From Roseobacter fucihabitans (GTDB lineage Bacteria > Pseudomonadota > Alphaproteobacteria > Rhodobacterales > Rhodobacteraceae): a stretch of DNA of 64,000 nucleotides. A program made the position numbers and the translations under genes. Positions 1-64,000 of the stretch are shown in pieces. The stretch is from NCBI RefSeq assembly GCF_014337925.2, contig NZ_CP143423.1, positions 4,432,501 through 4,496,500 of the forward strand, in the 5' to 3' direction. The notes beneath the pieces were generated by a model. The model was given only the letters and a program-made list of their open reading frames with translations, did no database searches and had not been told where the DNA came from. Position 1 is the first letter of the stretch. Each line of letters begins with the position of its first letter.

Positions 1-2166
1 CCGGGTGTGCTGGAGGTTTCCGTAAACCTCGCGACGGAAGAGGCGACCGTGTCTCTGGACCCTGCACAGGTAACTGCCGACACTTTGGCCCGGATCGCCA
101 CCGAGGCCGGATATCCGGCGAGGCCGGTGCTGTCTCGCGCGCTAAAGGTGCAGGAGGCGAAACGGTCAAAGGCGGCGCAGGAACTGGGTCGGCAAACCTT
201 GCTGGCGGCTGTCCTGGCTGCACCGGTCGTGGTCCTGGAGATGGGATCACATATGATCCCCGGTTTCCACCATTTCATCCTGAACAGCATCGGATTACCG
301 GCGAGTTGGTGGATGCAATTCATTCTGACCTCGCTGATCCTGATCGGTCCGGGTCGGCATTTCTATGCCGCTGGGTTCAGCGCATTGATCAAACGCAGCC
401 CGGATATGAACAGCCTCGTGGCGCTTGGCACCTCAGCGGCTTATGGCTTTTCGGTCTGCGTTCTGATCGCGCCGCACCTGCTCCCGGCTGATGCGCAGGC
501 CGTCTATTTCGAGGCGGCGGCGGTCATCGTGGTGTTCATCTTGCTGGGCAGATGGCTGGAGGCGCGCGCCAAGGGACGCACCGGTGCGGCGATCAAATCC
601 CTGCTCAGCCTCAGACCAAAAACCGCGCAGGTGATGCGGGCGGGTGTCACGCAAACCGTGGCCGTCGATGATTTGATCCTGAACGATACCATCCTGTTGC
701 GCCCCGGAGAGAGGGTGCCTGTGGATGGTCAGGTCACCGAAGGGGACAGCCACGTGGATGAAAGCATGATCACGGGCGAACCCCTGCCGGTGGTAAAATC
801 GACGGGTGACACGGTGACCGGAGGCACGATCAATGGTCCCGGCAGCCTCACGTTCACGGCGACGCGCATCGGGGAGGACACCGTTTTGTCGGGGATCGTG
901 CGCATGGTGCAGGATGCACAGGGCGCGAAACTCCCCATACAGGCTCTGGTCGACCGGGTCACGCTGTGGTTCGTGCCGGTCATTCTGGCGCTGGCGGCGG
1001 TGACGGTTACTGCCTGGCTGGCCTTTGGCCCGACGCCGGTTTTGTCACATGCGCTGGTGGCCGGGGTGGCGGTGCTGATCATCGCCTGCCCCTGTGCCAT
1101 GGGTCTCGCCACGCCGACCTCGATCATGGTCGCGACGGGGCGCGCGGCGGAATTGGGTGTGTTGTTTCGCAAGGGGGATGCGCTGCAATCCCTTGCGGAT
1201 ATTGACCTGATCGCCTTTGACAAGACCGGTACGCTGACCTTGGGCAAGCCGGAATTGACGGCCTTGCAGGTTGTGGAGGGGTTTGACCGCGCCGAGGTGT
1301 TCGGCCTGATCGCCAGTGTTGAGGCGCGCGCGGAACATCCCATCGCCCACGCCATTCTGAACGGGGCCAGGGATGAAGGGATCGAGGTCAAAACTGCCAC
1401 GGATGTTGGTGCCATGGGCGGTATGGGCATCCTGGGGCAGGTCGGCGGACACCGTGTCATGGTCGGCACGGCCAAATTGATGGATGATAACGCCATCGAC
1501 GTCACCCGCTTGGAACACCAGGCCGAGGATATGGCCAAATCCGGTGCGACCGTGTTTTTCGCCGCCGTGGACGGTGCATTGGCCGCTTTAATCGCCGTTT
1601 CCGATCAGATCAAGCCGAATGCCGCAGCCACGATTGCCGCGCTCAAAGCGCAGGGCATTGCCGTCGCCATGATCACCGGGGACCGCGCCGAAACCGCCCA
1701 TGCGGTCGGTCGTGAGATCGGCATTGATCACATCGTTTCCGGCGTTCTGCCCGAGGGGAAGGTCGCGGCACTGAACCGCCTGCGCGAAAATCACCCAAAG
1801 GTCGGCTTTGTCGGGGACGGTATTAACGACGCGCCCGTGCTTGCCTGTGCAGATGTCGGTATCGCGATTGGTACAGGCACGGATATCGCGATCGGGGCGG
1901 CGGATGTGGTGCTGATGTCGGGCGATTTGAACGGTGTCACGACGGCCACGCGCGTGTCAAAAGCGACGATGCGCAATATCAGGCAGAACCTCTTTTGGGC
2001 ATTCGGGTATAATACCGCGCTCATTCCGGTCGCGGCGGGCGTGCTTTTTGCAAGCCATGGCGTTCTGCTGTCCCCGGAATTGGCGGCGGGTGCCATGGCG
2101 CTTTCGAGCCTTTTTGTGCTCAGCAATGCGCTGCGATTGCGCGGCCTCAACAGGAGGACAGCATGA
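1..2166 (+). CDS. copA: Copper-exporting P1B-type ATPase, 5'-truncated by window
   Basis: ATP-driven Cu(I) export across the inner membrane. The reading frame is open from base 1 and begins inside an N-terminal heavy-metal-associated domain, so the start codon and the CxxC of that domain lie outside the window. Counting from the codon at base 7: phosphatase motif ITGEP near residue 255, transmembrane metal-site CPC at 361-363, phosphorylation loop DKTGT at 405-409, an EHPIAHAI nucleotide-binding HP motif and GDGINDAP near the end. The C-terminal helices carry YN and MALSS motifs, the Cu(I)-specific P1B-1 signature. The stop overlaps the start of cueR by 4 bases, so the pump and its copper sensor are co-transcribed. 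Confidence 0.95.
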
Positions 2167-2552
2167 ATATCTCAGAGGTCGCAGACCGCACGGCTTTGCC
2201 GGTGAAAACCATCCGATATTACGAGGAAATCGGTTTGATCACCCCCGCCCGCAGCGCCAATGGATACCGTCAGTTTTCAAAGGCTGACCTGCACAAACTG
2301 GCTTTTCTGGCCCGTGCACGGTCTTTGGGGTTCACCATCGATGCCTGTCGCGGATTGTTGCGCCTTTACAATGACCAGGCCCGCGCCAGTTCGGATGTGA
2401 AGGCTTTGGCGCAGGATCATTTGAATGAGATCGACACCAAGATTGATGAGTTGAAACAAATGCGTGACACGCTCGCACATCTGATTGATGCCTGCGCCGG
2501 GAATGATCGGCCTGATTGTCCCATTCTTGCGGATCTTGCGGCGGATCTCTAG
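2163..2552 (+). CDS. cueR: CueR-type MerR-family copper-responsive activator
   Basis: Copper-sensing transcriptional activator of 129 residues. The N-terminal MerR helix-turn-helix contains the family IRYYEEIGL box (residues 17-25), followed by a coiled dimerisation helix. Cys111 and Cys119 sit in a C-terminal loop (CAGNDRPDC), matching the two-cysteine Cu(I) site of CueR in position and spacing. Its ATG overlaps the copA stop (ATGA), so it is translationally coupled to its expected target. Zn- or Hg-specific MerR proteins are less likely given this loop and the neighbour. Confidence 0.92.
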
Positions 2553-2600
2553 AGAGGTGGCCCCCTTGACGTGGAGCCAAGACGTGTCACCTTGGCGGAT

Positions 2601-3023
2601 ATGAACCAGAAATTCGAACATAAGATCAAGGTCCTTTTCCAGCACTGCGACCCTGCGGGCATCGTGTTTTATCCACGGTATTTTGAAATGGTGAACCAGA
2701 CCGTGGAGGAATGGCACGAAGTCGGGCTGCGCCATTCATTTTCGCAAATGCACCGCGAATCCGGTTATGGCGTTCCCACGGTCTCTATCGGGGCCGAATT
2801 CACCGCGCCGAGCCATATGGGTGACGTGTTGACCTGGTCGCTTGAAGTCACAAAACTCGGGCGTACCTCGGCGCATTTGCGGATTATCGCGGTCTGTGGC
2901 GAGGCGCTGCGGATGACGGCGACGCCGGTTCTGGTGTCGGTGCATATGGCGACGGGCCGCCCGGTGCCATGGTCCGATGACATTCGCGCGCGCATGGGCT
3001 CGTTTTTGATCGCCGCTAAATAA
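2601..3023 (+). CDS. Acyl-CoA thioesterase, 4-hydroxybenzoyl-CoA thioesterase (hotdog) family
   Basis: A single hotdog domain of about 140 residues. The motif HCDPAGIVFYPRYFE places Asp17 where the catalytic Asp17 of the Pseudomonas 4-hydroxybenzoyl-CoA thioesterase lies. It probably hydrolyses aromatic or dead-end acyl-CoA intermediates of the adjacent operon. The ATG at 2601 is chosen because the protein then begins like the family; an in-frame GTG at 2571 would add ten residues without homology. The gap to the monooxygenase gene is 81 bases and contains a putative operator, so this gene may be a separate unit from the operon that follows. Confidence 0.85.
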   Translation: MNQKFEHKIKVLFQHCDPAGIVFYPRYFEMVNQTVEEWHEVGLRHSFSQMHRESGYGVPTVSIGAEFTAPSHMGDVLTWSLEVTKLGRTSAHLRIIAVCGEALRMTATPVLVSVHMATGRPVPWSDDIRARMGSFLIAAK

Positions 3024-3030
3024 TTTTATA

Positions 3031-3060
3031 CCTAAACATTTTATACTTGAAACATTTAGG
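3031..3060. promoter_or_regulatory. Putative MarR operator upstream of the anthraniloyl-CoA operon
   Basis: An AT-rich inverted repeat, CCTAAA at 3031-3036 and TTTAGG at 3055-3060, with the arms extended imperfectly inward (AAACATTT occurs twice). It lies 45 bases before the proposed monooxygenase start in an otherwise GC-rich region. The operon encodes a MarR protein, so it is the natural candidate ligand; this is inference. Confidence 0.5.
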
Positions 3061-3104
3061 CGTTTCGTTACGTTTTGTGGAAACAAAACGAATGGGTGTC
3101 GATT

Positions 3105-5402
3105 GTGAAAATTGCGTGTCTGGGAGGGGGTCCGGCGGGGCTCTACTTCGCGATTTCGATGAAACTGCGCGATGCCGGGCATGAAATCACCGTGATGGAG
3201 CAGAACAAGGCGGATGATACCTTCGGCTGGGGCGTGGTTCTGTCGGATGAAACCCTCTCTAACCTGGCACAAAACGACCCTAAAAGTGCTGCGATGATCC
3301 AGGAACATTTCGCCTATTGGGACGATATCGCGGTAGTCCATGACGGGCATCATACCGTCTCGTCGGGTCACGGGTTCTGTGGCATTGGTCGCAAGAAACT
3401 GCTGTTGCTGTTGCAGGACCGTGCGCGGGAATTAGGGGTCGAATTGCGCTTTGAAGCAAAGGTCGAAAGCGCGGCCACCCTTGCCAAGGACTATGATCTG
3501 GTTGTGGCCTCGGATGGGTTGAACTCCCGCACGCGTTCGGAGTTCGAAGACCACTTCAAGCCCAATGTGGAGCTACGCAAATGCCAATTCACCTGGCTTG
3601 GCACCCGGCAGAAATTCAACGACGCCTTCACGTTTATTTTCGAGAAAACGGCGCATGGGTGGGTTTGGGCGCACGCCTATCAATTCGACCCTGATACGGC
3701 GACTTTCATCGTGGAATGCTCTCAGGAGACGTACGACAAATGGGGTTTCGCTCAGATGTCCAAGGCGGATAGCATTAAGGCCTGCGAGCGGATTTTTGTG
3801 AAATACCTCGACGGTCATGCGCTGATGTCAAACGCCAACCATGTGCGCGGATCGGCCTGGATCAAATTCCCCCGTGTACTTTGCGAAAAGTGGCATCATC
3901 AAAACATTGTCCTGATGGGGGACGCGGCGGCCACGGCGCATTTTTCGATCGGATCGGGCACGAAACTGGCGCTTGAATCCGCGATCGCGCTGGCGGATGA
4001 CGTGACGCGGGAAGCGACGCTGCCCGCAGCCTTCGAGAAATACGAGAATGAACGCCGTGTTGAGGTTCTGAAACTGCAATCCGCGGCGCGCAATTCGCTG
4101 GAGTGGTTTGAGGAGATTGAACGTTACCTTGATCTGGACCCGGTGCAGTTCAACTATTCCCTGCTCACCCGCTCGCAGCGCATCAGCCATGAAAACCTGC
4201 GCGCGCGGGATCCGGCGTGGCTCGCATCAGCGGAAAAATGGTTCCAGACACAGGCCGGTGCGGGGGATCACGCGCCCCTGCGCCACCCGATGTTCGCGCC
4301 CTATCGGTTGCGCGATATGCATCTCAAAAACCGCGTCGTCGTGTCCCCGATGGCGCAATATAAGGCGGTGAATGGCGACCCCACCGATTGGCATTTGATC
4401 CATTACGGCGAGCGGGCCAAGGGGGGTGCGGGTCTCATATATACCGAAATGACCTGTGTGAGCGCGACGGGTCGCATCACGCCGGGCTGTCCGGGGATCT
4501 ATTCAGATACACAGGAGGCGGCCTGGAAGCGGATCGTTGATTTCGTGCAGGGCGAGGCGGGCGCAAAGATATGCCTCCAGCTGGGCCACTCCGGTGCCAA
4601 GGGCTCGACGCAGGTGGGGTGGAATGAGATGGACGCGCCGCTGGCAGATGGGAATTGGCCGCTGATCGCCGCCTCCGATGTCGCGTGGTCCGCGCGTAAT
4701 GCCAAGCCCCGAGCGATGACGCGTGAGGATATGGATAGCGTCAAAGCGGAATTTGTGCAGGCCACCGAAAGGGCGGCCCGTGCCGGTTTCGACATGATCG
4801 AACTGCACGCCGCGCATGGTTATCTGATCTCAAGCTTCATCACGCCGATGCAGAACCGGCGCACCGACGCCTATGGGAGAACGCTGGAAAACCGCCTGCG
4901 CTACCCGCTTGAGGTGTTTGATGCGATGCGCGCCGCCTGGCCCAAAGATCGCCCGATGGCCGTGCGCATTTCCGCGAATGACTGGACGGGCGATAGGGGC
5001 GTGACGCCACAAGAGGCCGTGCAGATCGCCGCCGCCTTCCGCGATCACGGTGTGGATATTTGCGATGTGTCCGCCGGGCAGACCTCTATTGAGGCGCAAC
5101 CTATCTATGGACGGATGTTCCAGACGCCCTTTTCGGATCGCATTCGCAATGAGGCGGGGATGGCGACAATGGCGGTTGGTAATATCTTTGAACCCGATCA
5201 CGTCAATTCCATTCTGATGGCGGGTCGGGCGGATCTGGTCTGCCTGGCGCGCCCGCATCTGGCGAATCCCTACTGGACGCTGCATGCCGCGACGCAGCTT
5301 GGGGATCGCCATGAAACATGGCCTGCGCCCTATCTGGCGGGGCGCGATCAGGCGTGGCGTTTGGCTGAGAAAGACGCGCAGACCCCAGAGGTCAAAGTAT
5401 GA
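3105..5402 (+). CDS. Bifunctional 2-aminobenzoyl-CoA (anthraniloyl-CoA) monooxygenase/reductase
   Basis: Two-domain flavoenzyme of about 765 residues. The first ~380 residues are an FAD-dependent aromatic hydroxylase with GGGPAG at 7-12 and a second FAD motif (GDAA) near the [11 protein letters not shown] segment. From about residue 395 an Old Yellow Enzyme-like barrel follows ([17 protein letters not shown] near 565). This fusion is the architecture of the Azoarcus evansii enzyme that hydroxylates and then reduces the ring of 2-aminobenzoyl-CoA. The GTG at 3105 gives the conserved beginning [12 protein letters not shown]; upstream TTG (3075) and GTG (3096) are alternatives. Its stop overlaps the SDR start by 4 bases. 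Related salicylyl-CoA hydroxylases lack the C-terminal barrel. Confidence 0.9.
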
Positions 5403-6151
5403 ATGATCTGTCCGGCAAACGCGCGCTTGTGACGGGCGGCGGTACCGGCGTCGGGGCCGTGATCGCGCAGGTTCTGGCGCAAAACGGTGCGCAGGTCTGG
5501 ATTGCCGGGCGACGTCCTGCGCCTCTGGAGGTTATCGCAGCGCAGACCCCCAACATTGAGGCATGTGTCGGGGACGTTACCGATCCACAAGATTGCGAGG
5601 CCCTGATCAAGGTCGCAGACGATCCGGACATCGTGATCGCCAACGCGGGCGCGTCGATCTCGAAACCCTTCGACAAGATGACCCCGGATGATGTGCAGGC
5701 GATGCTGTCCATCAACCTCTTTGGCGTGTTCAACATTTATGCCGCCGCATTGGGGGCGATGAAATCGCGGGGCACGGGGCGGTTGATCTCGGTGGCCTCG
5801 ACCGCAGGATTGAAGGGATACCCCTATGTGAGTGCCTATTGCGCAGCCAAACACGCCGTCATCGGGCTGACCCGGTCTCTGGCGCTGGAGCTTGCGCGCA
5901 CCGACATCACCGTGAACGCCGTCTGTCCGGGTTTCACCGAAACGCCCATGCTGCGGGCGTCAGTTGAGAACATCATGGCCAAGACCGGGCGTAGTCAGTC
6001 AGAGGCGGAAAAGGCCCTGAGCGCCCCCAACCCACAAGGCCGTTTCGTGCAACCGCAGGAGGTCGCGGATACCGTGCTCTGGCTTGCCGGGTCCGGTGCC
6101 AGCGCCATCACGGGACAGTCCATTTCCATATCCGGCGGAGAAACCATGTGA
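5399..6151 (+). CDS. Short-chain dehydrogenase/reductase (3-hydroxyacyl-CoA dehydrogenase-like)
   Basis: Classical NAD(P)-dependent SDR of 250 residues. The Rossmann glycine motif TGGGTGVG lies near residues 8-15, NAG in the middle of the fold, and the catalytic pair Tyr147 and Lys151 (YCAAK). The C-terminal half ends with the usual [11 protein letters not shown]-like helix (here [11 protein letters not shown]). It overlaps both neighbours (ATGA with the monooxygenase, GTGA with MarR), so it belongs to the catabolic operon, probably oxidising the hydroxyacyl-CoA formed after ring reduction and opening. Confidence 0.87.
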
Positions 6152-6615
6152 TTGATGCAAACGAAATCCCCTCCGATCTCAGCAAGGACCGACTGCGCGT
6201 ATGGCTGCGCATGTTGAAAGTAACGCGGATGATTGAGGCCGAATTGCGGGAACGGATGCGCCAGACGTGGGATATCACCCTACCGCGTTTCGATGTGATG
6301 GCGGCGCTCAGACGGGCGCAGGACGGCATGAAAATGAGCGACCTGTCCGGTGAATTGCGCGTCTCCAACGGGAACGTCACCGGTATCGTCGACCGCCTGG
6401 AAGCCGATGGTTTGGTGGCGCGCCAAAGCGTCAAGGGCGACCGGCGCGCGATGCATGTCCTGCTGACACCGACCGGACGCGCGATGTTTGACGAAATGGC
6501 CGCCGTGCATGAGCTTTGGGTGGATGAGCTGTTCTCTCCCATCGGGGCGCAGGGCCTGAACACGGTACACACCCGCCTGGGCCGGATTTCTGACAAACTC
6601 GAGGGGGACGCGTGA
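6148..6615 (+). CDS. MarR-family transcriptional regulator
   Basis: A 155-residue winged-helix protein. The recognition region ([25 protein letters not shown]) and the [14 protein letters not shown] wing are typical MarR features. It starts with GTG overlapping the SDR stop and ends overlapping the hydratase start. MarR regulators embedded in CoA-linked aromatic operons usually repress the operon and respond to a pathway CoA thioester. The palindrome at 3031-3060 is the best candidate site in the window. Confidence 0.88.
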
Positions 6616-7406
6616 TGCCCGAGCATTTCAACCTGACACGGGAAGGGACTGTCGCAGTTGTGTCCCTAAACAGGCCAGATCGCAAAAACCCCCTGACTTT
6701 CGACAGCTACGCAGAATTGCGCGACTGGTTCCGCGCGCTGGCCTATGACGATGACACGACGGCGGTCGTTTTTGCCCCTAATGGTGGCAATTTTTCATCG
6801 GGTGGCGACGTGCATGACATCATCGGCCCGTTGGTCGCGATGGATATGAAAGACCTGCTGCGCTTTACCCGCATGACCGGTGATCTGGTCAAGGCGATGT
6901 TACATTGCGGCAAGCCGATCATTGCGGCTGTGGATGGTATCTGTGTCGGGGCGGGGGCGATTATCGCGATGGCTTCTGATTTGCGGTTGGCGACTCCTGA
7001 GGCCAAAACCGCCTTCCTGTTTACCCGCGTCGGATTGGCGGGTTGTGACATGGGGGCCTGTGCCATGCTGCCCCGGATTATCGGGCAGGGGCGCGCGGCG
7101 GAATTGTTATACACTGGGCGGTCGATGAGTGCGCAAGAAGGGGAGCGGTGGGGTTTTTTCAACCGTCTTGTCGCGGCGGATGCGTTGGTGGCTGATGCTC
7201 TGGCGCTGGCGCAGCAAATCTCCGAGGGGCCAAATTTCGCCCATATGATGACGAAAACGATGTTGCACCAGGAATGGTCGATGACGCTTGATCAGGCCAT
7301 CGAGGCCGAGGCGCAGGCGCAGGCGATCTGCATGCAGACGCAGGATTTTACCCGTGCCTATGAGGCATTTGTTGCGCGCGAAAAGCCCGTTTTCGAGGGG
7401 GATTGA
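6615..7406 (+). CDS. Enoyl-CoA hydratase/isomerase family protein
   Basis: Crotonase-fold protein of 263 residues. The oxyanion-hole segments are [11 protein letters not shown] near residue 60 and the [17 protein letters not shown] helix near 115. The ATG at 6615 overlaps the MarR stop as TGATG; a GTG three bases earlier is the alternative. It sits third in the operon after the monooxygenase/reductase, so it may hydrate or hydrolytically open the dearomatised ring product. Which crotonase reaction it performs cannot be settled from sequence alone. Confidence 0.87.
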
Positions 7407-7409
7407 GCC

Positions 7410-8564
7410 ATGCCGGACCGGAGTTTTCTGACATGGCCGTTCTTTGAGGATCACCACCGGGCCTTGGCGGCGGATCTGGAGGCGTGGTGCGCGGCGTCCC
7501 TGTCCGATATTGACCACTCGGATACGGATAAGGCCTGCATTTCACTGGTCGCGATGCTGGGGGAGGCGGGGTGGCTCACATATTCCGCGATTGACCCCGA
7601 TGCACCCGGCAAGCTGGATGTGCGCAGCCTTTGTTTGATCCGCGAAACCCTTGCGCGCCATGACGGCCTTGCGGATTTTGCCTTCGCCATGCAGGGGCTT
7701 GGGACCGGCGCTGTCTCTCTTTTTGGCACTGAAACGCAACGCGACTGGTTACATAAAACGCGGGCTGGAACCGCGTTGTCCGCCTTTGCGCTCTCTGAAC
7801 CGCGCTCGGGATCGGATGTCGCGCATATGGATATGACGGCGACACGGGATGGCAACGGGTATCGCCTGAACGGTGAAAAGACCTGGATTTCGAATGGCGG
7901 TATTGCGGATATCTATACCGTTTTCGTTCGCACGGGTGAGGCCGCCGGGGCCAAGGGGCTATCCGCTTTTCTGGTGCCAGCGGATACGCCCGGATTAAGG
8001 GTCGCAGAGCGGCTCGACGTCATGGCACCGCATCCTCTGGCAAGACTGTCATTTGAGGATGTCAGGCTGGATGCGAACGCCATGATCGGTCTGCCGGGTC
8101 AAGGGTTCAAAATTGCGATGTCGGTGCTGGATGTTTTCCGCTCCACCGTCGCTGCCGCCGCGCTTGGATTCGCGCGTCGTGCGCTTGATGCGTCTCTGAT
8201 ACGGGTAAAGCAGCGCGAATTGTTTGGCGCACCCCTCTCTGAGATGCAAATGGTGCAGGGGCATATCGCGGAAATGGCGCTGGATGTGGACGCGGCGGCC
8301 TTGCTGGTCTATCGCGCGGCCTGGGCCAAGGACATGGGGGCTGCGCGCGTCAGCCGAGAGGCGGCGATGGCCAAGCTTTTCTCCACAGACCAGGCGCAGA
8401 GCGTGATTGATCGGTCGGTACAATTGCATGGCGGGGAGGGTGTGCGCGTGGGGAGTATTCCCGAAAAGCTCTACCGTGAAATCAGAGCTTTGCGCATTTA
8501 TGAAGGCGCGTCCGACGTGCAAAAGATAGTGATTGCGCGCGCCGTTCTGGCCGGTAATGATTGA
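7410..8564 (+). CDS. Acyl-CoA dehydrogenase
   Basis: FAD-dependent acyl-CoA dehydrogenase of 384 residues, the normal family length. The FAD/substrate motif [12 protein letters not shown] lies near residue 125, [12 protein letters not shown] near 155, a QxxGGEG-type FAD loop ([12 protein letters not shown]) near 340, and YEGASDVQ near the C-terminus carries the catalytic-base glutamate position. It starts 3 bases after the preceding hydratase. In the operon it would begin beta-oxidation of the ring-cleaved acyl-CoA. Confidence 0.92.
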
Positions 8565-8734
8565 CCCGCGGGCCCAAAGAAAACGCGCCATAGGTGCCAG
8601 CCGACAATCCGCCCCCTCTCGCTCGACAGGTCATTTGAAGCTTTGAATGTCGCTTCACATGCGCATTTCTCTTGCAGGCAAACCACGTTTCCCGCTTTGA
8701 TGTCACCTACGGCGCAACAGACCCCGGAGACCCG

Positions 8735-9541
8735 ATGATGCAGAACACAGACGCCCCCGTGCTTTTGGAGCGTGCCGACGGCATTGCAACACTGACCTTG
8801 AACCGTCCCAAAGCCCTGAACGCTTTGTCCGAAGAGATGTTGGAATGCCTGCAAGCCGCGCTTGATCAGTTGTCCGGCGACAGGTCGGTCAAGGTGGTCA
8901 TCCTGCGCGGGCAGGGCGCGCATTTTTGTGCCGGTCACAACCTCAAGGAGATGAGCGCGCAGCGACAGGACGTCGATGGCGGACAATCCTATTTCAACAC
9001 GCTCTTTGCTACCTGTTCCAAGATGATGCTCTGCATTACCCAATTGCCCCAACCGGTGATTGCCGAAGTCAAAGGCATCGCGACCGCCGCCGGGTGTCAA
9101 TTGGTCGCCACCTGCGACTTGGCGATTGCCAGCGACACCGCGACATTTGCAACTTCCGGCGTGAACATCGGGTTGTTTTGTTCGACGCCGATGGTGGCGT
9201 TATCGCGTAATGTGGCGCGCAAACAAGCGATGGAAATGTTGCTGTTGGGGGAGTTTCAGACGGCCGCCCATGCGGAGCGGATCGGTTTGATCAACCGGGT
9301 CGTGCCCGAAGACATGCTGTCACAGGCCACGCAGGACATGGCGCGAAAGATCGCCTCCAAGGCCCCGGTTGCGATCAAGATCGGCAAGGAGGCTTTTTAT
9401 AAACAAGCGGAAATGGATTTGGCGTCTGCTTATGCCTACACGGGCGAGGTGATGGCGCAAAACATGATGGCGCGCGATACCGAGCGGGGCATTGAGGCGT
9501 TTCTACAAAAAGCGCCGATTCCTGCGTGGCAGGAGGATTGA
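8735..9541 (+). CDS. Second enoyl-CoA hydratase/isomerase family protein
   Basis: A 268-residue crotonase. Oxyanion motif HFCAGHNLKEM near residue 70 and the GIATAAGCQLVATCDLAIAS helix are both present; the C-terminus carries KIGKEAFYKQ as in short-chain hydratases. The first of two adjacent ATGs (8735) is chosen because a GGAG ribosome site lies 7 bases upstream; a TTG at 8672 is in frame but unsupported. The 170-base gap before it is longer than elsewhere in the operon, so it may have its own promoter. Confidence 0.88.
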   Translation: MMQNTDAPVLLERADGIATLTLNRPKALNALSEEMLECLQAALDQLSGDRSVKVVILRGQGAHFCAGHNLKEMSAQRQDVDGGQSYFNTLFATCSKMMLCITQLPQPVIAEVKGIATAAGCQLVATCDLAIASDTATFATSGVNIGLFCSTPMVALSRNVARKQAMEMLLLGEFQTAAHAERIGLINRVVPEDMLSQATQDMARKIASKAPVAIKIGKEAFYKQAEMDLASAYAYTGEVMAQNMMARDTERGIEAFLQKAPIPAWQED

Positions 9542-9579
9542 AGATCGGCGGATCGTAAAATGTTGAGGGCTGTGGTCTT

Positions 9580-9616
9580 AAAAAACCGACCCAGATGCGC
9601 GAAATTGCGCTCTGGG
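9580..9616 (-). terminator. Rho-independent terminator of the VPLPA-CTERM gene
   Basis: A ten-pair stem (CCCAGA-GCGC against GCGC-TCTGGG, one bulged base) with a short AT loop. Read on the minus strand it is followed by TCGG and six T. It lies 48 bases after the stop of the minus-strand gene. The stem may also serve the converging plus-strand catabolic operon. Confidence 0.8.
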
Positions 9617-9663
9617 CCGGCCGTAAAGTTTAACAGGGAATACTCGTTAAGTCGGTTCTGTGC

Positions 9664-10539
9664 TCAGGCGGCCTTGAGCTTGGCGCGGTGTCTGTAAGCC
9701 AGCGGTGCAAAGGCGCTCAGGAGCAAAAACAAAGACGCCGGGATCGGAACTGGTGCAGGATTTATTGGTTCGCCGAAGATGAAATCATCCATGGCAACCA
9801 CGTTCGATCCGTTGGCATAATGATCGTCCACCGCGAATAGCCCCGCAACAATGGTGACCTTTGCAAGGACGTTGTCCTTGAAGGATGCACCGAGGAAAGA
9901 CAGGCCGCCTGCGCCGCTTTCTTCGACATATTCCTGTGCCAGCAGGTTATCAAAAGCGTCGAAAAACGACATATAGACGTAATCATTGTCGATGACGTTG
10001 GTGAAAACAGCGCCGAAACCATCCGTCAGGGCAGGTGTCGTTTGATCGGCCGGATCAAAGAACAGGACATCGAAAACGGTGCCGCCGGTGGGCGCAAAGA
10101 GCCGTTCAGGGCTGAAGGTTTGCAGGTTCTTTTCAAAACCGAACTCTACCGGCTCGCCCGATGCGGCGGTGGAGGAGAGTTGAAAGCCCTTGGCACCGCG
10201 ACCGCCGCCTGCGTAGTCATCATTACCTTTGAATTCGATCCCGCGGGCTCGGGGGGCGGCGGGCCCGTTGAAGAAATCACCGGGAAAGGCGGCAGGGTCC
10301 GATATGGCGTCCGGGGCCGCGTCCCAGTTGATCTGGCGACGCCCATCGTCGAAGTTTTCAGGAGTGAAAGGGTTCAAATCGCCCAACTCATCCCGAAAAT
10401 CATCCACCTTCTTCTGAATATCAGCCGGGGCGTATCCGGCGCTGGAAAAAATCTGGGCGGCATGAACGCTGCCGGGTAAAGCCAGTGAGCAGATCAGAAT
10501 GAAGGGGGCGGCATGCCCCACGTAGTTTTGAAATACCAT
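9664..10539 (-). CDS. Secreted protein with VPLPA-CTERM-type sorting signal
   Basis: A 291-residue exported protein of unknown function. It has an N-terminal signal peptide ending near SVHA-A (residue ~28), a beta-rich middle, and a C-terminal tripartite tail of VPIPAS, a hydrophobic helix (LFLLLSAFAPLAY) and a basic end (RHRAKLKAA). This tail is the VPLPA-CTERM variant of PEP-CTERM, processed by exosortases and commonly linked to exopolysaccharide producers. The central region resembles PEP-CTERM proteins with a conserved FFDPAD...DDFIFGEP ending, but no enzyme motif is visible. No exosortase gene is in the window. Confidence 0.82.
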   Translation of the reverse strand: MVFQNYVGHAAPFILICSLALPGSVHAAQIFSSAGYAPADIQKKVDDFRDELGDLNPFTPENFDDGRRQINWDAAPDAISDPAAFPGDFFNGPAAPRARGIEFKGNDDYAGGGRGAKGFQLSSTAASGEPVEFGFEKNLQTFSPERLFAPTGGTVFDVLFFDPADQTTPALTDGFGAVFTNVIDNDYVYMSFFDAFDNLLAQEYVEESGAGGLSFLGASFKDNVLAKVTIVAGLFAVDDHYANGSNVVAMDDFIFGEPINPAPVPIPASLFLLLSAFAPLAYRHRAKLKAA

Positions 10540-10730
10540 GGTAGAAACTCCTTTTTGAAATCCAGTTTGCGAGCTGTGATGAGGCAGTTCTCCTCGTCGC
10601 TGTTTGGGTTACGCCCGGAGCCTGGGAATTATTCTGTGGATTTGTGAAAAATTTTCGTCACCTGGAATTTCGGCGCTGCCAGATGTCCATTTGTAAGTGA
10701 TCCGCACAGCTCGCGGGGCGCGCAACAGGC

Positions 10731-11495
10731 CTAGATTTCAAGCGCGGCTTTGGCGGCCACAGCCCCGAGATCGGGATGCCCGCCGGGGCCGATTACGACA
10801 TAATCCGCATCCTGCGCGCTCCAGGAAACGAAATCGAACCCGTTGATGGTGCTTTGCTTGAAGGTCGGCTGATCGTCACGCGCAACCGTGCTGCGTTGCA
10901 GACAAAGCGCGATCACGGTGCCATCGCCTTGCCGATACATCAGCTGCGCGACCGGCCTGCCATTGGCGACAAGCAAGCGACCGCCCTCAAATGTCAGACC
11001 GAGGTCGGACAGATCGGGGATCGAGAAGGTCGTCCCAATGGTCGCGCCCAGCCATTTTTCGATATGATCGGACTCGTCTGCGCCGACCTCGACCAGATGC
11101 CGTTGCTGGCCTGCATAGACGCCGTGATAATCCGCGATATCCGACAACCACCCGGCTGTTTGTACCGGTGCCGTCTGATCCCGGAGCATATAGCCGCCCG
11201 TCCCACCGATCATGAGGGCCAGGATGCTGGCCGCCATAGCGCCCCAGATTGGCCGTTTTGCAACGGAGCGCGCGGGAGGTGGTGTTTCCTTGATCTGTTT
11301 GATGAGGTCGAAGGGGACGGGGTGGCTCAACTCGGCGTCAAAGACCTCTTGCGCGATCCCCTGCGCCTGCAACAGCGCGTCCAGTTCGTCCTGTGCCGCC
11401 TGATCTGTTTCCAGCAGGGCTTCGATTGTCTCCGCCTCGGCGGGGTCCAGTTCCCCATCAAGATATGCGCTCAATTTCAACGATAAATCCGTCAT
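10731..11495 (-). CDS. Anti-sigma factor, single-pass membrane protein
   Basis: A 254-residue protein of the zinc-less anti-sigma type. The N-terminal ~80 residues are an acidic helical sigma-binding region (LSAYLDGELDPAEAETIEALL), a transmembrane helix lies at about 84-106 (IWGAMAASILALMIGG), and a periplasmic sensor domain follows. It overlaps the upstream sigma gene by 4 bases, the usual sigma/anti-sigma coupling. No HxxxCxxC zinc motif is seen in the N-terminal domain. Confidence 0.85.
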   Translation of the reverse strand: MTDLSLKLSAYLDGELDPAEAETIEALLETDQAAQDELDALLQAQGIAQEVFDAELSHPVPFDLIKQIKETPPPARSVAKRPIWGAMAASILALMIGGTGGYMLRDQTAPVQTAGWLSDIADYHGVYAGQQRHLVEVGADESDHIEKWLGATIGTTFSIPDLSDLGLTFEGGRLLVANGRPVAQLMYRQGDGTVIALCLQRSTVARDDQPTFKQSTINGFDFVSWSAQDADYVVIGPGGHPDLGAVAAKAALEI

Positions 11496-12025
11496 TTTGC
11501 GATACTTTCCACGTCCGAGAGCGCGGTAATGAGGGTCTGCCGTGCGCGGTGAACCCGGCTCATCACTGTGCCGATCGGTATGCCGAGCAACTCGGATACT
11601 TCGCGATAGCTATATCCTTCCGAGCAGACCAGCATCAACGGCTGGGACAAATCGCTCGGCATGGCGTCGATCTTCCCGCGCGCCTGTTGTGCTGCGAGCT
11701 GATCCACGATGCGGTCTTCGACGCGCAGGCCGGGCTCCTCTTCGGCGGGCACCTGCCCTGCACCGACACGTACCTTGCGCTTGCGAATCTCAGAAATCCA
11801 GAGGTTGCGCAAAACGCGAAACATCCAACGGTCCAAAGGCTGCGCAGGATCGTATTGATCCCATTTCAAAAGTGCCGTGGTGCAGGCCTCCTGCACCAGA
11901 TCATCCGCATCCGGCCCGTACCGCGTCAGGCTCAAAGCAAAACGGCGCAACCGTGGCAGCAGGTCGATCATCCGGGATTTGAACTGGTCGAACGTCATTC
12001 CCATCCCATTATCTGCATGATCCAT
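11492..12025 (-). CDS. ECF-family RNA polymerase sigma factor
   Basis: A 177-residue ECF sigma factor with region 2 (DDLVQEACTTALLKWDQYDP) and region 4 (SEGYSYREVSELLGIPIGTVMSRVHRAR) separated by a short linker. It precedes its anti-sigma factor in an ATGA-overlapping operon. It is distinct from the stress sigma factor EcfG at 47.7 kb. The nearby VPLPA-CTERM gene is a plausible but unproven target. Confidence 0.9.
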   Translation of the reverse strand: MDHADNGMGMTFDQFKSRMIDLLPRLRRFALSLTRYGPDADDLVQEACTTALLKWDQYDPAQPLDRWMFRVLRNLWISEIRKRKVRVGAGQVPAEEEPGLRVEDRIVDQLAAQQARGKIDAMPSDLSQPLMLVCSEGYSYREVSELLGIPIGTVMSRVHRARQTLITALSDVESIAK

Positions 12026-12300
12026 CCGTCCCCGGCATATTAACGTGGCTTGCGCTCAATTGCGAGCTACTTGCCGGTCTGCCTTCAAGAGAGTTACGTT
12101 TCTGGGGCGCGGTTTATTTCCGCATGCCCGATCTTTTTGCACAAACTAGCGTCTGGACCTGATGTCGCCGGTCTTTTGATCCCGAAGCATATCGTGCTTT
12201 GGAAAAACCGTTCTGGTTTCGATGTGGCGGAAAAACTGGACATTTTATCCTGTGCCACCCTACCGTTGACTCGTGTTCTTTGCAAAACAACGGAGGCAGG

Positions 12301-13293
12301 ATGAGCGCCACGACCCCCATGAAGCCTGATGTCCAAACAGACAGACCGCCGGTGTCGGCGCAAACGCTGGCCAAATGGCAAAACGTGGTCGATCATATTT
12401 CGCAGATCGCGCAGGTGCCGGCCACGCTGATCATGCATACGCAGGCACAGCGCCACGACGTCTGTGTGACCAGCGGAGGGGCGGAAAACCCCTACAGCGA
12501 AGGGCAATCTTTCCAGCTTCACGACAAGCTCTATTGTTTTGGCGTCTTTGAGAATGACGGTGAGCTTTGTGTGCCGGACGCCGCGCATGATCCGCGCTGG
12601 CGTGACAATACCGATATGGAATATGGGATGAGTTTCTATGTGGGACTGCCGCTGAAATGGCCCGATGGCGGTATTTTCGGCACGATTTGCATGTTGGACC
12701 GGCGTCGCAACATTCAGGCGTTGTCATTTCGCAAGGGCCTGCGCCAATTTTGCCGTATTGTTGAAGATGATCTGGCCCTGCTGGAGGAGATCGAACGGCG
12801 CAAGAGCATCGAGGCGCGGCTGCAACAGGAGTTGGAGTCCCGTGAGGCGCTGATTGCCACACGGACGCAGGATCTGGAGGACGCCAATACCGCGCTGCGG
12901 GTGCTGCTGCAAAGCGTCGAGGCGTCCAGAAATGAGGTTGAAGACAGGATCGCCCAGCAAATCAGGGGGTTGGTCTTGCCCCACATCGGGCGTCTGCGGC
13001 AATTGAACGGGGAGGACGCGCGCGCCCTGTCCCACCTCGATGTCATTGAGGCCAACCTCAAGAACATCACCACCGCCATGACGGGTAAACTGGCGGAGGC
13101 GCTTGCGGATTTGACCCCCACGGAGGCGGAAATTGTGCAGCTGATCGTGCAGGGGCGCAGCACCAAGGAAATCGCCAATACGCTGTCTCGCGGAACCAGC
13201 ACGGTCGATTTTCATCGCAACAATATCCGCCAGAAACTCGGCCTCACGCATCGCGGCAAAAACCTGCGCCAGCATCTCGCATCGCTCGCGTAA
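12301..13293 (+). CDS. GAF-domain regulator with LuxR-type DNA-binding domain
   Basis: About 330 residues. A GAF domain covers roughly 20-175, a long coiled coil (LLEEIERRKSIEARLQQEL onward) covers about 180-225, and a LuxR-type helix-turn-helix (LTPTEAEIVQLIVQGRSTKEIA, then TVDFHRNNIRQKLGL) lies at the C-terminus. This layout suggests direct coupling of a small-molecule or redox sensor to transcription without a kinase. The ATG at 12301 is preceded by ACGGAGG; an upstream TTG at 12199 is in frame but has no such site. It is divergent from the ECF operon. Confidence 0.82.
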   Translation: MSATTPMKPDVQTDRPPVSAQTLAKWQNVVDHISQIAQVPATLIMHTQAQRHDVCVTSGGAENPYSEGQSFQLHDKLYCFGVFENDGELCVPDAAHDPRWRDNTDMEYGMSFYVGLPLKWPDGGIFGTICMLDRRRNIQALSFRKGLRQFCRIVEDDLALLEEIERRKSIEARLQQELESREALIATRTQDLEDANTALRVLLQSVEASRNEVEDRIAQQIRGLVLPHIGRLRQLNGEDARALSHLDVIEANLKNITTAMTGKLAEALADLTPTEAEIVQLIVQGRSTKEIANTLSRGTSTVDFHRNNIRQKLGLTHRGKNLRQHLASLA

Positions 13294-13410
13294 TAGGGGT
13301 GATACCCCCATATTAACCCCATGATTTTCTATCAGGACAGGAAAATCGTTTCTCTCTAGGTTTTTCGGTGTCCGCCCACTTGGGCGTCACCAAAAACAGG
13401 GAAAACCAAA

Positions 13411-14394
13411 ATGGACAAGAATGACCTGAAACCGATCAAATTGAACGGGCAAAAAGACGATCTGGCACCGGGCCTGTCGCGCCGCTCGTTTTTCATGGCG
13501 GCGGGTGCCGTTGGCGTGGGCAGTGCGGCGAGCTTGCTCGCCACCACCTCGGCACAGGCGCAATCGACCGATTGGACGCAGCCGGGCAACAACAACCACG
13601 TTATCGAATTGCAGAACGCCACCAGCCACGCGGAAGGGGCCATGACGATCGATTATTATGGTCACTGTGCGTTCAAGATCACCTCTCCGGGTGGCGCGTC
13701 CGTGGTGGTCGATCCTTGGCGAGATGATCCCTCCGGCGCCTGGGGTCTGTGGTACAAGAACAAGTTTCCCGAAACCGTGACCGACATCACCCTGTCAACG
13801 CATACGCATTTTGATCACGATGCGATTGATCGGCCTGTGTCGACCATGGTGCTGGACCGGATGGTCGGGACCTTTGAATTTGCCGATCTCAAGATCACCG
13901 GCTTCGCGGATAAACACGTTTGCAAGGCACCGGGGTATTATGACTGGACCAATGCCTTAGCCGAGTTTGGGGTTGAGGCCTGCGCGCCCAATAACGTCGG
14001 TCACATGGATATGGTTGTTTACCTGATTGAGACGGGCGGGCTTCGGACGCTGATCTGGGGGGATAATCGCGCCGATCCTGGACCGGGATTTTGGGAAACG
14101 ATTGGCGCAGTGGATGTCCTGACCCTGCCGGTGGATGGCTCAGAGCACATCCTGTCTTATGAGCAGGGCAACGCGATTATCGAGCGGCTGAAACCCAAGG
14201 TGGTGATCCCGACGCATTACCTTAATGAAACCACGACTTATACGCTCTCGACGCTCCGGACGGCGGATGAGTGGGTGCAGAGCCAGAAGAGCTTCCAGAT
14301 GCTGGATGGCGCGCGTTTGTCGCTGACTGCGGCGGAGGCGGGCGGCATGGACAGGGAATTCATGTATTTTGGCCATAATGTCATGACGACATAA
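13411..14394 (+). CDS. Tat-exported metallo-beta-lactamase-fold hydrolase
   Basis: A 327-residue protein with a twin-arginine signal (SRRSFFMAAGAVG near residue 25, cleavage near AQA). The mature part carries the metal motif THTHFDHDAID (HxHxDH), a later GHMDMVVY histidine and an IPTHYLNE near the C-terminus, the pattern of the UlaG/UPF0173-like branch of metallo-beta-lactamase-fold proteins. The substrate is unknown. Preceded by a GGGAAAACC ribosome site; no operon partner. Confidence 0.83.
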   Translation: MDKNDLKPIKLNGQKDDLAPGLSRRSFFMAAGAVGVGSAASLLATTSAQAQSTDWTQPGNNNHVIELQNATSHAEGAMTIDYYGHCAFKITSPGGASVVVDPWRDDPSGAWGLWYKNKFPETVTDITLSTHTHFDHDAIDRPVSTMVLDRMVGTFEFADLKITGFADKHVCKAPGYYDWTNALAEFGVEACAPNNVGHMDMVVYLIETGGLRTLIWGDNRADPGPGFWETIGAVDVLTLPVDGSEHILSYEQGNAIIERLKPKVVIPTHYLNETTTYTLSTLRTADEWVQSQKSFQMLDGARLSLTAAEAGGMDREFMYFGHNVMTT

Positions 14395-14445
14395 GTCTTC
14401 GATGCGGGGACGGGGTGGCTGCACGCCACCCGGTCCCCTTTTCCG

Positions 14446-15720
14446 TCAGGCCATGAGCTCATAAGTTCCCAACCCGGCCGTCATCACACCGAGGGTTTCG
14501 GCGATATGCGCCACCTCGCTATCACGCGAGGTTTCCTCGTCCACCCAAACGCGCGTCTGCGCGTCTGATGCGTCATAGCGGATGTTCGCGGTATCGCTGC
14601 CGTTGAAGGTCTGCATCTGCGCAAACAGGGCATCAGGGGTGTCGTGATCAATGGATGTGGGGCGATTCGTGACCCCGCTCACTTGACCGGACATGATGTC
14701 ATTCGCCGTGCCCGCCTCAATGGCGATCCAATCGATCTCTTCAAGGACGTGAAAGCCCCTTTTCTCCTCTTCCTGCACACGAAATTCGAAGCTGTCCGCG
14801 TCGACTTTGTCCAGGCGCGTGACCACCGTATCGCCGCCCTTGTTTGAGGTCACTTGCGCAAATACCAGCGGCGCGCTGTCAAAGGCATCGCCCAGATCGA
14901 CCTCGGTAGCCGTGTGGTTGGCCGAGCCGGACCCGGCTGTGATGGTGCGCCCATCCGCCAGCCTATGTGTGCCTTCGCTCACCGCCATCCAGCTGATGGT
15001 TTCTGCCATATGGATCCCGTCGAGATATTCCCACTCCTCCATGCGGAACTCAAAGCCGGTGTCGGTGACGTTCTGCACCCGGATGGTGACGGGATCACTG
15101 CCCGCATGGCTCGCAGGACCCATGACGACCACCGCGTCCTTGATCTCCTGATCAAAGGAGACACTGTGCCAGATGTCGCGTGAGGGTTGCGCAACGGTTT
15201 CCGAGCCGATCTGAAGCACGCCATCCGCAGGCACCGGTGGGTCAACCGGGGTTGGCGTGCGCGAATCCAGTTCGAGCGGCGCATCGGTGCGCGCGAAATT
15301 CTGGGTTACGAACAGACCGTCCCACCCCTCATATTCACCGCGTTCGATCCCGATCCCTATGACTTCAGCGTCGGGGTCGAGGATATTGGCGCGGTGGCCG
15401 GGGCTGTTCATCAGCCCATCGTGCAGGTTTTGCACGTCATCCGCCAGGCCGGGTTGTCCACGTACGCTTTGCCAGGCGATGTTTTCCGCCGCACTCCAAT
15501 TGCCCGTAAAGTTAAAGGTGGCATCCTCCATCCTAATGCGGGGAGACGAATTGCCGACCCCTGTGTGGCTGAATTGATCCGTGTCAATCATCCACTGGCT
15601 GTGATCTTCGGCGGCATCGTTAAGTCGTAATTCAAGTCGTAACGGGTCAAGCCCGGCTGAAAGCCGTTCGGCGTTGATCAGATCCAACATCTGCCACTCA
15701 AGGGGGTTTGCTTTTGACAT
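14446..15720 (-). CDS. CAP/SCP-domain protein with three tandem C-terminal modules
   Basis: About 424 residues. Residues ~10-150 are a CAP (SCP/PR-1) domain with the conserved histidine of HSQWMIDTDQFSHTG and the NSPGHRANILDP motif. After a proline-rich linker (TPTPVDPPVPADG) three repeats of roughly 90 residues follow, each with a VxVxGPxS/FAQV strand, a FEFR-type strand and an (E)xIxWMA ending; they resemble H-type lectin modules. No signal peptide is seen, so export by a type I-like route is possible. The ATG at 15720 is preceded by AAGGATGACG; a TTG at 15771 is the alternative. Confidence 0.78.
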   Translation of the reverse strand: MSKANPLEWQMLDLINAERLSAGLDPLRLELRLNDAAEDHSQWMIDTDQFSHTGVGNSSPRIRMEDATFNFTGNWSAAENIAWQSVRGQPGLADDVQNLHDGLMNSPGHRANILDPDAEVIGIGIERGEYEGWDGLFVTQNFARTDAPLELDSRTPTPVDPPVPADGVLQIGSETVAQPSRDIWHSVSFDQEIKDAVVVMGPASHAGSDPVTIRVQNVTDTGFEFRMEEWEYLDGIHMAETISWMAVSEGTHRLADGRTITAGSGSANHTATEVDLGDAFDSAPLVFAQVTSNKGGDTVVTRLDKVDADSFEFRVQEEEKRGFHVLEEIDWIAIEAGTANDIMSGQVSGVTNRPTSIDHDTPDALFAQMQTFNGSDTANIRYDASDAQTRVWVDEETSRDSEVAHIAETLGVMTAGLGTYELMA

Positions 15721-15943
15721 GCTATCGTCATCCTTATTGCTGCTAGAGTGCTGCAACCGGTAGTTGGACAATGCAATATCGGAAAGGCGGCGCTTGTGAT
15801 CTGGTCACAAGGGGCAAAAAGCAGCGCAATCACGGGGAAAACCGCCGAATTTTTCAGAGCTTTCTTGCGCGTCACGCGAGTGATGGCTGTGATCGGCAGA
15901 GATGTGCTGATGCGCCCATGGCGGGCAGGTTTTGCGCTCTGCG

Positions 15944-18016
15944 TCAGTTCCAGTATTCGGCGTAGGCCTGATCCGAGAAGCCGTATTTCTGACCGAAGGC
16001 TTTTGGCGCATTGCAGAACGCGACCACAAGATGCTCGACGTCAACCTCCTGTAGGGCCGCGACCGTGTCACGTACCGCCGCCCTCGGACTGCGGTCGTAA
16101 TCGGCCACAAGAACATGTGCATTCAGATGCACCGCAATCTTTACCGCATCGGGCAAGACCAGAACCGGTGGCGTGTCAAAAAGGACCACATCGTAGCGTT
16201 CCCGCAGGGTCATGATCAGCTCTCCAAACCGGTCAGATTCCAGCAGATCGGCCGGGTTCATGTCTGATTGACCGCTGGGCAGCAGGTCAAAGCCCTGTTC
16301 GGACAGCGACACGATGGCCTTTGATAGATCGAATTTCTCGACAATGACATTCTGCAAACCGGGCTGATCCGGCGCGACACCAAGCGTTTTGGACAGGGTC
16401 CCCGCGCGCATATCGCCGTCCACAACAATAACGCGCCGGTCGATCATGGTGAAACTACTGGCGAGCCCCTGCGTAACGGTTGATTTCCCTTCTGTCGGAA
16501 GCGAAGAGAAAATGCCGGCGATCAACGGTCCGGACGTCCGCCCCGCGCGCGCAATCAGCTTATGGCGCAAAGACCGCATACCCTCCTTAAAAGGGGCAGC
16601 TTTGCGCTTGGATTGCCCAAAACCTGCCAGCATGCCCCGGCCAAGGACACCGGGATGGGCCGGGGGCAATTGCACCACACAGTCAGACCCGGTGATGTCG
16701 ACCAGTTCGGATACTTTTCTGACCCGGTCATTGGCAGCTTCGCGCAAAAGCACATAGGCGATGCCAAAGAAGAGCCCGAGGAAACCGGCAATCGCAACCA
16801 TGCGGCGGCGGCCCTGTGCATCGGTGCGCAGGGGGGCTTCGGCACGTGCCAGCACCTGGGCACCCGCATCACGCAATCCGGTTTGAATAGAGAGTTCCTT
16901 GAGCCGTGCGAGCGAGGATTCATAGACCTGCGACGTGGTTTCCACTTCGACTTCGAGCTGGCGCAAACCCACCGTAAAGGCGTTGACCTCGGCGATCCGA
17001 GCCTCGATTGCGGTGCGCCCATCGGTGAGTGCGTCGCGCAAACGAACAAGGCGGGCGCGCTCGTCTTGCAGGGCGCTCTCGATGGCTTGGATGTCCTGAT
17101 CGAAGCTATCGGTGTTGATGCTGCGCCCTAACGTGGAGCGTTGCAGGCGCGAGAGTATTTCGTTTTGCGCGATAAGTTCGCTCAGGGTCTCGCTGCCTGC
17201 GTCATCCACGGCGGTCAGGGCGGCAATGGCCGCATCGGTCACGATCAGCGCGTTTTCAGTGCTGGCAAGGCGCGCGCGAATGTCCACCGCTTCGCCCATC
17301 AGGGCATCTGAGGAGTCCAGCACGGAACTCACCGCACCGCCGCGGAAGCTCTGCAAGCGTTGCTGGTCTTCTTCCAGTTGCAGGCGCAATTCGTTGACGC
17401 GTGTTTCCAGCGCGACCGCCGCCCGTTTCGTTTCATTCTGACCGCTGCGGACCTGATATTCGAGGTATTCATCGACATAGGCGTTGGCGATGGCGGCAGA
17501 TTTGCCCGGTCCGGTTGTCGTGACCCGGATCAGGATCGCGTTACTGCCGGGCAGAATATTCGCCTGTGCGTAGGCTGCCAGCCAATCCAACGCAAGCTGG
17601 CGCACCACGTTTTCGGGGTAAAATTCCTCTGGATCGGCGTCGTCGGGCAATAACAGGTTTGGATTGATTTCGGGATCATTGGTCAGATCAACACGGTCGA
17701 TCACGCCCAGCGCAATGCTGCGCGACCCCAGAATCGTCAGCGCATTGGTAATGGCTCCGGGGCTGACTTCGATGTCACCGGCACTGTCAAACTCGACGAT
17801 TTCCAGATTGCCGCGCGTCAGCAGGATCTGCGCCTCGGCCGTGTAGGTGTCATCCGAGCGCAGTACCAAAAGACCTGTCAGGAACGCCAGACCAAAGGCC
17901 GGGATCAGGATGCGCTGTTTGTTGCGCCACAACAATTGCCAAAGCGCGATGATTCCAACGGGAGAATCATCATCGTCAGGACCGGCGGCAAAATTATCTC
18001 TGGAAGTTTGGTTCAT
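15944..18016 (-). CDS. Wzc/ExoP-like polysaccharide co-polymerase with tyrosine autokinase domain
   Basis: A 690-residue inner-membrane protein controlling chain length and export of an exopolysaccharide. The N-terminal Wzz domain has a first transmembrane helix near residue 37-52, a long periplasmic coiled-coil region (about 190-400) and a second helix near 410-425. The cytoplasmic kinase carries Walker A TEGKSTV, Walker A' VVDGDMR and Walker B VVLFDTPP. The C-terminal tail has three tyrosines within about 13 residues (KYGFSDQAYAEYWN), a short version of the autophosphorylated tyrosine cluster. Divergent from the sulfotransferase-Wzy-Wzx genes. Confidence 0.92.
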   Translation of the reverse strand: MNQTSRDNFAAGPDDDDSPVGIIALWQLLWRNKQRILIPAFGLAFLTGLLVLRSDDTYTAEAQILLTRGNLEIVEFDSAGDIEVSPGAITNALTILGSRSIALGVIDRVDLTNDPEINPNLLLPDDADPEEFYPENVVRQLALDWLAAYAQANILPGSNAILIRVTTTGPGKSAAIANAYVDEYLEYQVRSGQNETKRAAVALETRVNELRLQLEEDQQRLQSFRGGAVSSVLDSSDALMGEAVDIRARLASTENALIVTDAAIAALTAVDDAGSETLSELIAQNEILSRLQRSTLGRSINTDSFDQDIQAIESALQDERARLVRLRDALTDGRTAIEARIAEVNAFTVGLRQLEVEVETTSQVYESSLARLKELSIQTGLRDAGAQVLARAEAPLRTDAQGRRRMVAIAGFLGLFFGIAYVLLREAANDRVRKVSELVDITGSDCVVQLPPAHPGVLGRGMLAGFGQSKRKAAPFKEGMRSLRHKLIARAGRTSGPLIAGIFSSLPTEGKSTVTQGLASSFTMIDRRVIVVDGDMRAGTLSKTLGVAPDQPGLQNVIVEKFDLSKAIVSLSEQGFDLLPSGQSDMNPADLLESDRFGELIMTLRERYDVVLFDTPPVLVLPDAVKIAVHLNAHVLVADYDRSPRAAVRDTVAALQEVDVEHLVVAFCNAPKAFGQKYGFSDQAYAEYWN

Positions 18017-18321
18017 CTGGCCTGCTCATTCGACAATATGTTTTTGTTCAATCACCCGGTACTGGCGCGCCGTTTACCCCGAGATCACAGCCAAGTTTTG
18101 GCGTGACCGTTTAATAGGGATGTTGGCGGGCGCATGAAAGGGTTAATCTTAACGACAGGCCGTTTGCTGGCTGATGACGCTCCGAAATGTCTCTTGGTGC
18201 TCATGTAACCAGCATCAGGGGTTTGCAAATCCTCAAAGGCTCCCGCCTTCTCTTGCGTGCCGCAGGGGTAACGATGTAGAGCAGTGCCCAGATTAACCTT
18301 TAATCCCGACGAACAGGTGAT
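18017..18321. other. Divergent intergenic region of the exopolysaccharide locus
   Basis: About 300 bases between the wzc-like gene (minus) and the first sulfotransferase (plus). It should carry both promoters. Apart from short AT-rich patches (ATTTTTG-like segments near 18035 and 18095) no convincing operator, repeat or small gene was recognised. Confidence 0.5.
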
Positions 18322-18327
18322 GTGCCG

Positions 18328-19167
18328 ATGACGCTCCCGAACTATTTCTATGGTGGTCCTCCCAAGGCGGGTTCTTCCTGGATTTACACCCTGCTCAGCA
18401 CGCATCCGGATGTCTTTGTCCCTGATGGTAAATACGTGCAATTCTTCACGGATTTCTACGATCGCGGGATCGATTGGTACGCCCAATGCTACGCGGGCGC
18501 GCGCGTGGATCAGGTGGCGCGGTGTGATCTGACAACGGATTATCTCTTTGTCCCCGAGGCTGCGGAACGGCTGGCACGCCATGTCCCGGATGCGCGGGTT
18601 TTCTTTTCTCTGCGCAATCCGGCGGAGCGCGATTGGTCGGCTTATCAGCATCTTTTGCGTACCGGCCAAGCGCATGGGCCGCTCGAACAGGAAGCGGATA
18701 CCGCGCATCGGCTTTTGTCCACATGCAGCGCTTATTCCGATGCGATTGAGCGCTCATGGCGGCTCTTTGGAAAGGAAAATACCCACATCCTGTGGTTTGA
18801 AGACATCCGCTCGCAACCTCAGGCAGCCGCAGATTCGCTCTTTGATTTTCTGGGTGTCGTACGGCGCGAAATCCCGCAAGCCGACACGGGTGCGAAAAAC
18901 GTCGCACGGGCGGCGCGAAACACCCGGCTGAACGGGGTGCTGAAACAGGGTGCCGTGGCCCTGCGCGCGGCTGGTTTGAGCACCGTTCTGGGGAAATTGA
19001 AATCCAACCCGTTGTTGGATAAGGTTCTGTTCAGCGCGGATCGTGTGCCCAAACTGCGCGACCAACCCGAGGCATGGAATTTTTTAGCGGATCGCCATAC
19101 TGGCGAAATCGACCGGCTTGAAACGCTGCTGGGGCGCGACCTGACGGCTTGGCGGGCGCGCCCGTGA
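18328..19167 (+). CDS. Sulfotransferase family protein (first of two)
   Basis: PAPS-dependent sulfotransferase of about 279 residues. The 5'-phosphosulfate loop is GPPKAGSSWIYTLL at the N-terminus, and the 3'-phosphate motif is FSLRNPAERDWSAY near residue 93. The likely acceptor is the polysaccharide made by the neighbouring genes. Start choice is between GTG 18322 and ATG 18328; neither has a strong ribosome site. The stop overlaps the start of the wzy-like gene as GTGA. Confidence 0.85.
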   Translation: MTLPNYFYGGPPKAGSSWIYTLLSTHPDVFVPDGKYVQFFTDFYDRGIDWYAQCYAGARVDQVARCDLTTDYLFVPEAAERLARHVPDARVFFSLRNPAERDWSAYQHLLRTGQAHGPLEQEADTAHRLLSTCSAYSDAIERSWRLFGKENTHILWFEDIRSQPQAAADSLFDFLGVVRREIPQADTGAKNVARAARNTRLNGVLKQGAVALRAAGLSTVLGKLKSNPLLDKVLFSADRVPKLRDQPEAWNFLADRHTGEIDRLETLLGRDLTAWRARP

Positions 19168-20435
19168 TCGCAACCGCACAGGCGGGCAGGGCGGTGGACA
19201 CCGTTGGACAGATGAGCTGGCGCATCTATATCTTCGCCATGGCGCTGAGCTTTTTTGTGGTGGTCGAACCCGCGCCAACCGATCTGGTTTTTATGGTTGC
19301 TCTGGGCGTTTTCTGTTTCTCGCGCCCGATCAAAACCGCGTTCCTGAACAGTGCCGCGATCATCGGGGTCTTCCTCTATCTGGCGTTCTCGGTGCTGTCG
19401 CTTGCTTTCGTGCAGTATTTTCCCACACTTGCATATCGTGCCGTCGCAATCGAATTCTACATGATCGCGCTCTTCGTCTTGACCGCCTATTTCATGAAAA
19501 CACGCGGCGATGCGGGTTTTGCGACGGTTTTGCTTGCGCTGACCATCGGCGGTGTGATGGCCTCCTTCGTGGCCATCGTTGCGCTGCTCGATCTGATCCC
19601 GAACAGTGATATTCTGTTTCGCGGGGAAGGCGTGCGCTACCGTGTCAAGGCGACGTTCAAGGATCCGAACGTCTTTGGCCCCTTTATCGTCCCCAGCTTG
19701 TTGTTTGTGACATGGGTTGTGGTTGAATCCGCCCGTTTTCGACTTCTGGCGCTCGCGGTCATGGGGCTTTTGCTGTTGTCGCTGTTGTCTACATATTCGC
19801 GCGGGGCTTGGATCCATTCGTTCATTTCGCTCTCGTTTTTTAGCCTCGCCTTGTTGATCTATCGCCCAACCGCCCGCCCGACGATGACCGCGATTGTCTG
19901 GGTGTTCATCGTGATTTGTGGCACGATTCTGTTGTTTCTGGATCAGATCACCGCGCGGCTGGCGGATTCTTTTTTTGCAGAACGTCTCTCGCTGCAAAGC
20001 TATGATACCTCGCGCTTTGGCTATGTCGCCGAAGCCGCCACACTTATTTGGGAACACCCGCTGGGGATCGGCCCGGTTCAGGCGCGTTTTGTCTATGGGT
20101 ATCTGCCGCATAACACCTTTGTTGCCTTTGCGATGCATAACGGGATTTTCGCCTCCCTGGGCCTCATGCTGATTTACGGCGCGGCGATGATGCGGTGCGG
20201 GGTGAAAATCCTCCATCAAAACCCCGGTTGGACGAAATACGCTCTGATCGTTTCGGTGCTACTGGGGCTTTTGGTGTTGATGCAGGTGGTGGGCGCGATC
20301 CACTGGCGTCATCTCTACCTGCTCTGTGGCATGGCTTTCGGCACCTATACCACGGACCGCTTGTTGCCGGATGATTTTGGTTGGAAAAAGCGGCGGCACC
20401 ATCGACGCCATTCATTGGCGCAAGCCAGCAAATGA
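19164..20435 (+). CDS. O-antigen ligase/polymerase (Wzy-like) membrane protein
   Basis: A polytopic protein of about 423 residues with 10 or more predicted hydrophobic segments, short loops and one larger periplasmic loop after about residue 240. It ends with a basic cytoplasmic tail (KKRRHHRRH). The arrangement and the SRGAW motif (STYSRGAWIH) fit Wzy polymerases and WaaL-type ligases. GTG 19164 couples it to the sulfotransferase; ATG 19212 is an alternative. Its neighbour is a Wzx flippase, which favours polymerase over ligase. Confidence 0.82.
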   Translation: MIATAQAGRAVDTVGQMSWRIYIFAMALSFFVVVEPAPTDLVFMVALGVFCFSRPIKTAFLNSAAIIGVFLYLAFSVLSLAFVQYFPTLAYRAVAIEFYMIALFVLTAYFMKTRGDAGFATVLLALTIGGVMASFVAIVALLDLIPNSDILFRGEGVRYRVKATFKDPNVFGPFIVPSLLFVTWVVVESARFRLLALAVMGLLLLSLLSTYSRGAWIHSFISLSFFSLALLIYRPTARPTMTAIVWVFIVICGTILLFLDQITARLADSFFAERLSLQSYDTSRFGYVAEAATLIWEHPLGIGPVQARFVYGYLPHNTFVAFAMHNGIFASLGLMLIYGAAMMRCGVKILHQNPGWTKYALIVSVLLGLLVLMQVVGAIHWRHLYLLCGMAFGTYTTDRLLPDDFGWKKRRHHRRHSLAQASK

Positions 20436-20463
20436 CGTCATCACAGATCGGGACAGTCCTAAA

Positions 20464-21771
20464 ATGAAACGCCTCATGCTTGGAAGTCTGCTTTCCGCCG
20501 GTCTGAAAATCATCAGTGCGGGTCTCAGCTTTTTGATGTTCATGTTCCTCGCGCGGGCATTGGGTCCGGTGGAATACGGGCTTTTTGCCTCGATGTTTGC
20601 GCTTGGCACGGTAGGGGCCATCGTGGCCCTCTTTGGACAACATACGCTCAGCATCAAAACCCTTTCGGCGCTGGGCGAAGGGCCTGGACAGGCCGCCGAC
20701 CGCCGTCAGATGATGCGCCAGGGCTACCGCATTGTGCTGGCGGGGATTTCGCTCGTCATTGCCGTGCTGCTGGGCGGCGGCGCGATCGCGGGTGCCCTGG
20801 GCTTTGATTTGGACATGCGATACCTGATCGGGGCCTGCGCGCTGTTGTTACCGCTCGCGCTCGCGGATCTGGTGTCTCATCAATACCGCGCTTTCGGCTC
20901 GATCTTCTGGGCGCTGGCACCGCGGGACGTGGTGTGGCGCGGCGCGGTAGTTCTGGCCTGTCTCGCGGCGGCGTCACTTCCGTTTTTCTTTGCGAATGCG
21001 CTTGTCGCCATGATGGCCATTTCGGTCACGCTTATGATCATCGTGGCCTTACAGATCATCTCGTCGATCAAAACGCACCGACACCGATTTGCCGCTCCCC
21101 CGGACGTCCAAAACAGCCCAAAGATGCCATGGCGCATCTCGGCCTGGATGTGGCTGGCCTCTCTCGGCACGATGGGGGGGAGCCTCAACCTGTCCGCGAC
21201 CTCGTTGTTTTTGCCCCCCGAACAGATTGGCGCTTATTTCGCAGCGCAGAAAACATCACAGCTGCTGCAATTGCCGATCATTGCTATCGATATCGCCGTG
21301 ACCCCGGTTTTCGCACGGCTGTATAGCCAGAATGACATAGCCGGCCTGCGCAATGTCGGCCGCAATCTGGCGATGCTGGTCGCGATCCCGCTGGCCATCG
21401 GGGCGGCGGTGATCGTGGGCTTTGCACCGCAGCTTCTGGCTTTGTTCGATCCGGCATTTATTTCGGCAACACTCGCCCTGACACTGCTGGCGGGCAGCTA
21501 TCTGGTGATTGGGCTGGGGGGGCCGACGCGGCAACTCATGCTCATGGCTGACGGCGAACGGCAGGTTGTGCGCATGACCCTGATTTCGGAAGCCGTTGGT
21601 CTCGCGCTCATCCCCATCCTGGTGCCGCTCTTTGGCATTTTGGGCGCGGCCATGGCGGCCTGCGTGGCGCGGGTTCTATTTACGATGATGACTGTCCTGT
21701 GGTGCCGCAAGCATCTGAGCGTGGATACATCGGTGCTGTCGCTTGTGCCGGGATTGTCTATCGCGCGCTAG
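20464..21771 (+). CDS. Wzx-like polysaccharide flippase (MOP superfamily)
   Basis: A 435-residue membrane protein with about 12 hydrophobic helices. It starts LMLGSLLSAGLKIISAGLSF and contains FLARALGPVEYGLFAS, the first-helix signature of oligosaccharide flippases. It would move the undecaprenyl-linked repeat unit to the periplasm for Wzy. The ATG at 20464 is chosen because the first transmembrane helix follows directly; the longer frame from 20326 overlaps the wzy gene without homology. Its last 4 bases overlap the converging sulfotransferase gene. Confidence 0.9.
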   Translation: MKRLMLGSLLSAGLKIISAGLSFLMFMFLARALGPVEYGLFASMFALGTVGAIVALFGQHTLSIKTLSALGEGPGQAADRRQMMRQGYRIVLAGISLVIAVLLGGGAIAGALGFDLDMRYLIGACALLLPLALADLVSHQYRAFGSIFWALAPRDVVWRGAVVLACLAAASLPFFFANALVAMMAISVTLMIIVALQIISSIKTHRHRFAAPPDVQNSPKMPWRISAWMWLASLGTMGGSLNLSATSLFLPPEQIGAYFAAQKTSQLLQLPIIAIDIAVTPVFARLYSQNDIAGLRNVGRNLAMLVAIPLAIGAAVIVGFAPQLLALFDPAFISATLALTLLAGSYLVIGLGGPTRQLMLMADGERQVVRMTLISEAVGLALIPILVPLFGILGAAMAACVARVLFTMMTVLWCRKHLSVDTSVLSLVPGLSIAR

Positions 21772-22742
21772 CGCATGCAATACCCGTAACGCCGGGCGAC
21801 CGGGCCACAGATGATTGCCGCCAGAGCGCGGTCCATGCGCGTGATCGCATCGCTCCAGGATGTATCAGGCTTCAGCGTGACCTCGCCCAGATTGAACCGG
21901 GAAGGGTTGCCGCTGATGGAATGTTGCGCGTGCACGATCGCCGCACGCGCGTCTCCGGGTGTCGCGCCATGTGATACGGGCTCGAAAAGATCACCGGCAC
22001 CGGACAAAAGCGCCGTTTGCCAATTATCCACAAAATCCTCAAAACGGATCTGACAATAAAGATCGGGGGCCAGTTGGGCAAACCGCTCACAGCGTGAATT
22101 GAGCAGCGCCCATTGCAATAGGGACCGCACCGACGAGTAGCGCGGGAAAAGCTGATCCTCAGAGCTATCTGTGCGCGGTTTCGTCTTTTTCCAGGAATGC
22201 AGCACGGCGCGCGGGTCCCGCACCAGATGCAGGAATGCCACGTCGAAAGGCCGATCAGGGTGCATAAGGTTGAGGGCAAAGAACGGGCTTTTGGACGCAT
22301 CCACCAAAACACGACCACCGCTTTTTTCGAAAGCGGCGGTATATAATTCCATCAGCAGATCAAGATCGGCGCGGTTACGTTCGAAATAAGCCGCGCGCGC
22401 GGCGTCGATATGCAGGCCCGGGATCTGGCTGTGGCGCGCGCCACTGCCGATGGATTTCACAAGGGCGCGGGCGCGCTCCGTATCCACTATGCCCAAATGG
22501 CTATCCCCCAAGGGGAGGGTGGGCCAGAACTCACATTCAGAAAACGCCGCACCGCACCCGCAAATGCCGTTTTCGACGACGCCACGATCCCACAGATATC
22601 GCACTTCACCCAGTGACGCGCAGCCCGGCATGGATCCCAGAATATTGGCAAGAACGGAGCTACCGCTCCGGCCCCATCCCAAAATATACACCAATAATGG
22701 CCGGGCCGTTTGTTTGAAGCCAATTGATGCGGATGTGACCAT
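21768..22742 (-). CDS. Sulfotransferase family protein (second)
   Basis: About 324 residues. The PAPS 5'-phosphosulfate loop is GWGRSGSSVLANILG near the N-terminus and the 3'-phosphate region is FLHLVRDPRAVLHSWKK near the centre. The GENGICGCG-like cysteines (VVENGICGCGAAFSEC) are typical of this subfamily. The ATG at 22742 has ACGGAGAG 7 bases upstream; the longer frame from 22829 is less likely. It is transcribed opposite to the Wzx gene, so the two sulfotransferases are not in one transcript, yet both probably decorate the same polymer. Confidence 0.85.
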   Translation of the reverse strand: MVTSASIGFKQTARPLLVYILGWGRSGSSVLANILGSMPGCASLGEVRYLWDRGVVENGICGCGAAFSECEFWPTLPLGDSHLGIVDTERARALVKSIGSGARHSQIPGLHIDAARAAYFERNRADLDLLMELYTAAFEKSGGRVLVDASKSPFFALNLMHPDRPFDVAFLHLVRDPRAVLHSWKKTKPRTDSSEDQLFPRYSSVRSLLQWALLNSRCERFAQLAPDLYCQIRFEDFVDNWQTALLSGAGDLFEPVSHGATPGDARAAIVHAQHSISGNPSRFNLGEVTLKPDTSWSDAITRMDRALAAIICGPVARRYGYCMR

Positions 22743-23031
22743 GGGCTCTCCGTGTGATGACCGGTTCATCTGCAATGCTCTTGGTCCGATGTCCTGACAA
22801 ATATGCAGCCAGAGTGCCATATCCGGCAAATACCCAGCAAGCAGTGCTGGAGAGCACCGGCTGGGTCAAGCCCTTCACCGGAAATTAGCGCAGTATTCGG
22901 CGGCTTGCCCCGAAATCGAGCGTAATATGGCAAAAACTGGGGTCGTCTGGACTTTGGAGCGCGGCTGTCTCTGGACAAAACGCGCGAAACCGGGTCAGTG
23001 TCTGCGCACGAAACGAGAGGATAGTTTACGT

Positions 23032-24285
23032 ATGAAGACGCGGTCAGTTTCAGGTATCGAGAGCATCTTTTCGCAAGGCGGACGGCTTGTTTTATGGGTT
23101 TTGGCGGTGGGCCTGCTCATCGCAACCACGCTTCCTGCCATGGCACAAACCTATCGGCTGGCACCGGGGGACAGGATCCTGGTGCAAATTATTGTGCTGA
23201 ATAATCAATCTTATGTGGGAACGGTCGACACAGCTGGTGACTTACGTTTACCCTACCTTGGGACGCATCAGGCGGCGAATAAAACACTGGACGAACTGGC
23301 GCAGGAGATCGCGCTTTCGGTTGCGGGCCGCCAGATCCAATCGGTCCGCGATGGGGTCACTTCCGTGATCGTTCTGGATGAAAAAGATATCTTTCTGGAT
23401 ATCGAAACATATCGCCCTGTGACCGTCGTTGGGGCCGTGGCATCGCCGGGTCGTGTGGATTTTGTTCCCGGTCTGAGCGCGCGTGCGGCGATTGGATCAG
23501 CAGGCGGCACGGCTTTGGCCGGGCAAACCGAGCGGGTCGACCAACTGGCGAATTTCCGAACCCGTCAGGCTGAATTGCGTGAAACCGAAGCCTGGCTGGC
23601 GGCGGAGCTTTGGCGCATGGATGTCTTATTGTCCGGCGCATCAAGCTCTTCGCCCATCGAGGGAGATTTCCAAATCGCAGCGGACCGTCTGGATGAAAAA
23701 GACATCGAAGGCCTGCGAGAATTGATCGACGGCGCGCGGGGTGCCCTGGAGCGCGAGCAGCAGGACAATGAGGCGAAATTGGCGTTGACCCAAAAGCGGG
23801 TTACATTTCTTGAGACTGCGTTGGAGCAGTTCACCACTGCATCAGAGATCGAAGAGGAGCGGTTGCAGGATATCCTGCAATTGTCGGATCGCGGGCTGGT
23901 GACGGCCAATGCCCTCGATAATGCCCGCGAAGGGGCGTTGAATGCCTCATCGCGGTTGCTGACAACGCAGGCGGATCTGGCTGCGGCAGAGCGCGAGTTG
24001 CAATCGCTGGTTATTGAAAAGCAGGGTCTGCAAGAAGATTTCGATCAAACGCTGCGGGATGAGCGGGCCCGATTTGAGCGCGATTTTGATGAGGCCAAAG
24101 CACGCCTCAACAGCCTCAACCGCGAACTTGCCCTTGGAACGCTGACCGATGACGATGAGGTGTTGGCGGAGCTTACTTTCTTGCTGCACCGTCAGACCAG
24201 GGGTGGTGAGGTCACAATAGAGATATTGCCAAGCGAGCTTCTGAAACCGGGTGATGTTATCGAGGTGCTGGTGAGCTATAATTGA
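23032..24285 (+). CDS. ExoF-like polysaccharide export protein
   Basis: About 417 residues. A signal peptide ends near AMAQ (residue ~40), followed by a polysaccharide-export domain (YRLAPGDRILVQI) and a SLBB-type fold (VTVVGAVASPGRVDFVPGLS). A long coiled coil spans roughly 175-370 (LEREQQDNEAKLALTQKR and beyond). This mix of an outer-membrane exporter domain with a co-polymerase-like coiled coil is that of ExoF of Sinorhizobium. The ATG at 23032 gives a proper signal peptide; an upstream ATG at 22927 does not. It would pair with the Wzc-like protein at 16-18 kb. Confidence 0.85.
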   Translation: MKTRSVSGIESIFSQGGRLVLWVLAVGLLIATTLPAMAQTYRLAPGDRILVQIIVLNNQSYVGTVDTAGDLRLPYLGTHQAANKTLDELAQEIALSVAGRQIQSVRDGVTSVIVLDEKDIFLDIETYRPVTVVGAVASPGRVDFVPGLSARAAIGSAGGTALAGQTERVDQLANFRTRQAELRETEAWLAAELWRMDVLLSGASSSSPIEGDFQIAADRLDEKDIEGLRELIDGARGALEREQQDNEAKLALTQKRVTFLETALEQFTTASEIEEERLQDILQLSDRGLVTANALDNAREGALNASSRLLTTQADLAAAERELQSLVIEKQGLQEDFDQTLRDERARFERDFDEAKARLNSLNRELALGTLTDDDEVLAELTFLLHRQTRGGEVTIEILPSELLKPGDVIEVLVSYN

Positions 24286-24507
24286 GATCGACGGAGATTG
24301 TCCCGATTTACGTCGGGGGCTTTTCAGTGGAGCGCCTGTCCAATGCCGGGCAAGATATCGGGGTGAACGGTTGACCTGAGCGGGGCCAGCGTGGTCTGCG
24401 AGAGCAAAATGGCTGCGTATTTGTCAGCGCAGGGCGGGCGGAATCGGTCTAAAACTGCACCTTGCCACTGGAAGCTTTCGTATCAGGGTCGTATCAAAGG
24501 AGAACAG

Positions 24508-24621
24508 ATGCCGTTCTGTCTGGCATGCGTACTCGAACCGCAGGATGAAAGCAGACGATGGAGCCCAGTCTCAATACCGCGGAAATGCGACTGCATGTCG
24601 CCTTTGCCAAAACCCGTCTGA
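24508..24621 (+). CDS. Possible short ORF with strong ribosome site overlapping the next gene
   Basis: A 37-codon frame starting ATG directly after AAAGGAGAACAG, the best ribosome-binding sequence in this 270-base gap. It contains four cysteines in 37 residues and overlaps the start of the nucleotidyltransferase gene in another frame. It could be a leader peptide that couples translation. It resembles no family known to me, and may be chance. Confidence 0.3.
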   Translation: MPFCLACVLEPQDESRRWSPVSIPRKCDCMSPLPKPV

Positions 24622-25757
24622 CTGACGCGGAAAAGCGGGCCGCAGACGGGTTTGCACGCCAGATCACCCAGTGGGACCGGTTCATCGAAACCGCTTCGCG
24701 TAATTTCAGCCTGCCCAATATCCGGATGCATCTGGCGCAGATGGACCCTGACTGTGTGCCGGGCGATGTATTGAGCCAGGTGAATGATTTCGCCAACGCC
24801 TCTGCCATGCGCAACATGTTGCTGATTTCCGCGCAGCGCCGTTTCAAGGAGAACTGCATTGATCCGCTGGGAGAGATCGCAGTGTTCTTCAAGGGAATCA
24901 GCCTGGTCAGCCAGTATTACCCGGATCTTGGGCTGCGGCCCTGCAGGGATATTGACGTGCTGGTCCGCCCCGCCTCGCTGCGCCCCATCGTGCTGCGCGC
25001 GATCGAGCAGGGGTATAAATTTGTCGTGCCGGGTCAGGCGGATCACCCGCTCGTGGACCCGTCCGAGATTGATGCCGCCCTGCATTATCGCAATGATGCC
25101 AGCCTGCTGACGCCCGAAGGTATGGCGATTGATCTGCAGGTGAAACTCGACAAATACTCCGGTATTTTCGCCAAGGAAGACGTGTTTGCGCAGGCGGTGC
25201 CGGTCATGCTGGGTGGCAAGGAATTCCTGACCATGCCGCCGGTTTTCCTGTTCAACTACATCTGCCATCACCATGCGCGCCACGTCTGGTCGCGGCTGCA
25301 TTGGCTGAGCGATCTGGATGCGATGATCACCTCGCCGGGGTTCGACGTGGACGCGGCGGTCGCCATGGCGGAGCGTCTCAATCAGCGCGGAACGGTTGAG
25401 GCAAGCCTCGAGATGCAGCGGCTCATGTCGCCAACCGCAAGCTGGGAGGAGGCCCCTGATACCTGGCGCGGTCTTAAGTTTCTGGAACTCAGCCTGCGGA
25501 ATCTCTCGGGCGATCTTGACCTTGAAAAGAAGATTGGTTTTAGCATGAAGGGCGGCGAATTCATGTTCGATTGGCAAGCCAGCCCCCGCCTGATCCGCCG
25601 CGCGCGCTGGCAGCATTGGCGCAAGGTCATGCAGCCTACGATCCGTCAATACACCCGCTATCCTCTGCCGGGTGGGCTGCGGTGGCTTTATGTTTTCCCG
25701 CGTTTCGCGCATCTGATCGCCCGCACCCGAGACCGTGCGAGCAAAGAAACGGATTGA
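24558..25757 (+). CDS. Nucleotidyltransferase-fold family protein (PF14907-like)
   Basis: A 399-residue protein with FFKGISLVSQYYP followed by LRPCRDIDVLVRPA near residue 130. The KG and DxD-containing strand is the signature of the uncharacterised nucleotidyltransferase family often found in polysaccharide and RiPP neighbourhoods. A C-terminal helical half has HHHARHVW, typical of the family. Function in polysaccharide assembly is inferred only from its position between the exporter and the glycosyltransferase. The start is coupled to a short overlapping frame. Confidence 0.75.
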   Translation: MEPSLNTAEMRLHVAFAKTRLTDAEKRAADGFARQITQWDRFIETASRNFSLPNIRMHLAQMDPDCVPGDVLSQVNDFANASAMRNMLLISAQRRFKENCIDPLGEIAVFFKGISLVSQYYPDLGLRPCRDIDVLVRPASLRPIVLRAIEQGYKFVVPGQADHPLVDPSEIDAALHYRNDASLLTPEGMAIDLQVKLDKYSGIFAKEDVFAQAVPVMLGGKEFLTMPPVFLFNYICHHHARHVWSRLHWLSDLDAMITSPGFDVDAAVAMAERLNQRGTVEASLEMQRLMSPTASWEEAPDTWRGLKFLELSLRNLSGDLDLEKKIGFSMKGGEFMFDWQASPRLIRRARWQHWRKVMQPTIRQYTRYPLPGGLRWLYVFPRFAHLIARTRDRASKETD

Positions 25758-25844
25758 GCCGGAACCGCCTCGCCGGTGCGGGGCCGTAACGTCAATCCGC
25801 AAAACCACCTTTGATATGAACCAAGATTGACGAAAGACCTCCCG

Positions 25845-26969
25845 ATGCCGGACCCTTTGAATATCGCGCTTGTGCTTGAAACCTCCGGCGGGGGATCGGG
25901 GCGTCATGTCCTGGATTTGGCGGAGGGCCTTGCGGAGCTGGGCCATCGCGTGACGGTGATCTGGTCGCCGGTCCGCGCCCAGGATGATTTTCGCACGCAA
26001 TTGATGGCGCTGGACAAGGTTGCGAACCTGCCGCTGGAAATGCACCGCGCGGTGGGTCTGGCCGATTACTCCAGCCTGCGCGCCCTGGCGGGGTTGCTGC
26101 GAACGCAAGGGCCGTTTGATGTTCTGCATGGCCATAGTTCCAAGGCGGGTGCGCTTGTTCGGCTGTTACCACGTGCGATTCCCGGCGCGCGTATCTACAC
26201 GCCCCATGCCTTTCGCACGATGGACCCGACAATGGGCGCGCGCGGGGTCAGGGTCTATGGCACCATCGAACGCCTGCTGGCCGGGCGCGCCGACCGGATC
26301 ATCGCTGTCAGCGCGGCGGAAAAAACCCATGCCATCGGCCTCGGGATCAACCCGGCGAAGCTGACGACCGTGGTGAATGGTGCCAGCTTACCGCCCGGTG
26401 CAGATCGAGAAAAAGCGCGTGATGTTATGGGCTTGACCCAAGAAGATGTCGCGGTGGGTTTCATTGGTCGGCTTGATGACCAGAAAGCCCCGCTTCGGTT
26501 TGTACAAGCGGTCCATTTGGCCGCACAGACATTCCCGAACCTGCGCGGCGTCGTTATTGGGGACGGGCATCTGCGCGCCGCCTGCGAAGCGCAAAACGGT
26601 GGAGATACCGTTCGGTTTCTGGGTTGGCAGGATGGACCGGCGCTGTTCCCCGGTCTCGACGTTTTTTGCATGACAAGCCATTATGAGGCCATGCCCTATA
26701 CGTTGATCGAGGCCTTGCATGCCGGTGTGCCGATTGTGACGACCAGGGTGGGCGGCGTTGAGGAAACCGTGTGTGAGGGTAAAAACGGCTTCGTGTTAAG
26801 CGCCGATTGCACAGCCGAAGACCTGGCGGAGCGTTTGGCGGGCCTGGCCGAAAACGCCAAGCTGCGCGCGGAGTTTGGCGCGGTGTCGCGGGCATTAGCG
26901 CGCGATCGGACGGTGGAAACAATGGTCAGGGAAACGATCGCGGTCTACGATGCCGCCCGCCACCCCTAA
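25845..26969 (+). CDS. Glycosyltransferase, GT4 family
   Basis: About 374 residues in two Rossmann-like domains. The N-terminal glycine-rich motif is TSGGGSGRHVLDLAEGL; the C-terminal domain has GRLDDQKAPLRFVQA and the catalytic/donor segment SHYEAMPYTLIEALHAGVPIV (the EX7E motif of retaining GT-B enzymes). It would add a sugar to the lipid-linked repeat unit. The ATG at 25845 fits the family start; a TTG at 25827 is in frame. A clear terminator follows the stop. Confidence 0.9.
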   Translation: MPDPLNIALVLETSGGGSGRHVLDLAEGLAELGHRVTVIWSPVRAQDDFRTQLMALDKVANLPLEMHRAVGLADYSSLRALAGLLRTQGPFDVLHGHSSKAGALVRLLPRAIPGARIYTPHAFRTMDPTMGARGVRVYGTIERLLAGRADRIIAVSAAEKTHAIGLGINPAKLTTVVNGASLPPGADREKARDVMGLTQEDVAVGFIGRLDDQKAPLRFVQAVHLAAQTFPNLRGVVIGDGHLRAACEAQNGGDTVRFLGWQDGPALFPGLDVFCMTSHYEAMPYTLIEALHAGVPIVTTRVGGVEETVCEGKNGFVLSADCTAEDLAERLAGLAENAKLRAEFGAVSRALARDRTVETMVRETIAVYDAARHP

Positions 26970-26975
26970 AGAAGA

Positions 26976-27001
26976 TCGCGCAGGGTGCTGCGCGACCTTT
27001 T
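26976..27001 (+). terminator. Rho-independent terminator of the glycosyltransferase gene
   Basis: A perfect 8-pair stem (TCGCGCAG against CTGCGCGA) with a GGTG loop followed by CCTTTT. It lies 6 bases after the stop codon and 21 bases before the end of the converging spike gene. Confidence 0.8.
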
Positions 27002-27022
27002 GATGTCAAAACTCTCCAATTG

Positions 27023-29410
27023 TTAGGTCGCGGTGACGGAATACGCGCCTGCTTTGGGGGCTGCGCCCCGCGCCAGCCCGCTGATGTCCGTCGCAAACGG
27101 CCCGCTCGTATGGGCGGCGTTCACCACCGCGCTCACCGGGGATCCGGGCGATAGTGACAGATCTGGTGGCGTTGCCTTTGGACCTACAAAGAGGGGATCT
27201 ACGCCGATCGCGTTGCTGTGCACGCTAAAGCCCGGTTTTCCGTCAAAGGTATTAATAGTGCGCACTGCCGCCGTATCGTTCCAGACGATATTACCGGTGA
27301 AATCGAAATCGCTCACAACGCCCGCCGCTTCGAATTCGGGATCAGACCAGCCAGACAGGTTCAGGTCCCGACCGCTCTCCATCCGGTTTGCGTTATAGAC
27401 GGTGTTGAAGCGGATCCGGATATTGGAGATTATCCCGTTCGGCCCGTCCTTTTGAGGGTGACGCTGGCAATAAATGCCGGCGGCTTGCGTGTCCCAGACC
27501 AGATTGTTGTAGACATCGATATTGGCCAAGGTTTGAACGAATTCGCCGATGCCTTGCTGCGCGGTGAATGTATCGTATGGCACCGAAGTAGATCCGGCTT
27601 CACGCGCGAGCACGATGCCAAGATGACAGGCCCAGACCTGGTTATTATAAATCGCCACGTCTTCGACATAACGCCGCCCGGAATCCAGATAGATGCCATA
27701 TCTTTTGACGTTCCAGACCCGGTTGCCGTAAATCGCGCCGCCCTTGACGCCTGCCTTGTAGTCAATCCCGTATTGGCGCGTGTCATGCACATCGTTGAAC
27801 CGGGTGATGATGTTGCTGCACCCGCTGGTGACGCTGATACATTCGTCCACGCCGCCGGGAACGCCCTGGTTATTCGTGATGTTGTTGTTGTAGCGCGTGA
27901 TCACGTTGCTGGCGGAGCAGTCGTTGTTCTCAATCAGTATATCATCCGTGCGCATCTTGGTGTCGGATGTCTCCGCAAGGGGCAGAAGGGTGTCTGAATT
28001 CTGGCCGTTAATTGCGATGCTGGAAGAGCCGGTGTTGTAGATTTGGTTGTCCGCAACCACGTGGTGACCGTGTTGCTTGCCCGGTGTCCCGATCACGAAG
28101 ATGCCAGCCCGCCAAACGTTACGAATTGTCAGATTGCGAATGTGGACGTGATCCTGCGCGCGCATATAGATGCCGTCGCGCGTTTCTTCGGATTGCACCT
28201 CTGGTGCGCCAAAAACAGAATTGCCATCGATTGTCCCGCTCGGCGGGGTCAGATCACCCTCGATAATAGCAAGATGCTCTTCGCCAGGTAGAGTGTTGAT
28301 TGTGATGGGGTTGCTGACTGTGCCGCTGGCCGTGATTGCAAAAGGGGAATACACACCGGGACGCAGGTAGATCGTATCACCCGGCAAAGCCGCCGCAAGG
28401 GCCCCTTTCGGCGTGGCAAAAGGCGAGCCAAATGCGCCCGAACCGCTGTTGTCATCGCCCCAGGGAGCGACATAGAGAACGAGGGGATCGGCGGTATAAA
28501 CGGTACGGCGGGACCGCGCGCTGCCAGAGGCCACATCCATTTGGATTTGACGTCCAGAGACACCACCCGCTTTGCGGCAGGAAAAATACCCAAAAACCGC
28601 ATCCCCCACAAGACGCGCAACGGCTTTCGTGGCATCGTTCTGTGCGGTCAATGTCACCGCGTGATGCCCGACATCTGTGGGCAATCGCGTGAAGGGAAAT
28701 GGCGCACCGGCGTCGGGCGGCGTGAACAGCCTCAGATCGCTGCCAGCACCCTTGATTTCATAGCGCAGCGTATAGGCGGTGCCAGTCTCCAGTGGTGAGG
28801 TAAGCGCGGAAATCGCGATCCCGTCACCGCGAATATGGCCGGGTTCACGGTTTTGAACCAATTCCGGATGTGCGGTACCGGCGGGAAGGTTCATGCCCCA
28901 TTCCGCTTTGCGACATGAAATAGAGCCAAAGGTCAAATCACCGTTCACGCGCAGAATTGCGTTGGTATCAGTGTCTTCTGCTACGACGAGAATTTTGTGA
29001 CGCCCCAGCGTATGCCCTGTGACGGTCGAGTATGGAAAAGGCGATCCACCGCCTTCGGGAAAGAATAAGCCCGCCGTGCCGCCATCCGCGATGATATCAT
29101 AGGACACCAGATAAAGCGCGCCAACCTCGAGCGGCTCGATCAGGGCCGAGACGACTTTCCCATTGCCAGTGACGCGCCCGGGCGTTGGATTAGCCGCAAG
29201 CTGGGGGCTGCTGGCGTCCACGACATCCTCCAGGAAGGACTGCCCATCAATGCTGAGAACATTGAGGGCCAGTTCATCCATAGAGCCTGATGGAATCCGC
29301 TGCATTTTCAACTTGAACTTGGTGTCAGAAAGATATGTGCTCACCCCCAGCGACCGGGCCCGGCTCGGAGCACCGCCGGCAACTGCGCCGATTGTGAAAG
29401 CGCCCATCAT
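27023..29410 (-). CDS. ghsB: GTA head-spike fibre protein, right-handed beta-helix (GhsB-like)
   Basis: A 795-residue protein. After a short N-terminal attachment region (to about residue 50) come two tandem ~105-residue beta-sandwich-like repeats, each ending in a SCRKA box (near 163 and 270). From about 300 a right-handed parallel beta-helix begins (VLYVAPWGDDNSGSGAFGSP, AALPGDTIYLRPGVY) and runs to the end. This is the architecture of phage tail-spike and pectate-lyase-fold proteins. Its identity as GhsB rests on the overlapping upstream gene, which matches the spike base of the Rhodobacter capsulatus gene transfer agent. GhsB spikes bind capsule polysaccharide of recipient cells. Polysaccharide-cleaving activity is possible but unproven. 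Confidence 0.8.
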   Translation of the reverse strand: MMGAFTIGAVAGGAPSRARSLGVSTYLSDTKFKLKMQRIPSGSMDELALNVLSIDGQSFLEDVVDASSPQLAANPTPGRVTGNGKVVSALIEPLEVGALYLVSYDIIADGGTAGLFFPEGGGSPFPYSTVTGHTLGRHKILVVAEDTDTNAILRVNGDLTFGSISCRKAEWGMNLPAGTAHPELVQNREPGHIRGDGIAISALTSPLETGTAYTLRYEIKGAGSDLRLFTPPDAGAPFPFTRLPTDVGHHAVTLTAQNDATKAVARLVGDAVFGYFSCRKAGGVSGRQIQMDVASGSARSRRTVYTADPLVLYVAPWGDDNSGSGAFGSPFATPKGALAAALPGDTIYLRPGVYSPFAITASGTVSNPITINTLPGEEHLAIIEGDLTPPSGTIDGNSVFGAPEVQSEETRDGIYMRAQDHVHIRNLTIRNVWRAGIFVIGTPGKQHGHHVVADNQIYNTGSSSIAINGQNSDTLLPLAETSDTKMRTDDILIENNDCSASNVITRYNNNITNNQGVPGGVDECISVTSGCSNIITRFNDVHDTRQYGIDYKAGVKGGAIYGNRVWNVKRYGIYLDSGRRYVEDVAIYNNQVWACHLGIVLAREAGSTSVPYDTFTAQQGIGEFVQTLANIDVYNNLVWDTQAAGIYCQRHPQKDGPNGIISNIRIRFNTVYNANRMESGRDLNLSGWSDPEFEAAGVVSDFDFTGNIVWNDTAAVRTINTFDGKPGFSVHSNAIGVDPLFVGPKATPPDLSLSPGSPVSAVVNAAHTSGPFATDISGLARGAAPKAGAYSVTAT

Positions 29411-29673
29411 CAGTAAAGCCCCACGATCCCGGAGGCCGTTGTGCCGGTTGTATGCACCTGCTTACAGCGCAGCGGATACATCATGCCCGGTTGCACGGCG
29501 GTCAATGTGACGGTCTGGCCATGGGCCATGGTGACGGTCAGGTTGCCCTCACCACCGACGTATAAAGCGCGCGTGACATGGGTCAGCGGTGCAGTGTCAT
29601 CTGGGGAGATTTGAAAGGCACCGAAGGCAGGTGCGTTGAGACCGGGGCTGTGGCGTTCAAATGGATCAGACAT
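29410..29673 (-). CDS. ghsA: GTA head-spike base protein (RCAP_rcc01079/GhsA family)
   Basis: A small beta-rich protein of about 87 residues. The order DPFERHSPGL, FQISPDDTAPLTHVTRALYVGG, LTVTMAHGQTVTL and a C-terminal TGTTASGIVGLY matches the spike base family named after R. capsulatus rcc01079. It forms the head-proximal part of GTA spikes. The ATG at 29673 follows AAAAGAGTG; a GTG two codons earlier is possible. Its stop overlaps the ghsB start (TGATG), so spike base and fibre are made together. Confidence 0.85.
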   Translation of the reverse strand: MSDPFERHSPGLNAPAFGAFQISPDDTAPLTHVTRALYVGGEGNLTVTMAHGQTVTLTAVQPGMMYPLRCKQVHTTGTTASGIVGLY

Positions 29674-29865
29674 GTTCACTCTTTTTTTCAGGAAGGTTGA
29701 CGTATTCGGCGCTCAGTTATGAACAAATGAACCTTGTCAAACCGCCAAGATGTCGGGCGGCCCCTTAAGAGTTTTTTGAGATTTGAAAGGACAAAAATAC
29801 CGATACCGCGCGCGTTCAGACGCTGTATTGGATCGGTTCGCCGTCAAAAGGTGGCGGTGGGTCGG

Positions 29866-30798
29866 TTATCCGGCGGGATCAAAGATCCGTTCAATGACCT
29901 CACAAAGCGCGTTGAGCTGCGATAAATCCGCCGGTACCATCAGATCATAGACCGGCGCATTGGCGACCACCGCGCCACAGCGTTTCAGGTGCAATCCCAG
30001 GTGTTCGCGGCCCAGACGGGTTTCGCCGTATCGCGCCATGAAAGTATAGCGCATGACCATCTGGAGCGCCTCATGGGCGGGGCGGGGGATCACGCTTGGG
30101 CTTATGACATCCGCGCTGCGCCGCAGGACAAAAAGCCCGCCCATCGGTACGGGATGCGTGGCGAGCGGTGTGGGCATGCGCTTTTGTACCTTTTGCACGC
30201 TGGGGTGGATCAGCCGATCCCCTTCATCCGCTTTGAGCGCGAGGGCTTCAACGGTGTCGGGCCAGAGTTTCATGCTGGAAAATCCCGGCCAGACCACTGG
30301 GGCGGGCACCTCGGTCAGCGTGCGATCCACCGCCACCAGATCATCCGTGATTGGCACATGCCCGCGCGCCAGGAGGGCCGCATTGGTGGTGGATTTTCCG
30401 GCACCCTTATCGCCCAAAAACAGGGCAGCGCGGTTATTCACTGAAACGGCGCTGGCGTGCAGGCAGAGGATGCCACGCCTCTCGAGTACCAGCGAGATCA
30501 CCAGCCCCAGAAAAGCCTGCGACAGCAGATGATCCGACACGCCCTCCTGGGGTTCGACCAGAACCGTGTTTGGGTCCTCAATGATGAATGTGCCAACGGC
30601 TTTCCAGTGCAGGAATTGGCGTTCCGGCTGGATATCGAAATAGGGGTCAAAGGCCGGTGGCGCGTCGGGATGAATGCCTGCCCGGCGCTTGACCTTTAGG
30701 GTGTTCGCATGCGCCACAGGCGGAATCGGATCGAGCACATCGAACATAAACTCAGAGGCAAGCGTCAGCCCGAATACTGAATAATAATGCTGTGTCAT
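29866..30798 (-). CDS. HPr-kinase-like lasso peptide kinase
   Basis: A 310-residue P-loop kinase of the HprK-related type. The ATP loop is GDKGAGKSTTNAAL near residue 129, LHASAVSV lies just before it, and ITDDLVAVD carries the acidic metal/catalytic pair. Homologues in lasso-peptide clusters such as paeninodin (PadeK) phosphorylate the C-terminal serine of the precursor. The precursor here also ends in serine. It is the last gene of the lasso operon, overlapping the synthetase stop (TGATG). A classical HPr kinase role is unlikely in this context. Confidence 0.85.
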   Translation of the reverse strand: MTQHYYSVFGLTLASEFMFDVLDPIPPVAHANTLKVKRRAGIHPDAPPAFDPYFDIQPERQFLHWKAVGTFIIEDPNTVLVEPQEGVSDHLLSQAFLGLVISLVLERRGILCLHASAVSVNNRAALFLGDKGAGKSTTNAALLARGHVPITDDLVAVDRTLTEVPAPVVWPGFSSMKLWPDTVEALALKADEGDRLIHPSVQKVQKRMPTPLATHPVPMGGLFVLRRSADVISPSVIPRPAHEALQMVMRYTFMARYGETRLGREHLGLHLKRCGAVVANAPVYDLMVPADLSQLNALCEVIERIFDPAG

Positions 30799-32681
30799 CA
30801 GATCAGCACTCCTTTGGTTTGTGCATCGCGCCAGTGCTCAAAAGCGGCGACCCAGTGGAGCAGCACGGCCAGCCGCCAGAGCGCGCGGATCGCGGCCACG
30901 TCGGTTATGTCGCCTGCGATGACCTGCGCCCGTAGCTGTTCGGCCTGCGCAATATCCACGAAATCAGCGAGAGATGCGAAAACACTTGCATCTTTATCAC
31001 GATAAAACGCCAGGACGGTATCCCCCAACTCCTTGCCGAACTCTGCCTTATCCGCGCGCAGGCGGATTTTATCGGGCAAAAGGCCCTGCATGGCCTCTCG
31101 CAGCGCCCACCGGCTGCGCCCGTCGCGCAGTTTCATATCCGCCGGGAAAGACAGGCAGAGCGCCAGAACACGCCGGTTCAAAAACGGGTAGCGCGGCAGA
31201 ACCCCCGCGGCGGTGGCAGAGCGGTGCAGAACTTCAAAAGAGTGAATGATCAGCGGATCGGTCAGGGATTTCAAATGTGTGATGGTCGCGGCATTCTGGA
31301 AATCCGCCTTGGTCTTGAGAACCGGATCGGGCCTGTAGCGCGTTTCCGCATTTACCTGTTTGCGCAGATCGGGTGCAATGAGAGCCGTGACACTGCCGGA
31401 CCAATTCGACACCAGCCTGTGCTGTGACAAGAGGCGGGCGATCTTCATCAGGACCCGGCGCAGCGGATGTCTTGGCCGCAACCCGCCATATCGCGCGATA
31501 TTGCTTGCCACCAGTGCCAATAGCGGGACGCCGTGCACTTGCGCAGCACCGCGGGCTTCGCGGAACAGTGATGCGAAACGCCGCGCGGCTGCAAGTTCCA
31601 CAAGACGGCCATAGCCATGCGAAATCGCTTCGTCACCGCCATGCCCATCGATCAGCACATCGATGTTCAAGCCGCGTGCTTCGGTATATATCTGCCTGCT
31701 TTTCGGCAAACCGGGGGCGAGAAAAAGATCCATCTGTTCGGTAACAACCGATCCCAAGGTCTCAAGCGGGGTTCCAGCGGTGATCGGAATTTTGTGAGGC
31801 AGCGTTTTGAACGCCGCATTTGCCACATCGATATAGGGCGTTTCATCATAGGTTTTGTCGGACCCATAGACGAAGGACAGGGTTTGAAAATCGGGCATCC
31901 GCTCTGCGGCCAACCCCGCCAGCGCGGAAGAATCAAGCCCACCGCTGAGCATCGCGCCTGATTTTACATCGGGGCGCAGACAGGCCGCCGTAGCCTCAGA
32001 GAGAGCAGCGCGCAGATCGCCCGGTGCATTTGTGCCACCATAAGCGTGTGGTATGTCCATCTGCCAGTAACGATCGACCGCTACCCCGGTGGATGTCGGT
32101 CGCAGCGCATGGGCAGGAGGCAGACGCAGGAGCGCATCAAAGGCCGTCTGCGCCAGATCAATTTCCTCACCCTGGATGAAATCCGCAATACGCAGCGGAC
32201 AAGGATCAAGGTCCATGCCGGCAAGATGCATGCAAGCGCGCAGATCAGAAGCACAGCTCAAAGCCCCATTCTGCACGGAGTAATAGAGCGGATAGAGGCC
32301 GATCTGATCGCGATAGGCCTCAAAGGCACCTGTTTTCAGGTCTATAAAAACAACCGAAAAGGACCCGGCGACCGCTACGGCAAACTCTGGGCCATCGGCC
32401 AGGCGCAACTCTAGCAGAAGCTGCAAGTCCGACTGCGTGCTACCATGGGTCAACCCAAGGCGGGTTTCTACGGCACCGCGATCTTCCAGAAACACCAAAC
32501 CAACGGCGCTCCAATCCGCGCTCTGGCAGGTCTCTGCGGCACCGCAGATCGCAACATCCACTCCGGGCCTTGGTGTTCGAACGTCCCAACGGTGATCGGC
32601 CATCCGTATCAGGCGCGCCGGTACGATCGGGGGCGGTGTGGCACCGGCCAGAGGTATCCGGACAGCAAAGGCGTGTGTCAT
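30798..32681 (-). CDS. Lasso peptide macrolactam synthetase (asparagine synthetase-like, C protein)
   Basis: A 627-residue enzyme that adenylates the Asp/Glu side chain of the precursor and closes the macrolactam on Gly1. The C-terminal synthetase domain has the PPi loop LSGGLDSSALAG near residue 245. The N-terminal glutaminase-like domain lacks the Cys2 nucleophile (the protein starts MTHAF), as expected for lasso C proteins, which do not use glutamine. The start overlaps the B2 stop by 4 bases and the stop overlaps the kinase start. Confidence 0.9.
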   Translation of the reverse strand: MTHAFAVRIPLAGATPPPIVPARLIRMADHRWDVRTPRPGVDVAICGAAETCQSADWSAVGLVFLEDRGAVETRLGLTHGSTQSDLQLLLELRLADGPEFAVAVAGSFSVVFIDLKTGAFEAYRDQIGLYPLYYSVQNGALSCASDLRACMHLAGMDLDPCPLRIADFIQGEEIDLAQTAFDALLRLPPAHALRPTSTGVAVDRYWQMDIPHAYGGTNAPGDLRAALSEATAACLRPDVKSGAMLSGGLDSSALAGLAAERMPDFQTLSFVYGSDKTYDETPYIDVANAAFKTLPHKIPITAGTPLETLGSVVTEQMDLFLAPGLPKSRQIYTEARGLNIDVLIDGHGGDEAISHGYGRLVELAAARRFASLFREARGAAQVHGVPLLALVASNIARYGGLRPRHPLRRVLMKIARLLSQHRLVSNWSGSVTALIAPDLRKQVNAETRYRPDPVLKTKADFQNAATITHLKSLTDPLIIHSFEVLHRSATAAGVLPRYPFLNRRVLALCLSFPADMKLRDGRSRWALREAMQGLLPDKIRLRADKAEFGKELGDTVLAFYRDKDASVFASLADFVDIAQAEQLRAQVIAGDITDVAAIRALWRLAVLLHWVAAFEHWRDAQTKGVLI

Positions 32682-33109
32682 GAGGGCGTTTCGGTTTTAA
32701 GCGGTGTCGGCAGGTCGAGGATTTTGTTGAAATCGGTCACCGTTCCCTCATCCCCTTCAAGAACCACGTGATCGTTCCAGCTCAACCAGGCATGGGCTTT
32801 GAGGGCGCCGTGTTGGTCTTTCTTCAAGCCCATCGTGATCGTGGATGGGATCCCTTTCCAGGACAGGATCGCCTGACAGGAAATGGTTTGCGTCAGGCAA
32901 CTGGCGTCGGGAATCAAGCGTGCAATATGGGCCACGGCATGGGTAATGCGAGCCACTGTCGCGCGCCGTTCATATTGTGGATCAGCCGGGCAGGCCTGGA
33001 CAAGAGCCGCGCGGATACGTTGGTATTTCGTGATCCAGAGCCCAATACGAACCACAAGGATAACGAGAAAACTGATACCATAGATTCCCGCCCATCGGAT
33101 GGCCCGCAT
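32678..33109 (-). CDS. Lasso peptide leader peptidase (B2, transglutaminase-like cysteine protease)
   Basis: A 143-residue protein that removes the leader from the lasso precursor. The papain-like triad is visible as Cys71 (DASCLTQTIS), His106 (KAHAWLSW) and an acidic residue in the following WND segment. An N-terminal hydrophobic helix (YGISFLVILVVRIGLW) may anchor it to the membrane beside the exporter. It is read 3 bases after the B1 stop and overlaps the synthetase start. Confidence 0.9.
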   Translation of the reverse strand: MRAIRWAGIYGISFLVILVVRIGLWITKYQRIRAALVQACPADPQYERRATVARITHAVAHIARLIPDASCLTQTISCQAILSWKGIPSTITMGLKKDQHGALKAHAWLSWNDHVVLEGDEGTVTDFNKILDLPTPLKTETPS

Positions 33110-33112
33110 GCG

Positions 33113-33400
33113 CTAGTCGGTCCCGGCAGGTGCGATATCGATCACTTGCGCTTCGAGCATCTGCGCCAAAAGCCCCTCGATATCCGGGCGACACTGAGAT
33201 TCCGAGACCGCGAATTTTTTGGTTACAACGGTCACAAGATCATGGAGGGTTCGGGGTTCTGAAAGAGACAGCCAAAGCGTCGAGGCGGTCGCATTCATGG
33301 TGAAATACGTGTTTGTCTGGAGGTGCATCAACGCGCGGTCACCCCCGATATCACAATCAACCACATCTGCTTGGGCGATATAACGAGGGTCAGATGACAT
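33113..33400 (-). CDS. Lasso peptide leader-recognition protein (B1, PqqD-like RRE)
   Basis: A 95-residue PqqD-fold protein that binds the leader peptide and hands it to B2 and C. It has the expected pattern of IGGDRALMHLQTNTYFTMN (beta strands with the family NxTxxxLN-like turn), a central helix TLWLSL and a C-terminal helical bundle. The ATG at 33400 is preferred over a TTG two codons earlier. It lies 317 bases after the precursor gene. Confidence 0.88.
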   Translation of the reverse strand: MSSDPRYIAQADVVDCDIGGDRALMHLQTNTYFTMNATASTLWLSLSEPRTLHDLVTVVTKKFAVSESQCRPDIEGLLAQMLEAQVIDIAPAGTD

Positions 33401-33448
33401 AAACAAAAATCCACTTTCGGCTTATCCGGATCAAAGCCCTATCACTAG

Positions 33449-33547
33449 AGCACTTCTCGGAAAACATGAGACACAGCATATCCCCTAAATCATTGAAATC
33501 CCTGATTTCAGGCAGGCTTAAGTGATTCAGGTTTTTCCGAAAGTGCT
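33449..33547. repeat. 99-bp inverted-repeat (MITE-like) element between precursor and B1
   Basis: Near-perfect 17-base terminal inverted repeats, AGCACTTCTCGGAAAAC at the left and the complement of AGCACTTTCGGAAAAAC at the right (one-base slip). A second internal hairpin (GAAATC-CCT-GATTTC) lies at 33495-33509. The size and structure fit a miniature inverted-repeat element. It sits in the transcribed leader of B1. No other full copy was seen in the window. Confidence 0.6.
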
Positions 33548-33648
33548 ATAATAATTAACACGATGCCACACTGGAAATACACCACTGCGACAACAAAAGT
33601 TTCAAGAGGGTTTAGGGTTTATTCCCATGGCACCATCCTGAAAATGAA

Positions 33649-33673
33649 CCGGGGCCCGAAAAACGGACCCCGG
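33649..33673 (-). terminator. Stem-loop immediately downstream of the lasso precursor gene
   Basis: A 10-pair GC-rich stem (CCGGGGTCCG against CGGGCCCCGG, one G-T pair) with a TTTTT loop, 45 bases after the precursor stop. Only a weak T tract follows (TTCATTTTC). Comparable stem-loops after precursor genes are common in lasso operons and raise precursor mRNA relative to the enzyme mRNA, by partial termination or by protecting the 3' end. Confidence 0.65.
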
Positions 33674-33717
33674 AATAATTTATACGATTCGAACGCTCAA
33701 AGACCGTCCGTAACGTA

Positions 33718-33858
33718 TTATGACAGAGTTATATCTGCGAATGGTGTGCCGACTGGAAATGCGGCGTCCAGGGATGTACCTGTCGAGCCACCTTTGGTTA
33801 CGGCTTCTACTTTGCCGTGGGACCGCAGGACTGGCGCTTCGTAAATAGCTTTAGTCAT
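33718..33858 (-). CDS. Lasso peptide precursor, 46 residues
   Basis: Precursor of a ribosomally made lasso peptide. The 22-residue leader has the full YxxPxLxxxGxxxxxT motif, with Tyr6, Pro9, Leu11, Gly15 and Thr21; Thr21 is at the required penultimate leader position before Lys22. The predicted core has 24 residues. The ring would be GGSTGTSLD, closing Gly1 to Asp9, and the 15-residue tail holds Phe12, Phe18 and Pro residues as plugs and ends ITLS. The C-terminal serine is the residue phosphorylated by lasso kinases. AAAGGAG lies 5 bases before the ATG. Its downstream neighbours are B1, B2, C and kinase, and an ABC exporter lies upstream. Confidence 0.93.
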   Translation of the reverse strand: MTKAIYEAPVLRSHGKVEAVTKGGSTGTSLDAAFPVGTPFADITLS

Positions 33859-33886
33859 GACTTCTCCTTTTGCGTTAACCGATAAT

Positions 33887-33948
33887 AGTTAAAACTCGTT
33901 AACTATATCAGTTTTAGGTATGTTATCTCAAGAGTTTTCAAGAGTTTT
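33887..33948 (-). promoter_or_regulatory. Putative lasso precursor promoter with operator-like repeats
   Basis: On the minus strand a -35 TTGAGA (33926-33931) and -10 TATAGT (33902-33907) are separated by 18 bases. A perfect inverted repeat AGTTAA-N6-TTAACT (33887-33904) overlaps the -10 and start site. A tandem 10-base repeat (AAAACTCTTG twice, 33929-33948) covers the -35. This suggests a regulated promoter of its own for the precursor gene. Confidence 0.55.
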
Positions 33949-34003
33949 ATGCTGACTATTTTGACAAATCACGCGTTTTGCCCGGTTTTTAACATGTTTT
34001 GAT

Positions 34004-35827
34004 CTAAGATCGGTAACCTCTTCCCTGGCGCTCAAACATTTCGGCATAACGACCATTCTGACGGATCAGCTCTTCATGCGTGCCTTCTTCGGCGATTCTA
34101 CCGTTGTTCAGCACGTAAGTGTAATCCGCCTGCCGGATCGTGGAAAGCCGATGACTGATGACTAACGCCCCGCGGCCTTCCAGTTTTTCGCGGAACCCGT
34201 CGAATAATTCAGCCTCTGCGTTTGGATCAATTGCGCTCGTGGGTTCATCCAGAATGATGAATTTCGAGTCAGGAAAAATTGCACGGGACAGGGCGATTTT
34301 TTGCCATTGGCCGCCGCTGAGTTCCACACCGCCATCAAACATGCGTGACAGAACGGTATCGTATTTATGGGGCAATTCTTCCAAAACCTCATGGGCACCG
34401 GTGAGGCGCGCGGCTTTTTCCAGCCGCGCCGCGTCGCTGTCCCGACCCAGATCGGACAGGCGCATGTTGTCGCGTCCCGTATAGGCAAATTGCGCAAAGT
34501 CCTGAAAAATCACGCTGAACTGGCGACGGTAAGCGATGGGATCGAAGGATCGCACATCTTCTCCATCATAGGTGACCGCGCCCTCCTGCGGATCATAAAG
34601 ACGGCAGAGAAGTTTGATCAATGTGGTCTTCCCAGATCCGTTGCCGCCGACCAGAGCGGTAAATTGACCGGGTTTGATCTTGAGGGATACATTGCGCAGC
34701 GCGGGGCGCTCTGATGCCGGATAGGAAAATGTTACATCCTCCAGAACCACACCTGCCTTTGCGACAGCCGGGAGCGGCTTTGGGGTGGTGTCCGGTTTCA
34801 TCACCGGCTCCAGATCCAGAAAGGTGAACAATTGGGTCAAAAACAGCTGGTCATCATAGAGCTTGGACAGGCTGGTGACGAAATCGCGCCCCGCCGTTTC
34901 CGCCCGTACCAGCAACAGGACCACCATGATCAGATCTGAAAGCTCTGCCTGACCTGTGCTGAAACGATATAGAATGAAGGCCGCGGAAGCCAGAACAACC
35001 AAGGTGCCAACCACGGACACAAGGCTTTCGGCGATGGATTTGCGGCGTTCGATATCCAGGTAATCTTTGCGGACGACCTTGCGGATGTTCATATATTGCG
35101 CGCGCAGATAGGCACCGATGTCCCATAAGCGGATTTCCTTGGCGAAGGGTTGGGCTGTCATGACCCAATCCGCATAGGAGGCATGACGTTCTTTCTGCAC
35201 CAGCCTGCGTTGCAAGTGGAACCGCTGGCGGGTGAAGCGGACCTGAACCACCAGCATCAATCCGACCGCGATCAGGCTGATCGGTAACAGGCGCCATTCG
35301 ACGAAAAACAAAACGACCGCGATCCCGAGGAGCATCATCCCGCCCCTGAAAACATTCAGAGCGTTGGAAATGACCTGTGCCGGGCGTTGCGCTCCGGCCT
35401 GTCGTGCTCGCTCCAGTGTGTCATAATAGAGCGAGCTGTCATAAAAGCTCAGGTCTGCCGCTACGGCGCGTTCCTGTATCGCACGATTGACATAGTCGCT
35501 GACGATGAAGCCCTGCGCGGCGCGGAAGTAATTTGCCAGGGAGTGCATGATCCGCCCGCCCAGAAAGAGGGCCAGAACGACAACGACCGATCCCATGACG
35601 CGTGCGAGGTCGATGTCGGTCTCAACCTTGGCGGTCTGCGCAATGTCTTCGACGGCGAGTTTCACCGCGAACAGAGCGCCGAGTGTGAGCGCGATTTCGA
35701 AGAGGGAGGCCACAAAAACAAAGATGCCCAAGCGTTTATCGCTGAATTTCAACAACGCGATCACCTTGCCCCACAGGACAAAGGAGCGTGATAACTTGTC
35801 GCTTAGAGAGACCGTCTTGGATGACAT
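34004..35827 (-). CDS. ABC transporter, lasso peptide exporter (D protein)
   Basis: A 607-residue half-transporter with six transmembrane helices in the first ~320 residues and one ATPase domain. Walker A is GGNGSGKTT near residue 390, the signature LSGGQWQK near 503, and Walker B FIILDEPTSAID near 525, followed by an ISHR H-loop. It exports the mature peptide and would confer self-immunity. It is upstream of the precursor gene in the same direction; 145 bases with a promoter lie between them. No isopeptidase or TonB receptor gene accompanies the cluster. Confidence 0.85.
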   Translation of the reverse strand: MSSKTVSLSDKLSRSFVLWGKVIALLKFSDKRLGIFVFVASLFEIALTLGALFAVKLAVEDIAQTAKVETDIDLARVMGSVVVVLALFLGGRIMHSLANYFRAAQGFIVSDYVNRAIQERAVAADLSFYDSSLYYDTLERARQAGAQRPAQVISNALNVFRGGMMLLGIAVVLFFVEWRLLPISLIAVGLMLVVQVRFTRQRFHLQRRLVQKERHASYADWVMTAQPFAKEIRLWDIGAYLRAQYMNIRKVVRKDYLDIERRKSIAESLVSVVGTLVVLASAAFILYRFSTGQAELSDLIMVVLLLVRAETAGRDFVTSLSKLYDDQLFLTQLFTFLDLEPVMKPDTTPKPLPAVAKAGVVLEDVTFSYPASERPALRNVSLKIKPGQFTALVGGNGSGKTTLIKLLCRLYDPQEGAVTYDGEDVRSFDPIAYRRQFSVIFQDFAQFAYTGRDNMRLSDLGRDSDAARLEKAARLTGAHEVLEELPHKYDTVLSRMFDGGVELSGGQWQKIALSRAIFPDSKFIILDEPTSAIDPNAEAELFDGFREKLEGRGALVISHRLSTIRQADYTYVLNNGRIAEEGTHEELIRQNGRYAEMFERQGRGYRS

Positions 35828-35986
35828 GAAACTGGCCCTTTCAACGGTCTGTTTAAGGCCGCGGATCGGGCAATGCTACGAAGAAAATCAAGTCAATCTC
35901 TGCGAAAGGCTGTCGGCCCGGAAGCGCGCCATATGTCAGAGGATCATTCAGCGGGTCCAACCAAGAGAGAGCGGCCTCGTGCGGTC

Positions 35987-36664
35987 TCAGCGACCGGTCG
36001 CACCCAAGATCGAGAACCCCGTCATGGCGATCAGTCGGATATCGGTAAAAAGGGATAGATCGTTGGAGTAATCGACATCGAACTGTACGCGCTCGGAATA
36101 TGACACGTCATTGCGCCCTGAGACCTGCCACAGACCTGTAATACCGGGCGTCATGGACAGATAAACCGGGCGGTGGATACCATATTTGTGCAACTCGACG
36201 CGCACAATCGGTCGCGGACCGACAAAGCTCATATTCCCGCAAATGACATTCCAGATCTGCGGAAGTTCATCAAGGCTGGTCTTGCGCAGGAAGTTGCCCA
36301 GGCGCGTAATCCGAGGATCATCATTCAGTTTGTGGTCTTGTGCCCATTCTGCGGCGGCTTCTGGATTATTCTCAAGATGTACGCGCAGTTTCTCTTCTGC
36401 ATCCACAACCATGGTCCTCAGTTTCCAGCACCTGAAAACCTTTCCATCACGCCCGACCCGTCTGTGACCGAAGAACCCCGTGCCACCATCGCGTTTTGTC
36501 AAAACCCACAGCAGGGCTATGATCGGTACGACAAGTGGCAAAATGATGAGTGCCAAAATCAGGTCAAACACGCGCTTTCCTGCGCGTCTGTAGATTGCGA
36601 CACCGCCGCCTAGTTCAGAGAACACTTTTGATTTTTCAGACTCTTCCAAATGGAATGCGGTCAT
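35987..36664 (-). CDS. Undecaprenyl-phosphate sugar transferase, ExoY/WbaP-type
   Basis: A 225-residue initiating transferase of exopolysaccharide synthesis. It has one N-terminal membrane helix (VFDLILALIILPLVVPIIAL), the KLRTMVVDAE segment, DPRITRLGNFLRKTSLDELPQ with the catalytic Asp-Glu region, and GPRP and PGITGLWQVSGR motifs at the C-terminus. It is separated from the other polysaccharide genes by the lasso and GTA-spike genes, but likely primes the same polymer. It is transcribed toward the lasso exporter with a 159-base gap. Confidence 0.92.
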   Translation of the reverse strand: MTAFHLEESEKSKVFSELGGGVAIYRRAGKRVFDLILALIILPLVVPIIALLWVLTKRDGGTGFFGHRRVGRDGKVFRCWKLRTMVVDAEEKLRVHLENNPEAAAEWAQDHKLNDDPRITRLGNFLRKTSLDELPQIWNVICGNMSFVGPRPIVRVELHKYGIHRPVYLSMTPGITGLWQVSGRNDVSYSERVQFDVDYSNDLSLFTDIRLIAMTGFSILGATGR

Positions 36665-36690
36665 AACGAGAAACTCCTAAAATCTGATTC

Positions 36691-37533
36691 TCAATAATCT
36701 TTACACTTTGTTAATAATAGCTCTTCAGAGTTGTGGGTCAATGAAAGGAAATTATTCACAGTTGCGGAAATAAACCGCCGACGGCGGGAAGCGTGGCTAA
36801 TTTTTAGGCGTATCGGCTGAAAACCGCCGTTTTTCAGGACAAGACGCGCTGTGTCCGCAAGGCTCCAACCTGCGCATTGTCGAGGCAGCCGGGTTTTCGG
36901 AGCTAGCATTCTTATTTTGTTGTCAAAGCTTAGACGACCAAGTCCGATGAGCATAAGCGTCCCCATGAGTACGAAAGTTGGCGGAATCGGAACCGGTGTT
37001 ACCGGCCCTGTAACTGGCGTGATGGATAGGATTGATGCCTCGACCGATTGGATAACGTCAAGTTCGTCCAGAAAATAGGCAGAAATATACCCTGTATCGA
37101 AAGTCGTGGGGAACCTGCTGGGCAATTCGGTGGCGCCACCGAGCCAGCCTATTGTCAGGATTTCGAATATCATATTCCATCCGTTCGGGTCCTCGGAGAT
37201 GAAGCTTTGGGCGATGAAATTATCTTGATTGTTGACGCTCGAGACGACCGTAAAGCGATTGTCCAGCGTAAGAGAAAAGCCCTCCTGCGTGGAAATGCTA
37301 AGGGTTTCGAGGCCGGAGTTGTATTCGTATGAGTTGCCGGATTGTCTTGAAGGCGGGAAACTGTAGGTCATGCGACCGAATAGGGTGCCACCGATGGGCA
37401 CCTTGGCATCCTGCGATGCAGGGCGCAAAAAGGCGCTATCAATTCTTGCCACCACGTCGAAATCAAATGTCGCCGCCCAAGCGGTATTAACAAAGGATAA
37501 GAGTGCTATGAGGGGCAGAAGGCAAAAACGCAT
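36691..37533 (-). CDS. Secreted protein with VPLPA-like (VPIPP) C-terminal signal
   Basis: About 280 residues. The chosen ATG at 37533 gives a clear signal peptide (LLPLIALLSFVNTAWA-A). The middle is beta-rich and ends with PVTPVPIPPTFVLMGTLMLIGLGRL, a VPIPP motif with hydrophobic helix as in VPLPA-CTERM proteins. Unlike the protein at 9.7 kb, about 75 residues of basic sequence continue after the helix, where such proteins normally stop within 10-15. The native stop may therefore have been lost. Function unknown. Confidence 0.68.
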   Translation of the reverse strand: MRFCLLPLIALLSFVNTAWAATFDFDVVARIDSAFLRPASQDAKVPIGGTLFGRMTYSFPPSRQSGNSYEYNSGLETLSISTQEGFSLTLDNRFTVVSSVNNQDNFIAQSFISEDPNGWNMIFEILTIGWLGGATELPSRFPTTFDTGYISAYFLDELDVIQSVEASILSITPVTGPVTPVPIPPTFVLMGTLMLIGLGRLSFDNKIRMLAPKTRLPRQCAGWSLADTARLVLKNGGFQPIRLKISHASRRRRFISATVNNFLSLTHNSEELLLTKCKDY

Positions 37534-37969
37534 CAAAATCCAATCGTAAAAACTCAGCGGAAAGATTAACATAACCTTAACATCCGATCCAATGTTTTTG
37601 CGGATTGTCGGTTTTGGTCGAAAAGTCAAGCGGTTGGAGCAAAGTAAGCAAGCTACGCCACTTGCGATACTTGGAATCAGTTTGCTCGAAACTTTCCCAT
37701 TTTTTGCTGAGCTTGGCACATGGCACCAAGGCGCGCTTCACTAAATACCGACAAATTTTGTACTGCTGCTGGAAAAATCTAACGAAACGCCGCTCAATCT
37801 TCGCAATGCGGGCCAGACGCGATTAAATGACATGACGCTAGGTTTTTGCCATCCAGAGGTCTGTGGTGCTTATTCAATTCCTGGAAAACGCCAACTAGGA
37901 CCTGTTGACGTTCGGGATTCCCAAATCATCTGACTTCTGCTTCAAGATTGCAAACATTGGGGAGCAGCC
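37534..37969. other. Gene-free spacer ending at an IS5-type left end
   Basis: About 435 bases with no supported gene. The first part should carry the promoter of the VPIPP protein. The last ~70 bases (from GACCTGTTGACGTTCGGG near 37900) look like the left end of the IS5-family element whose transposase fragment follows. Confidence 0.4.
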
Positions 37970-38366
37970 TTGACGCGAAGGGTCCTGAGCGATGCCCAGT
38001 GGGCGATCATCGACCCTTACGGCCTCGGAAAATCCAGCGATCCGGGGCAGACCGGGCGTGCTCCCCGGCTGTTTTTAGAGGCCGTCCTTTGGATCGTCCG
38101 TACCGGGGCGCAATGGCGCGAACTGCCCGAATTCGGCAAGTGGAATAGCGTGTTCAGGCGATTTCGCAGAGGGGTCAAGGTGGATACTTTATATCATATT
38201 TTCAAGGTATTATCCTCAGACGCCGACCTCGGATACGTCATGATCCCCTCTCATCGAAACTGCGTTTCGACTGCCTGGCGAGGGACGGCACCATCGTTAA
38301 GGTTCATCGTTCGGGTCAGGGCGCAAAAGGGGGATTCTTTGCCAGGCCATTGGGCGCTCTCGCGGG
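37970..38366 (+). pseudogene. IS5-family transposase remnant, interrupted
   Basis: The frame from the TTG at 37970 encodes the start of an IS5/IS427-type transposase (RRVLSDAQWAIIDP, GRAPRLFLEAVLWIVRTGAQWRELP, then VLSSDADLGYVM). After Met-Ile the frame is broken by a 38-base palindromic insert (38246-38283). The conserved continuation GTIVKVHRSGQGAKGG resumes in another frame directly after it. The gene is cut at about 38366, where an IS21 fragment on the other strand begins. Confidence 0.85.
38246..38283 (-). repeat. Palindromic element, family 1 (TCGAAA stem), inside IS5 remnant
   Basis: A 38-base insert; removing it restores ATG ATC GAC GGC ACC of the transposase frame exactly. Ends match the family (GCCAGGCAG at one end, GAGAGGG at the other), but the central stem is TCGAAA/TTTCGA instead of ATTGC/GCAAT. 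Confidence 0.75.
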
Positions 38367-38447
38367 GCATAAACACGAAGACTGACAGGTCGGTTCGCAA
38401 AGCTGGCAGGCACGCTGTAACGGTTGCGCTCGAAAGTGATCAAGCAC

Positions 38448-38487
38448 CCCTCTCGTGCATTGCTGCGCAATACCCTGCCGGGCAATG
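38448..38487 (-). repeat. Palindromic element, family 1, in istA
   Basis: A 40-base insert. On the minus strand it runs from ATTGCCCGGCAGGG through stem ATTGC/GCAAT to GAGAGGGG. It separates the istA frames RVSPT and CLITFERNRY, which are offset by one base as a 40-base insert requires. Confidence 0.8.
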
Positions 38488-38578
38488 GTTGGTGACACAC
38501 GCTTGCTGTGTTCAACAAACCCGTCAAAAGCTGGGGGTAAAACCATCAACATGGGCTTCTCGGCTTCCCAAGCATCCA

Positions 38579-38619
38579 CTGCCCGGCAGTGCATTGCGTA
38601 GCAATGTCACGAGCGGGGG
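38579..38619 (+). repeat. Palindromic element, family 1, in istA
   Basis: About 40 bases with CTGCCCGGCAG, stem GCATTGC/GCAATGT and CACGAGCGGGG. It lies between the istA segments ALWSEIAHRELAG and DAWEAEKPMLM, which are in different frames. Confidence 0.78.
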
Positions 38620-38773
38620 CGATTGAACCCGCCAATTCCCGGTGCGCTATCTCTGACCAAAGGGCGATGCAACGATCCTCAAGCCACTGGTTCAGCTCTT
38701 CTAAATCCTTGAAGACAGGCATGACCTGCCACAATCGGTTCCGCGCATCGCTGACGTTCTTCTCAACCTGACC

Positions 38774-38810
38774 GCCGCCATTGTCGCTCGGACCAATGGC
38801 GCATCAATGG
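38774..38810 (-). repeat. Palindromic element, family 2, in istA
   Basis: A 37-base insert with CGCCATTGGTCCGAG followed by CGACAATGGCG on the minus strand (stem CCATTG/CAATGG). It lies between the istA segments PAAGWGK and GQVEKNVRDARNR. Confidence 0.72.
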
Positions 38811-38933
38811 CTTGCCCCAGCCTGCGGCTGGATTGCAGAACTCAGGCTCAAAAACATAGTGGCTAGCCATGGATTGGAAGCGTGCATTGACATCGCGCTG
38901 TTTGCCCCGTCCAACACGGTCCACCGCTGTCTT

Positions 38934-38974
38934 CGCGTCCATTGTCCTCGGACCAATGGCGGACAATTCCCGCT
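38934..38974 (-). repeat. Palindromic element, family 2, in istA
   Basis: About 41 bases sharing the core GCCATTGGTCCGAG and GACAATGG with the copy at 38774. It separates GGVPGRGIYD from KTAVDRVGRGK in istA, again with a frame change. Confidence 0.72.
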
Positions 38975-39044
38975 GTCGTAAATCCCACGCCCTGGAACAC
39001 CGCCGAACACGCGGAACGCATGTCAGTGGGCATCAAACAGCATC

Positions 39045-39088
39045 CATTGACCGGCAGTGCATTTCCGCAGGAAATGTCACGAGAGGGA
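39045..39088 (+). repeat. Palindromic element, family 1 (CATTTCC stem), in istA
   Basis: About 44 bases with GACCGGCAG, stem CATTTCC-GCA-GGAAATG and TCACGAGAGGG. It separates the istA segments RAYPLQTH and MLFDAH. The stem differs from the ATTGC version on both arms, keeping full pairing. Confidence 0.75.
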
Positions 39089-39399
39089 CGTGCGTCTGCA
39101 AAGGATAAGCCCGGACAATAAAGACACGGCTGTGCGACGCTTAGTGTGCGCAACCTGTAGTTACGCTTTGAGCATTGGAAACACGCACCGCTGATCACAA
39201 GTTTTTGGCGGTGTGGTACCAACCAAAACAGCTAGGCTGATTTCAAATGCCGCCTTTTATGCAAGACAAGCGCCCTTACACAAAGAACTACAGGTGATCA
39301 GTCCTCATTCTACCCAGCTCAATCTTTGGGCACTGCGCCGAAAGGCGATCAAGGCTGCGCAGAGCAAGGCCCATTAAGACAGGCCTACAACATTCGACC

Positions 39400-40788
39400 C
39401 TAAGTCGGGCCAAGCAGGTCGCCTTCGCTCTCCTCCGGGGATGGCGTCGCCTCAACCGGTTCTTCAGTCAATAAGTCGCCTTCTGCTTCACTCAGGCTTG
39501 GTTCAGCTTGCGGCGGATCCACCGAGAGGGGCTTTTTTGGCGTGCTGCGACCATCAGGCATCCCAGAGAGCACATTCACGCCTTCGGGAAAGATGACCTC
39601 GCGCGCTTCGTCGGGCATTGAGATACCTTCGATTGTAAGCGTCGACTTCACGGCCCGCAAAAGAGATGATTTCAGTTTGAGCGGAGAAATCTCGCGCCCG
39701 TTAAACCAGTAATAGGTCTTTATGTTGACCGTTGAGGCACCTAACTCACCGACCAGCACCATTGGCTCTGGCTCTCCCAACACAGCCGGATGTTCGCGCA
39801 GACACCCCAGAATAATGCTTTGCGCTTCAGCTATGCCAGCGTCATAGCCAATGCCCACAACAAAATCGCCGCGTCGTTTGGGCGATGACGTGAAATTTTC
39901 GATCACGTTCTTGAAGATGGTGGAATTCGGAATGTGAATCTGGTTGCCATCGGCAGATGTCAGTAATGTGCTGCGCGTTGTCATGGCTTTGACCGTTCCG
40001 CTCATGCCTGCGACCGTGACGAAGTCGCCGCGCTGGAAGGGGCGACTTACACTCAGGATCAGGCTTGACAGAAAGTTCTCGGCTATGTCGCGAAAGGCAA
40101 AGCCAATTACGATACCAATCACACCCGCGCCGCCAACAATGGAAAGCGCAAGCTGGGTCAGGCCCGCGACTTGGAGAACGATGTAGATGCCCAGCAAAAA
40201 CACCGGGAAAGCAACAGCACGCGCGACTACCTTGCGCAAAAACGGCGAACGTACCCGATCGGTGAGAAGCCAGCGCATCAGGCGCGACACAAGCCGTGAA
40301 GCGTACCACGTCAAAGGTCAAACCAAGACCGCAAGTACGATCAGAGGCAATGCTGCGACGGTCTTTTGAGCGACGTTTTCAAGCTCTTCCAAGGCCGGGG
40401 CTAAAGACCAGATGACAACCTCGCGAACGGTGATGCGGTTGACAATAGCGACAACACCGTCTGTTTTTGATGCTAAATCGCGCGCCCATGTTCGATACGC
40501 TTCAGTGGCTGTCACACCGTCCAGAAATACCACACCTTCGTCTACGCGCGCTCCGACTTCGCTATACCAGCCCGTCGCGTTCAGGATGCTTTCTATGCGC
40601 TGCTCAATCGCAGTGTCCGACGGCGCCGGATCAATTTGTACCGCTTGTTCTGGTGCTTTAGGTGTGTTGGTTGCAACCGGATTTGAGACCTGCGCTGCGG
40701 TACTAACCGGACAGAGAACGAGCATTGTTGATATGATCAGATGCAGACATAGACATACCCTGCGGGACACTTCCGTTACGATCTGCAT
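39400..40788 (-). pseudogene. MscS-type mechanosensitive channel with N-terminal BON domain, split by in-frame TGA
   Basis: The gene starts at ATG 40788 (AAGGATAACG site upstream) with a signal peptide, a BON-like domain (IEQRIESILNATGWYSEV... VFLDGVTATEAYRTWA) and the first membrane helix ending VLAVLV. A TGA stop at 40318-40320 follows. The same frame continues immediately with TWYASRLVSRLM and a full MscS core (GGAGVIGIVIGFAFRDIAENFLSS, FQRGDFVTVAGMSGTV, IPNSTIFKNVI) to 39400. The tail is acidic with two EGDLL repeats. A single nonsense codon splits an otherwise intact ~480-codon gene; restart at the TTG two codons later could still give a channel core. Confidence 0.8.
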
Positions 40789-40849
40789 CTGAACGTTATC
40801 CTTCCATTGCGCTGCTGCCCGACGAGCGTTGTTGCCGCGCGTACGCTGC

Positions 40850-41337
40850 AATATATCCCGACGAGCCGAAGCTGATCTTCGGCATTTTCGCCAAGATCAG
40901 GGCCACCGTCGGAAAAGTACGCTTTGGTCATTGCAACGGCCATAGCCACTTTACCCTTGTCGTTATCCCAGTATTCCGCTTGCGTTGGAAGGACCTGTAT
41001 CACTGCAACATCAGCATTTCCCGGACCACCGCCAAAAAATACATCACAGTACGGCCTCCACAGCTTGTGGATCAACTGGCGGCCCCAGCTGACGATGCTT
41101 TTGCCAGACACAGATGCAAACAGCATCTTGTCGGTATCGGGAAAACTGAGAGCCAGATCGTTGTCTGCGTTTAGCACGTAGATTTTGGCGCTGTCACTGT
41201 CTGTCACAAAGTGGATTGTGCGGTTATCGGCATCGATTGAATGGGGCCATCGGGGGGTGCCTGCGTCTTCCGTCTTCACCCATGCATACTTGCATGTTGC
41301 TCAACATCTCCCAAAAGTGGTTGTGTGTGTCCGTCAT
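40850..41337 (-). pseudogene. Pyridoxamine 5'-phosphate oxidase-like stress protein, frameshifted
   Basis: The start MTDTHNHFWEMLSNMQVCM lies in one frame (ATG 41337, AGAGG site upstream). The body (KTEDAGTPRW, TIHFVTDSDSAKIYVLNADNDLALSF, VSGKSIVSWGRQLIHKLW, VIQVLPTQAEYWDNDKGKVAM) lies in another. One extra G after the VCM codons (CATGGGTGAAG) explains the shift. A second shift near the end changes the expected C-terminus. The intact family resembles general stress protein 26. Likely non-functional. Confidence 0.75.
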
Positions 41338-41435
41338 CGGTATTTTCCTCTTTGTGTTTTTAGATTGAGCATCAGACGGTCTTCGTTTTCGGAGTCGGTA
41401 GCTCGGCGTGTGGTCGGGCCTCTTGCTTGCCTTCG

Positions 41436-41726
41436 TCAATCCAGTTTCGCGAAGAGTTCGTCGCCTTGGACGCCAGACCAATTCTGGCCGTGTTCACGCG
41501 TACAACTGGTACCATCGTCCGCGTGTCTGACCACCGTCCAAGTCCCGCCGATACCGGCAGCCCACAAGTACGTGCAATCATCAATTTGGAGGACTGGTTT
41601 TTCGCCGTACCAACCCACAATGGCGGCCTCAAGCTCTGCCTTATTCATGCAGACAAGATCTGACCCAGACATCGCGGGGCCAGCCAAGGCGATTGTTGAA
41701 ACTGCGGTTGTGATGAACTGATACAT
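41436..41726 (-). CDS. Small exported protein, unknown function
   Basis: A 96-residue protein from the ATG at 41726, preceded by AAAGGAGTAGCC. The first ~20 residues form a signal peptide (FITTAVSTIALAGPAMSG). The mature part contains three cysteines and ends GVQGDELFAKLD. No family is recognised. It lies in the stress island but no EcfG-type site is seen directly upstream. Confidence 0.65.
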   Translation of the reverse strand: MYQFITTAVSTIALAGPAMSGSDLVCMNKAELEAAIVGWYGEKPVLQIDDCTYLWAAGIGGTWTVVRHADDGTSCTREHGQNWSGVQGDELFAKLD

Positions 41727-41963
41727 GGCTACTCCTTTGATACATAGCTCCAAACAGCGCCTGAGATTCCCGGCGAAGAGCGCGTCGAACGGGGTGACGC
41801 CACGTCTTTCTGGTACGGCTAATTTGACGACATCGGACTCGCTCACTAGCCCAGAAAGCGGGCTCGGCGAACGGATGACAGTTCTTCAGTTCGGTGTATG
41901 AAAATGCGTTGGAGGTGCAACGTGCCTGCGCCACAAAGCCAAACACAATGCGCCGTCGCATGC

Positions 41964-42434
41964 TTAGGGCTGGTACAATGGCACGGTTGAGATCGCCATC
42001 TTGGCGCTGCCGTCCTGCACCTCGCGGGCATGCGAGATATAGATCAGGGTCTGGTTTTTTTCGTCAAATATCCGCTTCACGTTCAGCGATTTGAGGATGA
42101 TGGACCGACGCTCTGAGAACACGCTTTCTCCTTCGTCGTCCCGTTCAATATCGCCAATCGTAATGGGGCCTGTCTGTCGGCAACTGATCGCTGAGTTTGA
42201 CGGATCTTCGAACCAGTTACCGTTTTGAAACCGGTCGATCAATCCCCGCTCAAAGTAGGATATGTGGCACGTCACCCCATCCACTTTCGGATCTTGAAAC
42301 GCCTCGACAATGATGTCGTTCCCAAGCCAATCGACATCGACATTTCCAACCTGCTCGGCCCCAAGTTGCGGCGGCATCAGGACCACCATAGCAACGGCAA
42401 ACCTGAGCGGGTTGCGTGCGGAACGTTTTGGCAT
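41964..42434 (-). CDS. creA: CreA-family periplasmic protein
   Basis: A 156-residue exported protein with a signal peptide ending near QLGA-E. The family pattern is clear: DIIVEAFQDPKVDGVTCHIS, then SNSAISCRQTGPI, SIILKSLNVKRIFD and NQTLIYISHAREVQDGSAK with SVVP-like STVPLY at the end. The two conserved cysteines are present. CreA function is unknown in general. It lies 3 bases downstream of a 24-residue ORF, both probably under an EcfG-type promoter. Confidence 0.85.
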   Translation of the reverse strand: MPKRSARNPLRFAVAMVVLMPPQLGAEQVGNVDVDWLGNDIIVEAFQDPKVDGVTCHISYFERGLIDRFQNGNWFEDPSNSAISCRQTGPITIGDIERDDEGESVFSERRSIILKSLNVKRIFDEKNQTLIYISHAREVQDGSAKMAISTVPLYQP

Positions 42435-42437
42435 GAC

Positions 42438-42512
42438 CTAGCGCAGACCGAAGAACGACAGAACTGCCAGGATCACAACGATCAAACCAATGATATAAAT
42501 AATACGGCTCAT
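42438..42512 (-). CDS. 24-residue hydrophobic membrane peptide
   Basis: A short ORF encoding one transmembrane helix (RIIYIIGLIVVILAVLSFF) and a two-residue polar end. AAAGGAAAAATCC lies just upstream of the ATG. It begins 44 bases after a consensus EcfG -10 and ends 3 bases before creA. Its ribosome site, promoter and operon position support a real stress-induced microprotein. Confidence 0.7.
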   Translation of the reverse strand: MSRIIYIIGLIVVILAVLSFFGLR

Positions 42513-42555
42513 GGATTTTTCCTTTCGAGCTTTTAGTTTGTATATAGCAAATGAA

Positions 42556-42580
42556 AACGCGCTTGGCGGAAATTGGTTCC
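42556..42580 (-). promoter_or_regulatory. EcfG-dependent promoter of the microprotein-creA unit
   Basis: On the minus strand GGAAC, 16 bases, then CGTT, an exact match to the alphaproteobacterial general stress consensus (GGAAC-N16/17-CGTT). The start codon of the 24-residue ORF follows 44 bases later. Confidence 0.75.
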
Positions 42581-42694
42581 CATGATTGCACGACATTGAG
42601 GAAAGAAACCATGCCGCGTGCGGTCACTGACGTGCCTTGCGGAGCACAAAAGATGTGCGGCGTTGAAAAAATACAGAAAGCTAGCGCCCGTCGC

Positions 42695-43876
42695 CTAAGA
42701 CATAGACGTCTCGTTCAGATCCTGCATGAGTTCGTTGTACCGCGCCATAACCAGGTGGTCCGGTTCGCAATATGGTTTCGAGGCCTTGAAGCTGCGTTCA
42801 AGCAGCTTGTCATAAGTCAGGATCGGACCAAGAGCGGATGTGCGAACACCTTTGTTTTGCATGCCGTTTTCGTGTAGTTGCGCCGCCTTTAGAGCATTGT
42901 GCATCCAGTTCAGACAGTTTATCGCCGTGAACGGGTCATTGACGCCGGGAGACAACGCGCGCGCCAGCATCTCCACCAGTTGATCAACAAGGAAGTAGAT
43001 ATTTTGATGCTCTGTCCGGTTAGTACCAACAGCAAAGCACTCATGAAGCTCAGACATATCCTCGTCGGTTAGGTTTTCATCCTGCCAGATGTTCAGGACC
43101 GGCGTGAAACGGGTCACGAATTCGCCCGGAAAGCACAGGATTTCTACGTCACAGATTTTTTCTTCGCTCAGCTCTTTGATGCGGCTGTAACGGAGCACCT
43201 GGATATAGCCTGCAATCGGCAACTTCAGCTGCCTGTCGGGCTGTGTATCCGGCAGAGTGGCGTTGTCGGACGACCCACGCTCGGCGTTTACTTCGATTAT
43301 TGTTCGGATGTCGCGTTCCAGTTTGTGGCCCAAGTTCGCCGTGATGTTGGACACGTTGATCGTCTCGGGGACATGGTGCACAAAATAGATCATCGCAAAG
43401 ACTGCGACGATGCTGCCTGCAATCGCCAGCAACAGCGAATAATGCGGGACAAAGGCTGCGATCTCGCCATCTTCAATCGGGCTTTGCACCACCCGCAGGA
43501 CCAGCAATGAAAATACAAATGTGGAAATCAGAATGCCAAGGCTGATCTGGTTGCCCCGATCCCGCATGAAATTCCCGATGAGCCGGGGGCCGTAGGTGCC
43601 AGCCGCAAATGACACGGCGACAACGGTCATGGAGAACATGACGCCGGTCACCCCGATGACAGATGTCGCAATCGTGGACAGAGTGCTGCGCGCGCCCTCA
43701 ATCTGTGTGTTCGACAGCCTGTCAGGCAATTGAAACGGAAGCATATCCGGCGACCGGTCTATCCAAATCACCAGATTGGCAAGCACGAAGGTAAACAAAA
43801 CCATGCTTGCAGGTAAGAACCAGTAACTCGCACGCGCCGCTTGTGCCAGTTGCAGCAATTTTGCTCGGTACTTCAT
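42695..43876 (-). CDS. DUF2254 membrane protein
   Basis: A 393-residue protein with four hydrophobic helices in the first ~170 residues (positions near 20-38, 68-90, 110-130 and 145-165). The signature segments TGVMFSMTVVAVSFAAGTYGPRLIGNFMRDRGNQISLG and ALSPGVNDPFTAINCLNWM are split over the protein as in the family. Function of DUF2254 is unknown. It sits between creA and a Crp/Fnr regulator. Confidence 0.85.
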   Translation of the reverse strand: MKYRAKLLQLAQAARASYWFLPASMVLFTFVLANLVIWIDRSPDMLPFQLPDRLSNTQIEGARSTLSTIATSVIGVTGVMFSMTVVAVSFAAGTYGPRLIGNFMRDRGNQISLGILISTFVFSLLVLRVVQSPIEDGEIAAFVPHYSLLLAIAGSIVAVFAMIYFVHHVPETINVSNITANLGHKLERDIRTIIEVNAERGSSDNATLPDTQPDRQLKLPIAGYIQVLRYSRIKELSEEKICDVEILCFPGEFVTRFTPVLNIWQDENLTDEDMSELHECFAVGTNRTEHQNIYFLVDQLVEMLARALSPGVNDPFTAINCLNWMHNALKAAQLHENGMQNKGVRTSALGPILTYDKLLERSFKASKPYCEPDHLVMARYNELMQDLNETSMS

Positions 43877-43894
43877 GCTGCAATGCTCCGAAGG

Positions 43895-44623
43895 TTAAAG
43901 GATGGGTCGTTTGGCCGGCGTAAGATCATCTACCATGGCGATCTTGGCCAAAGTTTCCAAATCACTCACACGCAATGTGCCATCTGACCAGTGGGCCAAC
44001 TGCTGTTCTTTGAGTTTGCCCAGCGTTTTGTTCGTGTGTACCAGCGATAGCCCCAGTGCATCAGCGATATCTTGCTGTTTGAACGGAAATGGCATCTTGC
44101 CATTGTGTACCATATCCAGGCTTTGACCGCGACTAAATACCCGGACCAACGCCCAGGCGATAGATTGAATCGCGCTGCGCTGGCCAAGCGTGGACAAGGT
44201 TTCACCTAAAAAGTGTTCGTCAACTGCGGCAAGCCAGGTCAGGGCAAAGGCGCGTTCTGGTCGTTCCTTGAAGAAGGACCAGATTTCAGAACGGTCAAAC
44301 ACGCAAAGCGTCATTTTTGTGGTGGCCTCTACGGAATGGCCCATTTCGCCCATAATACCGGCCTGAAGGCCCAAAAAGTCGCCGGGAAAGATCAGGCTCA
44401 CAACTTGGCGACGCCCGTTCGACAGAATTTTGTACCGCAGACCCATGCCATGCAGGACAGTAAAAAGTTGCGGGCTGTTCGACCCCTCCATCAGTATGGG
44501 TGTGCCGGAGTCCACAACGAGCTCACCAACTTTGAAACGTTGCATATAGCGGACATCCTCGGGCGACATATCCTCAAAAATGTCGTGCCGCCGAAGGGGG
44601 CAATTTTCGCATTTCGTCGCCAA
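43895..44623 (-). CDS. Crp/Fnr-family transcriptional regulator
   Basis: A 242-residue regulator. An N-terminal CENCPLR motif is followed by a cyclic-nucleotide-like beta-roll (VDSGTPILMEGSNS, SLIFPGDFLGLQAGIMGE) and a C-terminal winged helix (FKQQDIADALGLSLVHTNKTLGKL). Only two N-terminal cysteines are visible, so the full four-cysteine Fe-S site of Fnr is not supported. The gene ends 18 bases before DUF2254 starts, so they may be co-transcribed. Confidence 0.87.
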   Translation of the reverse strand: MATKCENCPLRRHDIFEDMSPEDVRYMQRFKVGELVVDSGTPILMEGSNSPQLFTVLHGMGLRYKILSNGRRQVVSLIFPGDFLGLQAGIMGEMGHSVEATTKMTLCVFDRSEIWSFFKERPERAFALTWLAAVDEHFLGETLSTLGQRSAIQSIAWALVRVFSRGQSLDMVHNGKMPFPFKQQDIADALGLSLVHTNKTLGKLKEQQLAHWSDGTLRVSDLETLAKIAMVDDLTPAKRPIL

Positions 44624-44710
44624 TTTAAATCTCCCAGCTATGTCATAGTTTAATGCGCAAGCGCCGGATACCTACTAGAAACCGACTTTGGCCGGTCTGG
44701 AGGACCTAGT

Positions 44711-45082
44711 GTGAATCAAAGTTTTGTCGTTGTCGAACCCAATCCTGTTGTACTCATGGACTTGGTCGGTACGTTGCAGCACAGTTTTCCGGCGGGCTCT
44801 GTGGCGTCTCTCGCCTCTGGTAGCGAGATAGGCCATCTGTTGGACCAAGTGGCTCTGACGACCTGTTTTTTCGTAAACGGCGCTCTGATCTCCGAGTTGG
44901 CCCCGGACGTCGTCCGTACAATCATCGATGCGGGGGGCAGGATTGTGAGCATTGGCAGGTCTGCCAGTGATGTGGTCCCGGCCACCGTTTTGGAAATACC
45001 GTTTACGACGACGATGATCTTGGAGGCATTATCCATCGACGCGCCCGATTTGCCCTTGCCCCAGCTTGAAGTCCGTACATAA
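44711..45082 (+). CDS. Receiver-like protein lacking the phosphoacceptor aspartate
   Basis: A 123-residue single domain with the layout of a response-regulator receiver: FVVVEPNPVVLMDL, a hydrophobic strand ending at residue 56, and an EIPF in place of the conserved KP motif (residues 95-98). The phosphoacceptor position is Asn56 (CFFVNG) rather than Asp, so phosphorylation is not expected. It starts with GTG, and its 3' end overlaps a converging gene. It may be a decoy or partner of the PhyR system nearby; this is inference. Confidence 0.6.
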   Translation: MNQSFVVVEPNPVVLMDLVGTLQHSFPAGSVASLASGSEIGHLLDQVALTTCFFVNGALISELAPDVVRTIIDAGGRIVSIGRSASDVVPATVLEIPFTTTMILEALSIDAPDLPLPQLEVRT

Positions 45083-45375
45083 ACGCCTCAACGATTGGTT
45101 GAGTGGTGTTCGCACGGCTTTGCGGTTGTTCCGACACTCCGTGTGACCCGCCCGACGAGAAATGTGCACCGGCGCCGATCATGATCAGCCCGATGCCAAG
45201 ATAGAGGCCTGAAAACACAAACGCTGTGTTCACTATGCCGATGAGCGGGTAAAGCGCAATCCGTCCAGCGATGGTCAGGAAACCAGTGCCAACTGTGTAG
45301 AGCAGCAGTCCCCCTGAAAGAAGACCTGCGCGTTTTGGCGGTGTGCGCCACTTTTTGTTCGATGCCGAACATCAT
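45003..45375 (-). pseudogene. Small two-helix membrane protein gene with frameshift in an A tract
   Basis: The start (ATG 45375, MMFGIEQK) is in one frame. The continuation WRTPPKRAGLLSGGLLLYTVG, IALYPLIGIVNTAFVF and LGIGLIMIGAGA, ending VEAFMYGLQAGARA, is in another. A run of five A (CAAAAAG) marks the shift, so one lost A is the simplest explanation. The gene follows the DUF883 gene directly (TAAATG). Sequencing error or programmed slippage at the A tract cannot be excluded. Confidence 0.6.
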
Positions 45376-45702
45376 TTATTTCCGCGACCCGAAGAATTCC
45401 ACCAGAAAGCCACCGCCCGCAGCGATGCCCAAAGCAGTGTCAGGCTGGTTCTTGATAAATGTGTCGGCTTTGTTTTGGAGTTCCATTGCCTGAAGTCGCG
45501 CCGTCTCTGTAACGTCAGCGGCTTTATCGCGTGCATCCAACAATTTAAATTGCGCAGCGGCCACGGCGTCGTCACCTTTAGCTTTTCCAAGATCTGCAAC
45601 CGTTTGAGTGAGCGTCGCGAGGTCGTTACGCAGTGTCTCGACTTGCTCGGACAGGTCCGCAGCGTCGGGATTGTTGTTCAGCTTTTGCAAAGTGCTTGCC
45701 AT
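45376..45702 (-). CDS. DUF883/YqjD-like membrane-anchored protein
   Basis: A 108-residue protein. The first ~80 residues are a hydrophilic helix (LSEQVETLRNDLATLTQTVADL) and the C-terminus carries NQPDTALGIAAGGGFLVEFF, the glycine-rich anchor of the ElaB/YqjD family. In E. coli such proteins bind ribosomes and the inner membrane in stationary phase. Start ATG 45702 has GAGGAG 8 bases upstream. An EcfG-like promoter lies 32 bases before it. Confidence 0.8.
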   Translation of the reverse strand: MASTLQKLNNNPDAADLSEQVETLRNDLATLTQTVADLGKAKGDDAVAAAQFKLLDARDKAADVTETARLQAMELQNKADTFIKNQPDTALGIAAGGGFLVEFFGSRK

Positions 45703-45733
45703 TGTCATTCTCCTCAGACGCGTCTGATTCAAT

Positions 45734-45758
45734 AACACCCGGATGCTCAGGTGGTTCC
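45734..45758 (-). promoter_or_regulatory. EcfG-like promoter of the DUF883 gene
   Basis: On the minus strand GGAAC, 16 bases, TGTT: the -35 is exact and the -10 differs by one base from CGTT. It faces the promoter at 45781, so both directions start from a 73-base region. Confidence 0.6.
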
Positions 45759-45780
45759 AAAGCTTCTTGAAAAAAAGGTT

Positions 45781-45806
45781 GGAACTTTGACGTGGCCCTT
45801 CCCGTT
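45781..45806 (+). promoter_or_regulatory. EcfG-dependent promoter of the DUF1328-dps unit
   Basis: GGAAC at 45781-45785, 17 bases, CGTT at 45803-45806, an exact match to the general stress consensus. The DUF1328 start codon is 59 bases downstream. Confidence 0.77.
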
Positions 45807-45864
45807 GAGACGGCAGAACCATGCGGCTCATTAGTCGCGCTTTGAAAACAAAAGGAGTAAAATA

Positions 45865-46026
45865 ATGTTGCATTATGCACTCGTATTTCTGGTCGTCGCA
45901 CTGGTCGCGGCAGTCTTTGGTTTTGGCGGCATCGCATCTGCTTCGGCGGGCATCGCTCAGATTTTGTTCTTCGTATTCCTAGTGTTGTTTGTCGGCACGT
46001 TGATCCTGCGCGCTTTTCGTAGCTGA
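45865..46026 (+). CDS. DUF1328 small membrane protein
   Basis: A 53-residue protein with two hydrophobic helices ([19 protein letters not shown] and [17 protein letters not shown]) and the central ASASAGIAQ turn that defines the DUF1328/YtjA family. AAAGGAG lies 6 bases upstream of the ATG. It is the first gene after an exact EcfG promoter and 51 bases before dps. Confidence 0.85.
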
Positions 46027-46077
46027 TGGACCAGCCTTTGACACCATTCACGATCATCGAAAAGAAAGGACACCACT

Positions 46078-46575
46078 ATGACCACTCCACTTAACGTTGT
46101 CGGCGCACCCAAAAACATCTCGTCGGGCGTGCAAAAACCTAAAACCATTGCTGATGGGCTGACGGATGTGTTAGCCGACACATATCGGCTGACTTTCAAG
46201 AGCCACGCGTTCCATTGGAACGTGGAGGGACCATTGTTCTATTCGATCCACAGCCTGACCGAAGAGCATTACGAGAACATGTTTGCGGCTGCCGACAAGC
46301 TGGCCGAGCGGATCAGGGCAATCGGCCAGATGGCCCCGATGTCGATGCATCAGATGATGTCGGCGTCCGTCATCAACGACCCCGAAACCACACCATCGGC
46401 GGGTGAGATGTGCACCATGCTGGCCGACGATCATCAGCGAATTGCGCATCGGCTGCACGCGTTGATCGAGATCGCCGGCGAACAGAATGACCCGGTGACC
46501 GAAGATCTGGCGACCGAGCGTTCCGCCTTTCACGAGCAGGCAGCCTGGATGTTGAGAGCGCTCGCGACCGAATGA
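46078..46575 (+). CDS. dps: Dps-family DNA-protecting ferritin
   Basis: A 165-residue Dps protein that oxidises and stores iron and shields DNA in stress. The ferroxidase helices carry KSHAFHWNVEGPLFYSIH and LTEEHYENMFAAADKLAERIR, the inter-subunit His/Asp/Glu site of Dps. It is in the same direction as DUF1328 and probably shares its EcfG promoter. Confidence 0.93.
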   Translation: MTTPLNVVGAPKNISSGVQKPKTIADGLTDVLADTYRLTFKSHAFHWNVEGPLFYSIHSLTEEHYENMFAAADKLAERIRAIGQMAPMSMHQMMSASVINDPETTPSAGEMCTMLADDHQRIAHRLHALIEIAGEQNDPVTEDLATERSAFHEQAAWMLRALATE

Positions 46576-46614
46576 GACCAAGGTCCGGCGCAAATTTGTT
46601 GCGCCGGGCCATTT

Positions 46615-47421
46615 TTACTTCAGCGTCGCGGTCGAGGCAAAGAACATGGCCTGGCTGACCGCGGAGAGTATCTGAGCCTCTTGGAAAGGTTTGGAGATCA
46701 GGAAAGCAGGTTCCGGCCGGTCGCCCGTCAACAAGCGCTCCGGGAACGCAGTGATGAAGATCACGGGCACATCCATGAGTTCCAGCAGATCATTGACCGC
46801 ATCAATACCAGAGGAGTTGTCCGCCAATTGAATATCAGCGAGGATCAGATCGGGACTATGTTCTTTGCCAAGAGCAAGCGCTTCGGTGTGGGTCCGCGCA
46901 ACACCCGTAACTTCGTGCCCGAGACTGGTGACAATGGCTTGAATATCGGCTGCAATAATGGGTTCATCTTCGATGATCATGACCCGGCCCGTTACACTGC
47001 TTGCCAGCTCGGTATTGGCTGTCGCGATCAGGTGGCGGACCTTCTTGACGTCGATTTGCATGATCTTCGCTATGTTGACCGGGGTGAACTCTTCGATCGT
47101 GCGCAACAGCAGCGCCTCGCGCGAATTGGCGGTGAGTTTGGCAAGTAATCCGTGCGCGCGGCTACGCACGGTGTCTTCGGGATCTGTCAGTGCCTGGCCA
47201 CTGGTGGACCAGATTGAGTGAAAACACTTGAATAGGTTCACCTTCATTGGGTCGTCATTCTCAAATGGCGATCTGTCTTTCAGAATGGCTTCGAGCGTGG
47301 CAACGGTGTACTGATCGCCGCGCGATTGAGAGCCAGTCAACGCTCTTGCATACCTGCGAAGATACGGAAGCTCGGCGGCCAGTAATTCGGAAAAGCTCGC
47401 CTGCGCGGTGGTGTCGCTCAT
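46615..47421 (-). CDS. phyR: PhyR, anti-anti-sigma response regulator of the general stress response
   Basis: A 268-residue protein. Residues ~1-140 are a sigma-like domain (SELLAAELPYLRRYARALTGS, ALLLRTIEEFTPVNIAKIM) that mimics EcfG and binds NepR. Residues ~145-262 are a receiver with acidic pair EDE, phosphoacceptor Asp196, Thr224 and Lys244. When phosphorylated it sequesters NepR and frees EcfG. The ATG at 47421 is chosen because the family begins there; it faces nepR across a palindromic promoter region. Confidence 0.95.
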   Translation of the reverse strand: MSDTTAQASFSELLAAELPYLRRYARALTGSQSRGDQYTVATLEAILKDRSPFENDDPMKVNLFKCFHSIWSTSGQALTDPEDTVRSRAHGLLAKLTANSREALLLRTIEEFTPVNIAKIMQIDVKKVRHLIATANTELASSVTGRVMIIEDEPIIAADIQAIVTSLGHEVTGVARTHTEALALGKEHSPDLILADIQLADNSSGIDAVNDLLELMDVPVIFITAFPERLLTGDRPEPAFLISKPFQEAQILSAVSQAMFFASTATLK

Positions 47422-47448
47422 TTTTTTTGACCTTTTTGTAGTTTTCGT

Positions 47449-47480
47449 GGAACCAACCGCTCGTGAGCTCAGTTGGTTCC
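47449..47480. promoter_or_regulatory. 32-bp perfect-arm palindrome with divergent EcfG-like promoters (phyR / nepR-ecfG)
   Basis: Arms GGAACCAAC (47449-47457) and GTTGGTTCC (47472-47480) are perfect complements. Each strand thus reads GGAAC, 17 bases, and a GTT-type -10 (AGTT on plus, GGTT on minus). This places one EcfG -35 facing each direction, with phyR 34 bases and nepR about 50 bases away. Confidence 0.7.
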
Positions 47481-47522
47481 GGTCAAGCAGGTATTTTTTT
47501 CGAGATGAGGCGCGGGACACAG

Positions 47523-47687
47523 ATGGCAAGCAAGCAAGACACTGGAAAATCAAAAAGAGACGAATTTATTGATCAAAACCTGAAGAAGGTTTTTTCCGAA
47601 CTCGAAACTGATGACATGCCGGATCAGATCATGGATTTGCTGTCGGTCCTGCGCGCGCAGGACGAAGAGTTGAAGGCCAAGAAATGA
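47523..47687 (+). CDS. nepR: NepR, anti-sigma factor of EcfG
   Basis: A 54-residue helical protein (DEFIDQNLKKVFSELETDDMPDQIMDLLSVL) matching the NepR core that binds EcfG and, competitively, PhyR. The ATG at 47523 is used rather than the longer frame from 47463, which lacks homology. The stop overlaps the ecfG start as ATGA. Confidence 0.9.
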   Translation: MASKQDTGKSKRDEFIDQNLKKVFSELETDDMPDQIMDLLSVLRAQDEELKAKK

Positions 47688-48238
47688 GTGATCTGGATCC
47701 AAGGGATGAGCTGGTGACCCATTTGCCGGCCTTGCGGGCTTTTGCCCTGAGTCTGACGCGCAATCGCGCAACGGCCGATGACATGATGCAGGACACGGTG
47801 CTCAAGGCGTGGTCGAACATGGATAAATTCCAACGCGGCACCAACATGCGCGCATGGCTGTTCACAATCCTGCGAAATAACTTCTATTCGTCCCGCCGCA
47901 AACTAAACCGCGAAGTGGCAGACATAGACAACGTCTTTGCCGAGACACTGTCGGTCAAGCCCGACCATGACGGCCGTATGCAGATGGCCGACTTCAAGCA
48001 CGCACTGAACCAATTGCCGGATGAGCAGCGCGAAGCGTTGGTCCTCGTGGGAGCATCGGGTTTTGCCTATGAAGAGGCCGCAGAGATGTGCGGAGTTGCA
48101 ACTGGTACGATCAAAAGCCGGGTGAACCGCGCCCGCGCAAAGCTGACGGAGTTGCTGCACCTTGATGACGACGAGGCGCTGGAATTGACCGATAGTGCAA
48201 CGATGGCCGTGGTCGGAAATCCTGGGCTGCCGGCGTGA
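47684..48238 (+). CDS. ecfG: EcfG, general stress response sigma factor
   Basis: A 184-residue ECF15-type sigma factor. Region 2 includes RNRATADDMMQDTVLKAWSNMDKFQRGTN (split) and FTILRNNFYSSRRK; region 4 is LPDEQREALVLVGASGFAYEEAA with GVATGTIKSRVNRAR. It lies directly after nepR, the standard order. Its stop overlaps the kinase start. It is the predicted activator of the GGAAC/CGTT promoters at 42.6 and 45.7-45.8 kb. Confidence 0.93.
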   Translation: MSDLDPRDELVTHLPALRAFALSLTRNRATADDMMQDTVLKAWSNMDKFQRGTNMRAWLFTILRNNFYSSRRKLNREVADIDNVFAETLSVKPDHDGRMQMADFKHALNQLPDEQREALVLVGASGFAYEEAAEMCGVATGTIKSRVNRARAKLTELLHLDDDEALELTDSATMAVVGNPGLPA

Positions 48239-49941
48239 AGCAAGGGCACTGGTACAACAGTCTGAGGGTGCTGATTGTCGCCCTCATGACGCTTGCGCTG
48301 TTTCCATTGGGGGCGGTCGCGATTTACCAGACCAACCGGGTCGCAGCTGAGGCTGAGCAGAATGCCCGACTTGCGCTGCTTGCGATCACCGGCGACGCCG
48401 CCAAAGTCGAAGAACTCTTGATCGAGCGCGCATTTGGCGCTGCCCGTGTCTTGGCCGCCACGGCCGAAAATTACATCAGTGCCCCTTCAAAGTGCACACG
48501 GGATTTTGCCCGATTTGTCGAAAACGATCCGCGCTACAGCTTTATCGGCATTTTGCCGGTATCGGGTCTGATGATATGTTCCTCGTCCGGAGCTGAATAC
48601 GACTTTTCTGAATTTCCGGGGTTCGCGCAGAGGATGAAAGACCAAGTCCCGGCCATCGAAGTGAATACGAGTGCGCCACTAAGCGGGACGTCGGTTTTCA
48701 TTGTGTCCGAACCCTTCGAAGTTGCTGGCGCGTTTGCCGGCTTCGTTTCGATCTCGATTCCGCATGCTGGTTTGCCTGATACGCCGGACAGCCTGAAGGA
48801 TCTTGGCTTGGAAGAGTTGATGACCCTCAACAGCGATGGGCAGGTTCTTACGGCCAGATCAGATATGGACACCGCGCTTGCGGAATTGCCCTCCGAAGAG
48901 GAGATTACAAGTCTATTGATTTCCGGCAACACGGCATTTCAAAGCCAGAACCAACTGGGCGAGAGCCGTAGATACACCGTCGTACCGATCCAAGGCAGCC
49001 CTGTAACCGTACTGGGCGTATGGCGGACAGGCGACGGTTTGGCGCGGCAAGTGGCCGGGGTCGTGCGCCCATGGCTTTTTCCTGTTCTGATGTGGTTTGC
49101 CAGCATGTGTGTTGCGATGCTGTCGATGTACATGCTTGTGTTGCGCCACCTGACCAAGCTGCGTGAGCGCATGGGTGACTTTGCCGACAACCGCGATGTC
49201 CAAATTGGGAAAGACCTTGGGCCGGTGCCAAATGAATTGGCGGAACTGTACGGTCATTTTGATAGCATGACAGACACAGTGCTGCGTGAGGAAGCCGCGC
49301 TAGAAGATAGCTTGCGTGAAAAAAATGTGCTGATCAAAGAAGTGCATCACCGGGTTAAAAACAACCTGCAACTGATCTCTTCGATCATGAATATGCAAAT
49401 CCGCACGGCTGAGCACGATGAGACGAGAACGGTTTTGTCCCGCCTGCAAGACCGGGTGCTAAGCCTCGCCACCATCCACCGTGACTTATACCAATCACAG
49501 CACGGGGGCATGGTAAACGTTGGCTCGCTTGTGTCCCAAGTCATTGAAAACTCGCTTGAGGTTGCCGTTTCCTCTCAAGAGGACATTGATGTTGAGACAG
49601 AAATCGATCCGATCTTACTCTACCCAGATCAGGCCGTGCCGCTGTCGCTTTTGGTGGCAGAGGGGGTCACCAACGCGATGAAGTATCTGGGAAGTGCAGA
49701 GGGTCAGAAGCCATCGATATCTCTGATGCTCAAGCAATCGGGTGATGACTGCGCACTGAGAATATCAAACACCGTCAGAACATCAAAAACAGTTGAAAGC
49801 ACGGGCCTCGGAGCGCAGTTGATGAATGCGTTTGCAATTCAGCTTGGCGGCAAAATGGAGACCGAAGATTTGACAGATCAATTCACAATGTCGGTCGCAT
49901 TCAAGATCGTCGATTTTGTGCCTGATGCTCGGGACTTCTGA
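48235..49941 (+). CDS. HisKA_2/HWE-type sensor histidine kinase of the stress response
   Basis: A 568-residue membrane kinase. One helix near residues 13-30 and another near 280-300 bracket a periplasmic sensor domain with two cysteines. A HAMP-like linker follows. The phosphotransfer box EVHHRVKNNLQLIS starts near residue 370, as in the HisKA_2 family, and an HWE-like ATPase domain ends the protein (LLVAEGVTNAMKY, STGLGAQLMNAFA). Start GTG overlaps the ecfG stop. It most likely phosphorylates PhyR. Confidence 0.9.
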   Translation: MKQGHWYNSLRVLIVALMTLALFPLGAVAIYQTNRVAAEAEQNARLALLAITGDAAKVEELLIERAFGAARVLAATAENYISAPSKCTRDFARFVENDPRYSFIGILPVSGLMICSSSGAEYDFSEFPGFAQRMKDQVPAIEVNTSAPLSGTSVFIVSEPFEVAGAFAGFVSISIPHAGLPDTPDSLKDLGLEELMTLNSDGQVLTARSDMDTALAELPSEEEITSLLISGNTAFQSQNQLGESRRYTVVPIQGSPVTVLGVWRTGDGLARQVAGVVRPWLFPVLMWFASMCVAMLSMYMLVLRHLTKLRERMGDFADNRDVQIGKDLGPVPNELAELYGHFDSMTDTVLREEAALEDSLREKNVLIKEVHHRVKNNLQLISSIMNMQIRTAEHDETRTVLSRLQDRVLSLATIHRDLYQSQHGGMVNVGSLVSQVIENSLEVAVSSQEDIDVETEIDPILLYPDQAVPLSLLVAEGVTNAMKYLGSAEGQKPSISLMLKQSGDDCALRISNTVRTSKTVESTGLGAQLMNAFAIQLGGKMETEDLTDQFTMSVAFKIVDFVPDARDF

Positions 49942-50084
49942 TGCAACATGGCCCTGCGCGGCCGTGTTGCACAGATCAGAGTCAACTCGGAACGCGCCCT
50001 AGCTGAGATAGAATTCAGGCGGTGCGTTCGAAACGTGACCGACCAGGTTCGGTCATTCGATCATTCGGTTTAGAACCTGCACAC

Positions 50085-50960
50085 CAATCACCTCCGACAC
50101 ACGCGGGCAGCGGCGCAAAACGGGCGCGCAGGGCTCATCAGCGGCCGGTGCGTCCTGACCTTCGTCGATCATCGCGTCATCGTCTTCGGCCACGGCGACC
50201 AGCAGGTCTTCGAGCGCCGGTTCCAGCTGCTTGATCTTCTCTGAGGATTTGCCAAAAGCCAGTTTCTGGAGTTTGGCGATCCGCAGCCGAAGGGCCTGAA
50301 CCGGTTGATCGTGGACCCGCAAGGTCGCTGTGATCCTGGCGTTCTCTGCCTGCAATTCCGCGATCATCGCCTTCAAAACAGCGGGATCATCCGTTTGCCC
50401 GGCAGGGCATTGCGCGAAGCCAATATCCCGAGAGGGGGAGAGGTTTTCAGCAGGTTTCGACAGGCGTCTGATTACCAGAAAGCAGGCCAAAGCACCATAT
50501 AAATAACGCAAATACAGACGCAAAATCACCCCACACGCGCAGGCGGAGCCCCCCCAATCCAGACGCCGCCAGTCGATCGAGCATCGCGAGCTGCGCTGAC
50601 GTCATCCGCACAGCCCCGTCTTGGGCGCTTGGCCACGGGAAACGGCAACGTTCCAGCACCTTGTAACAGAGACAAAAGCCCTGGCCATCCCAATACAGCA
50701 GCTTGATCCGATCCCCACGCCGCCCCCGGAACGCAAACACGGCACCACTGGCAGGCTTCTGCCGCCACGCGTAAATTTGTTGTCGCCTTATCTCATGGCG
50801 CTGCGCCACCTGTGTAACGCTCGCCCCACCAACCCCAACCGACATGACAATCTCGAGCTTGTGATCACCATGCCAGAAGCGTCGTCGCTCAGCCCCAATA
50901 AGTTCACCACAAATCACAAATCCCGCATAAAAGACGTCGCTAATGACGTCTTTAAACACA
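50085..50960 (-). pseudogene. IS66-family remnant: tnpA-tnpB deletion fusion and tnpC fragment
   Basis: The minus strand carries, in order, a TnpA part (GELIGAERRRFWHGDHKLEI, QVAQRHEIRRQQIYAWR) joined directly to a TnpB part (SGAVFAFRGRRGDRIKLLYWDG). A tnpC part follows (DDPAVLKAMIAELQAENARI, IAKLQKLAFGKSSEKI, APVLRRCPRVS). The end of TnpA and the start of TnpB are deleted and fused in frame. TnpC is cut after ~100 codons. A palindromic element lies at its start. Confidence 0.82.
50396..50437 (+). repeat. Palindromic element, family 1, at start of IS66 tnpC
   Basis: About 41 bases with TGCCCGGCAG, stem GGCATTGC/GCCAATATCCC (imperfect) and CGAGAGGGGG. It lies just before DDPAVLKAM of tnpC. 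Confidence 0.7.
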
Positions 50961-51312
50961 TCTCTCAGATCATCGCGTCGTTATCAGGCAGGCCGTGCCA
51001 ATCAAGCGGTTGCGACAAAGAGGCTGGTCTGGCCATCTTCTTCGACCGTGACCACCACGTCATTGAGGTCGCCAGCTCTGAATGCATTGCGTAGGTGGCA
51101 TAAGACTGCGACTTCCCACAAGGGATATCCGATCGCCAGCGATCTGAACGGCTTCGCTCAGAGGCGCTCATCTTTATGCGCTTGCAACAACGCTGATCCC
51201 AATGGCAACCTACGTGATTCCGGAAAAAGAATCCTCGTAGCTTAGCGTAGGACCCTGCACTCCCCTGCATCAAACCCCTGATTGCACGGTTGAAGCCTTA
51301 CTCGCCAAAGTC
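50961..51312. other. IS-flanking rubble without a recognisable gene
   Basis: About 350 bases between the IS66 remnant and an IS5 fragment. One minus-strand frame (FRAGDLNDVVVTVEEDGQTS) looks protein-like but is broken by stops and is not assignable. No repeat or RNA gene was recognised. Confidence 0.35.
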
Positions 51313-51480
51313 TTGGTAAACTCGCGTGAATATAGACGCGTCCCGAGCAAGATTATCTTCGTGAACCCCAATGGTTTACGGTGGCGGAAGACGCCGTCGC
51401 AATACGGCCCGCCAAAGATGCTATACAACAGATCGGTACGCTTGAGCCGCAAGGGTGTATTAGCCGCTATGAATGATGAA
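51313..51480 (+). pseudogene. IS5-family transposase fragment
   Basis: About 55 codons matching the N-terminal region of IS427-type transposases (KIIFVNPNGLRWRKTPSQYG, PPKMLYNRSVRLSRKGV). Neither start nor catalytic part is present. It is a different IS5 copy from the one at 38 kb. Confidence 0.7.
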
Positions 51481-51565
51481 TTCGCCCCGGTTACGTCCCG
51501 GGCTCTGAATTTATTGATGCGGCCTTTCGTTTGAATGCCAAGGGGCTTTTGCCCCCTAGTGCTGA

Positions 51566-51720
51566 CTACCGACGTCGTGGATTATAAAATCCATTAATGT
51601 GTTGGAATATCGCAGTTTCCGCTTGTCGCCTCGTTTCCCATCGATTGCGCCAGATCATCTCTGCCTTGAGTGATTTGAAGAAGCTCTCACCGATGGAACA
51701 ATCGCAGCAATTACATTTTC
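51566..51720 (-). pseudogene. IS3-family orfB C-terminal fragment
   Basis: About 50 codons matching the end of IS3-type transposases: CSIGESFFKSLKAEMIWRNR, then RRQAETAIFQHINGFYNPRRR. The preceding catalytic core is missing. A short GC-rich hairpin with TTTT loop (51540-51557) follows it. Confidence 0.75.
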
Positions 51721-51856
51721 CGCTCGCCCACTGACTGGCAAGGACGTAGGATGCGTATGTCCACATGCACGAGGGGATAAGCAGCGGTTACTTTGCATCG
51801 ATTTTAAGTGCCTGTAAAATTGCACCATGCCAACCCTCGAAACGAATTCCAGAGCA

Positions 51857-53209
51857 TTACCTTTCAGATAAGGATTGGTCTTGAATCCGGCGGACTGGGT
51901 GCAGCAGATAGCTCAATATCGTTCGCTCACCTGTGAGGATATCTGCAGAAACAGTCATGCCAGGCCTAACGGCGACCGGCTGATTACTCATGGGTACCGT
52001 GGTGGGCAAATTCACCGTCACTCGATATACAATGTCTCCGGCATCGCTGATGAAGCTTGTCGGTGAAACTTCGGAAATCTGGGCAGAAATAGCTCCAAAC
52101 CGTGTGAAGTCATAACTGATAACCTTTAGTTTTACGTCCATCCCTTGCCGGATTGATCCAATCCGGTCAGCAGAAACATTAATCACAGCGCGATATTCTG
52201 TACCAGGAGGCACGATTTCCGCGATCACATCGCCCGGGGCAATCACCTCATTTGGATTTGAAACTTCCAGTCGTTGAAGCTTGCCTCCATTCACTGTGCG
52301 CACGTTTGCTCTTTCAATGCGGGCTTCGGCATCGGCTGCGGATTGTCGTAAAGCGACAAGCTCGGCTTCGATCTTTGTCCAGCGTGCGGCCGCGTCTCGA
52401 CGACGTTGCGCCAGCAGTTCTTCACGACGCTGTGCATTTTCTCCGCGTGCAAGTTTAAGCTCTGCCCGACGCCCATCATCTTCCTCCATGGATCCAGTCA
52501 ATTGCAAAGCTTCGCGTTCCAAACGCTCTCTATCGATCAGCCGGACCGATCCACTTGTCGAGTAGTTTTGGTACCTTTCAAGTTGTTGTTCGACAATTTG
52601 GTACTCTGCAGCTAAAATTTCATCTCGAATTTCTGCAGTTTCTATCTGCGCGACCAGTCGCAAATCCTCCAAGATCATTCGATCAAGCTGCGCGATCAGG
52701 AACATTTGCTCGGTCCAGAATGCTTCTGAAGCGGCATCGCCAGTGCCCCGTTCCACCGGCATTGTGCGGCCGTCTGCGTGTAAAAGGAAACGTACCCTCT
52801 CGCTTTCGTCTTCAAGCGTTGTGATCCGGCTTGAGATTGACTGTAGCTCCCGATCTATATGGTCGGTGTCCAGTCGTAAGAGCAGACCGCCCGCCAGAAG
52901 AACTTCACTGCCCTGCACCATAAGCTCGCGCACGACCCCACCGTCAGGATGCTCGATACGTTCTATTCGTCCCTTTGGTTCGATAGTTCCGGTGCCAGTG
53001 ACTTTCTCCTGAACTTGGACCTGCCCAGCCCAAACGATAGCGAATGTAAGCAAAGCGGTACAGATTGCGATGGTCCAACGTGCAGCGCCGCTATCGCGGA
53101 TATCTTCCAGCGCCGCATGCGCAAAAAGTGAAGAGTCCGTGTCACGCGTGTGGTTTTTTTTTGGTGTGCTTTTTGCGACCGATGAGGCGGAAGGAAGACG
53201 ATTGGTCAT
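51857..53209 (-). CDS. HlyD-family adaptor of a type I secretion system
   Basis: A 450-residue periplasmic adaptor with a single N-terminal membrane helix (WTIAICTALLTFAIVWAG near 45-62). Lipoyl-like halves flank a long coiled coil (about 120-320), followed by beta-barrel segments (VIAPGDVIAEIVPPGTEYRA, VRPGMTVSADILTGERTIL). These are the features of the PrtE/HlyD type. It is the last gene of a three-gene minus-strand operon and overlaps the upstream ABC gene by 4 bases. No TolC-like gene is in the window. Confidence 0.9.
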   Translation of the reverse strand: MTNRLPSASSVAKSTPKKNHTRDTDSSLFAHAALEDIRDSGAARWTIAICTALLTFAIVWAGQVQVQEKVTGTGTIEPKGRIERIEHPDGGVVRELMVQGSEVLLAGGLLLRLDTDHIDRELQSISSRITTLEDESERVRFLLHADGRTMPVERGTGDAASEAFWTEQMFLIAQLDRMILEDLRLVAQIETAEIRDEILAAEYQIVEQQLERYQNYSTSGSVRLIDRERLEREALQLTGSMEEDDGRRAELKLARGENAQRREELLAQRRRDAAARWTKIEAELVALRQSAADAEARIERANVRTVNGGKLQRLEVSNPNEVIAPGDVIAEIVPPGTEYRAVINVSADRIGSIRQGMDVKLKVISYDFTRFGAISAQISEVSPTSFISDAGDIVYRVTVNLPTTVPMSNQPVAVRPGMTVSADILTGERTILSYLLHPVRRIQDQSLSER

Positions 53210-55410
53210 ACGGCTTGATCCTTCTTTTCCTGTTTGAATTTTGTGCTCGTGCGCCCTCCCGCTATCTGCAGAACCGCGTCAGAACTGCGCACCATGCTTG
53301 GACGATGGGTAACAATTAGACTCGTCATTTCATGCTGTCGGCGCTTCAGCGCGCCAATTATGGCAATGTCTATTTCTGGCTCGACGTCTTCGGAAGCTTC
53401 GTCCAGCAGGAGCACGGATGGCATGCTCATCAGCGCCTGAGCAACGGCAACCGCCGTTCGCACACCTCCCGAGAGCCATGTAACGTCAAGACTGGGGTCG
53501 ATGCGGGTGTGGATGCCCCTGGGCAGTTTCTTGAGAAGTCGCGAAAGGCCAACTTCGGCCAATATCGTCTCGATCTGGTCATCGGAGAACAGCGGATCAA
53601 TAAACCTCAAGTTTTGGGCAAACGTCCCGTAGATCAGTAAAGGACGTTGTGGCACAAGAACGATATGCCGCCCAAGTTCTTGGCTGGACATTTCGGAGAG
53701 GTTTACGCTGTCAAGTCGAACACTGCCGGCCTGTGGTTGGATTTGGCCCGAAAGCACGCCTAGTAGCGCTGATTTTCCAGACCCGGAAACGCCTACCACC
53801 GAAACAATCAGTCCTTTGGGGATTTCCAGGGAAACTCCCGCAAGTATGGGAGCGTGCGTATTCGGTCCGCGCAAGACCAAGTTCGCGGCTGTCACTCTTG
53901 CAGCTTTGTTCTCCATTTTTTCCATTTCAGGAAGGTTGTCTTCTTCTGCAAAACGCATCATCATGTCGACCTGCCGGAAAAGTCGTTTGAGGTCTCCAAT
54001 TTTTGGAATGATCAACAAACCCTGCTGCAAAGGAGCAACTGCGCGCCACGTCAGCATCGTAACAGCAACCAACTCGCCGCCGCTCAAGACACCTGCAATA
54101 GCCCTCTCCGCCCCAATGAAGATAACACTTGTCGCAGCGGTTGGCAGGAAAAGATAGGATATCGCTTCCAGGCCAGAAGCTGCGCTGGCGAGGCGAAACC
54201 GCGCGGCGACAACTCTGCTAATGGCGCGTTCTGCTTTTTCGGTCCAGGTCCAAGCCAACCCATTTTGGGCAAGAACATCACGTTTTTCGATCAGTTCAGT
54301 CTGGAGCCGTGTCAAGTGATTACGTGCGGCAGAAAGTTGCGCGGCACGTCGTATTAGAGCCGGAACGATACACAGCCCTGCGATAAAAAACATGACAACT
54401 ACGCCCAGCAAGACAAGCGCCAACATGGGCGAAAAAATGGTGATCGCACCAATCATGATTAAAGTACCCGGAATTTCGAGTGCTATAAGAGCAAAAGGGC
54501 CAGCAAAAATGTCGCGCATGCCCTCCAGTTCGCGCAATCTTGCTGTCTGTTCGCCAAGCGGTGCCTGATCAATCATTTGTCGTGGCAGTTTCAGCAATTT
54601 CGCGAATAAGGCACCGCCAAGTAGAAATTCAAAACGTCCAGACACCCTGCCAAGTAGGCGCGCTTTCAACATTCGAAAGCTCAAGTCGAACAAGAACAGC
54701 GCCCCCGCCGCGGCAAGTACTGCGCCAATGACTTTGGATTGTTGCCCGGTCACTGCGAGATCAAACAAGAAAATAACCATGATTGAGAACAGGACTGTCA
54801 AGCCGCCGCTCAACAGTGTGAGGAGCATTGCAAGTCGCAGGTCCGGTGCGAGCCTGGAAAATGCCCCAGATGTAAACTGTTCCTGCGTGTTAGGACGATC
54901 GCGCATATCCAGTTTTGGATCTGGCATGAAATGCACGAACTCATATTTCTTTGTCGGGTTGAATAAGCGGACGTTGGTTGGTTTTTCACCCACGCCGGGT
55001 CGCGCCATTGCCAGTACGTTACACTCAATCGTCTTGATCGCCCAAAGCTGTTTGCCTGGCCCCACCATCAGGCCGGCGACGCTATCATTTGGAATATTGC
55101 TCGAATGCAACTTTTGTGAGCGGCATTCGAAACCGAGATTGCGCATAAGCCCACGCAGTGCGTAGGGATCCAATCGGTCGATAAGATATGGCATGGCACC
55201 CGCCAAGCGGTTGGCGTCTGGAATCCAGCCAAGACGCTCCAGCAGCGTCAGAAGCAACCTCGCATCCTGTGAATCCATGGGTTTGCCAGAGATATTTCCT
55301 GACAGCAGCCCATCCAGAATGCGATCATACTCCCAGTCCAAGGTCGCACGTTGACTGGCATCGTCGCGCGTGGTGACCCGATATTGCGGTTTCAGGATGA
55401 AAGGCATCAT
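53206..55410 (-). CDS. Type I secretion ABC transporter with inactive C39-like domain
   Basis: A 734-residue exporter. The first ~145 residues are a C39-peptidase-like domain without the catalytic cysteine, as in substrate-binding CLD domains. Six membrane helices follow (about 190-430) and then an ATPase domain: Walker A GVSGSGKSALLG, a variant signature LSGGVRTA (Val-Arg for Gln-Arg), Walker B VLLLDEASEDV and H-loop VTHRP. It is transcribed just after a partner ABC gene (5-base gap). Confidence 0.88.
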   Translation of the reverse strand: MMPFILKPQYRVTTRDDASQRATLDWEYDRILDGLLSGNISGKPMDSQDARLLLTLLERLGWIPDANRLAGAMPYLIDRLDPYALRGLMRNLGFECRSQKLHSSNIPNDSVAGLMVGPGKQLWAIKTIECNVLAMARPGVGEKPTNVRLFNPTKKYEFVHFMPDPKLDMRDRPNTQEQFTSGAFSRLAPDLRLAMLLTLLSGGLTVLFSIMVIFLFDLAVTGQQSKVIGAVLAAAGALFLFDLSFRMLKARLLGRVSGRFEFLLGGALFAKLLKLPRQMIDQAPLGEQTARLRELEGMRDIFAGPFALIALEIPGTLIMIGAITIFSPMLALVLLGVVVMFFIAGLCIVPALIRRAAQLSAARNHLTRLQTELIEKRDVLAQNGLAWTWTEKAERAISRVVAARFRLASAASGLEAISYLFLPTAATSVIFIGAERAIAGVLSGGELVAVTMLTWRAVAPLQQGLLIIPKIGDLKRLFRQVDMMMRFAEEDNLPEMEKMENKAARVTAANLVLRGPNTHAPILAGVSLEIPKGLIVSVVGVSGSGKSALLGVLSGQIQPQAGSVRLDSVNLSEMSSQELGRHIVLVPQRPLLIYGTFAQNLRFIDPLFSDDQIETILAEVGLSRLLKKLPRGIHTRIDPSLDVTWLSGGVRTAVAVAQALMSMPSVLLLDEASEDVEPEIDIAIIGALKRRQHEMTSLIVTHRPSMVRSSDAVLQIAGGRTSTKFKQEKKDQAV

Positions 55411-55414
55411 CTAT

Positions 55415-57049
55415 TCATGCCTCTTCCAAAAATGTGCCGCTGCCTGAGTTTAGATCAAGCGTCTGGGTCGCAAGCGCCATGTAAGAGGGGCGATTGGTTA
55501 TGAGAATCAGAATTTGCTGAGCAGCGCGCTGTTTCAGCAATTTCAGCAAACGTTGATCGGTTTCCATATCCAGTCCCGAATTGGCCGTTTGAAAAATGAC
55601 GATATCGGGTAGCGTGACAAGCCCACAAATGTTGGAGGCAATCCGCTGGGCAGAATGAGGTAGCCCCCCATAATCCGCCCGAACTAATGTGTGCAAACCG
55701 CGTGGACTGTGTCTTATGACCTGTTGCAAGCCAAGCTCTTTGGCGAGCTTTAGGGCATTTTCGCGGTAAAGGTCCGGTTGAAATGCGCAAATGTTCTCGT
55801 ACAGGGTTCCCTCGAGGAGCTTTGCATCTTTTGACAGAAGACGAATCCGGTTTTGGCGATCTTTCAGATCATATGCCGAGAGTGGATGACCGTTGATTTC
55901 GATTTCGCCCTGCTCAAGAGGTAGGTCACCTGTGAACAGCCTTTCAGCAAGGGCATCCTTGGCTGTATTGTCACCCTTAAGAAGCAAGCAATCCCCGGCC
56001 GTAAGCGTGATGTTGACGTTCTTTATTGCAATCCCGGTTTCAGGATCGGGTGAGGTCGTTACGTTTCGAAGTTTTAGGGTTTCAACTTGGCGCAGTGGCA
56101 AGTCACCAGATAGGCGCAACGGCATTTCTGTAAGCGCGCGCAGGTCCGCTTCGGCACATCTTGAGCTTTCGATGGTGGATAAATAACCTTCAACCCTCAA
56201 CACGGGTTGCACGATACGGCCACTGAGGACCACAACCGCCGCGAGCACGCCAATACTCGCGTCACCTGCCACAACCAAGAAACCAGCAGTGGCCGCGGTT
56301 ACGACGGGAATGAGATTCCCGACGGCAGCCGTAAGGCCCTGAGCCTGATGCATGGATCGTGTCATATTTTTGGTGTGATGCGCGGATTGGCTGATCAGGC
56401 GTTCCTGCCTTCGCGCCATGAGCTCACCGATCTGCAGGGCGCGAACCGATCGAATGCCCCCCAGCACCTCGCTGAAAAAACTGTAGCGACGCGCGTCGAT
56501 ATCATATCGATTTAGGCGCGCCGCATTGATTTTTTTGCGCAGGAAACTCAACATGACGAAAGAAATGGCCAATGTGAATGCCACGGATAGGGCGACGATA
56601 GGCGATAAGAGCGCAATAACGACAAGGAACAGAGCCGCAAACGGCAGATCAAGGAGCGCCGCGGCGGCTCCGTCTGAACGCTGGCCTCTCAGGCGATCAA
56701 TGGCGGACAGTCGTTTTAAAAGTGTTCCGGCGTCGGCACGAGCATGGTGCGTTGGATCGGCCATGACCAACGACCAGAATGCGCGCTTATAGGCCAGCTG
56801 TTCAAACCGTGCGGAAAAGAAAGCCAGCAGGCGTGACCGCGCCAAACGCAATGCGCAATCAACTGCCAGCGCAATGGCGACCATGAGTGCGAGTACAATT
56901 AGCGTCTCATGCGCTTGATTTGGAATAACCTTATCGTAGATCTGCAACATAGCTAATGGCACTGCCAGCGAAAGTAAATTCGCTACCAAAGATGCCGTGA
57001 GGATCGCAGGATCCCACGTTACAGATTTAAGAAAGGATATTTCGTTCAT
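55415..57049 (-). CDS. Type I secretion ABC protein with degenerate ATPase domain
   Basis: A 544-residue PrtD-like half-transporter with membrane helices in the first ~300 residues. Its nucleotide-binding domain lacks key residues: the Walker A position reads GDNTAKDAL instead of GxxGxGKS, the signature is PHSAQRI instead of LSGGQ, and the Walker B segment is IVIFQTANSG without the Asp-Glu pair. Only the fold is recognisable. It probably forms a heterodimer with the following ABC protein, supplying one composite site that cannot hydrolyse ATP. Confidence 0.85.
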   Translation of the reverse strand: MNEISFLKSVTWDPAILTASLVANLLSLAVPLAMLQIYDKVIPNQAHETLIVLALMVAIALAVDCALRLARSRLLAFFSARFEQLAYKRAFWSLVMADPTHHARADAGTLLKRLSAIDRLRGQRSDGAAAALLDLPFAALFLVVIALLSPIVALSVAFTLAISFVMLSFLRKKINAARLNRYDIDARRYSFFSEVLGGIRSVRALQIGELMARRQERLISQSAHHTKNMTRSMHQAQGLTAAVGNLIPVVTAATAGFLVVAGDASIGVLAAVVVLSGRIVQPVLRVEGYLSTIESSRCAEADLRALTEMPLRLSGDLPLRQVETLKLRNVTTSPDPETGIAIKNVNITLTAGDCLLLKGDNTAKDALAERLFTGDLPLEQGEIEINGHPLSAYDLKDRQNRIRLLSKDAKLLEGTLYENICAFQPDLYRENALKLAKELGLQQVIRHSPRGLHTLVRADYGGLPHSAQRIASNICGLVTLPDIVIFQTANSGLDMETDQRLLKLLKQRAAQQILILITNRPSYMALATQTLDLNSGSGTFLEEA

Positions 57050-57509
57050 TGATCCACTCCAAGCTCAGCCTTTTAGGCGATTGAACTTAAGATTTTTCTA
57101 AGACAGGGCTTTCGCCCCACGGTGCTTTTGAGCATCCGTGCTGTTACTTTGCGCAAAACATGACTGAGGGTCCGGCATATTGCAGGCCGCCCCCTGTCGG
57201 GCGGACTCACGAAATACATGCGCTTACCCGACGGTTGGGAGCAAGCACAGATCATCCCAAGGGAGTATCCGACGCTCTGTGTATGAGGCTCATTCATAAA
57301 CTTCCCGGCTTTGCCATCGGGGACCTTGGCATGACCAGACAAGCGTCAGGATAGCCTCAAGGGACTCCCAGATTACGCAGCCGTCACGAAGGTGACATCC
57401 GTAAGCCGCTTTCGATGAAATCGAACAGGCCGCCAATACTGCGTTTTGGACCTGTTGCGGTTTGCTGCTGCTCCTTTGATAGCATTTACTGCACCAAATG
57501 AGACTGACT
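57050..57509. other. Unassigned spacer between secretion operon and IS3 remnants
   Basis: About 460 bases. It should carry the promoter of the secretion operon in its first part. Several open frames exist but none has recognisable homology. The last ~70 bases (TGGACCTGTTGCGGTTTGCT near 57447) look like the left end of an IS3-type element. Confidence 0.35.
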
Positions 57510-57585
57510 ATGGGACTGAAACGGACAGACGAATTCCGCCAAGATGTGGTGCGGATTGTTCTGACCAGTTGGCTGACGCATACCC
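57510..57585 (+). pseudogene. IS3-family orfA N-terminal fragment
   Basis: Only 25 codons: MGLKRTDEFRQDVVRIVLTS followed by WLTHT, the start of an IS3-group orfA. It is cut where an oppositely oriented IS3 remnant begins. Confidence 0.65.
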
Positions 57586-58043
57586 GTTTGATCGCATCTC
57601 GTAGATCAGTGTCATCGCCACGACGCGACAGATACCGCACCGAGGATCGATCAACTTGTAAAACATCACACGCCCGCCGTTGACTGACTTGATGGGCCGC
57701 CATCAAATGCACCACAGCTTGCCGCTTCAGGGCGGGCGTCACCGTTTTTTTGAATTGATGTCTCGCAACATGGCGTTGTCCAACATTTGTTCAGCCAACA
57801 GCTTCTTCAGCTTGCTGTTCTCATCCTCAAGCGCACCCAGTCGCTTCGCGTCGGACGGCTCCATGCCGCCATACTTCGATTTGTATTTGTAGAACGTTGC
57901 TGAGCTGATCCCCCTCCCGGCAGATTGCTTTGCAATCGCCTGCCGGGCAATGCATGCCGCCGACATACGTCCGCAGTCTTCTCACCAGCTTCCTGTTCTT
58001 TGATCATTGCTATGATTTGTTCGTCCGTGAAACGTGCCTTCAT
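57583..58043 (-). pseudogene. IS3-family orfA-orfB remnant interrupted by a palindromic element
   Basis: OrfA begins KARFTDEQIIAMIKEQEAGE and runs to ADVCRRH, is broken by a 41-base insert, and resumes as GISSATFYKYKSKYGG through SKLKKLLAEQMLDNAM. A run of seven A follows (typical slippery site), then orfB (TPALKRQAVVHLMAAHQVSQ, RRACDVLQVDRSSVRYLSRR), which stops at IKRV where the converging IS3 fragment starts. About two thirds of orfB is missing. Confidence 0.85.
57913..57953 (-). repeat. Palindromic element, family 1 (GATTGC stem), inside IS3 orfA
   Basis: A 41-base insert between the codons for CRRH and GISSATF; removing it restores CAT GGG ATC AGC exactly. It has ATTGCCCGGCAG at one end, stem GATTGC-AAA-GCAATC plus an outer stem CCCGGCA/TGCCGGG, the most symmetric copy in the window. 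Confidence 0.82.
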
Positions 58044-58164
58044 TTGTCCGTCCTGCTGGTGGGCAGACTCTACACAAATTTGGAGGAGTTTAAGGGGCGC
58101 AGGTCAATTTCTACGATTTCTTCGACGGTGGGCAACACAAGATCATCGGGAAGCTCAAAATACT

Positions 58165-58488
58165 TCATGCCAATCGCTTGAATGATCCGTCGAGCTGTTT
58201 GAGCATCCTCTGGCGCGACTCCTTCATAGTGATACCCTTGCCAGGTTTTCCTAATACGAACGTGCCGGTTTTGATGTTTTTGTTAGAACGCTGCGTTAGC
58301 GCTGAAGCCGCCGCTGTCTTCGCCACCGGGCTGGACTTTGGGTCTCGGAGCACTTTTGATGCTGTCTTCGCGCTTGTTACTTCGCTGTTCGATTTTAACA
58401 TTTTGGAAGACGACGAGCGGCTGACTGAGGTTGAATTTGACTTCTTTCCAGCAGTGACAAATCCCATTGTCATCTTTTTCTTCGCCAT
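58165..58488 (-). CDS. Small basic Ser/Lys-rich protein, unknown function
   Basis: A 107-residue protein rich in serine and lysine (SVSRSSSSKMLKSNSEV), with a segment VLRDPKSSPVAKTAAASALTQR near the middle and TFVLGKPGKG at the C-terminus. No catalytic motif, signal peptide or membrane segment is visible. A GGAG site lies upstream of the ATG. It lies alone between IS remnants and may be an accessory or phage/plasmid-derived gene. Confidence 0.6.
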   Translation of the reverse strand: MAKKKMTMGFVTAGKKSNSTSVSRSSSSKMLKSNSEVTSAKTASKVLRDPKSSPVAKTAAASALTQRSNKNIKTGTFVLGKPGKGITMKESRQRMLKQLDGSFKRLA

Positions 58489-58703
58489 CTGAGATCTCCA
58501 CTTCCCTGCCTAATTACGGCTCTAATATACCATATAGCACTTAATAACCGCTTTCTCAAATGATGGGGCCGGTCAAATTCGTACATTGTCCTTTAATCGT
58601 GGTGGATGCTGGATGCACTTGCACTGCCGTACCAATAACGCTCGTTTTTCGGAGATCTGCGTTGACTAAACCCTGATCCGTTCGAACTCCTGACCTCAGT
58701 CAT

Positions 58704-58733
58704 TTAGATTAAAGCGTTTTGCATTTAATCTAA
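58704..58733. repeat. Perfect 10-bp inverted repeat at the end of the IS630 remnant
   Basis: TTAGATTAAA (58704-58713) and TTTAATCTAA (58724-58733) flank a 10-base loop. The right arm contains the stop region of the transposase. It may be the transposon's terminal repeat or a terminator. Confidence 0.5.
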
Positions 58734-59383
58734 GGCATATCCGGCAGCTTTGAGGAGGTTTCAGCATTTGCTTGGATCAAACGGATCACAAATGTCGCCG
58801 AGGGCCTGGAAGAGTGTATCAAACGTTTTTGGCCCGATCCGTCTCAGATGGGCTTTGAGAAAGCCATCTCATCCGCTGACTGGCAGGGTATTGCGCAGCA
58901 ATGTCCCGAGAAGCAATAAAGTGTGGCTCCTGGCTCCTGGCTCCTGGCGCATGCGCGGCTGGCGGTGGTTGATCCACCCCCGCCTTGACTTGCGCAGGGC
59001 AGGCCGATTACGTTCCTGTGCGATAAGTCCTTTTTCCATATGAGAACCCGGCGCGTACCAAGGCGCGGTGAATTTATGAGAGGTGAACGGATACGCCGTA
59101 TGCGTCTTCCAGCGCGCCCGATAGTGCATGCAATGTTATGTCTGGTTCGGCACGGATAATCCCGATTAAGAAATCCTTATACGGTGCCAGCTGGCCAAAT
59201 CCGGCCCACCGGCCTGCCCTGTGGTCTGGGCGTGACGTCGCGCCGCTCTCGTTTGTCCGCAGCATAACGCACCCCCGTTGCCGCACTGACACCAAAAATA
59301 CGCCCTGCTGCACGACAAAAGATCCCAGCAGCAACATACCCGCAAATCCGGTGCCGAAAATCTAAAGAAAGAGGTTTGCCCAT
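58725..59383 (-). pseudogene. IS630-family transposase remnant with central deletion
   Basis: The N-terminal half is readable with frame changes: GYVAAGIFCRAAGRIFGVSA, TPRPQGRPVG, APYKDFLIGIIRAEPDITLH, then GLIAQERNRPALRKSRRGWI and HRQPRMRQEP. The DDE catalytic centre is missing. The C-terminal end GFLKAHLRRIGPKTFDTLFQ, ALGDICDPFDPSKC and NLLKAAGYALD follows, with TGA in place of the usual tryptophan codon before NLLKAAG. A short TGGCTCC tandem repeat and a palindromic element mark the deletion junction. Confidence 0.82.
58876..58913 (+). repeat. Palindromic element, family 1, at the IS630 deletion junction
   Basis: About 38 bases with CTGGCAGGG, stem TATTGC/GCAATG and TCCCGAGAAG. It lies between the two retained ends of the IS630 transposase gene. 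Confidence 0.75.
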
Positions 59384-59661
59384 CATCCACCTCCACACTG
59401 AAAATGAAGCAGACAAAGACTCCTTTGGGAAACACAAATCAATTCAGATCAAACGCAAACCGCTTTAACCGGGAATCAAACTCCCAGAAACCGGCACAGA
59501 GCATTAGGATAAAAAATTGATATCAGTTAAATCTGAGCCTGTCGGATAGGACACCGAAATCCGTCCATTCCGTCCCGCGCAGACGTCAGATCACCTCAGG
59601 TTCCTCACTGTAGCAGCAGTTAAACACGATCAACTGCAACAACCTACAGAAAGAAAACCTT

Positions 59662-60219
59662 ATGCAATCTCGTAATCACGATGGCGCCCGATGGCTCGGC
59701 CGCCCGTTATTGCCACGGTCACAAACGCCAAGATCCTTCATCATCATCGCACTTGCCTGTGTTGGCATTGGCGTGGCTTGCGGGTCGGTGGCTACTGCCA
59801 GTGACATTCAACCGCAGGATGGCCATTGGCTTGCCGTCATGAAATTTGGCTCTGTCAGCGGGTGCTCGCCCGAAATGCGGCGCGAAATTGAAGCGGATGC
59901 CGAAGATGAAGTGCTCTACTCCAAAGCGCTGACCTTTCCTGAACCTCTCGATCTGAACAAGCTCAATGAAGCCTGGGACGTCGACATCGCTTGGACCCGC
60001 GAAAGAGCGAACCAGTGGGCGGGCCAAATGACCGAAACTGAACGCACGTTATATGGAAAAATAACCACGGTGACTGATCTGGAAACCCGTGTCATCTCGG
60101 ACGGATTGATTGATCAACTGGCCGTAATCACCGTCAACTTCCCACGCCGAATGGCGGAACGAATGGGATCGAAGGAGCCCTGCGTCATTCATGCAGCCAT
60201 CACGCATCGTCTTCGCTGA
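59662..60219 (+). CDS. Exported protein of unknown function
   Basis: A 185-residue protein. A hydrophobic helix (SFIIIALACVGIGVACGSVATA near 27-48) is a signal anchor or signal peptide after an unusually long basic start. The mature part is hydrophilic and mixed alpha/beta, with cysteines in SGCSPEM and EPCVIHA that could pair. It precedes the MipA-like gene in the same direction, with a 142-base gap. No family was recognised. Confidence 0.62.
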   Translation: MQSRNHDGARWLGRPLLPRSQTPRSFIIIALACVGIGVACGSVATASDIQPQDGHWLAVMKFGSVSGCSPEMRREIEADAEDEVLYSKALTFPEPLDLNKLNEAWDVDIAWTRERANQWAGQMTETERTLYGKITTVTDLETRVISDGLIDQLAVITVNFPRRMAERMGSKEPCVIHAAITHRLR

Positions 60220-60361
60220 TTTTTAGCCAGACGGAGAGATCGGCGCGTTGCTCTATGGAATGGATGATCCGGCTGACCGGATCCTTGACCTGAGCCAAGC
60301 TGCCTGCGCCAGCACTTCTCCTCCATCACAGACAAATTCCATCATGAATAGGGATACCTAC

Positions 60362-61114
60362 ATGAAACTTCGATATATTGGCCTTTTCGCAACAACCGCC
60401 GCGCTGTTTTGTCCAACGTGGGCCGTCGCCGATGGCTTGTTTTCAAACGGAAATTTTAGCATCGGTGCCGGTGTCCTTTCGTCCTCCGGCATTTACAAAG
60501 GGGAAAAATCTGAAGCCGGGTTCTTTCCCTTTTTATCCTATGACAGCGATAGGCTGCACGTGGGATTTGACGGAATTGGCTTGCATGTCCTCAATCAGGA
60601 TAATGTTGAGCTGACTTTGCTTCTGGGACCTGGAGACTCACCTGATTTCCCCAATAAGAACCCCTTGTTTGCAGGGCTCAAACGCGGCACCCCGGTTGAT
60701 GCGGGATTTGAAGCGGCTTATGATTTCGACGCGTTTTATGTGGCTGGCGGTGCCATGGTTGACGTGTCGTCAGAGCATAAAGGATACCAGGCTGAGGCAA
60801 AAATCGGTAGCGAATTCATGCTGGGCGAAGTCGGCATTGATATCGGCGCAGGCGCGCGTTTTCGCGATCAGAAGCTGAACAACTTTCTCTACGGCGTCTC
60901 TGCCGCGGAGGCCAATGGCCTGCGCTCAGCCTATGATGTGGGCGGCACAAGTGAGCCCTTCGTTGATATGACGGTGTCTTATCTGGTCAGTGACGACGTC
61001 ATTCTGATGGGTTTTATGGAATATCATCCCCTGGATAAAAAAGTGCATGGCAGCCCGCTGACGAACGGCAAGGACAGCTATAGCGTCGGGCTTGGCCTGA
61101 TCTATAGTTTTTGA
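60362..61114 (+). CDS. mipA: MipA/OmpV-family outer-membrane protein
   Basis: A 250-residue beta-barrel protein. After a signal peptide ending near TWAVA-D, the family pattern is visible: FSIGAGVLSSSGIYKGEKSE, FFPFLSYDSDRLHVGFDGIG, repeated amphipathic strands and a C-terminal aromatic residue (GLIYSF) required for outer-membrane assembly. ATG 60362 with AGGGA upstream is preferred over ATG 60344. It overlaps the adaptor gene that follows, suggesting joint expression with the efflux pair. Confidence 0.82.
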   Translation: MKLRYIGLFATTAALFCPTWAVADGLFSNGNFSIGAGVLSSSGIYKGEKSEAGFFPFLSYDSDRLHVGFDGIGLHVLNQDNVELTLLLGPGDSPDFPNKNPLFAGLKRGTPVDAGFEAAYDFDAFYVAGGAMVDVSSEHKGYQAEAKIGSEFMLGEVGIDIGAGARFRDQKLNNFLYGVSAAEANGLRSAYDVGGTSEPFVDMTVSYLVSDDVILMGFMEYHPLDKKVHGSPLTNGKDSYSVGLGLIYSF

Positions 61115-62301
61115 ACGTGAGGTTGACGCTGCAAGCCAAGGGGCGCCCATCTGGTGCCCCTTCATCAAAGAATGTCGTTTCACGAAGACCCGAACCCTTG
61201 ATCTTTGACAATGATTCCGGGGCGTCCTGGCCCCATCGGCTGGCGGGGATTGTGTGCCTGATCCTGACCTTGTGGATGGCCAGCGGTATTTTCTTTCCTG
61301 CCGCCGTGCCTACACCGCACTCCGCCGTGCTTCAGGTTCCGTCACGTATGACGGTTGCGGTTCAGGTGTCAGTTGCAGAGACCGTGACCCGGTTTTTCAA
61401 AGGTGACGGGCATACAACGCCTGACCGTGAAACCGTCATACTTGCCGAGATGGCCGGGCATGTGGCGCGGGTAAATGTGAAAAAAGGCCAGATGGTCACC
61501 CAAGGCGACCCCATTACGGTGCTTGATCAAACGCAACGCATCGCAGATCTAAATCGCGCACAGGAGGATCTTGCCCGCACGGTGCGGGACTTTGAAACGG
61601 CCAAAGCTCTACTTGAACGCGGAGCCGCGACATCCACACGGCTGGCTCAGGCGCGTGCAGCGCTGGCTGCGTCACGCGCTGCTATTGCAACGGCACAGCA
61701 GGGATTGGCGCAGACTGAACTCGTTGCGCCCTTCGGCGGGCGTGTCGAAGCATTAAGCGTGAATCCTGGCATATATATTCAGGAAGGAGACGAGATTGCA
61801 CGGATCGTCGACAATACGCCCCTGACAGTGTCGATGCGCGTTCCCCAACAAACGCGCGCCGGCCTGCGGAGTGGCGCACAAGTCTCGGTGCAATTCAACA
61901 CGGGCGAGAGTCGTGTTGGGCAAATCACCTTTCTGGGCAACAGCGCTGATCTGGCCACCCGCACGTTTCTTGTTGAAATTTCTTTCCCTAATGCGGATGG
62001 GCAGATCCCCGCTGGCATCAGCGCCCGGATGGAGGTGCCCATCGGCGATGTGATTGCGCATTTTGTCTCGCCCGCGATCCTGTCATTGGGCGATGCGGGT
62101 GTGCTTGGGATAAAAACCGTGGATGCCGAAAACCGCGTGGTCTTTACGCCGGTTGAAATCGCCCTGACGCAATCGGACGGAATCTGGGTGACAGGTCTGC
62201 CTGAACGCGTTCGTTTGATCACCGTCGGGCAGGGTTTCGTCAGGGCTGGAGAAACGGTCATTCCCGCGAACCAGCACGTTCTGACGGAGGTCGCACAATG
62301 A
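61111..62301 (+). CDS. RND efflux periplasmic adaptor (HlyD/AcrA family)
   Basis: A 396-residue membrane-fusion protein. One N-terminal membrane segment (LAGIVCLILTLWMASGIFF) precedes lipoyl halves (ETVILAEMAGHVARVNVKKG and APFGGRVEALSVNPG) around a short coiled coil, then barrel and membrane-proximal domains. It starts with TTG overlapping the mipA stop (a GTG two codons later is possible), and its stop overlaps the permease ATG. Confidence 0.85.
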   Translation: MNVRLTLQAKGRPSGAPSSKNVVSRRPEPLIFDNDSGASWPHRLAGIVCLILTLWMASGIFFPAAVPTPHSAVLQVPSRMTVAVQVSVAETVTRFFKGDGHTTPDRETVILAEMAGHVARVNVKKGQMVTQGDPITVLDQTQRIADLNRAQEDLARTVRDFETAKALLERGAATSTRLAQARAALAASRAAIATAQQGLAQTELVAPFGGRVEALSVNPGIYIQEGDEIARIVDNTPLTVSMRVPQQTRAGLRSGAQVSVQFNTGESRVGQITFLGNSADLATRTFLVEISFPNADGQIPAGISARMEVPIGDVIAHFVSPAILSLGDAGVLGIKTVDAENRVVFTPVEIALTQSDGIWVTGLPERVRLITVGQGFVRAGETVIPANQHVLTEVAQ

Positions 62302-64000
62302 CGGGTATAATTGATGCGGCGTTTTCGCGGAGCCGCGTAGTCATTTTACTGTTCACGGCCATCCTGGCTGTGGGATCCTACGCCTATCTTGCCATTGCCA
62401 AGGAAAGCAATCCGGATATCCCGATCCCCTTCATCTACGTCAGCACCACGCTGGATGGCATATCCCCGCAGGACAGCGAACGATTGTTGGTCAAACCTCT
62501 GGAGGCGGAGCTCAGCGGGCTGGCGGACCTCAGGGAGATCCGGGGCAATGCAGCCGAAGGCTACGCCAGTGTAACGCTCGAATTCGACCCGGGCGCTGAT
62601 GTCGCGATGTCGCTTGATCAGGTGCGCGTGGGTGTGGATCGTGCCCGCCCCGATCTGCCGCAGGCCGCGACTGATCCGGTGGTCACTGAAATAAACACCG
62701 CGCTGTTCCCGATCCTGACGACTGTTTTGTCCGGCCCGCTGCCGGAGCGCAAACTGAACCAGCTGGCGCGTGATCTCAGGGAAAAACTCGACGCGGTGTC
62801 GGGTATTCTGGAGGTTGAAATCAGCGGCGGGCGCTCGGATTTGCTTGAAGTTCTGATCGACCCGATGCTGTTTGAGACATACGGTTTGTCTTTTGAAGAT
62901 CTGATCGGTCAGATCAGCCGCAACAACACGATGGTTGCTGCGGGCGCGATTGAGGGGAACGCGGGGCGCATGGTGCTCAAAGTGCCGGGCCTGATCGAGG
63001 GTGCGCAGGATCTGATGCAATTGCCCATCAAGGTCAAAGGCGATACGGTCGTGACTTTTGCCGATGTAGCCTCTGTGCGCCGGACTTTCGAGGACCCGGA
63101 CAGCTTTGCGCGCATCAACGGGCACCCCGCTTTGGCGCTTGATATCAAAAAACGCAGCGGTGCCAATATTATCGCAACCGTCGCAGCGGCCAAGGCGGTT
63201 GTCGAAAAGGCGCGTGCCGACTGGCCAGAGACCGTCCGCGTTGACTATCTGCTGGATGAGAGCGTGCAAGTCGAAACCATGCTGGGGGATCTGGAGGCCA
63301 ATGTGATCGCGGCGATCATTCTTGTCATGATCGTCATTATCTACGCGCTTGGGATGCGATCCGCGCTGCTTGTCGGCCTGTCGATCCCCGGAGCGTTCCT
63401 GGCAGGTGTCGGGATGCTTTGGGCGATGGGCTTTACCATGAACATCGTCGTGCTGTTCTCGCTGATCCTCGTGGTCGGGATGCTGGTGGACGGCGCCATC
63501 GTCACCACGGAACTGGCGGATCGGCATTTACAGGGCGGCATGCGCCCGACCGAGGCGTATGCGGCGGCGGCCAAACGGATGACCTGGCCGCTGATCTCTT
63601 CCACCGCCACGACGCTCAGCGTGTTTTTTCCGCTGCTTTTCTGGAAAGGCATGACCGGGGAATTCATGAAGTTCCTCCCGATCACGGTCATTCTAACGCT
63701 CTGTGCATCGCTGCTGATGGCTCTCATTTTCATACCGGTTCTGGGGGGGATGATCGCGCGGCGCGCCCCACAGACGGCGGCGGCCAAGGCGGTGCTCTAC
63801 GGGGCAGAGCAGGGCGATCCGCGCAAAAGCCCCGGCATGTCCGGGCTTTACGCACGCGCACTTCATCGTGTGATCCTGCATCCCGCTGCAACCGTTCTGA
63901 CGGCGGTGGCTTTGTTGCTGGGCACTTTTAGTCTTTACGGCCAATTGGGTTCGGGTGTCAGTTTTTTTCCCAAGGTCGAGCCGGAGTTCATGCAGGTTCA
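62298..64000 (+). CDS. RND-family efflux permease, 3'-truncated by window
   Basis: The frame is open from ATG 62298 to the window end, about 567 codons of an expected ~1,000. It shows the RND start (DAAFSRSRVVILLFTAILA), porter-domain repeats (VSTTLDGISPQDSERLLVKP), membrane helices from about 335 and the helix-4 segment VVGMLVDGAIVTTE. Only one Asp of the usual VDDA pair is present there (VDGA). It overlaps the adaptor gene as ATGA, so mipA, adaptor and pump form one unit. Confidence 0.9.
   Translation, partial: MTGIIDAAFSRSRVVILLFTAILAVGSYAYLAIAKESNPDIPIPFIYVSTTLDGISPQDSERLLVKPLEAELSGLADLREIRGNAAEGYASVTLEFDPGADVAMSLDQVRVGVDRARPDLPQAATDPVVTEINTALFPILTTVLSGPLPERKLNQLARDLREKLDAVSGILEVEISGGRSDLLEVLIDPMLFETYGLSFEDLIGQISRNNTMVAAGAIEGNAGRMVLKVPGLIEGAQDLMQLPIKVKGDTVVTFADVASVRRTFEDPDSFARINGHPALALDIKKRSGANIIATVAAAKAVVEKARADWPETVRVDYLLDESVQVETMLGDLEANVIAAIILVMIVIIYALGMRSALLVGLSIPGAFLAGVGMLWAMGFTMNIVVLFSLILVVGMLVDGAIVTTELADRHLQGGMRPTEAYAAAAKRMTWPLISSTATTLSVFFPLLFWKGMTGEFMKFLPITVILTLCASLLMALIFIPVLGGMIARRAPQTAAAKAVLYGAEQGDPRKSPGMSGLYARALHRVILHPAATVLTAVALLLGTFSLYGQLGSGVSFFPKVEPEFMQV

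Follow-up and report, generated by a model that had tools for sequence, protein, structure and literature searches.

A predicted class II lasso peptide cluster with a proposed C-terminal-serine kinase among polysaccharide export genes of Roseobacter fucihabitans

A minus-strand gene cluster in a 64-kb stretch of Roseobacter fucihabitans DNA (the whole stretch analysed, called the window below and numbered from its first nucleotide) raises the question of which peptide it makes, how the product is modified and why the cluster lies among genes for the export of sugar polymers. The ORF list and the sequence of the window gave the reading order D, A, B1, B2, C and K. D (34004..35827), upstream of A, encodes an ABC exporter, and A (33718..33858) encodes a lasso precursor of 46 aa with a leader of residues 1-22 and a predicted core of residues 23-46, GGSTGTSLDAAFPVGTPFADITLS. 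B1 (33113..33400) encodes a PqqD-like leader-binding (RRE) protein, assigned by Pfam/NCBIfam and by a sequence match in the PDB, B2 (32678..33109) a leader peptidase with Transglut_core3, C (30798..32681) an asparagine-synthetase-like lasso cyclase assigned by Pfam and NCBIfam, and K (29866..30798) an HprK-like kinase for which action on the C-terminal Ser of a peptide is proposed. The next gene after K encodes a spike base protein of the RCAP_Rcc01079 family (29410..29679), followed by a gene for a beta-helix protein (27023..29410), both also on the minus strand. The preliminary description of this DNA had claimed a complete lasso cluster, and its gene order and coordinates were all confirmed from the ORFs and the Pfam/NCBIfam matches.

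B2 matched lasso_biosyn_B2 over the cut-off (72.7 vs 33), and its catalytic residues were conserved among the aligned proteins, window included (C71, 13/13; H106, 12/13). The start of B1 was placed at the ATG at 33400, two codons inside the TTG start of the ORF list; the protein matched PqqD (Pfam) over the cut-off and lasso_PqqD_Bac below it (44.8 vs 80), and its PDB match was to the sequence of TbiB1 (5v1u, E 5e-7). The top NCBIfam match of C was the lasso cyclase model, below its cut-off (262 vs 525), while Pfam Asn_synthase was over the cut-off and the SGGLDS ATP motif was found in 10/10 aligned proteins, window included. K matched Hpr_kinase_C below the cut-off (27.5 vs 33.3). The gene set of a class II lasso cluster, in which a precursor is encoded with B1/B2 and a cyclase, is thus present, with B1 and C scoring under the lasso-specific NCBIfam cut-offs.

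The translation of A carries the leader pattern Y6..P9.L11...G15.....T21-K22|G23, with Thr at -2, and continues into a 24-aa core. The sequence features of class II precursors were all found, namely a YxxPxL...G...T(-2) leader, the amine of Gly1, an Asp within positions 7-9 (Asp9) and a core free of Cys. The 46-residue ORF described earlier, with its full leader motif, penultimate Thr21, Gly1 and Asp9, was therefore borne out by translation. The same description had called the precursor previously hidden, and this does not hold: the public NCBIfam model lasso_leader_L3 already detects A over its cut-off (26.0 vs 19 bits). The monoisotopic mass of the lasso form was computed as 2263.10 Da ([M+2H]2+ 1132.56) and that of the form with one phosphate as 2343.07 Da (2+ 1172.54), which reproduces the two masses and the m/z of 1132.56 that had been calculated by hand. 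With these exact masses known, the A peptide lends itself directly to genome mining. In the PDB, no sequence relative of the precursor was found at E<=10. The string GGSTGTSLD occurred in no paper of the literature text search, a search with patents and lasso databases outside its range, and this fits the earlier remark that the core is not known as a characterised lasso peptide. The A peptide sequence looks new in alphaproteobacteria, its kind being known.

In a search of 295 genomes of the same family, homologous precursors (E<=1e-4) turned up in 8, not counting the genome of the window. The closest comparison was made with L066, a locus of an uncultured Roseobacter that shares the whole gene order of the window from the sugar transferase through the beta-helix gene. 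The two A genes differ at 35 nucleotides, distributed as 5, 2 and 28 over codon positions 1, 2 and 3 (dN 0.079, dS 2.35), and no other protein of the cluster is as well conserved as that of A (87% identity vs 60-80% for the other cluster genes). A is under strong purifying selection in this comparison. Since A has homologues and is under selection, it is a real gene, and a chance ORF is ruled out. A second precursor in the gap between A and B1 was also rejected, as the six-frame list holds no minus-strand ORF of >=30 aa within 33407-33717. Just upstream of A lie a ribosome-binding-like sequence, AAAGGAG, and a promoter-like site on the minus strand (33902..33931; TTGAGA-18-TATAGT with an extended -10), the latter a consensus match only. 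Between A and B1 there is a strong terminator-like hairpin with a 10-bp stem (33649..33673, minus strand), which could set the level of A above that of B1-B2-C-K. When a conserved attenuator after A was looked for, a simple script (loops of 3-8, <=1 mismatch) found such a hairpin in 4 of the 13 loci compared below and missed at least one, which folds in L067.

A scan of named genomes gave 9 loci, including those of Cereibacter johrii, C. changlensis, Asticcacaulis endophyticus and the uncultured Roseobacter. For the counts, 13 distinct loci were kept (the window, L066, L015, L016, L017, L018, L063, L019, L020, L021, L022, L061 and L067). Dropped beforehand were L068, whose precursor is identical to that of L067; L062, L064 and L065, which lie on the same contigs as L015, L017 and L016, respectively; L069 from Acidimicrobiaceae, which matched at 42% over part of the query and has cores ending in Phe; and L010-L014 (E 0.03-0.09), L023 being a wider stretch around L014. 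The core has 24 residues in 12 loci and 26 in L022. Its first residue is Gly in 12/13, with Asn in L067. All 12 cores of 24 residues have Gly5, Thr16 and Thr22, and Gly5 also occurs in L022 (alignment A1). The tail, conserved across genera, typically reads FPxGTPxxDLTFS. Asp9 was found in all 13 distinct cores and is the sole Asp/Glu at positions 7-9 in each, supporting ring closure on Asp9; the suggestion of a 9-residue ring closing there, made earlier as an inference, thus survives the comparison. The C-terminal Ser was likewise found in 13/13, supporting this Ser as the phosphate site. The leader carries YxxP in 9/9 rows of alignment A1, window included. At the level of the class, profile A1 matched 12/385 genomes at E<=0.01, one of them that of the window and the other 11 lying at 3.5e-4 to 0.0099; in the wider stretches around four of these 11 matches (L057-L060), no GTPxxDLTFS-type tail was found.

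The gene set, the catalytic residues, the selection on A, and the invariant Asp9 and C-terminal Ser support the lasso reading. The product of the operon is, with high probability, a class II lasso peptide that is phosphorylated on Ser24 by K, cleaved by B2, closed into a ring between Asp9 and Gly1 by C, and exported by D. B1 would hold the YxxPxL leader, a role established for the family. K would then phosphorylate Ser24 of the precursor before folding, as judged from PadeK, ThcoK and SyanK, and B2 would cleave after Lys22 with the Thr at -2 as a guide. C would activate Asp9 and join it to Gly1, so closing a 9-residue ring about the tail, and D would export the product. We infer these chemical steps and the export, as well as any biological role of the lasso product. 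From the genes, the locus is soundly read as a class II lasso peptide cluster, so far uncharacterised, whose kinase is of the C-terminal-Ser type.

The recurrent polysaccharide setting, which the preliminary description does not mention, is what merits further work. On one side, the operon is flanked by genes for a Wzc-like polysaccharide co-polymerase (15944..18016, minus strand), a Wzy-like protein of the O-antigen ligase family (19149..20435, plus strand; 31.6 bits vs a Pfam cut-off of 31.7), a Wzx-like flippase (20326..21771, plus strand; MatE and Polysacc_synt, both below the Pfam cut-offs), a Wza-like polysaccharide export protein (22927..24285, plus strand) and a GT4 glycosyltransferase (25827..26969, plus strand). 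On the other side, about 160 bp upstream of D, lies a gene for a WbaP/WcaJ-type polyprenyl-phosphate sugar-1-phosphate transferase (35987..36664, minus strand). PF02397, PF02563 and PF02706 were located genome-wide in 13 genomes, of which 11 have enough contig around A; G132, in which the cluster is split over contigs, and G147, with a contig of 6.8 kb, were left out. A polysaccharide export or priming gene lay <=10 kb from A in 11/11 testable genomes vs 0.29 expected, for which P is 1.6e-18 only if the genomes are independent, but they are related. The relatives differ in how their polysaccharide genes are ordered and oriented.

A control search gave lasso-B2 matches in 26/394 genomes at 27 places, 9 of them of the precursor family and 18 others. 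In the control genomes PF02706 alone was counted, without PF02397 or PF02563. A Wzz gene (PF02706) was found <=20 kb away at 9/11 loci of the precursor family vs 4/18 other lasso-B2 loci of the same taxonomic family (Fisher p 0.0026, kinship ignored). When only matches strictly over the Pfam cut-off were counted, the family gave 8/11 (p 0.011), the window's own Wzz match being below the cut-off. The four other loci near PF02706 are in G120, G116, G772 and on contig 114 of G132. With HMMs built from the precursor family, weak matches included, 5/18 other lasso-B2 loci were near Wzz genes, and the count at further kinase loci was 0/30. Among these 30 loci, L050, L051, L052 and L055 overlap the control loci L168, L159, L161 and L173, and one genome contributes several. 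Since these HMMs were built from the family's own loci, the 0/30 is biased, and the Pfam counts are cleaner.

Polysaccharide loci could also be insertion hot spots, with the peptide an ordinary narrow-spectrum antimicrobial. This view of the function is compatible with the mechanism proposed above, and we give it an even chance. The four of 18 other lasso-B2 loci near Wzz speak for it: the Wzz density of the precursor family's own genomes, applied to family genomes only, predicts about 2% per genome (0.20 of 11), so that this type of locus may attract such clusters generally. The excess of the precursor family over the other loci, given above under both ways of counting, argues against it. Bacteriocins change fast, and a core tail conserved across genera is less expected of them.

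In Bacilli, according to PMC13381572, clusters for paeninodin and for linear polyphosphorylated peptides (LPPs) often co-localise with capsular polysaccharide loci, and the roles of both kinds of peptide are stated there as unknown. The setting in the window parallels that capsule-locus setting. Among the matches listed in the literature search, no report of a link between lasso and polysaccharide genes was found for alphaproteobacteria, the reports being on Bacilli only. The steady association of a lasso cluster with sugar-polymer export genes thus looks new in alphaproteobacteria. Since a conserved core family stands beside polysaccharide export genes, a tie between product and matrix is testable in named strains (Cereibacter, Asticcacaulis).

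The assignment of the phosphate depends on K. In K, the residues H114, K135, D152 and D153 are intact; among the aligned kinases H114, K135 and D153 were each found in 21/21 and D152 in 20/21. These H-K-D-D residues are required in lasso kinases, as found by mutagenesis (PMC9266682). At position 131 of K, in the P-loop, Lys was found in the 11 kinases of the precursor family (GDK, GNK or ADK) and Ser in 6 further same-family kinases (L050-L055). An AlphaFold model of K (mean pLDDT 89.3) matched PEP carboxykinase (PEPCK) in the PDB with a best E of 3.9e-7 and a query TM of about 0.5, and HPr kinase structures with a query TM of about 0.3. Published lasso kinases of the K type put phosphate, in some cases more than once, on the Ser that ends the precursor (PMC9266682 and PMC8498205). 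Both gene-level features of the lasso class phosphorylated at a C-terminal Ser, an HprK-like H-K-D-D kinase and a precursor ending in Ser, were found here. The possible phosphorylation noted in the preliminary description, with the four residues of K intact, withstood the comparative tests, and Ser24, the last residue of the A product, probably becomes phosphorylated. Against this, some kinase loci elsewhere (L059, L060 and L118) carry precursor-like peptides with a residue other than Ser at the C-terminus.

K might instead phosphorylate the ring residue Ser3, as does BsfK of Bradymonas, the established case with its precursor BsfA (PMC10368454). Ser3 is present in the window core, and Thr16 and Thr22, the same in every 24-residue core, also speak against a firm choice of Ser24. 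However, position 3 varies among the 13 cores (S 8, T 3, A 1, G 1), as against the constant C-terminal Ser, and BsfA itself ends in Asp, which leaves BsfK without a Ser at that end; action on Ser3 is thus improbable here.

Phosphorylation of Ser24 by K, the preferred reading, may be followed by a further step in the relatives. An HMM built from four PF14907 (NTP_transf_5) proteins was applied at E<=1e-3 to reading frames open for >=80 aa. It placed a copy of PF14907 next to A in L015, L016, L017, L018, L063, L019, L020, L021, L061 and L067; in L022 the HMM match was weak and was confirmed by Pfam. PF14907 therefore stands beside A in 11/11 relatives outside the pair of the window and L066, in which this HMM gave no match in 64 kb and 16 kb, respectively. 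A GT2 domain is fused to the PF14907 protein in one ORF of 743 aa in L061, and by coordinates a GT2-like gene adjoins PF14907 in L015, L016, L017, L018, L063, L020 and L021, making 8/11 relatives. The exceptions are L019, in which it is about 2.8 kb away, L067, in which it is non-adjacent, and L022, in which it was not found with the queries used. PsmN of pseudomycoidin is, we assume, a member of PF14907. According to PMC9266682, the pseudomycoidin nucleotidyltransferase is linked to a hexose on phospho-Ser, and the relatives are therefore predicted to make phospho-glycosylated products. For the window strain, as PF14907 was not found in the 64 kb searched, the predicted product is phosphorylated (mono-, perhaps poly-) and not phospho-glycosylated.

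It is conceivable, though we think it quite unlikely, that the C-terminal phosphoserine serves as a sugar handle, in that the kinase, the PF14907 protein and GT2 would attach a glycan to the lasso peptide, perhaps the exopolysaccharide made by the surrounding genes, the window lineage having lost PF14907 and either stopping at the phosphate or relying on a different enzyme, for instance the WbaP-type transferase encoded nearby. If this were true, the matrix would carry knotted, protease-proof peptides.

That the peptide is phosphorylated and left uncyclised, as a linear phosphopeptide like the LPPs, whose clusters share an HprK-like kinase, an RRE, an exporter, YxxP leaders and a place near capsule loci, is very improbable, since LPP clusters as described in PMC13381572 are without a macrolactam cyclase, whereas here the C and B2 motifs are intact and Asp9 is invariant.

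Compared with known systems, the lasso cluster of the window resembles the LPP clusters in leader, RRE, kinase and setting and differs from them in having a cyclase and in leader removal, which in LPPs is ascribed to a signal-peptidase-type enzyme (PMC13381572). The position of D also varies: it is upstream of A in the window and L066 and after K in the other relatives whose contig spans both genes. BsfA/BsfK of Bradymonas sediminis likewise combine a lasso precursor, an HprK-like kinase and split B1/B2; according to PMC10368454, Bsf has Ile at -2, a C-terminal Asp and the phosphate on Ser3, in contrast to Thr at -2 and a C-terminal Ser in the window. Pseudomycoidin (PsmK and PsmN) shares the C-terminal phospho-Ser, and the relatives of the window resemble it further in having PF14907 beside A, unlike the window and L066, for which hexose addition is not predicted from the DNA examined. 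SyanA/SyanK of Sphingobium yanoikuyae, likened here by description, pairs a lasso precursor from a proteobacterium with a kinase by which its C-terminal Ser is (poly)phosphorylated (PMC9266682). With paeninodin of Paenibacillus dendritiformis and PadeK/ThcoK, the window shares the precursor, processing, export and kinase genes, class II, an H-K-D-D kinase and the C-terminal Ser as acceptor (PMC9266682 and PMC8498205). The phylum differs, and the leaders of paeninodin-like peptides of Bacillota are nearly always WxxP (PMC13381572). The rows of alignment A1, window included, carry YxxP and so fall outside this narrow Bacillota definition of paeninodins. The core of paeninodin presumably differs in sequence from that of the window, and since the leader is YxxP and no nucleotidyltransferase was found in the stretch, the window would encode a member of the lasso class that works like paeninodin and is not itself paeninodin.

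In Asticcacaulis endophyticus, a precursor of the same family (locus L067, 8001-8135) has Asn instead of Gly as the predicted first residue of the core. Asn is an unusual first core residue for macrolactam closure. A peptide at L023 (6936-7172, genome G051) combines a lasso-type leader with a core rich in Gly and Trp and the tail CDYTFS. This core carries neither Asp nor Glu at positions 7-9, and the peptide is encoded ca. 65 kb away from the lasso cluster of the same genome. Judged from its sequence, the L023 peptide could not undergo normal ring closure, despite the shared leader and tail. At L061, another locus with a precursor of the window's family, the lasso precursor adjoins a single ORF of 743 aa (5254-7482, minus strand) in which a PF14907 nucleotidyltransferase and a GT2 glycosyltransferase are fused.

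Small peptides with a WxxP leader and a C-terminal Ser were seen at seven kinase loci from other alphaproteobacterial families (L106, L108, L109, L110, L114, L116, and L117), having been chosen by a loose pattern amid many chance matches. Such peptides may perhaps be kinase substrates that form a second group, marked by a Trp leader. At two further loci, L057 and L058, a match resembling a lasso leader immediately adjoins an HprK-like kinase, and no B2 leader peptidase or C cyclase was recognised nearby. In the L058 genome, a stop lies inside the matched stretch.

Elsewhere in the window, a protein encoded at 36691-37719 (minus strand) had no match in Pfam or NCBIfam; its sequence ends in a VPIPP-type hydrophobic segment, and it resembles a PEP/VPLPA-CTERM surface protein. 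A PhyR-type response regulator and an HWE/HisKA_2 histidine kinase (46615-49941) correspond to a general stress response pair. Three consecutive genes (51857-57049, minus strand), one for an HlyD-like protein and two for ABC transporter proteins, likely constitute a type I secretion set.

Two genes (27023-29679, minus strand) adjoin the kinase gene K: one encodes an RCAP_Rcc01079-family spike base protein, the other a beta-helix protein. Their synteny is kept in the uncultured Roseobacter locus L066 (12057-14629). Genome-wide, the spike base gene beside K is the single match. The two proteins are similar to the head-spike pair found in the gene transfer agent of Rhodobacter.
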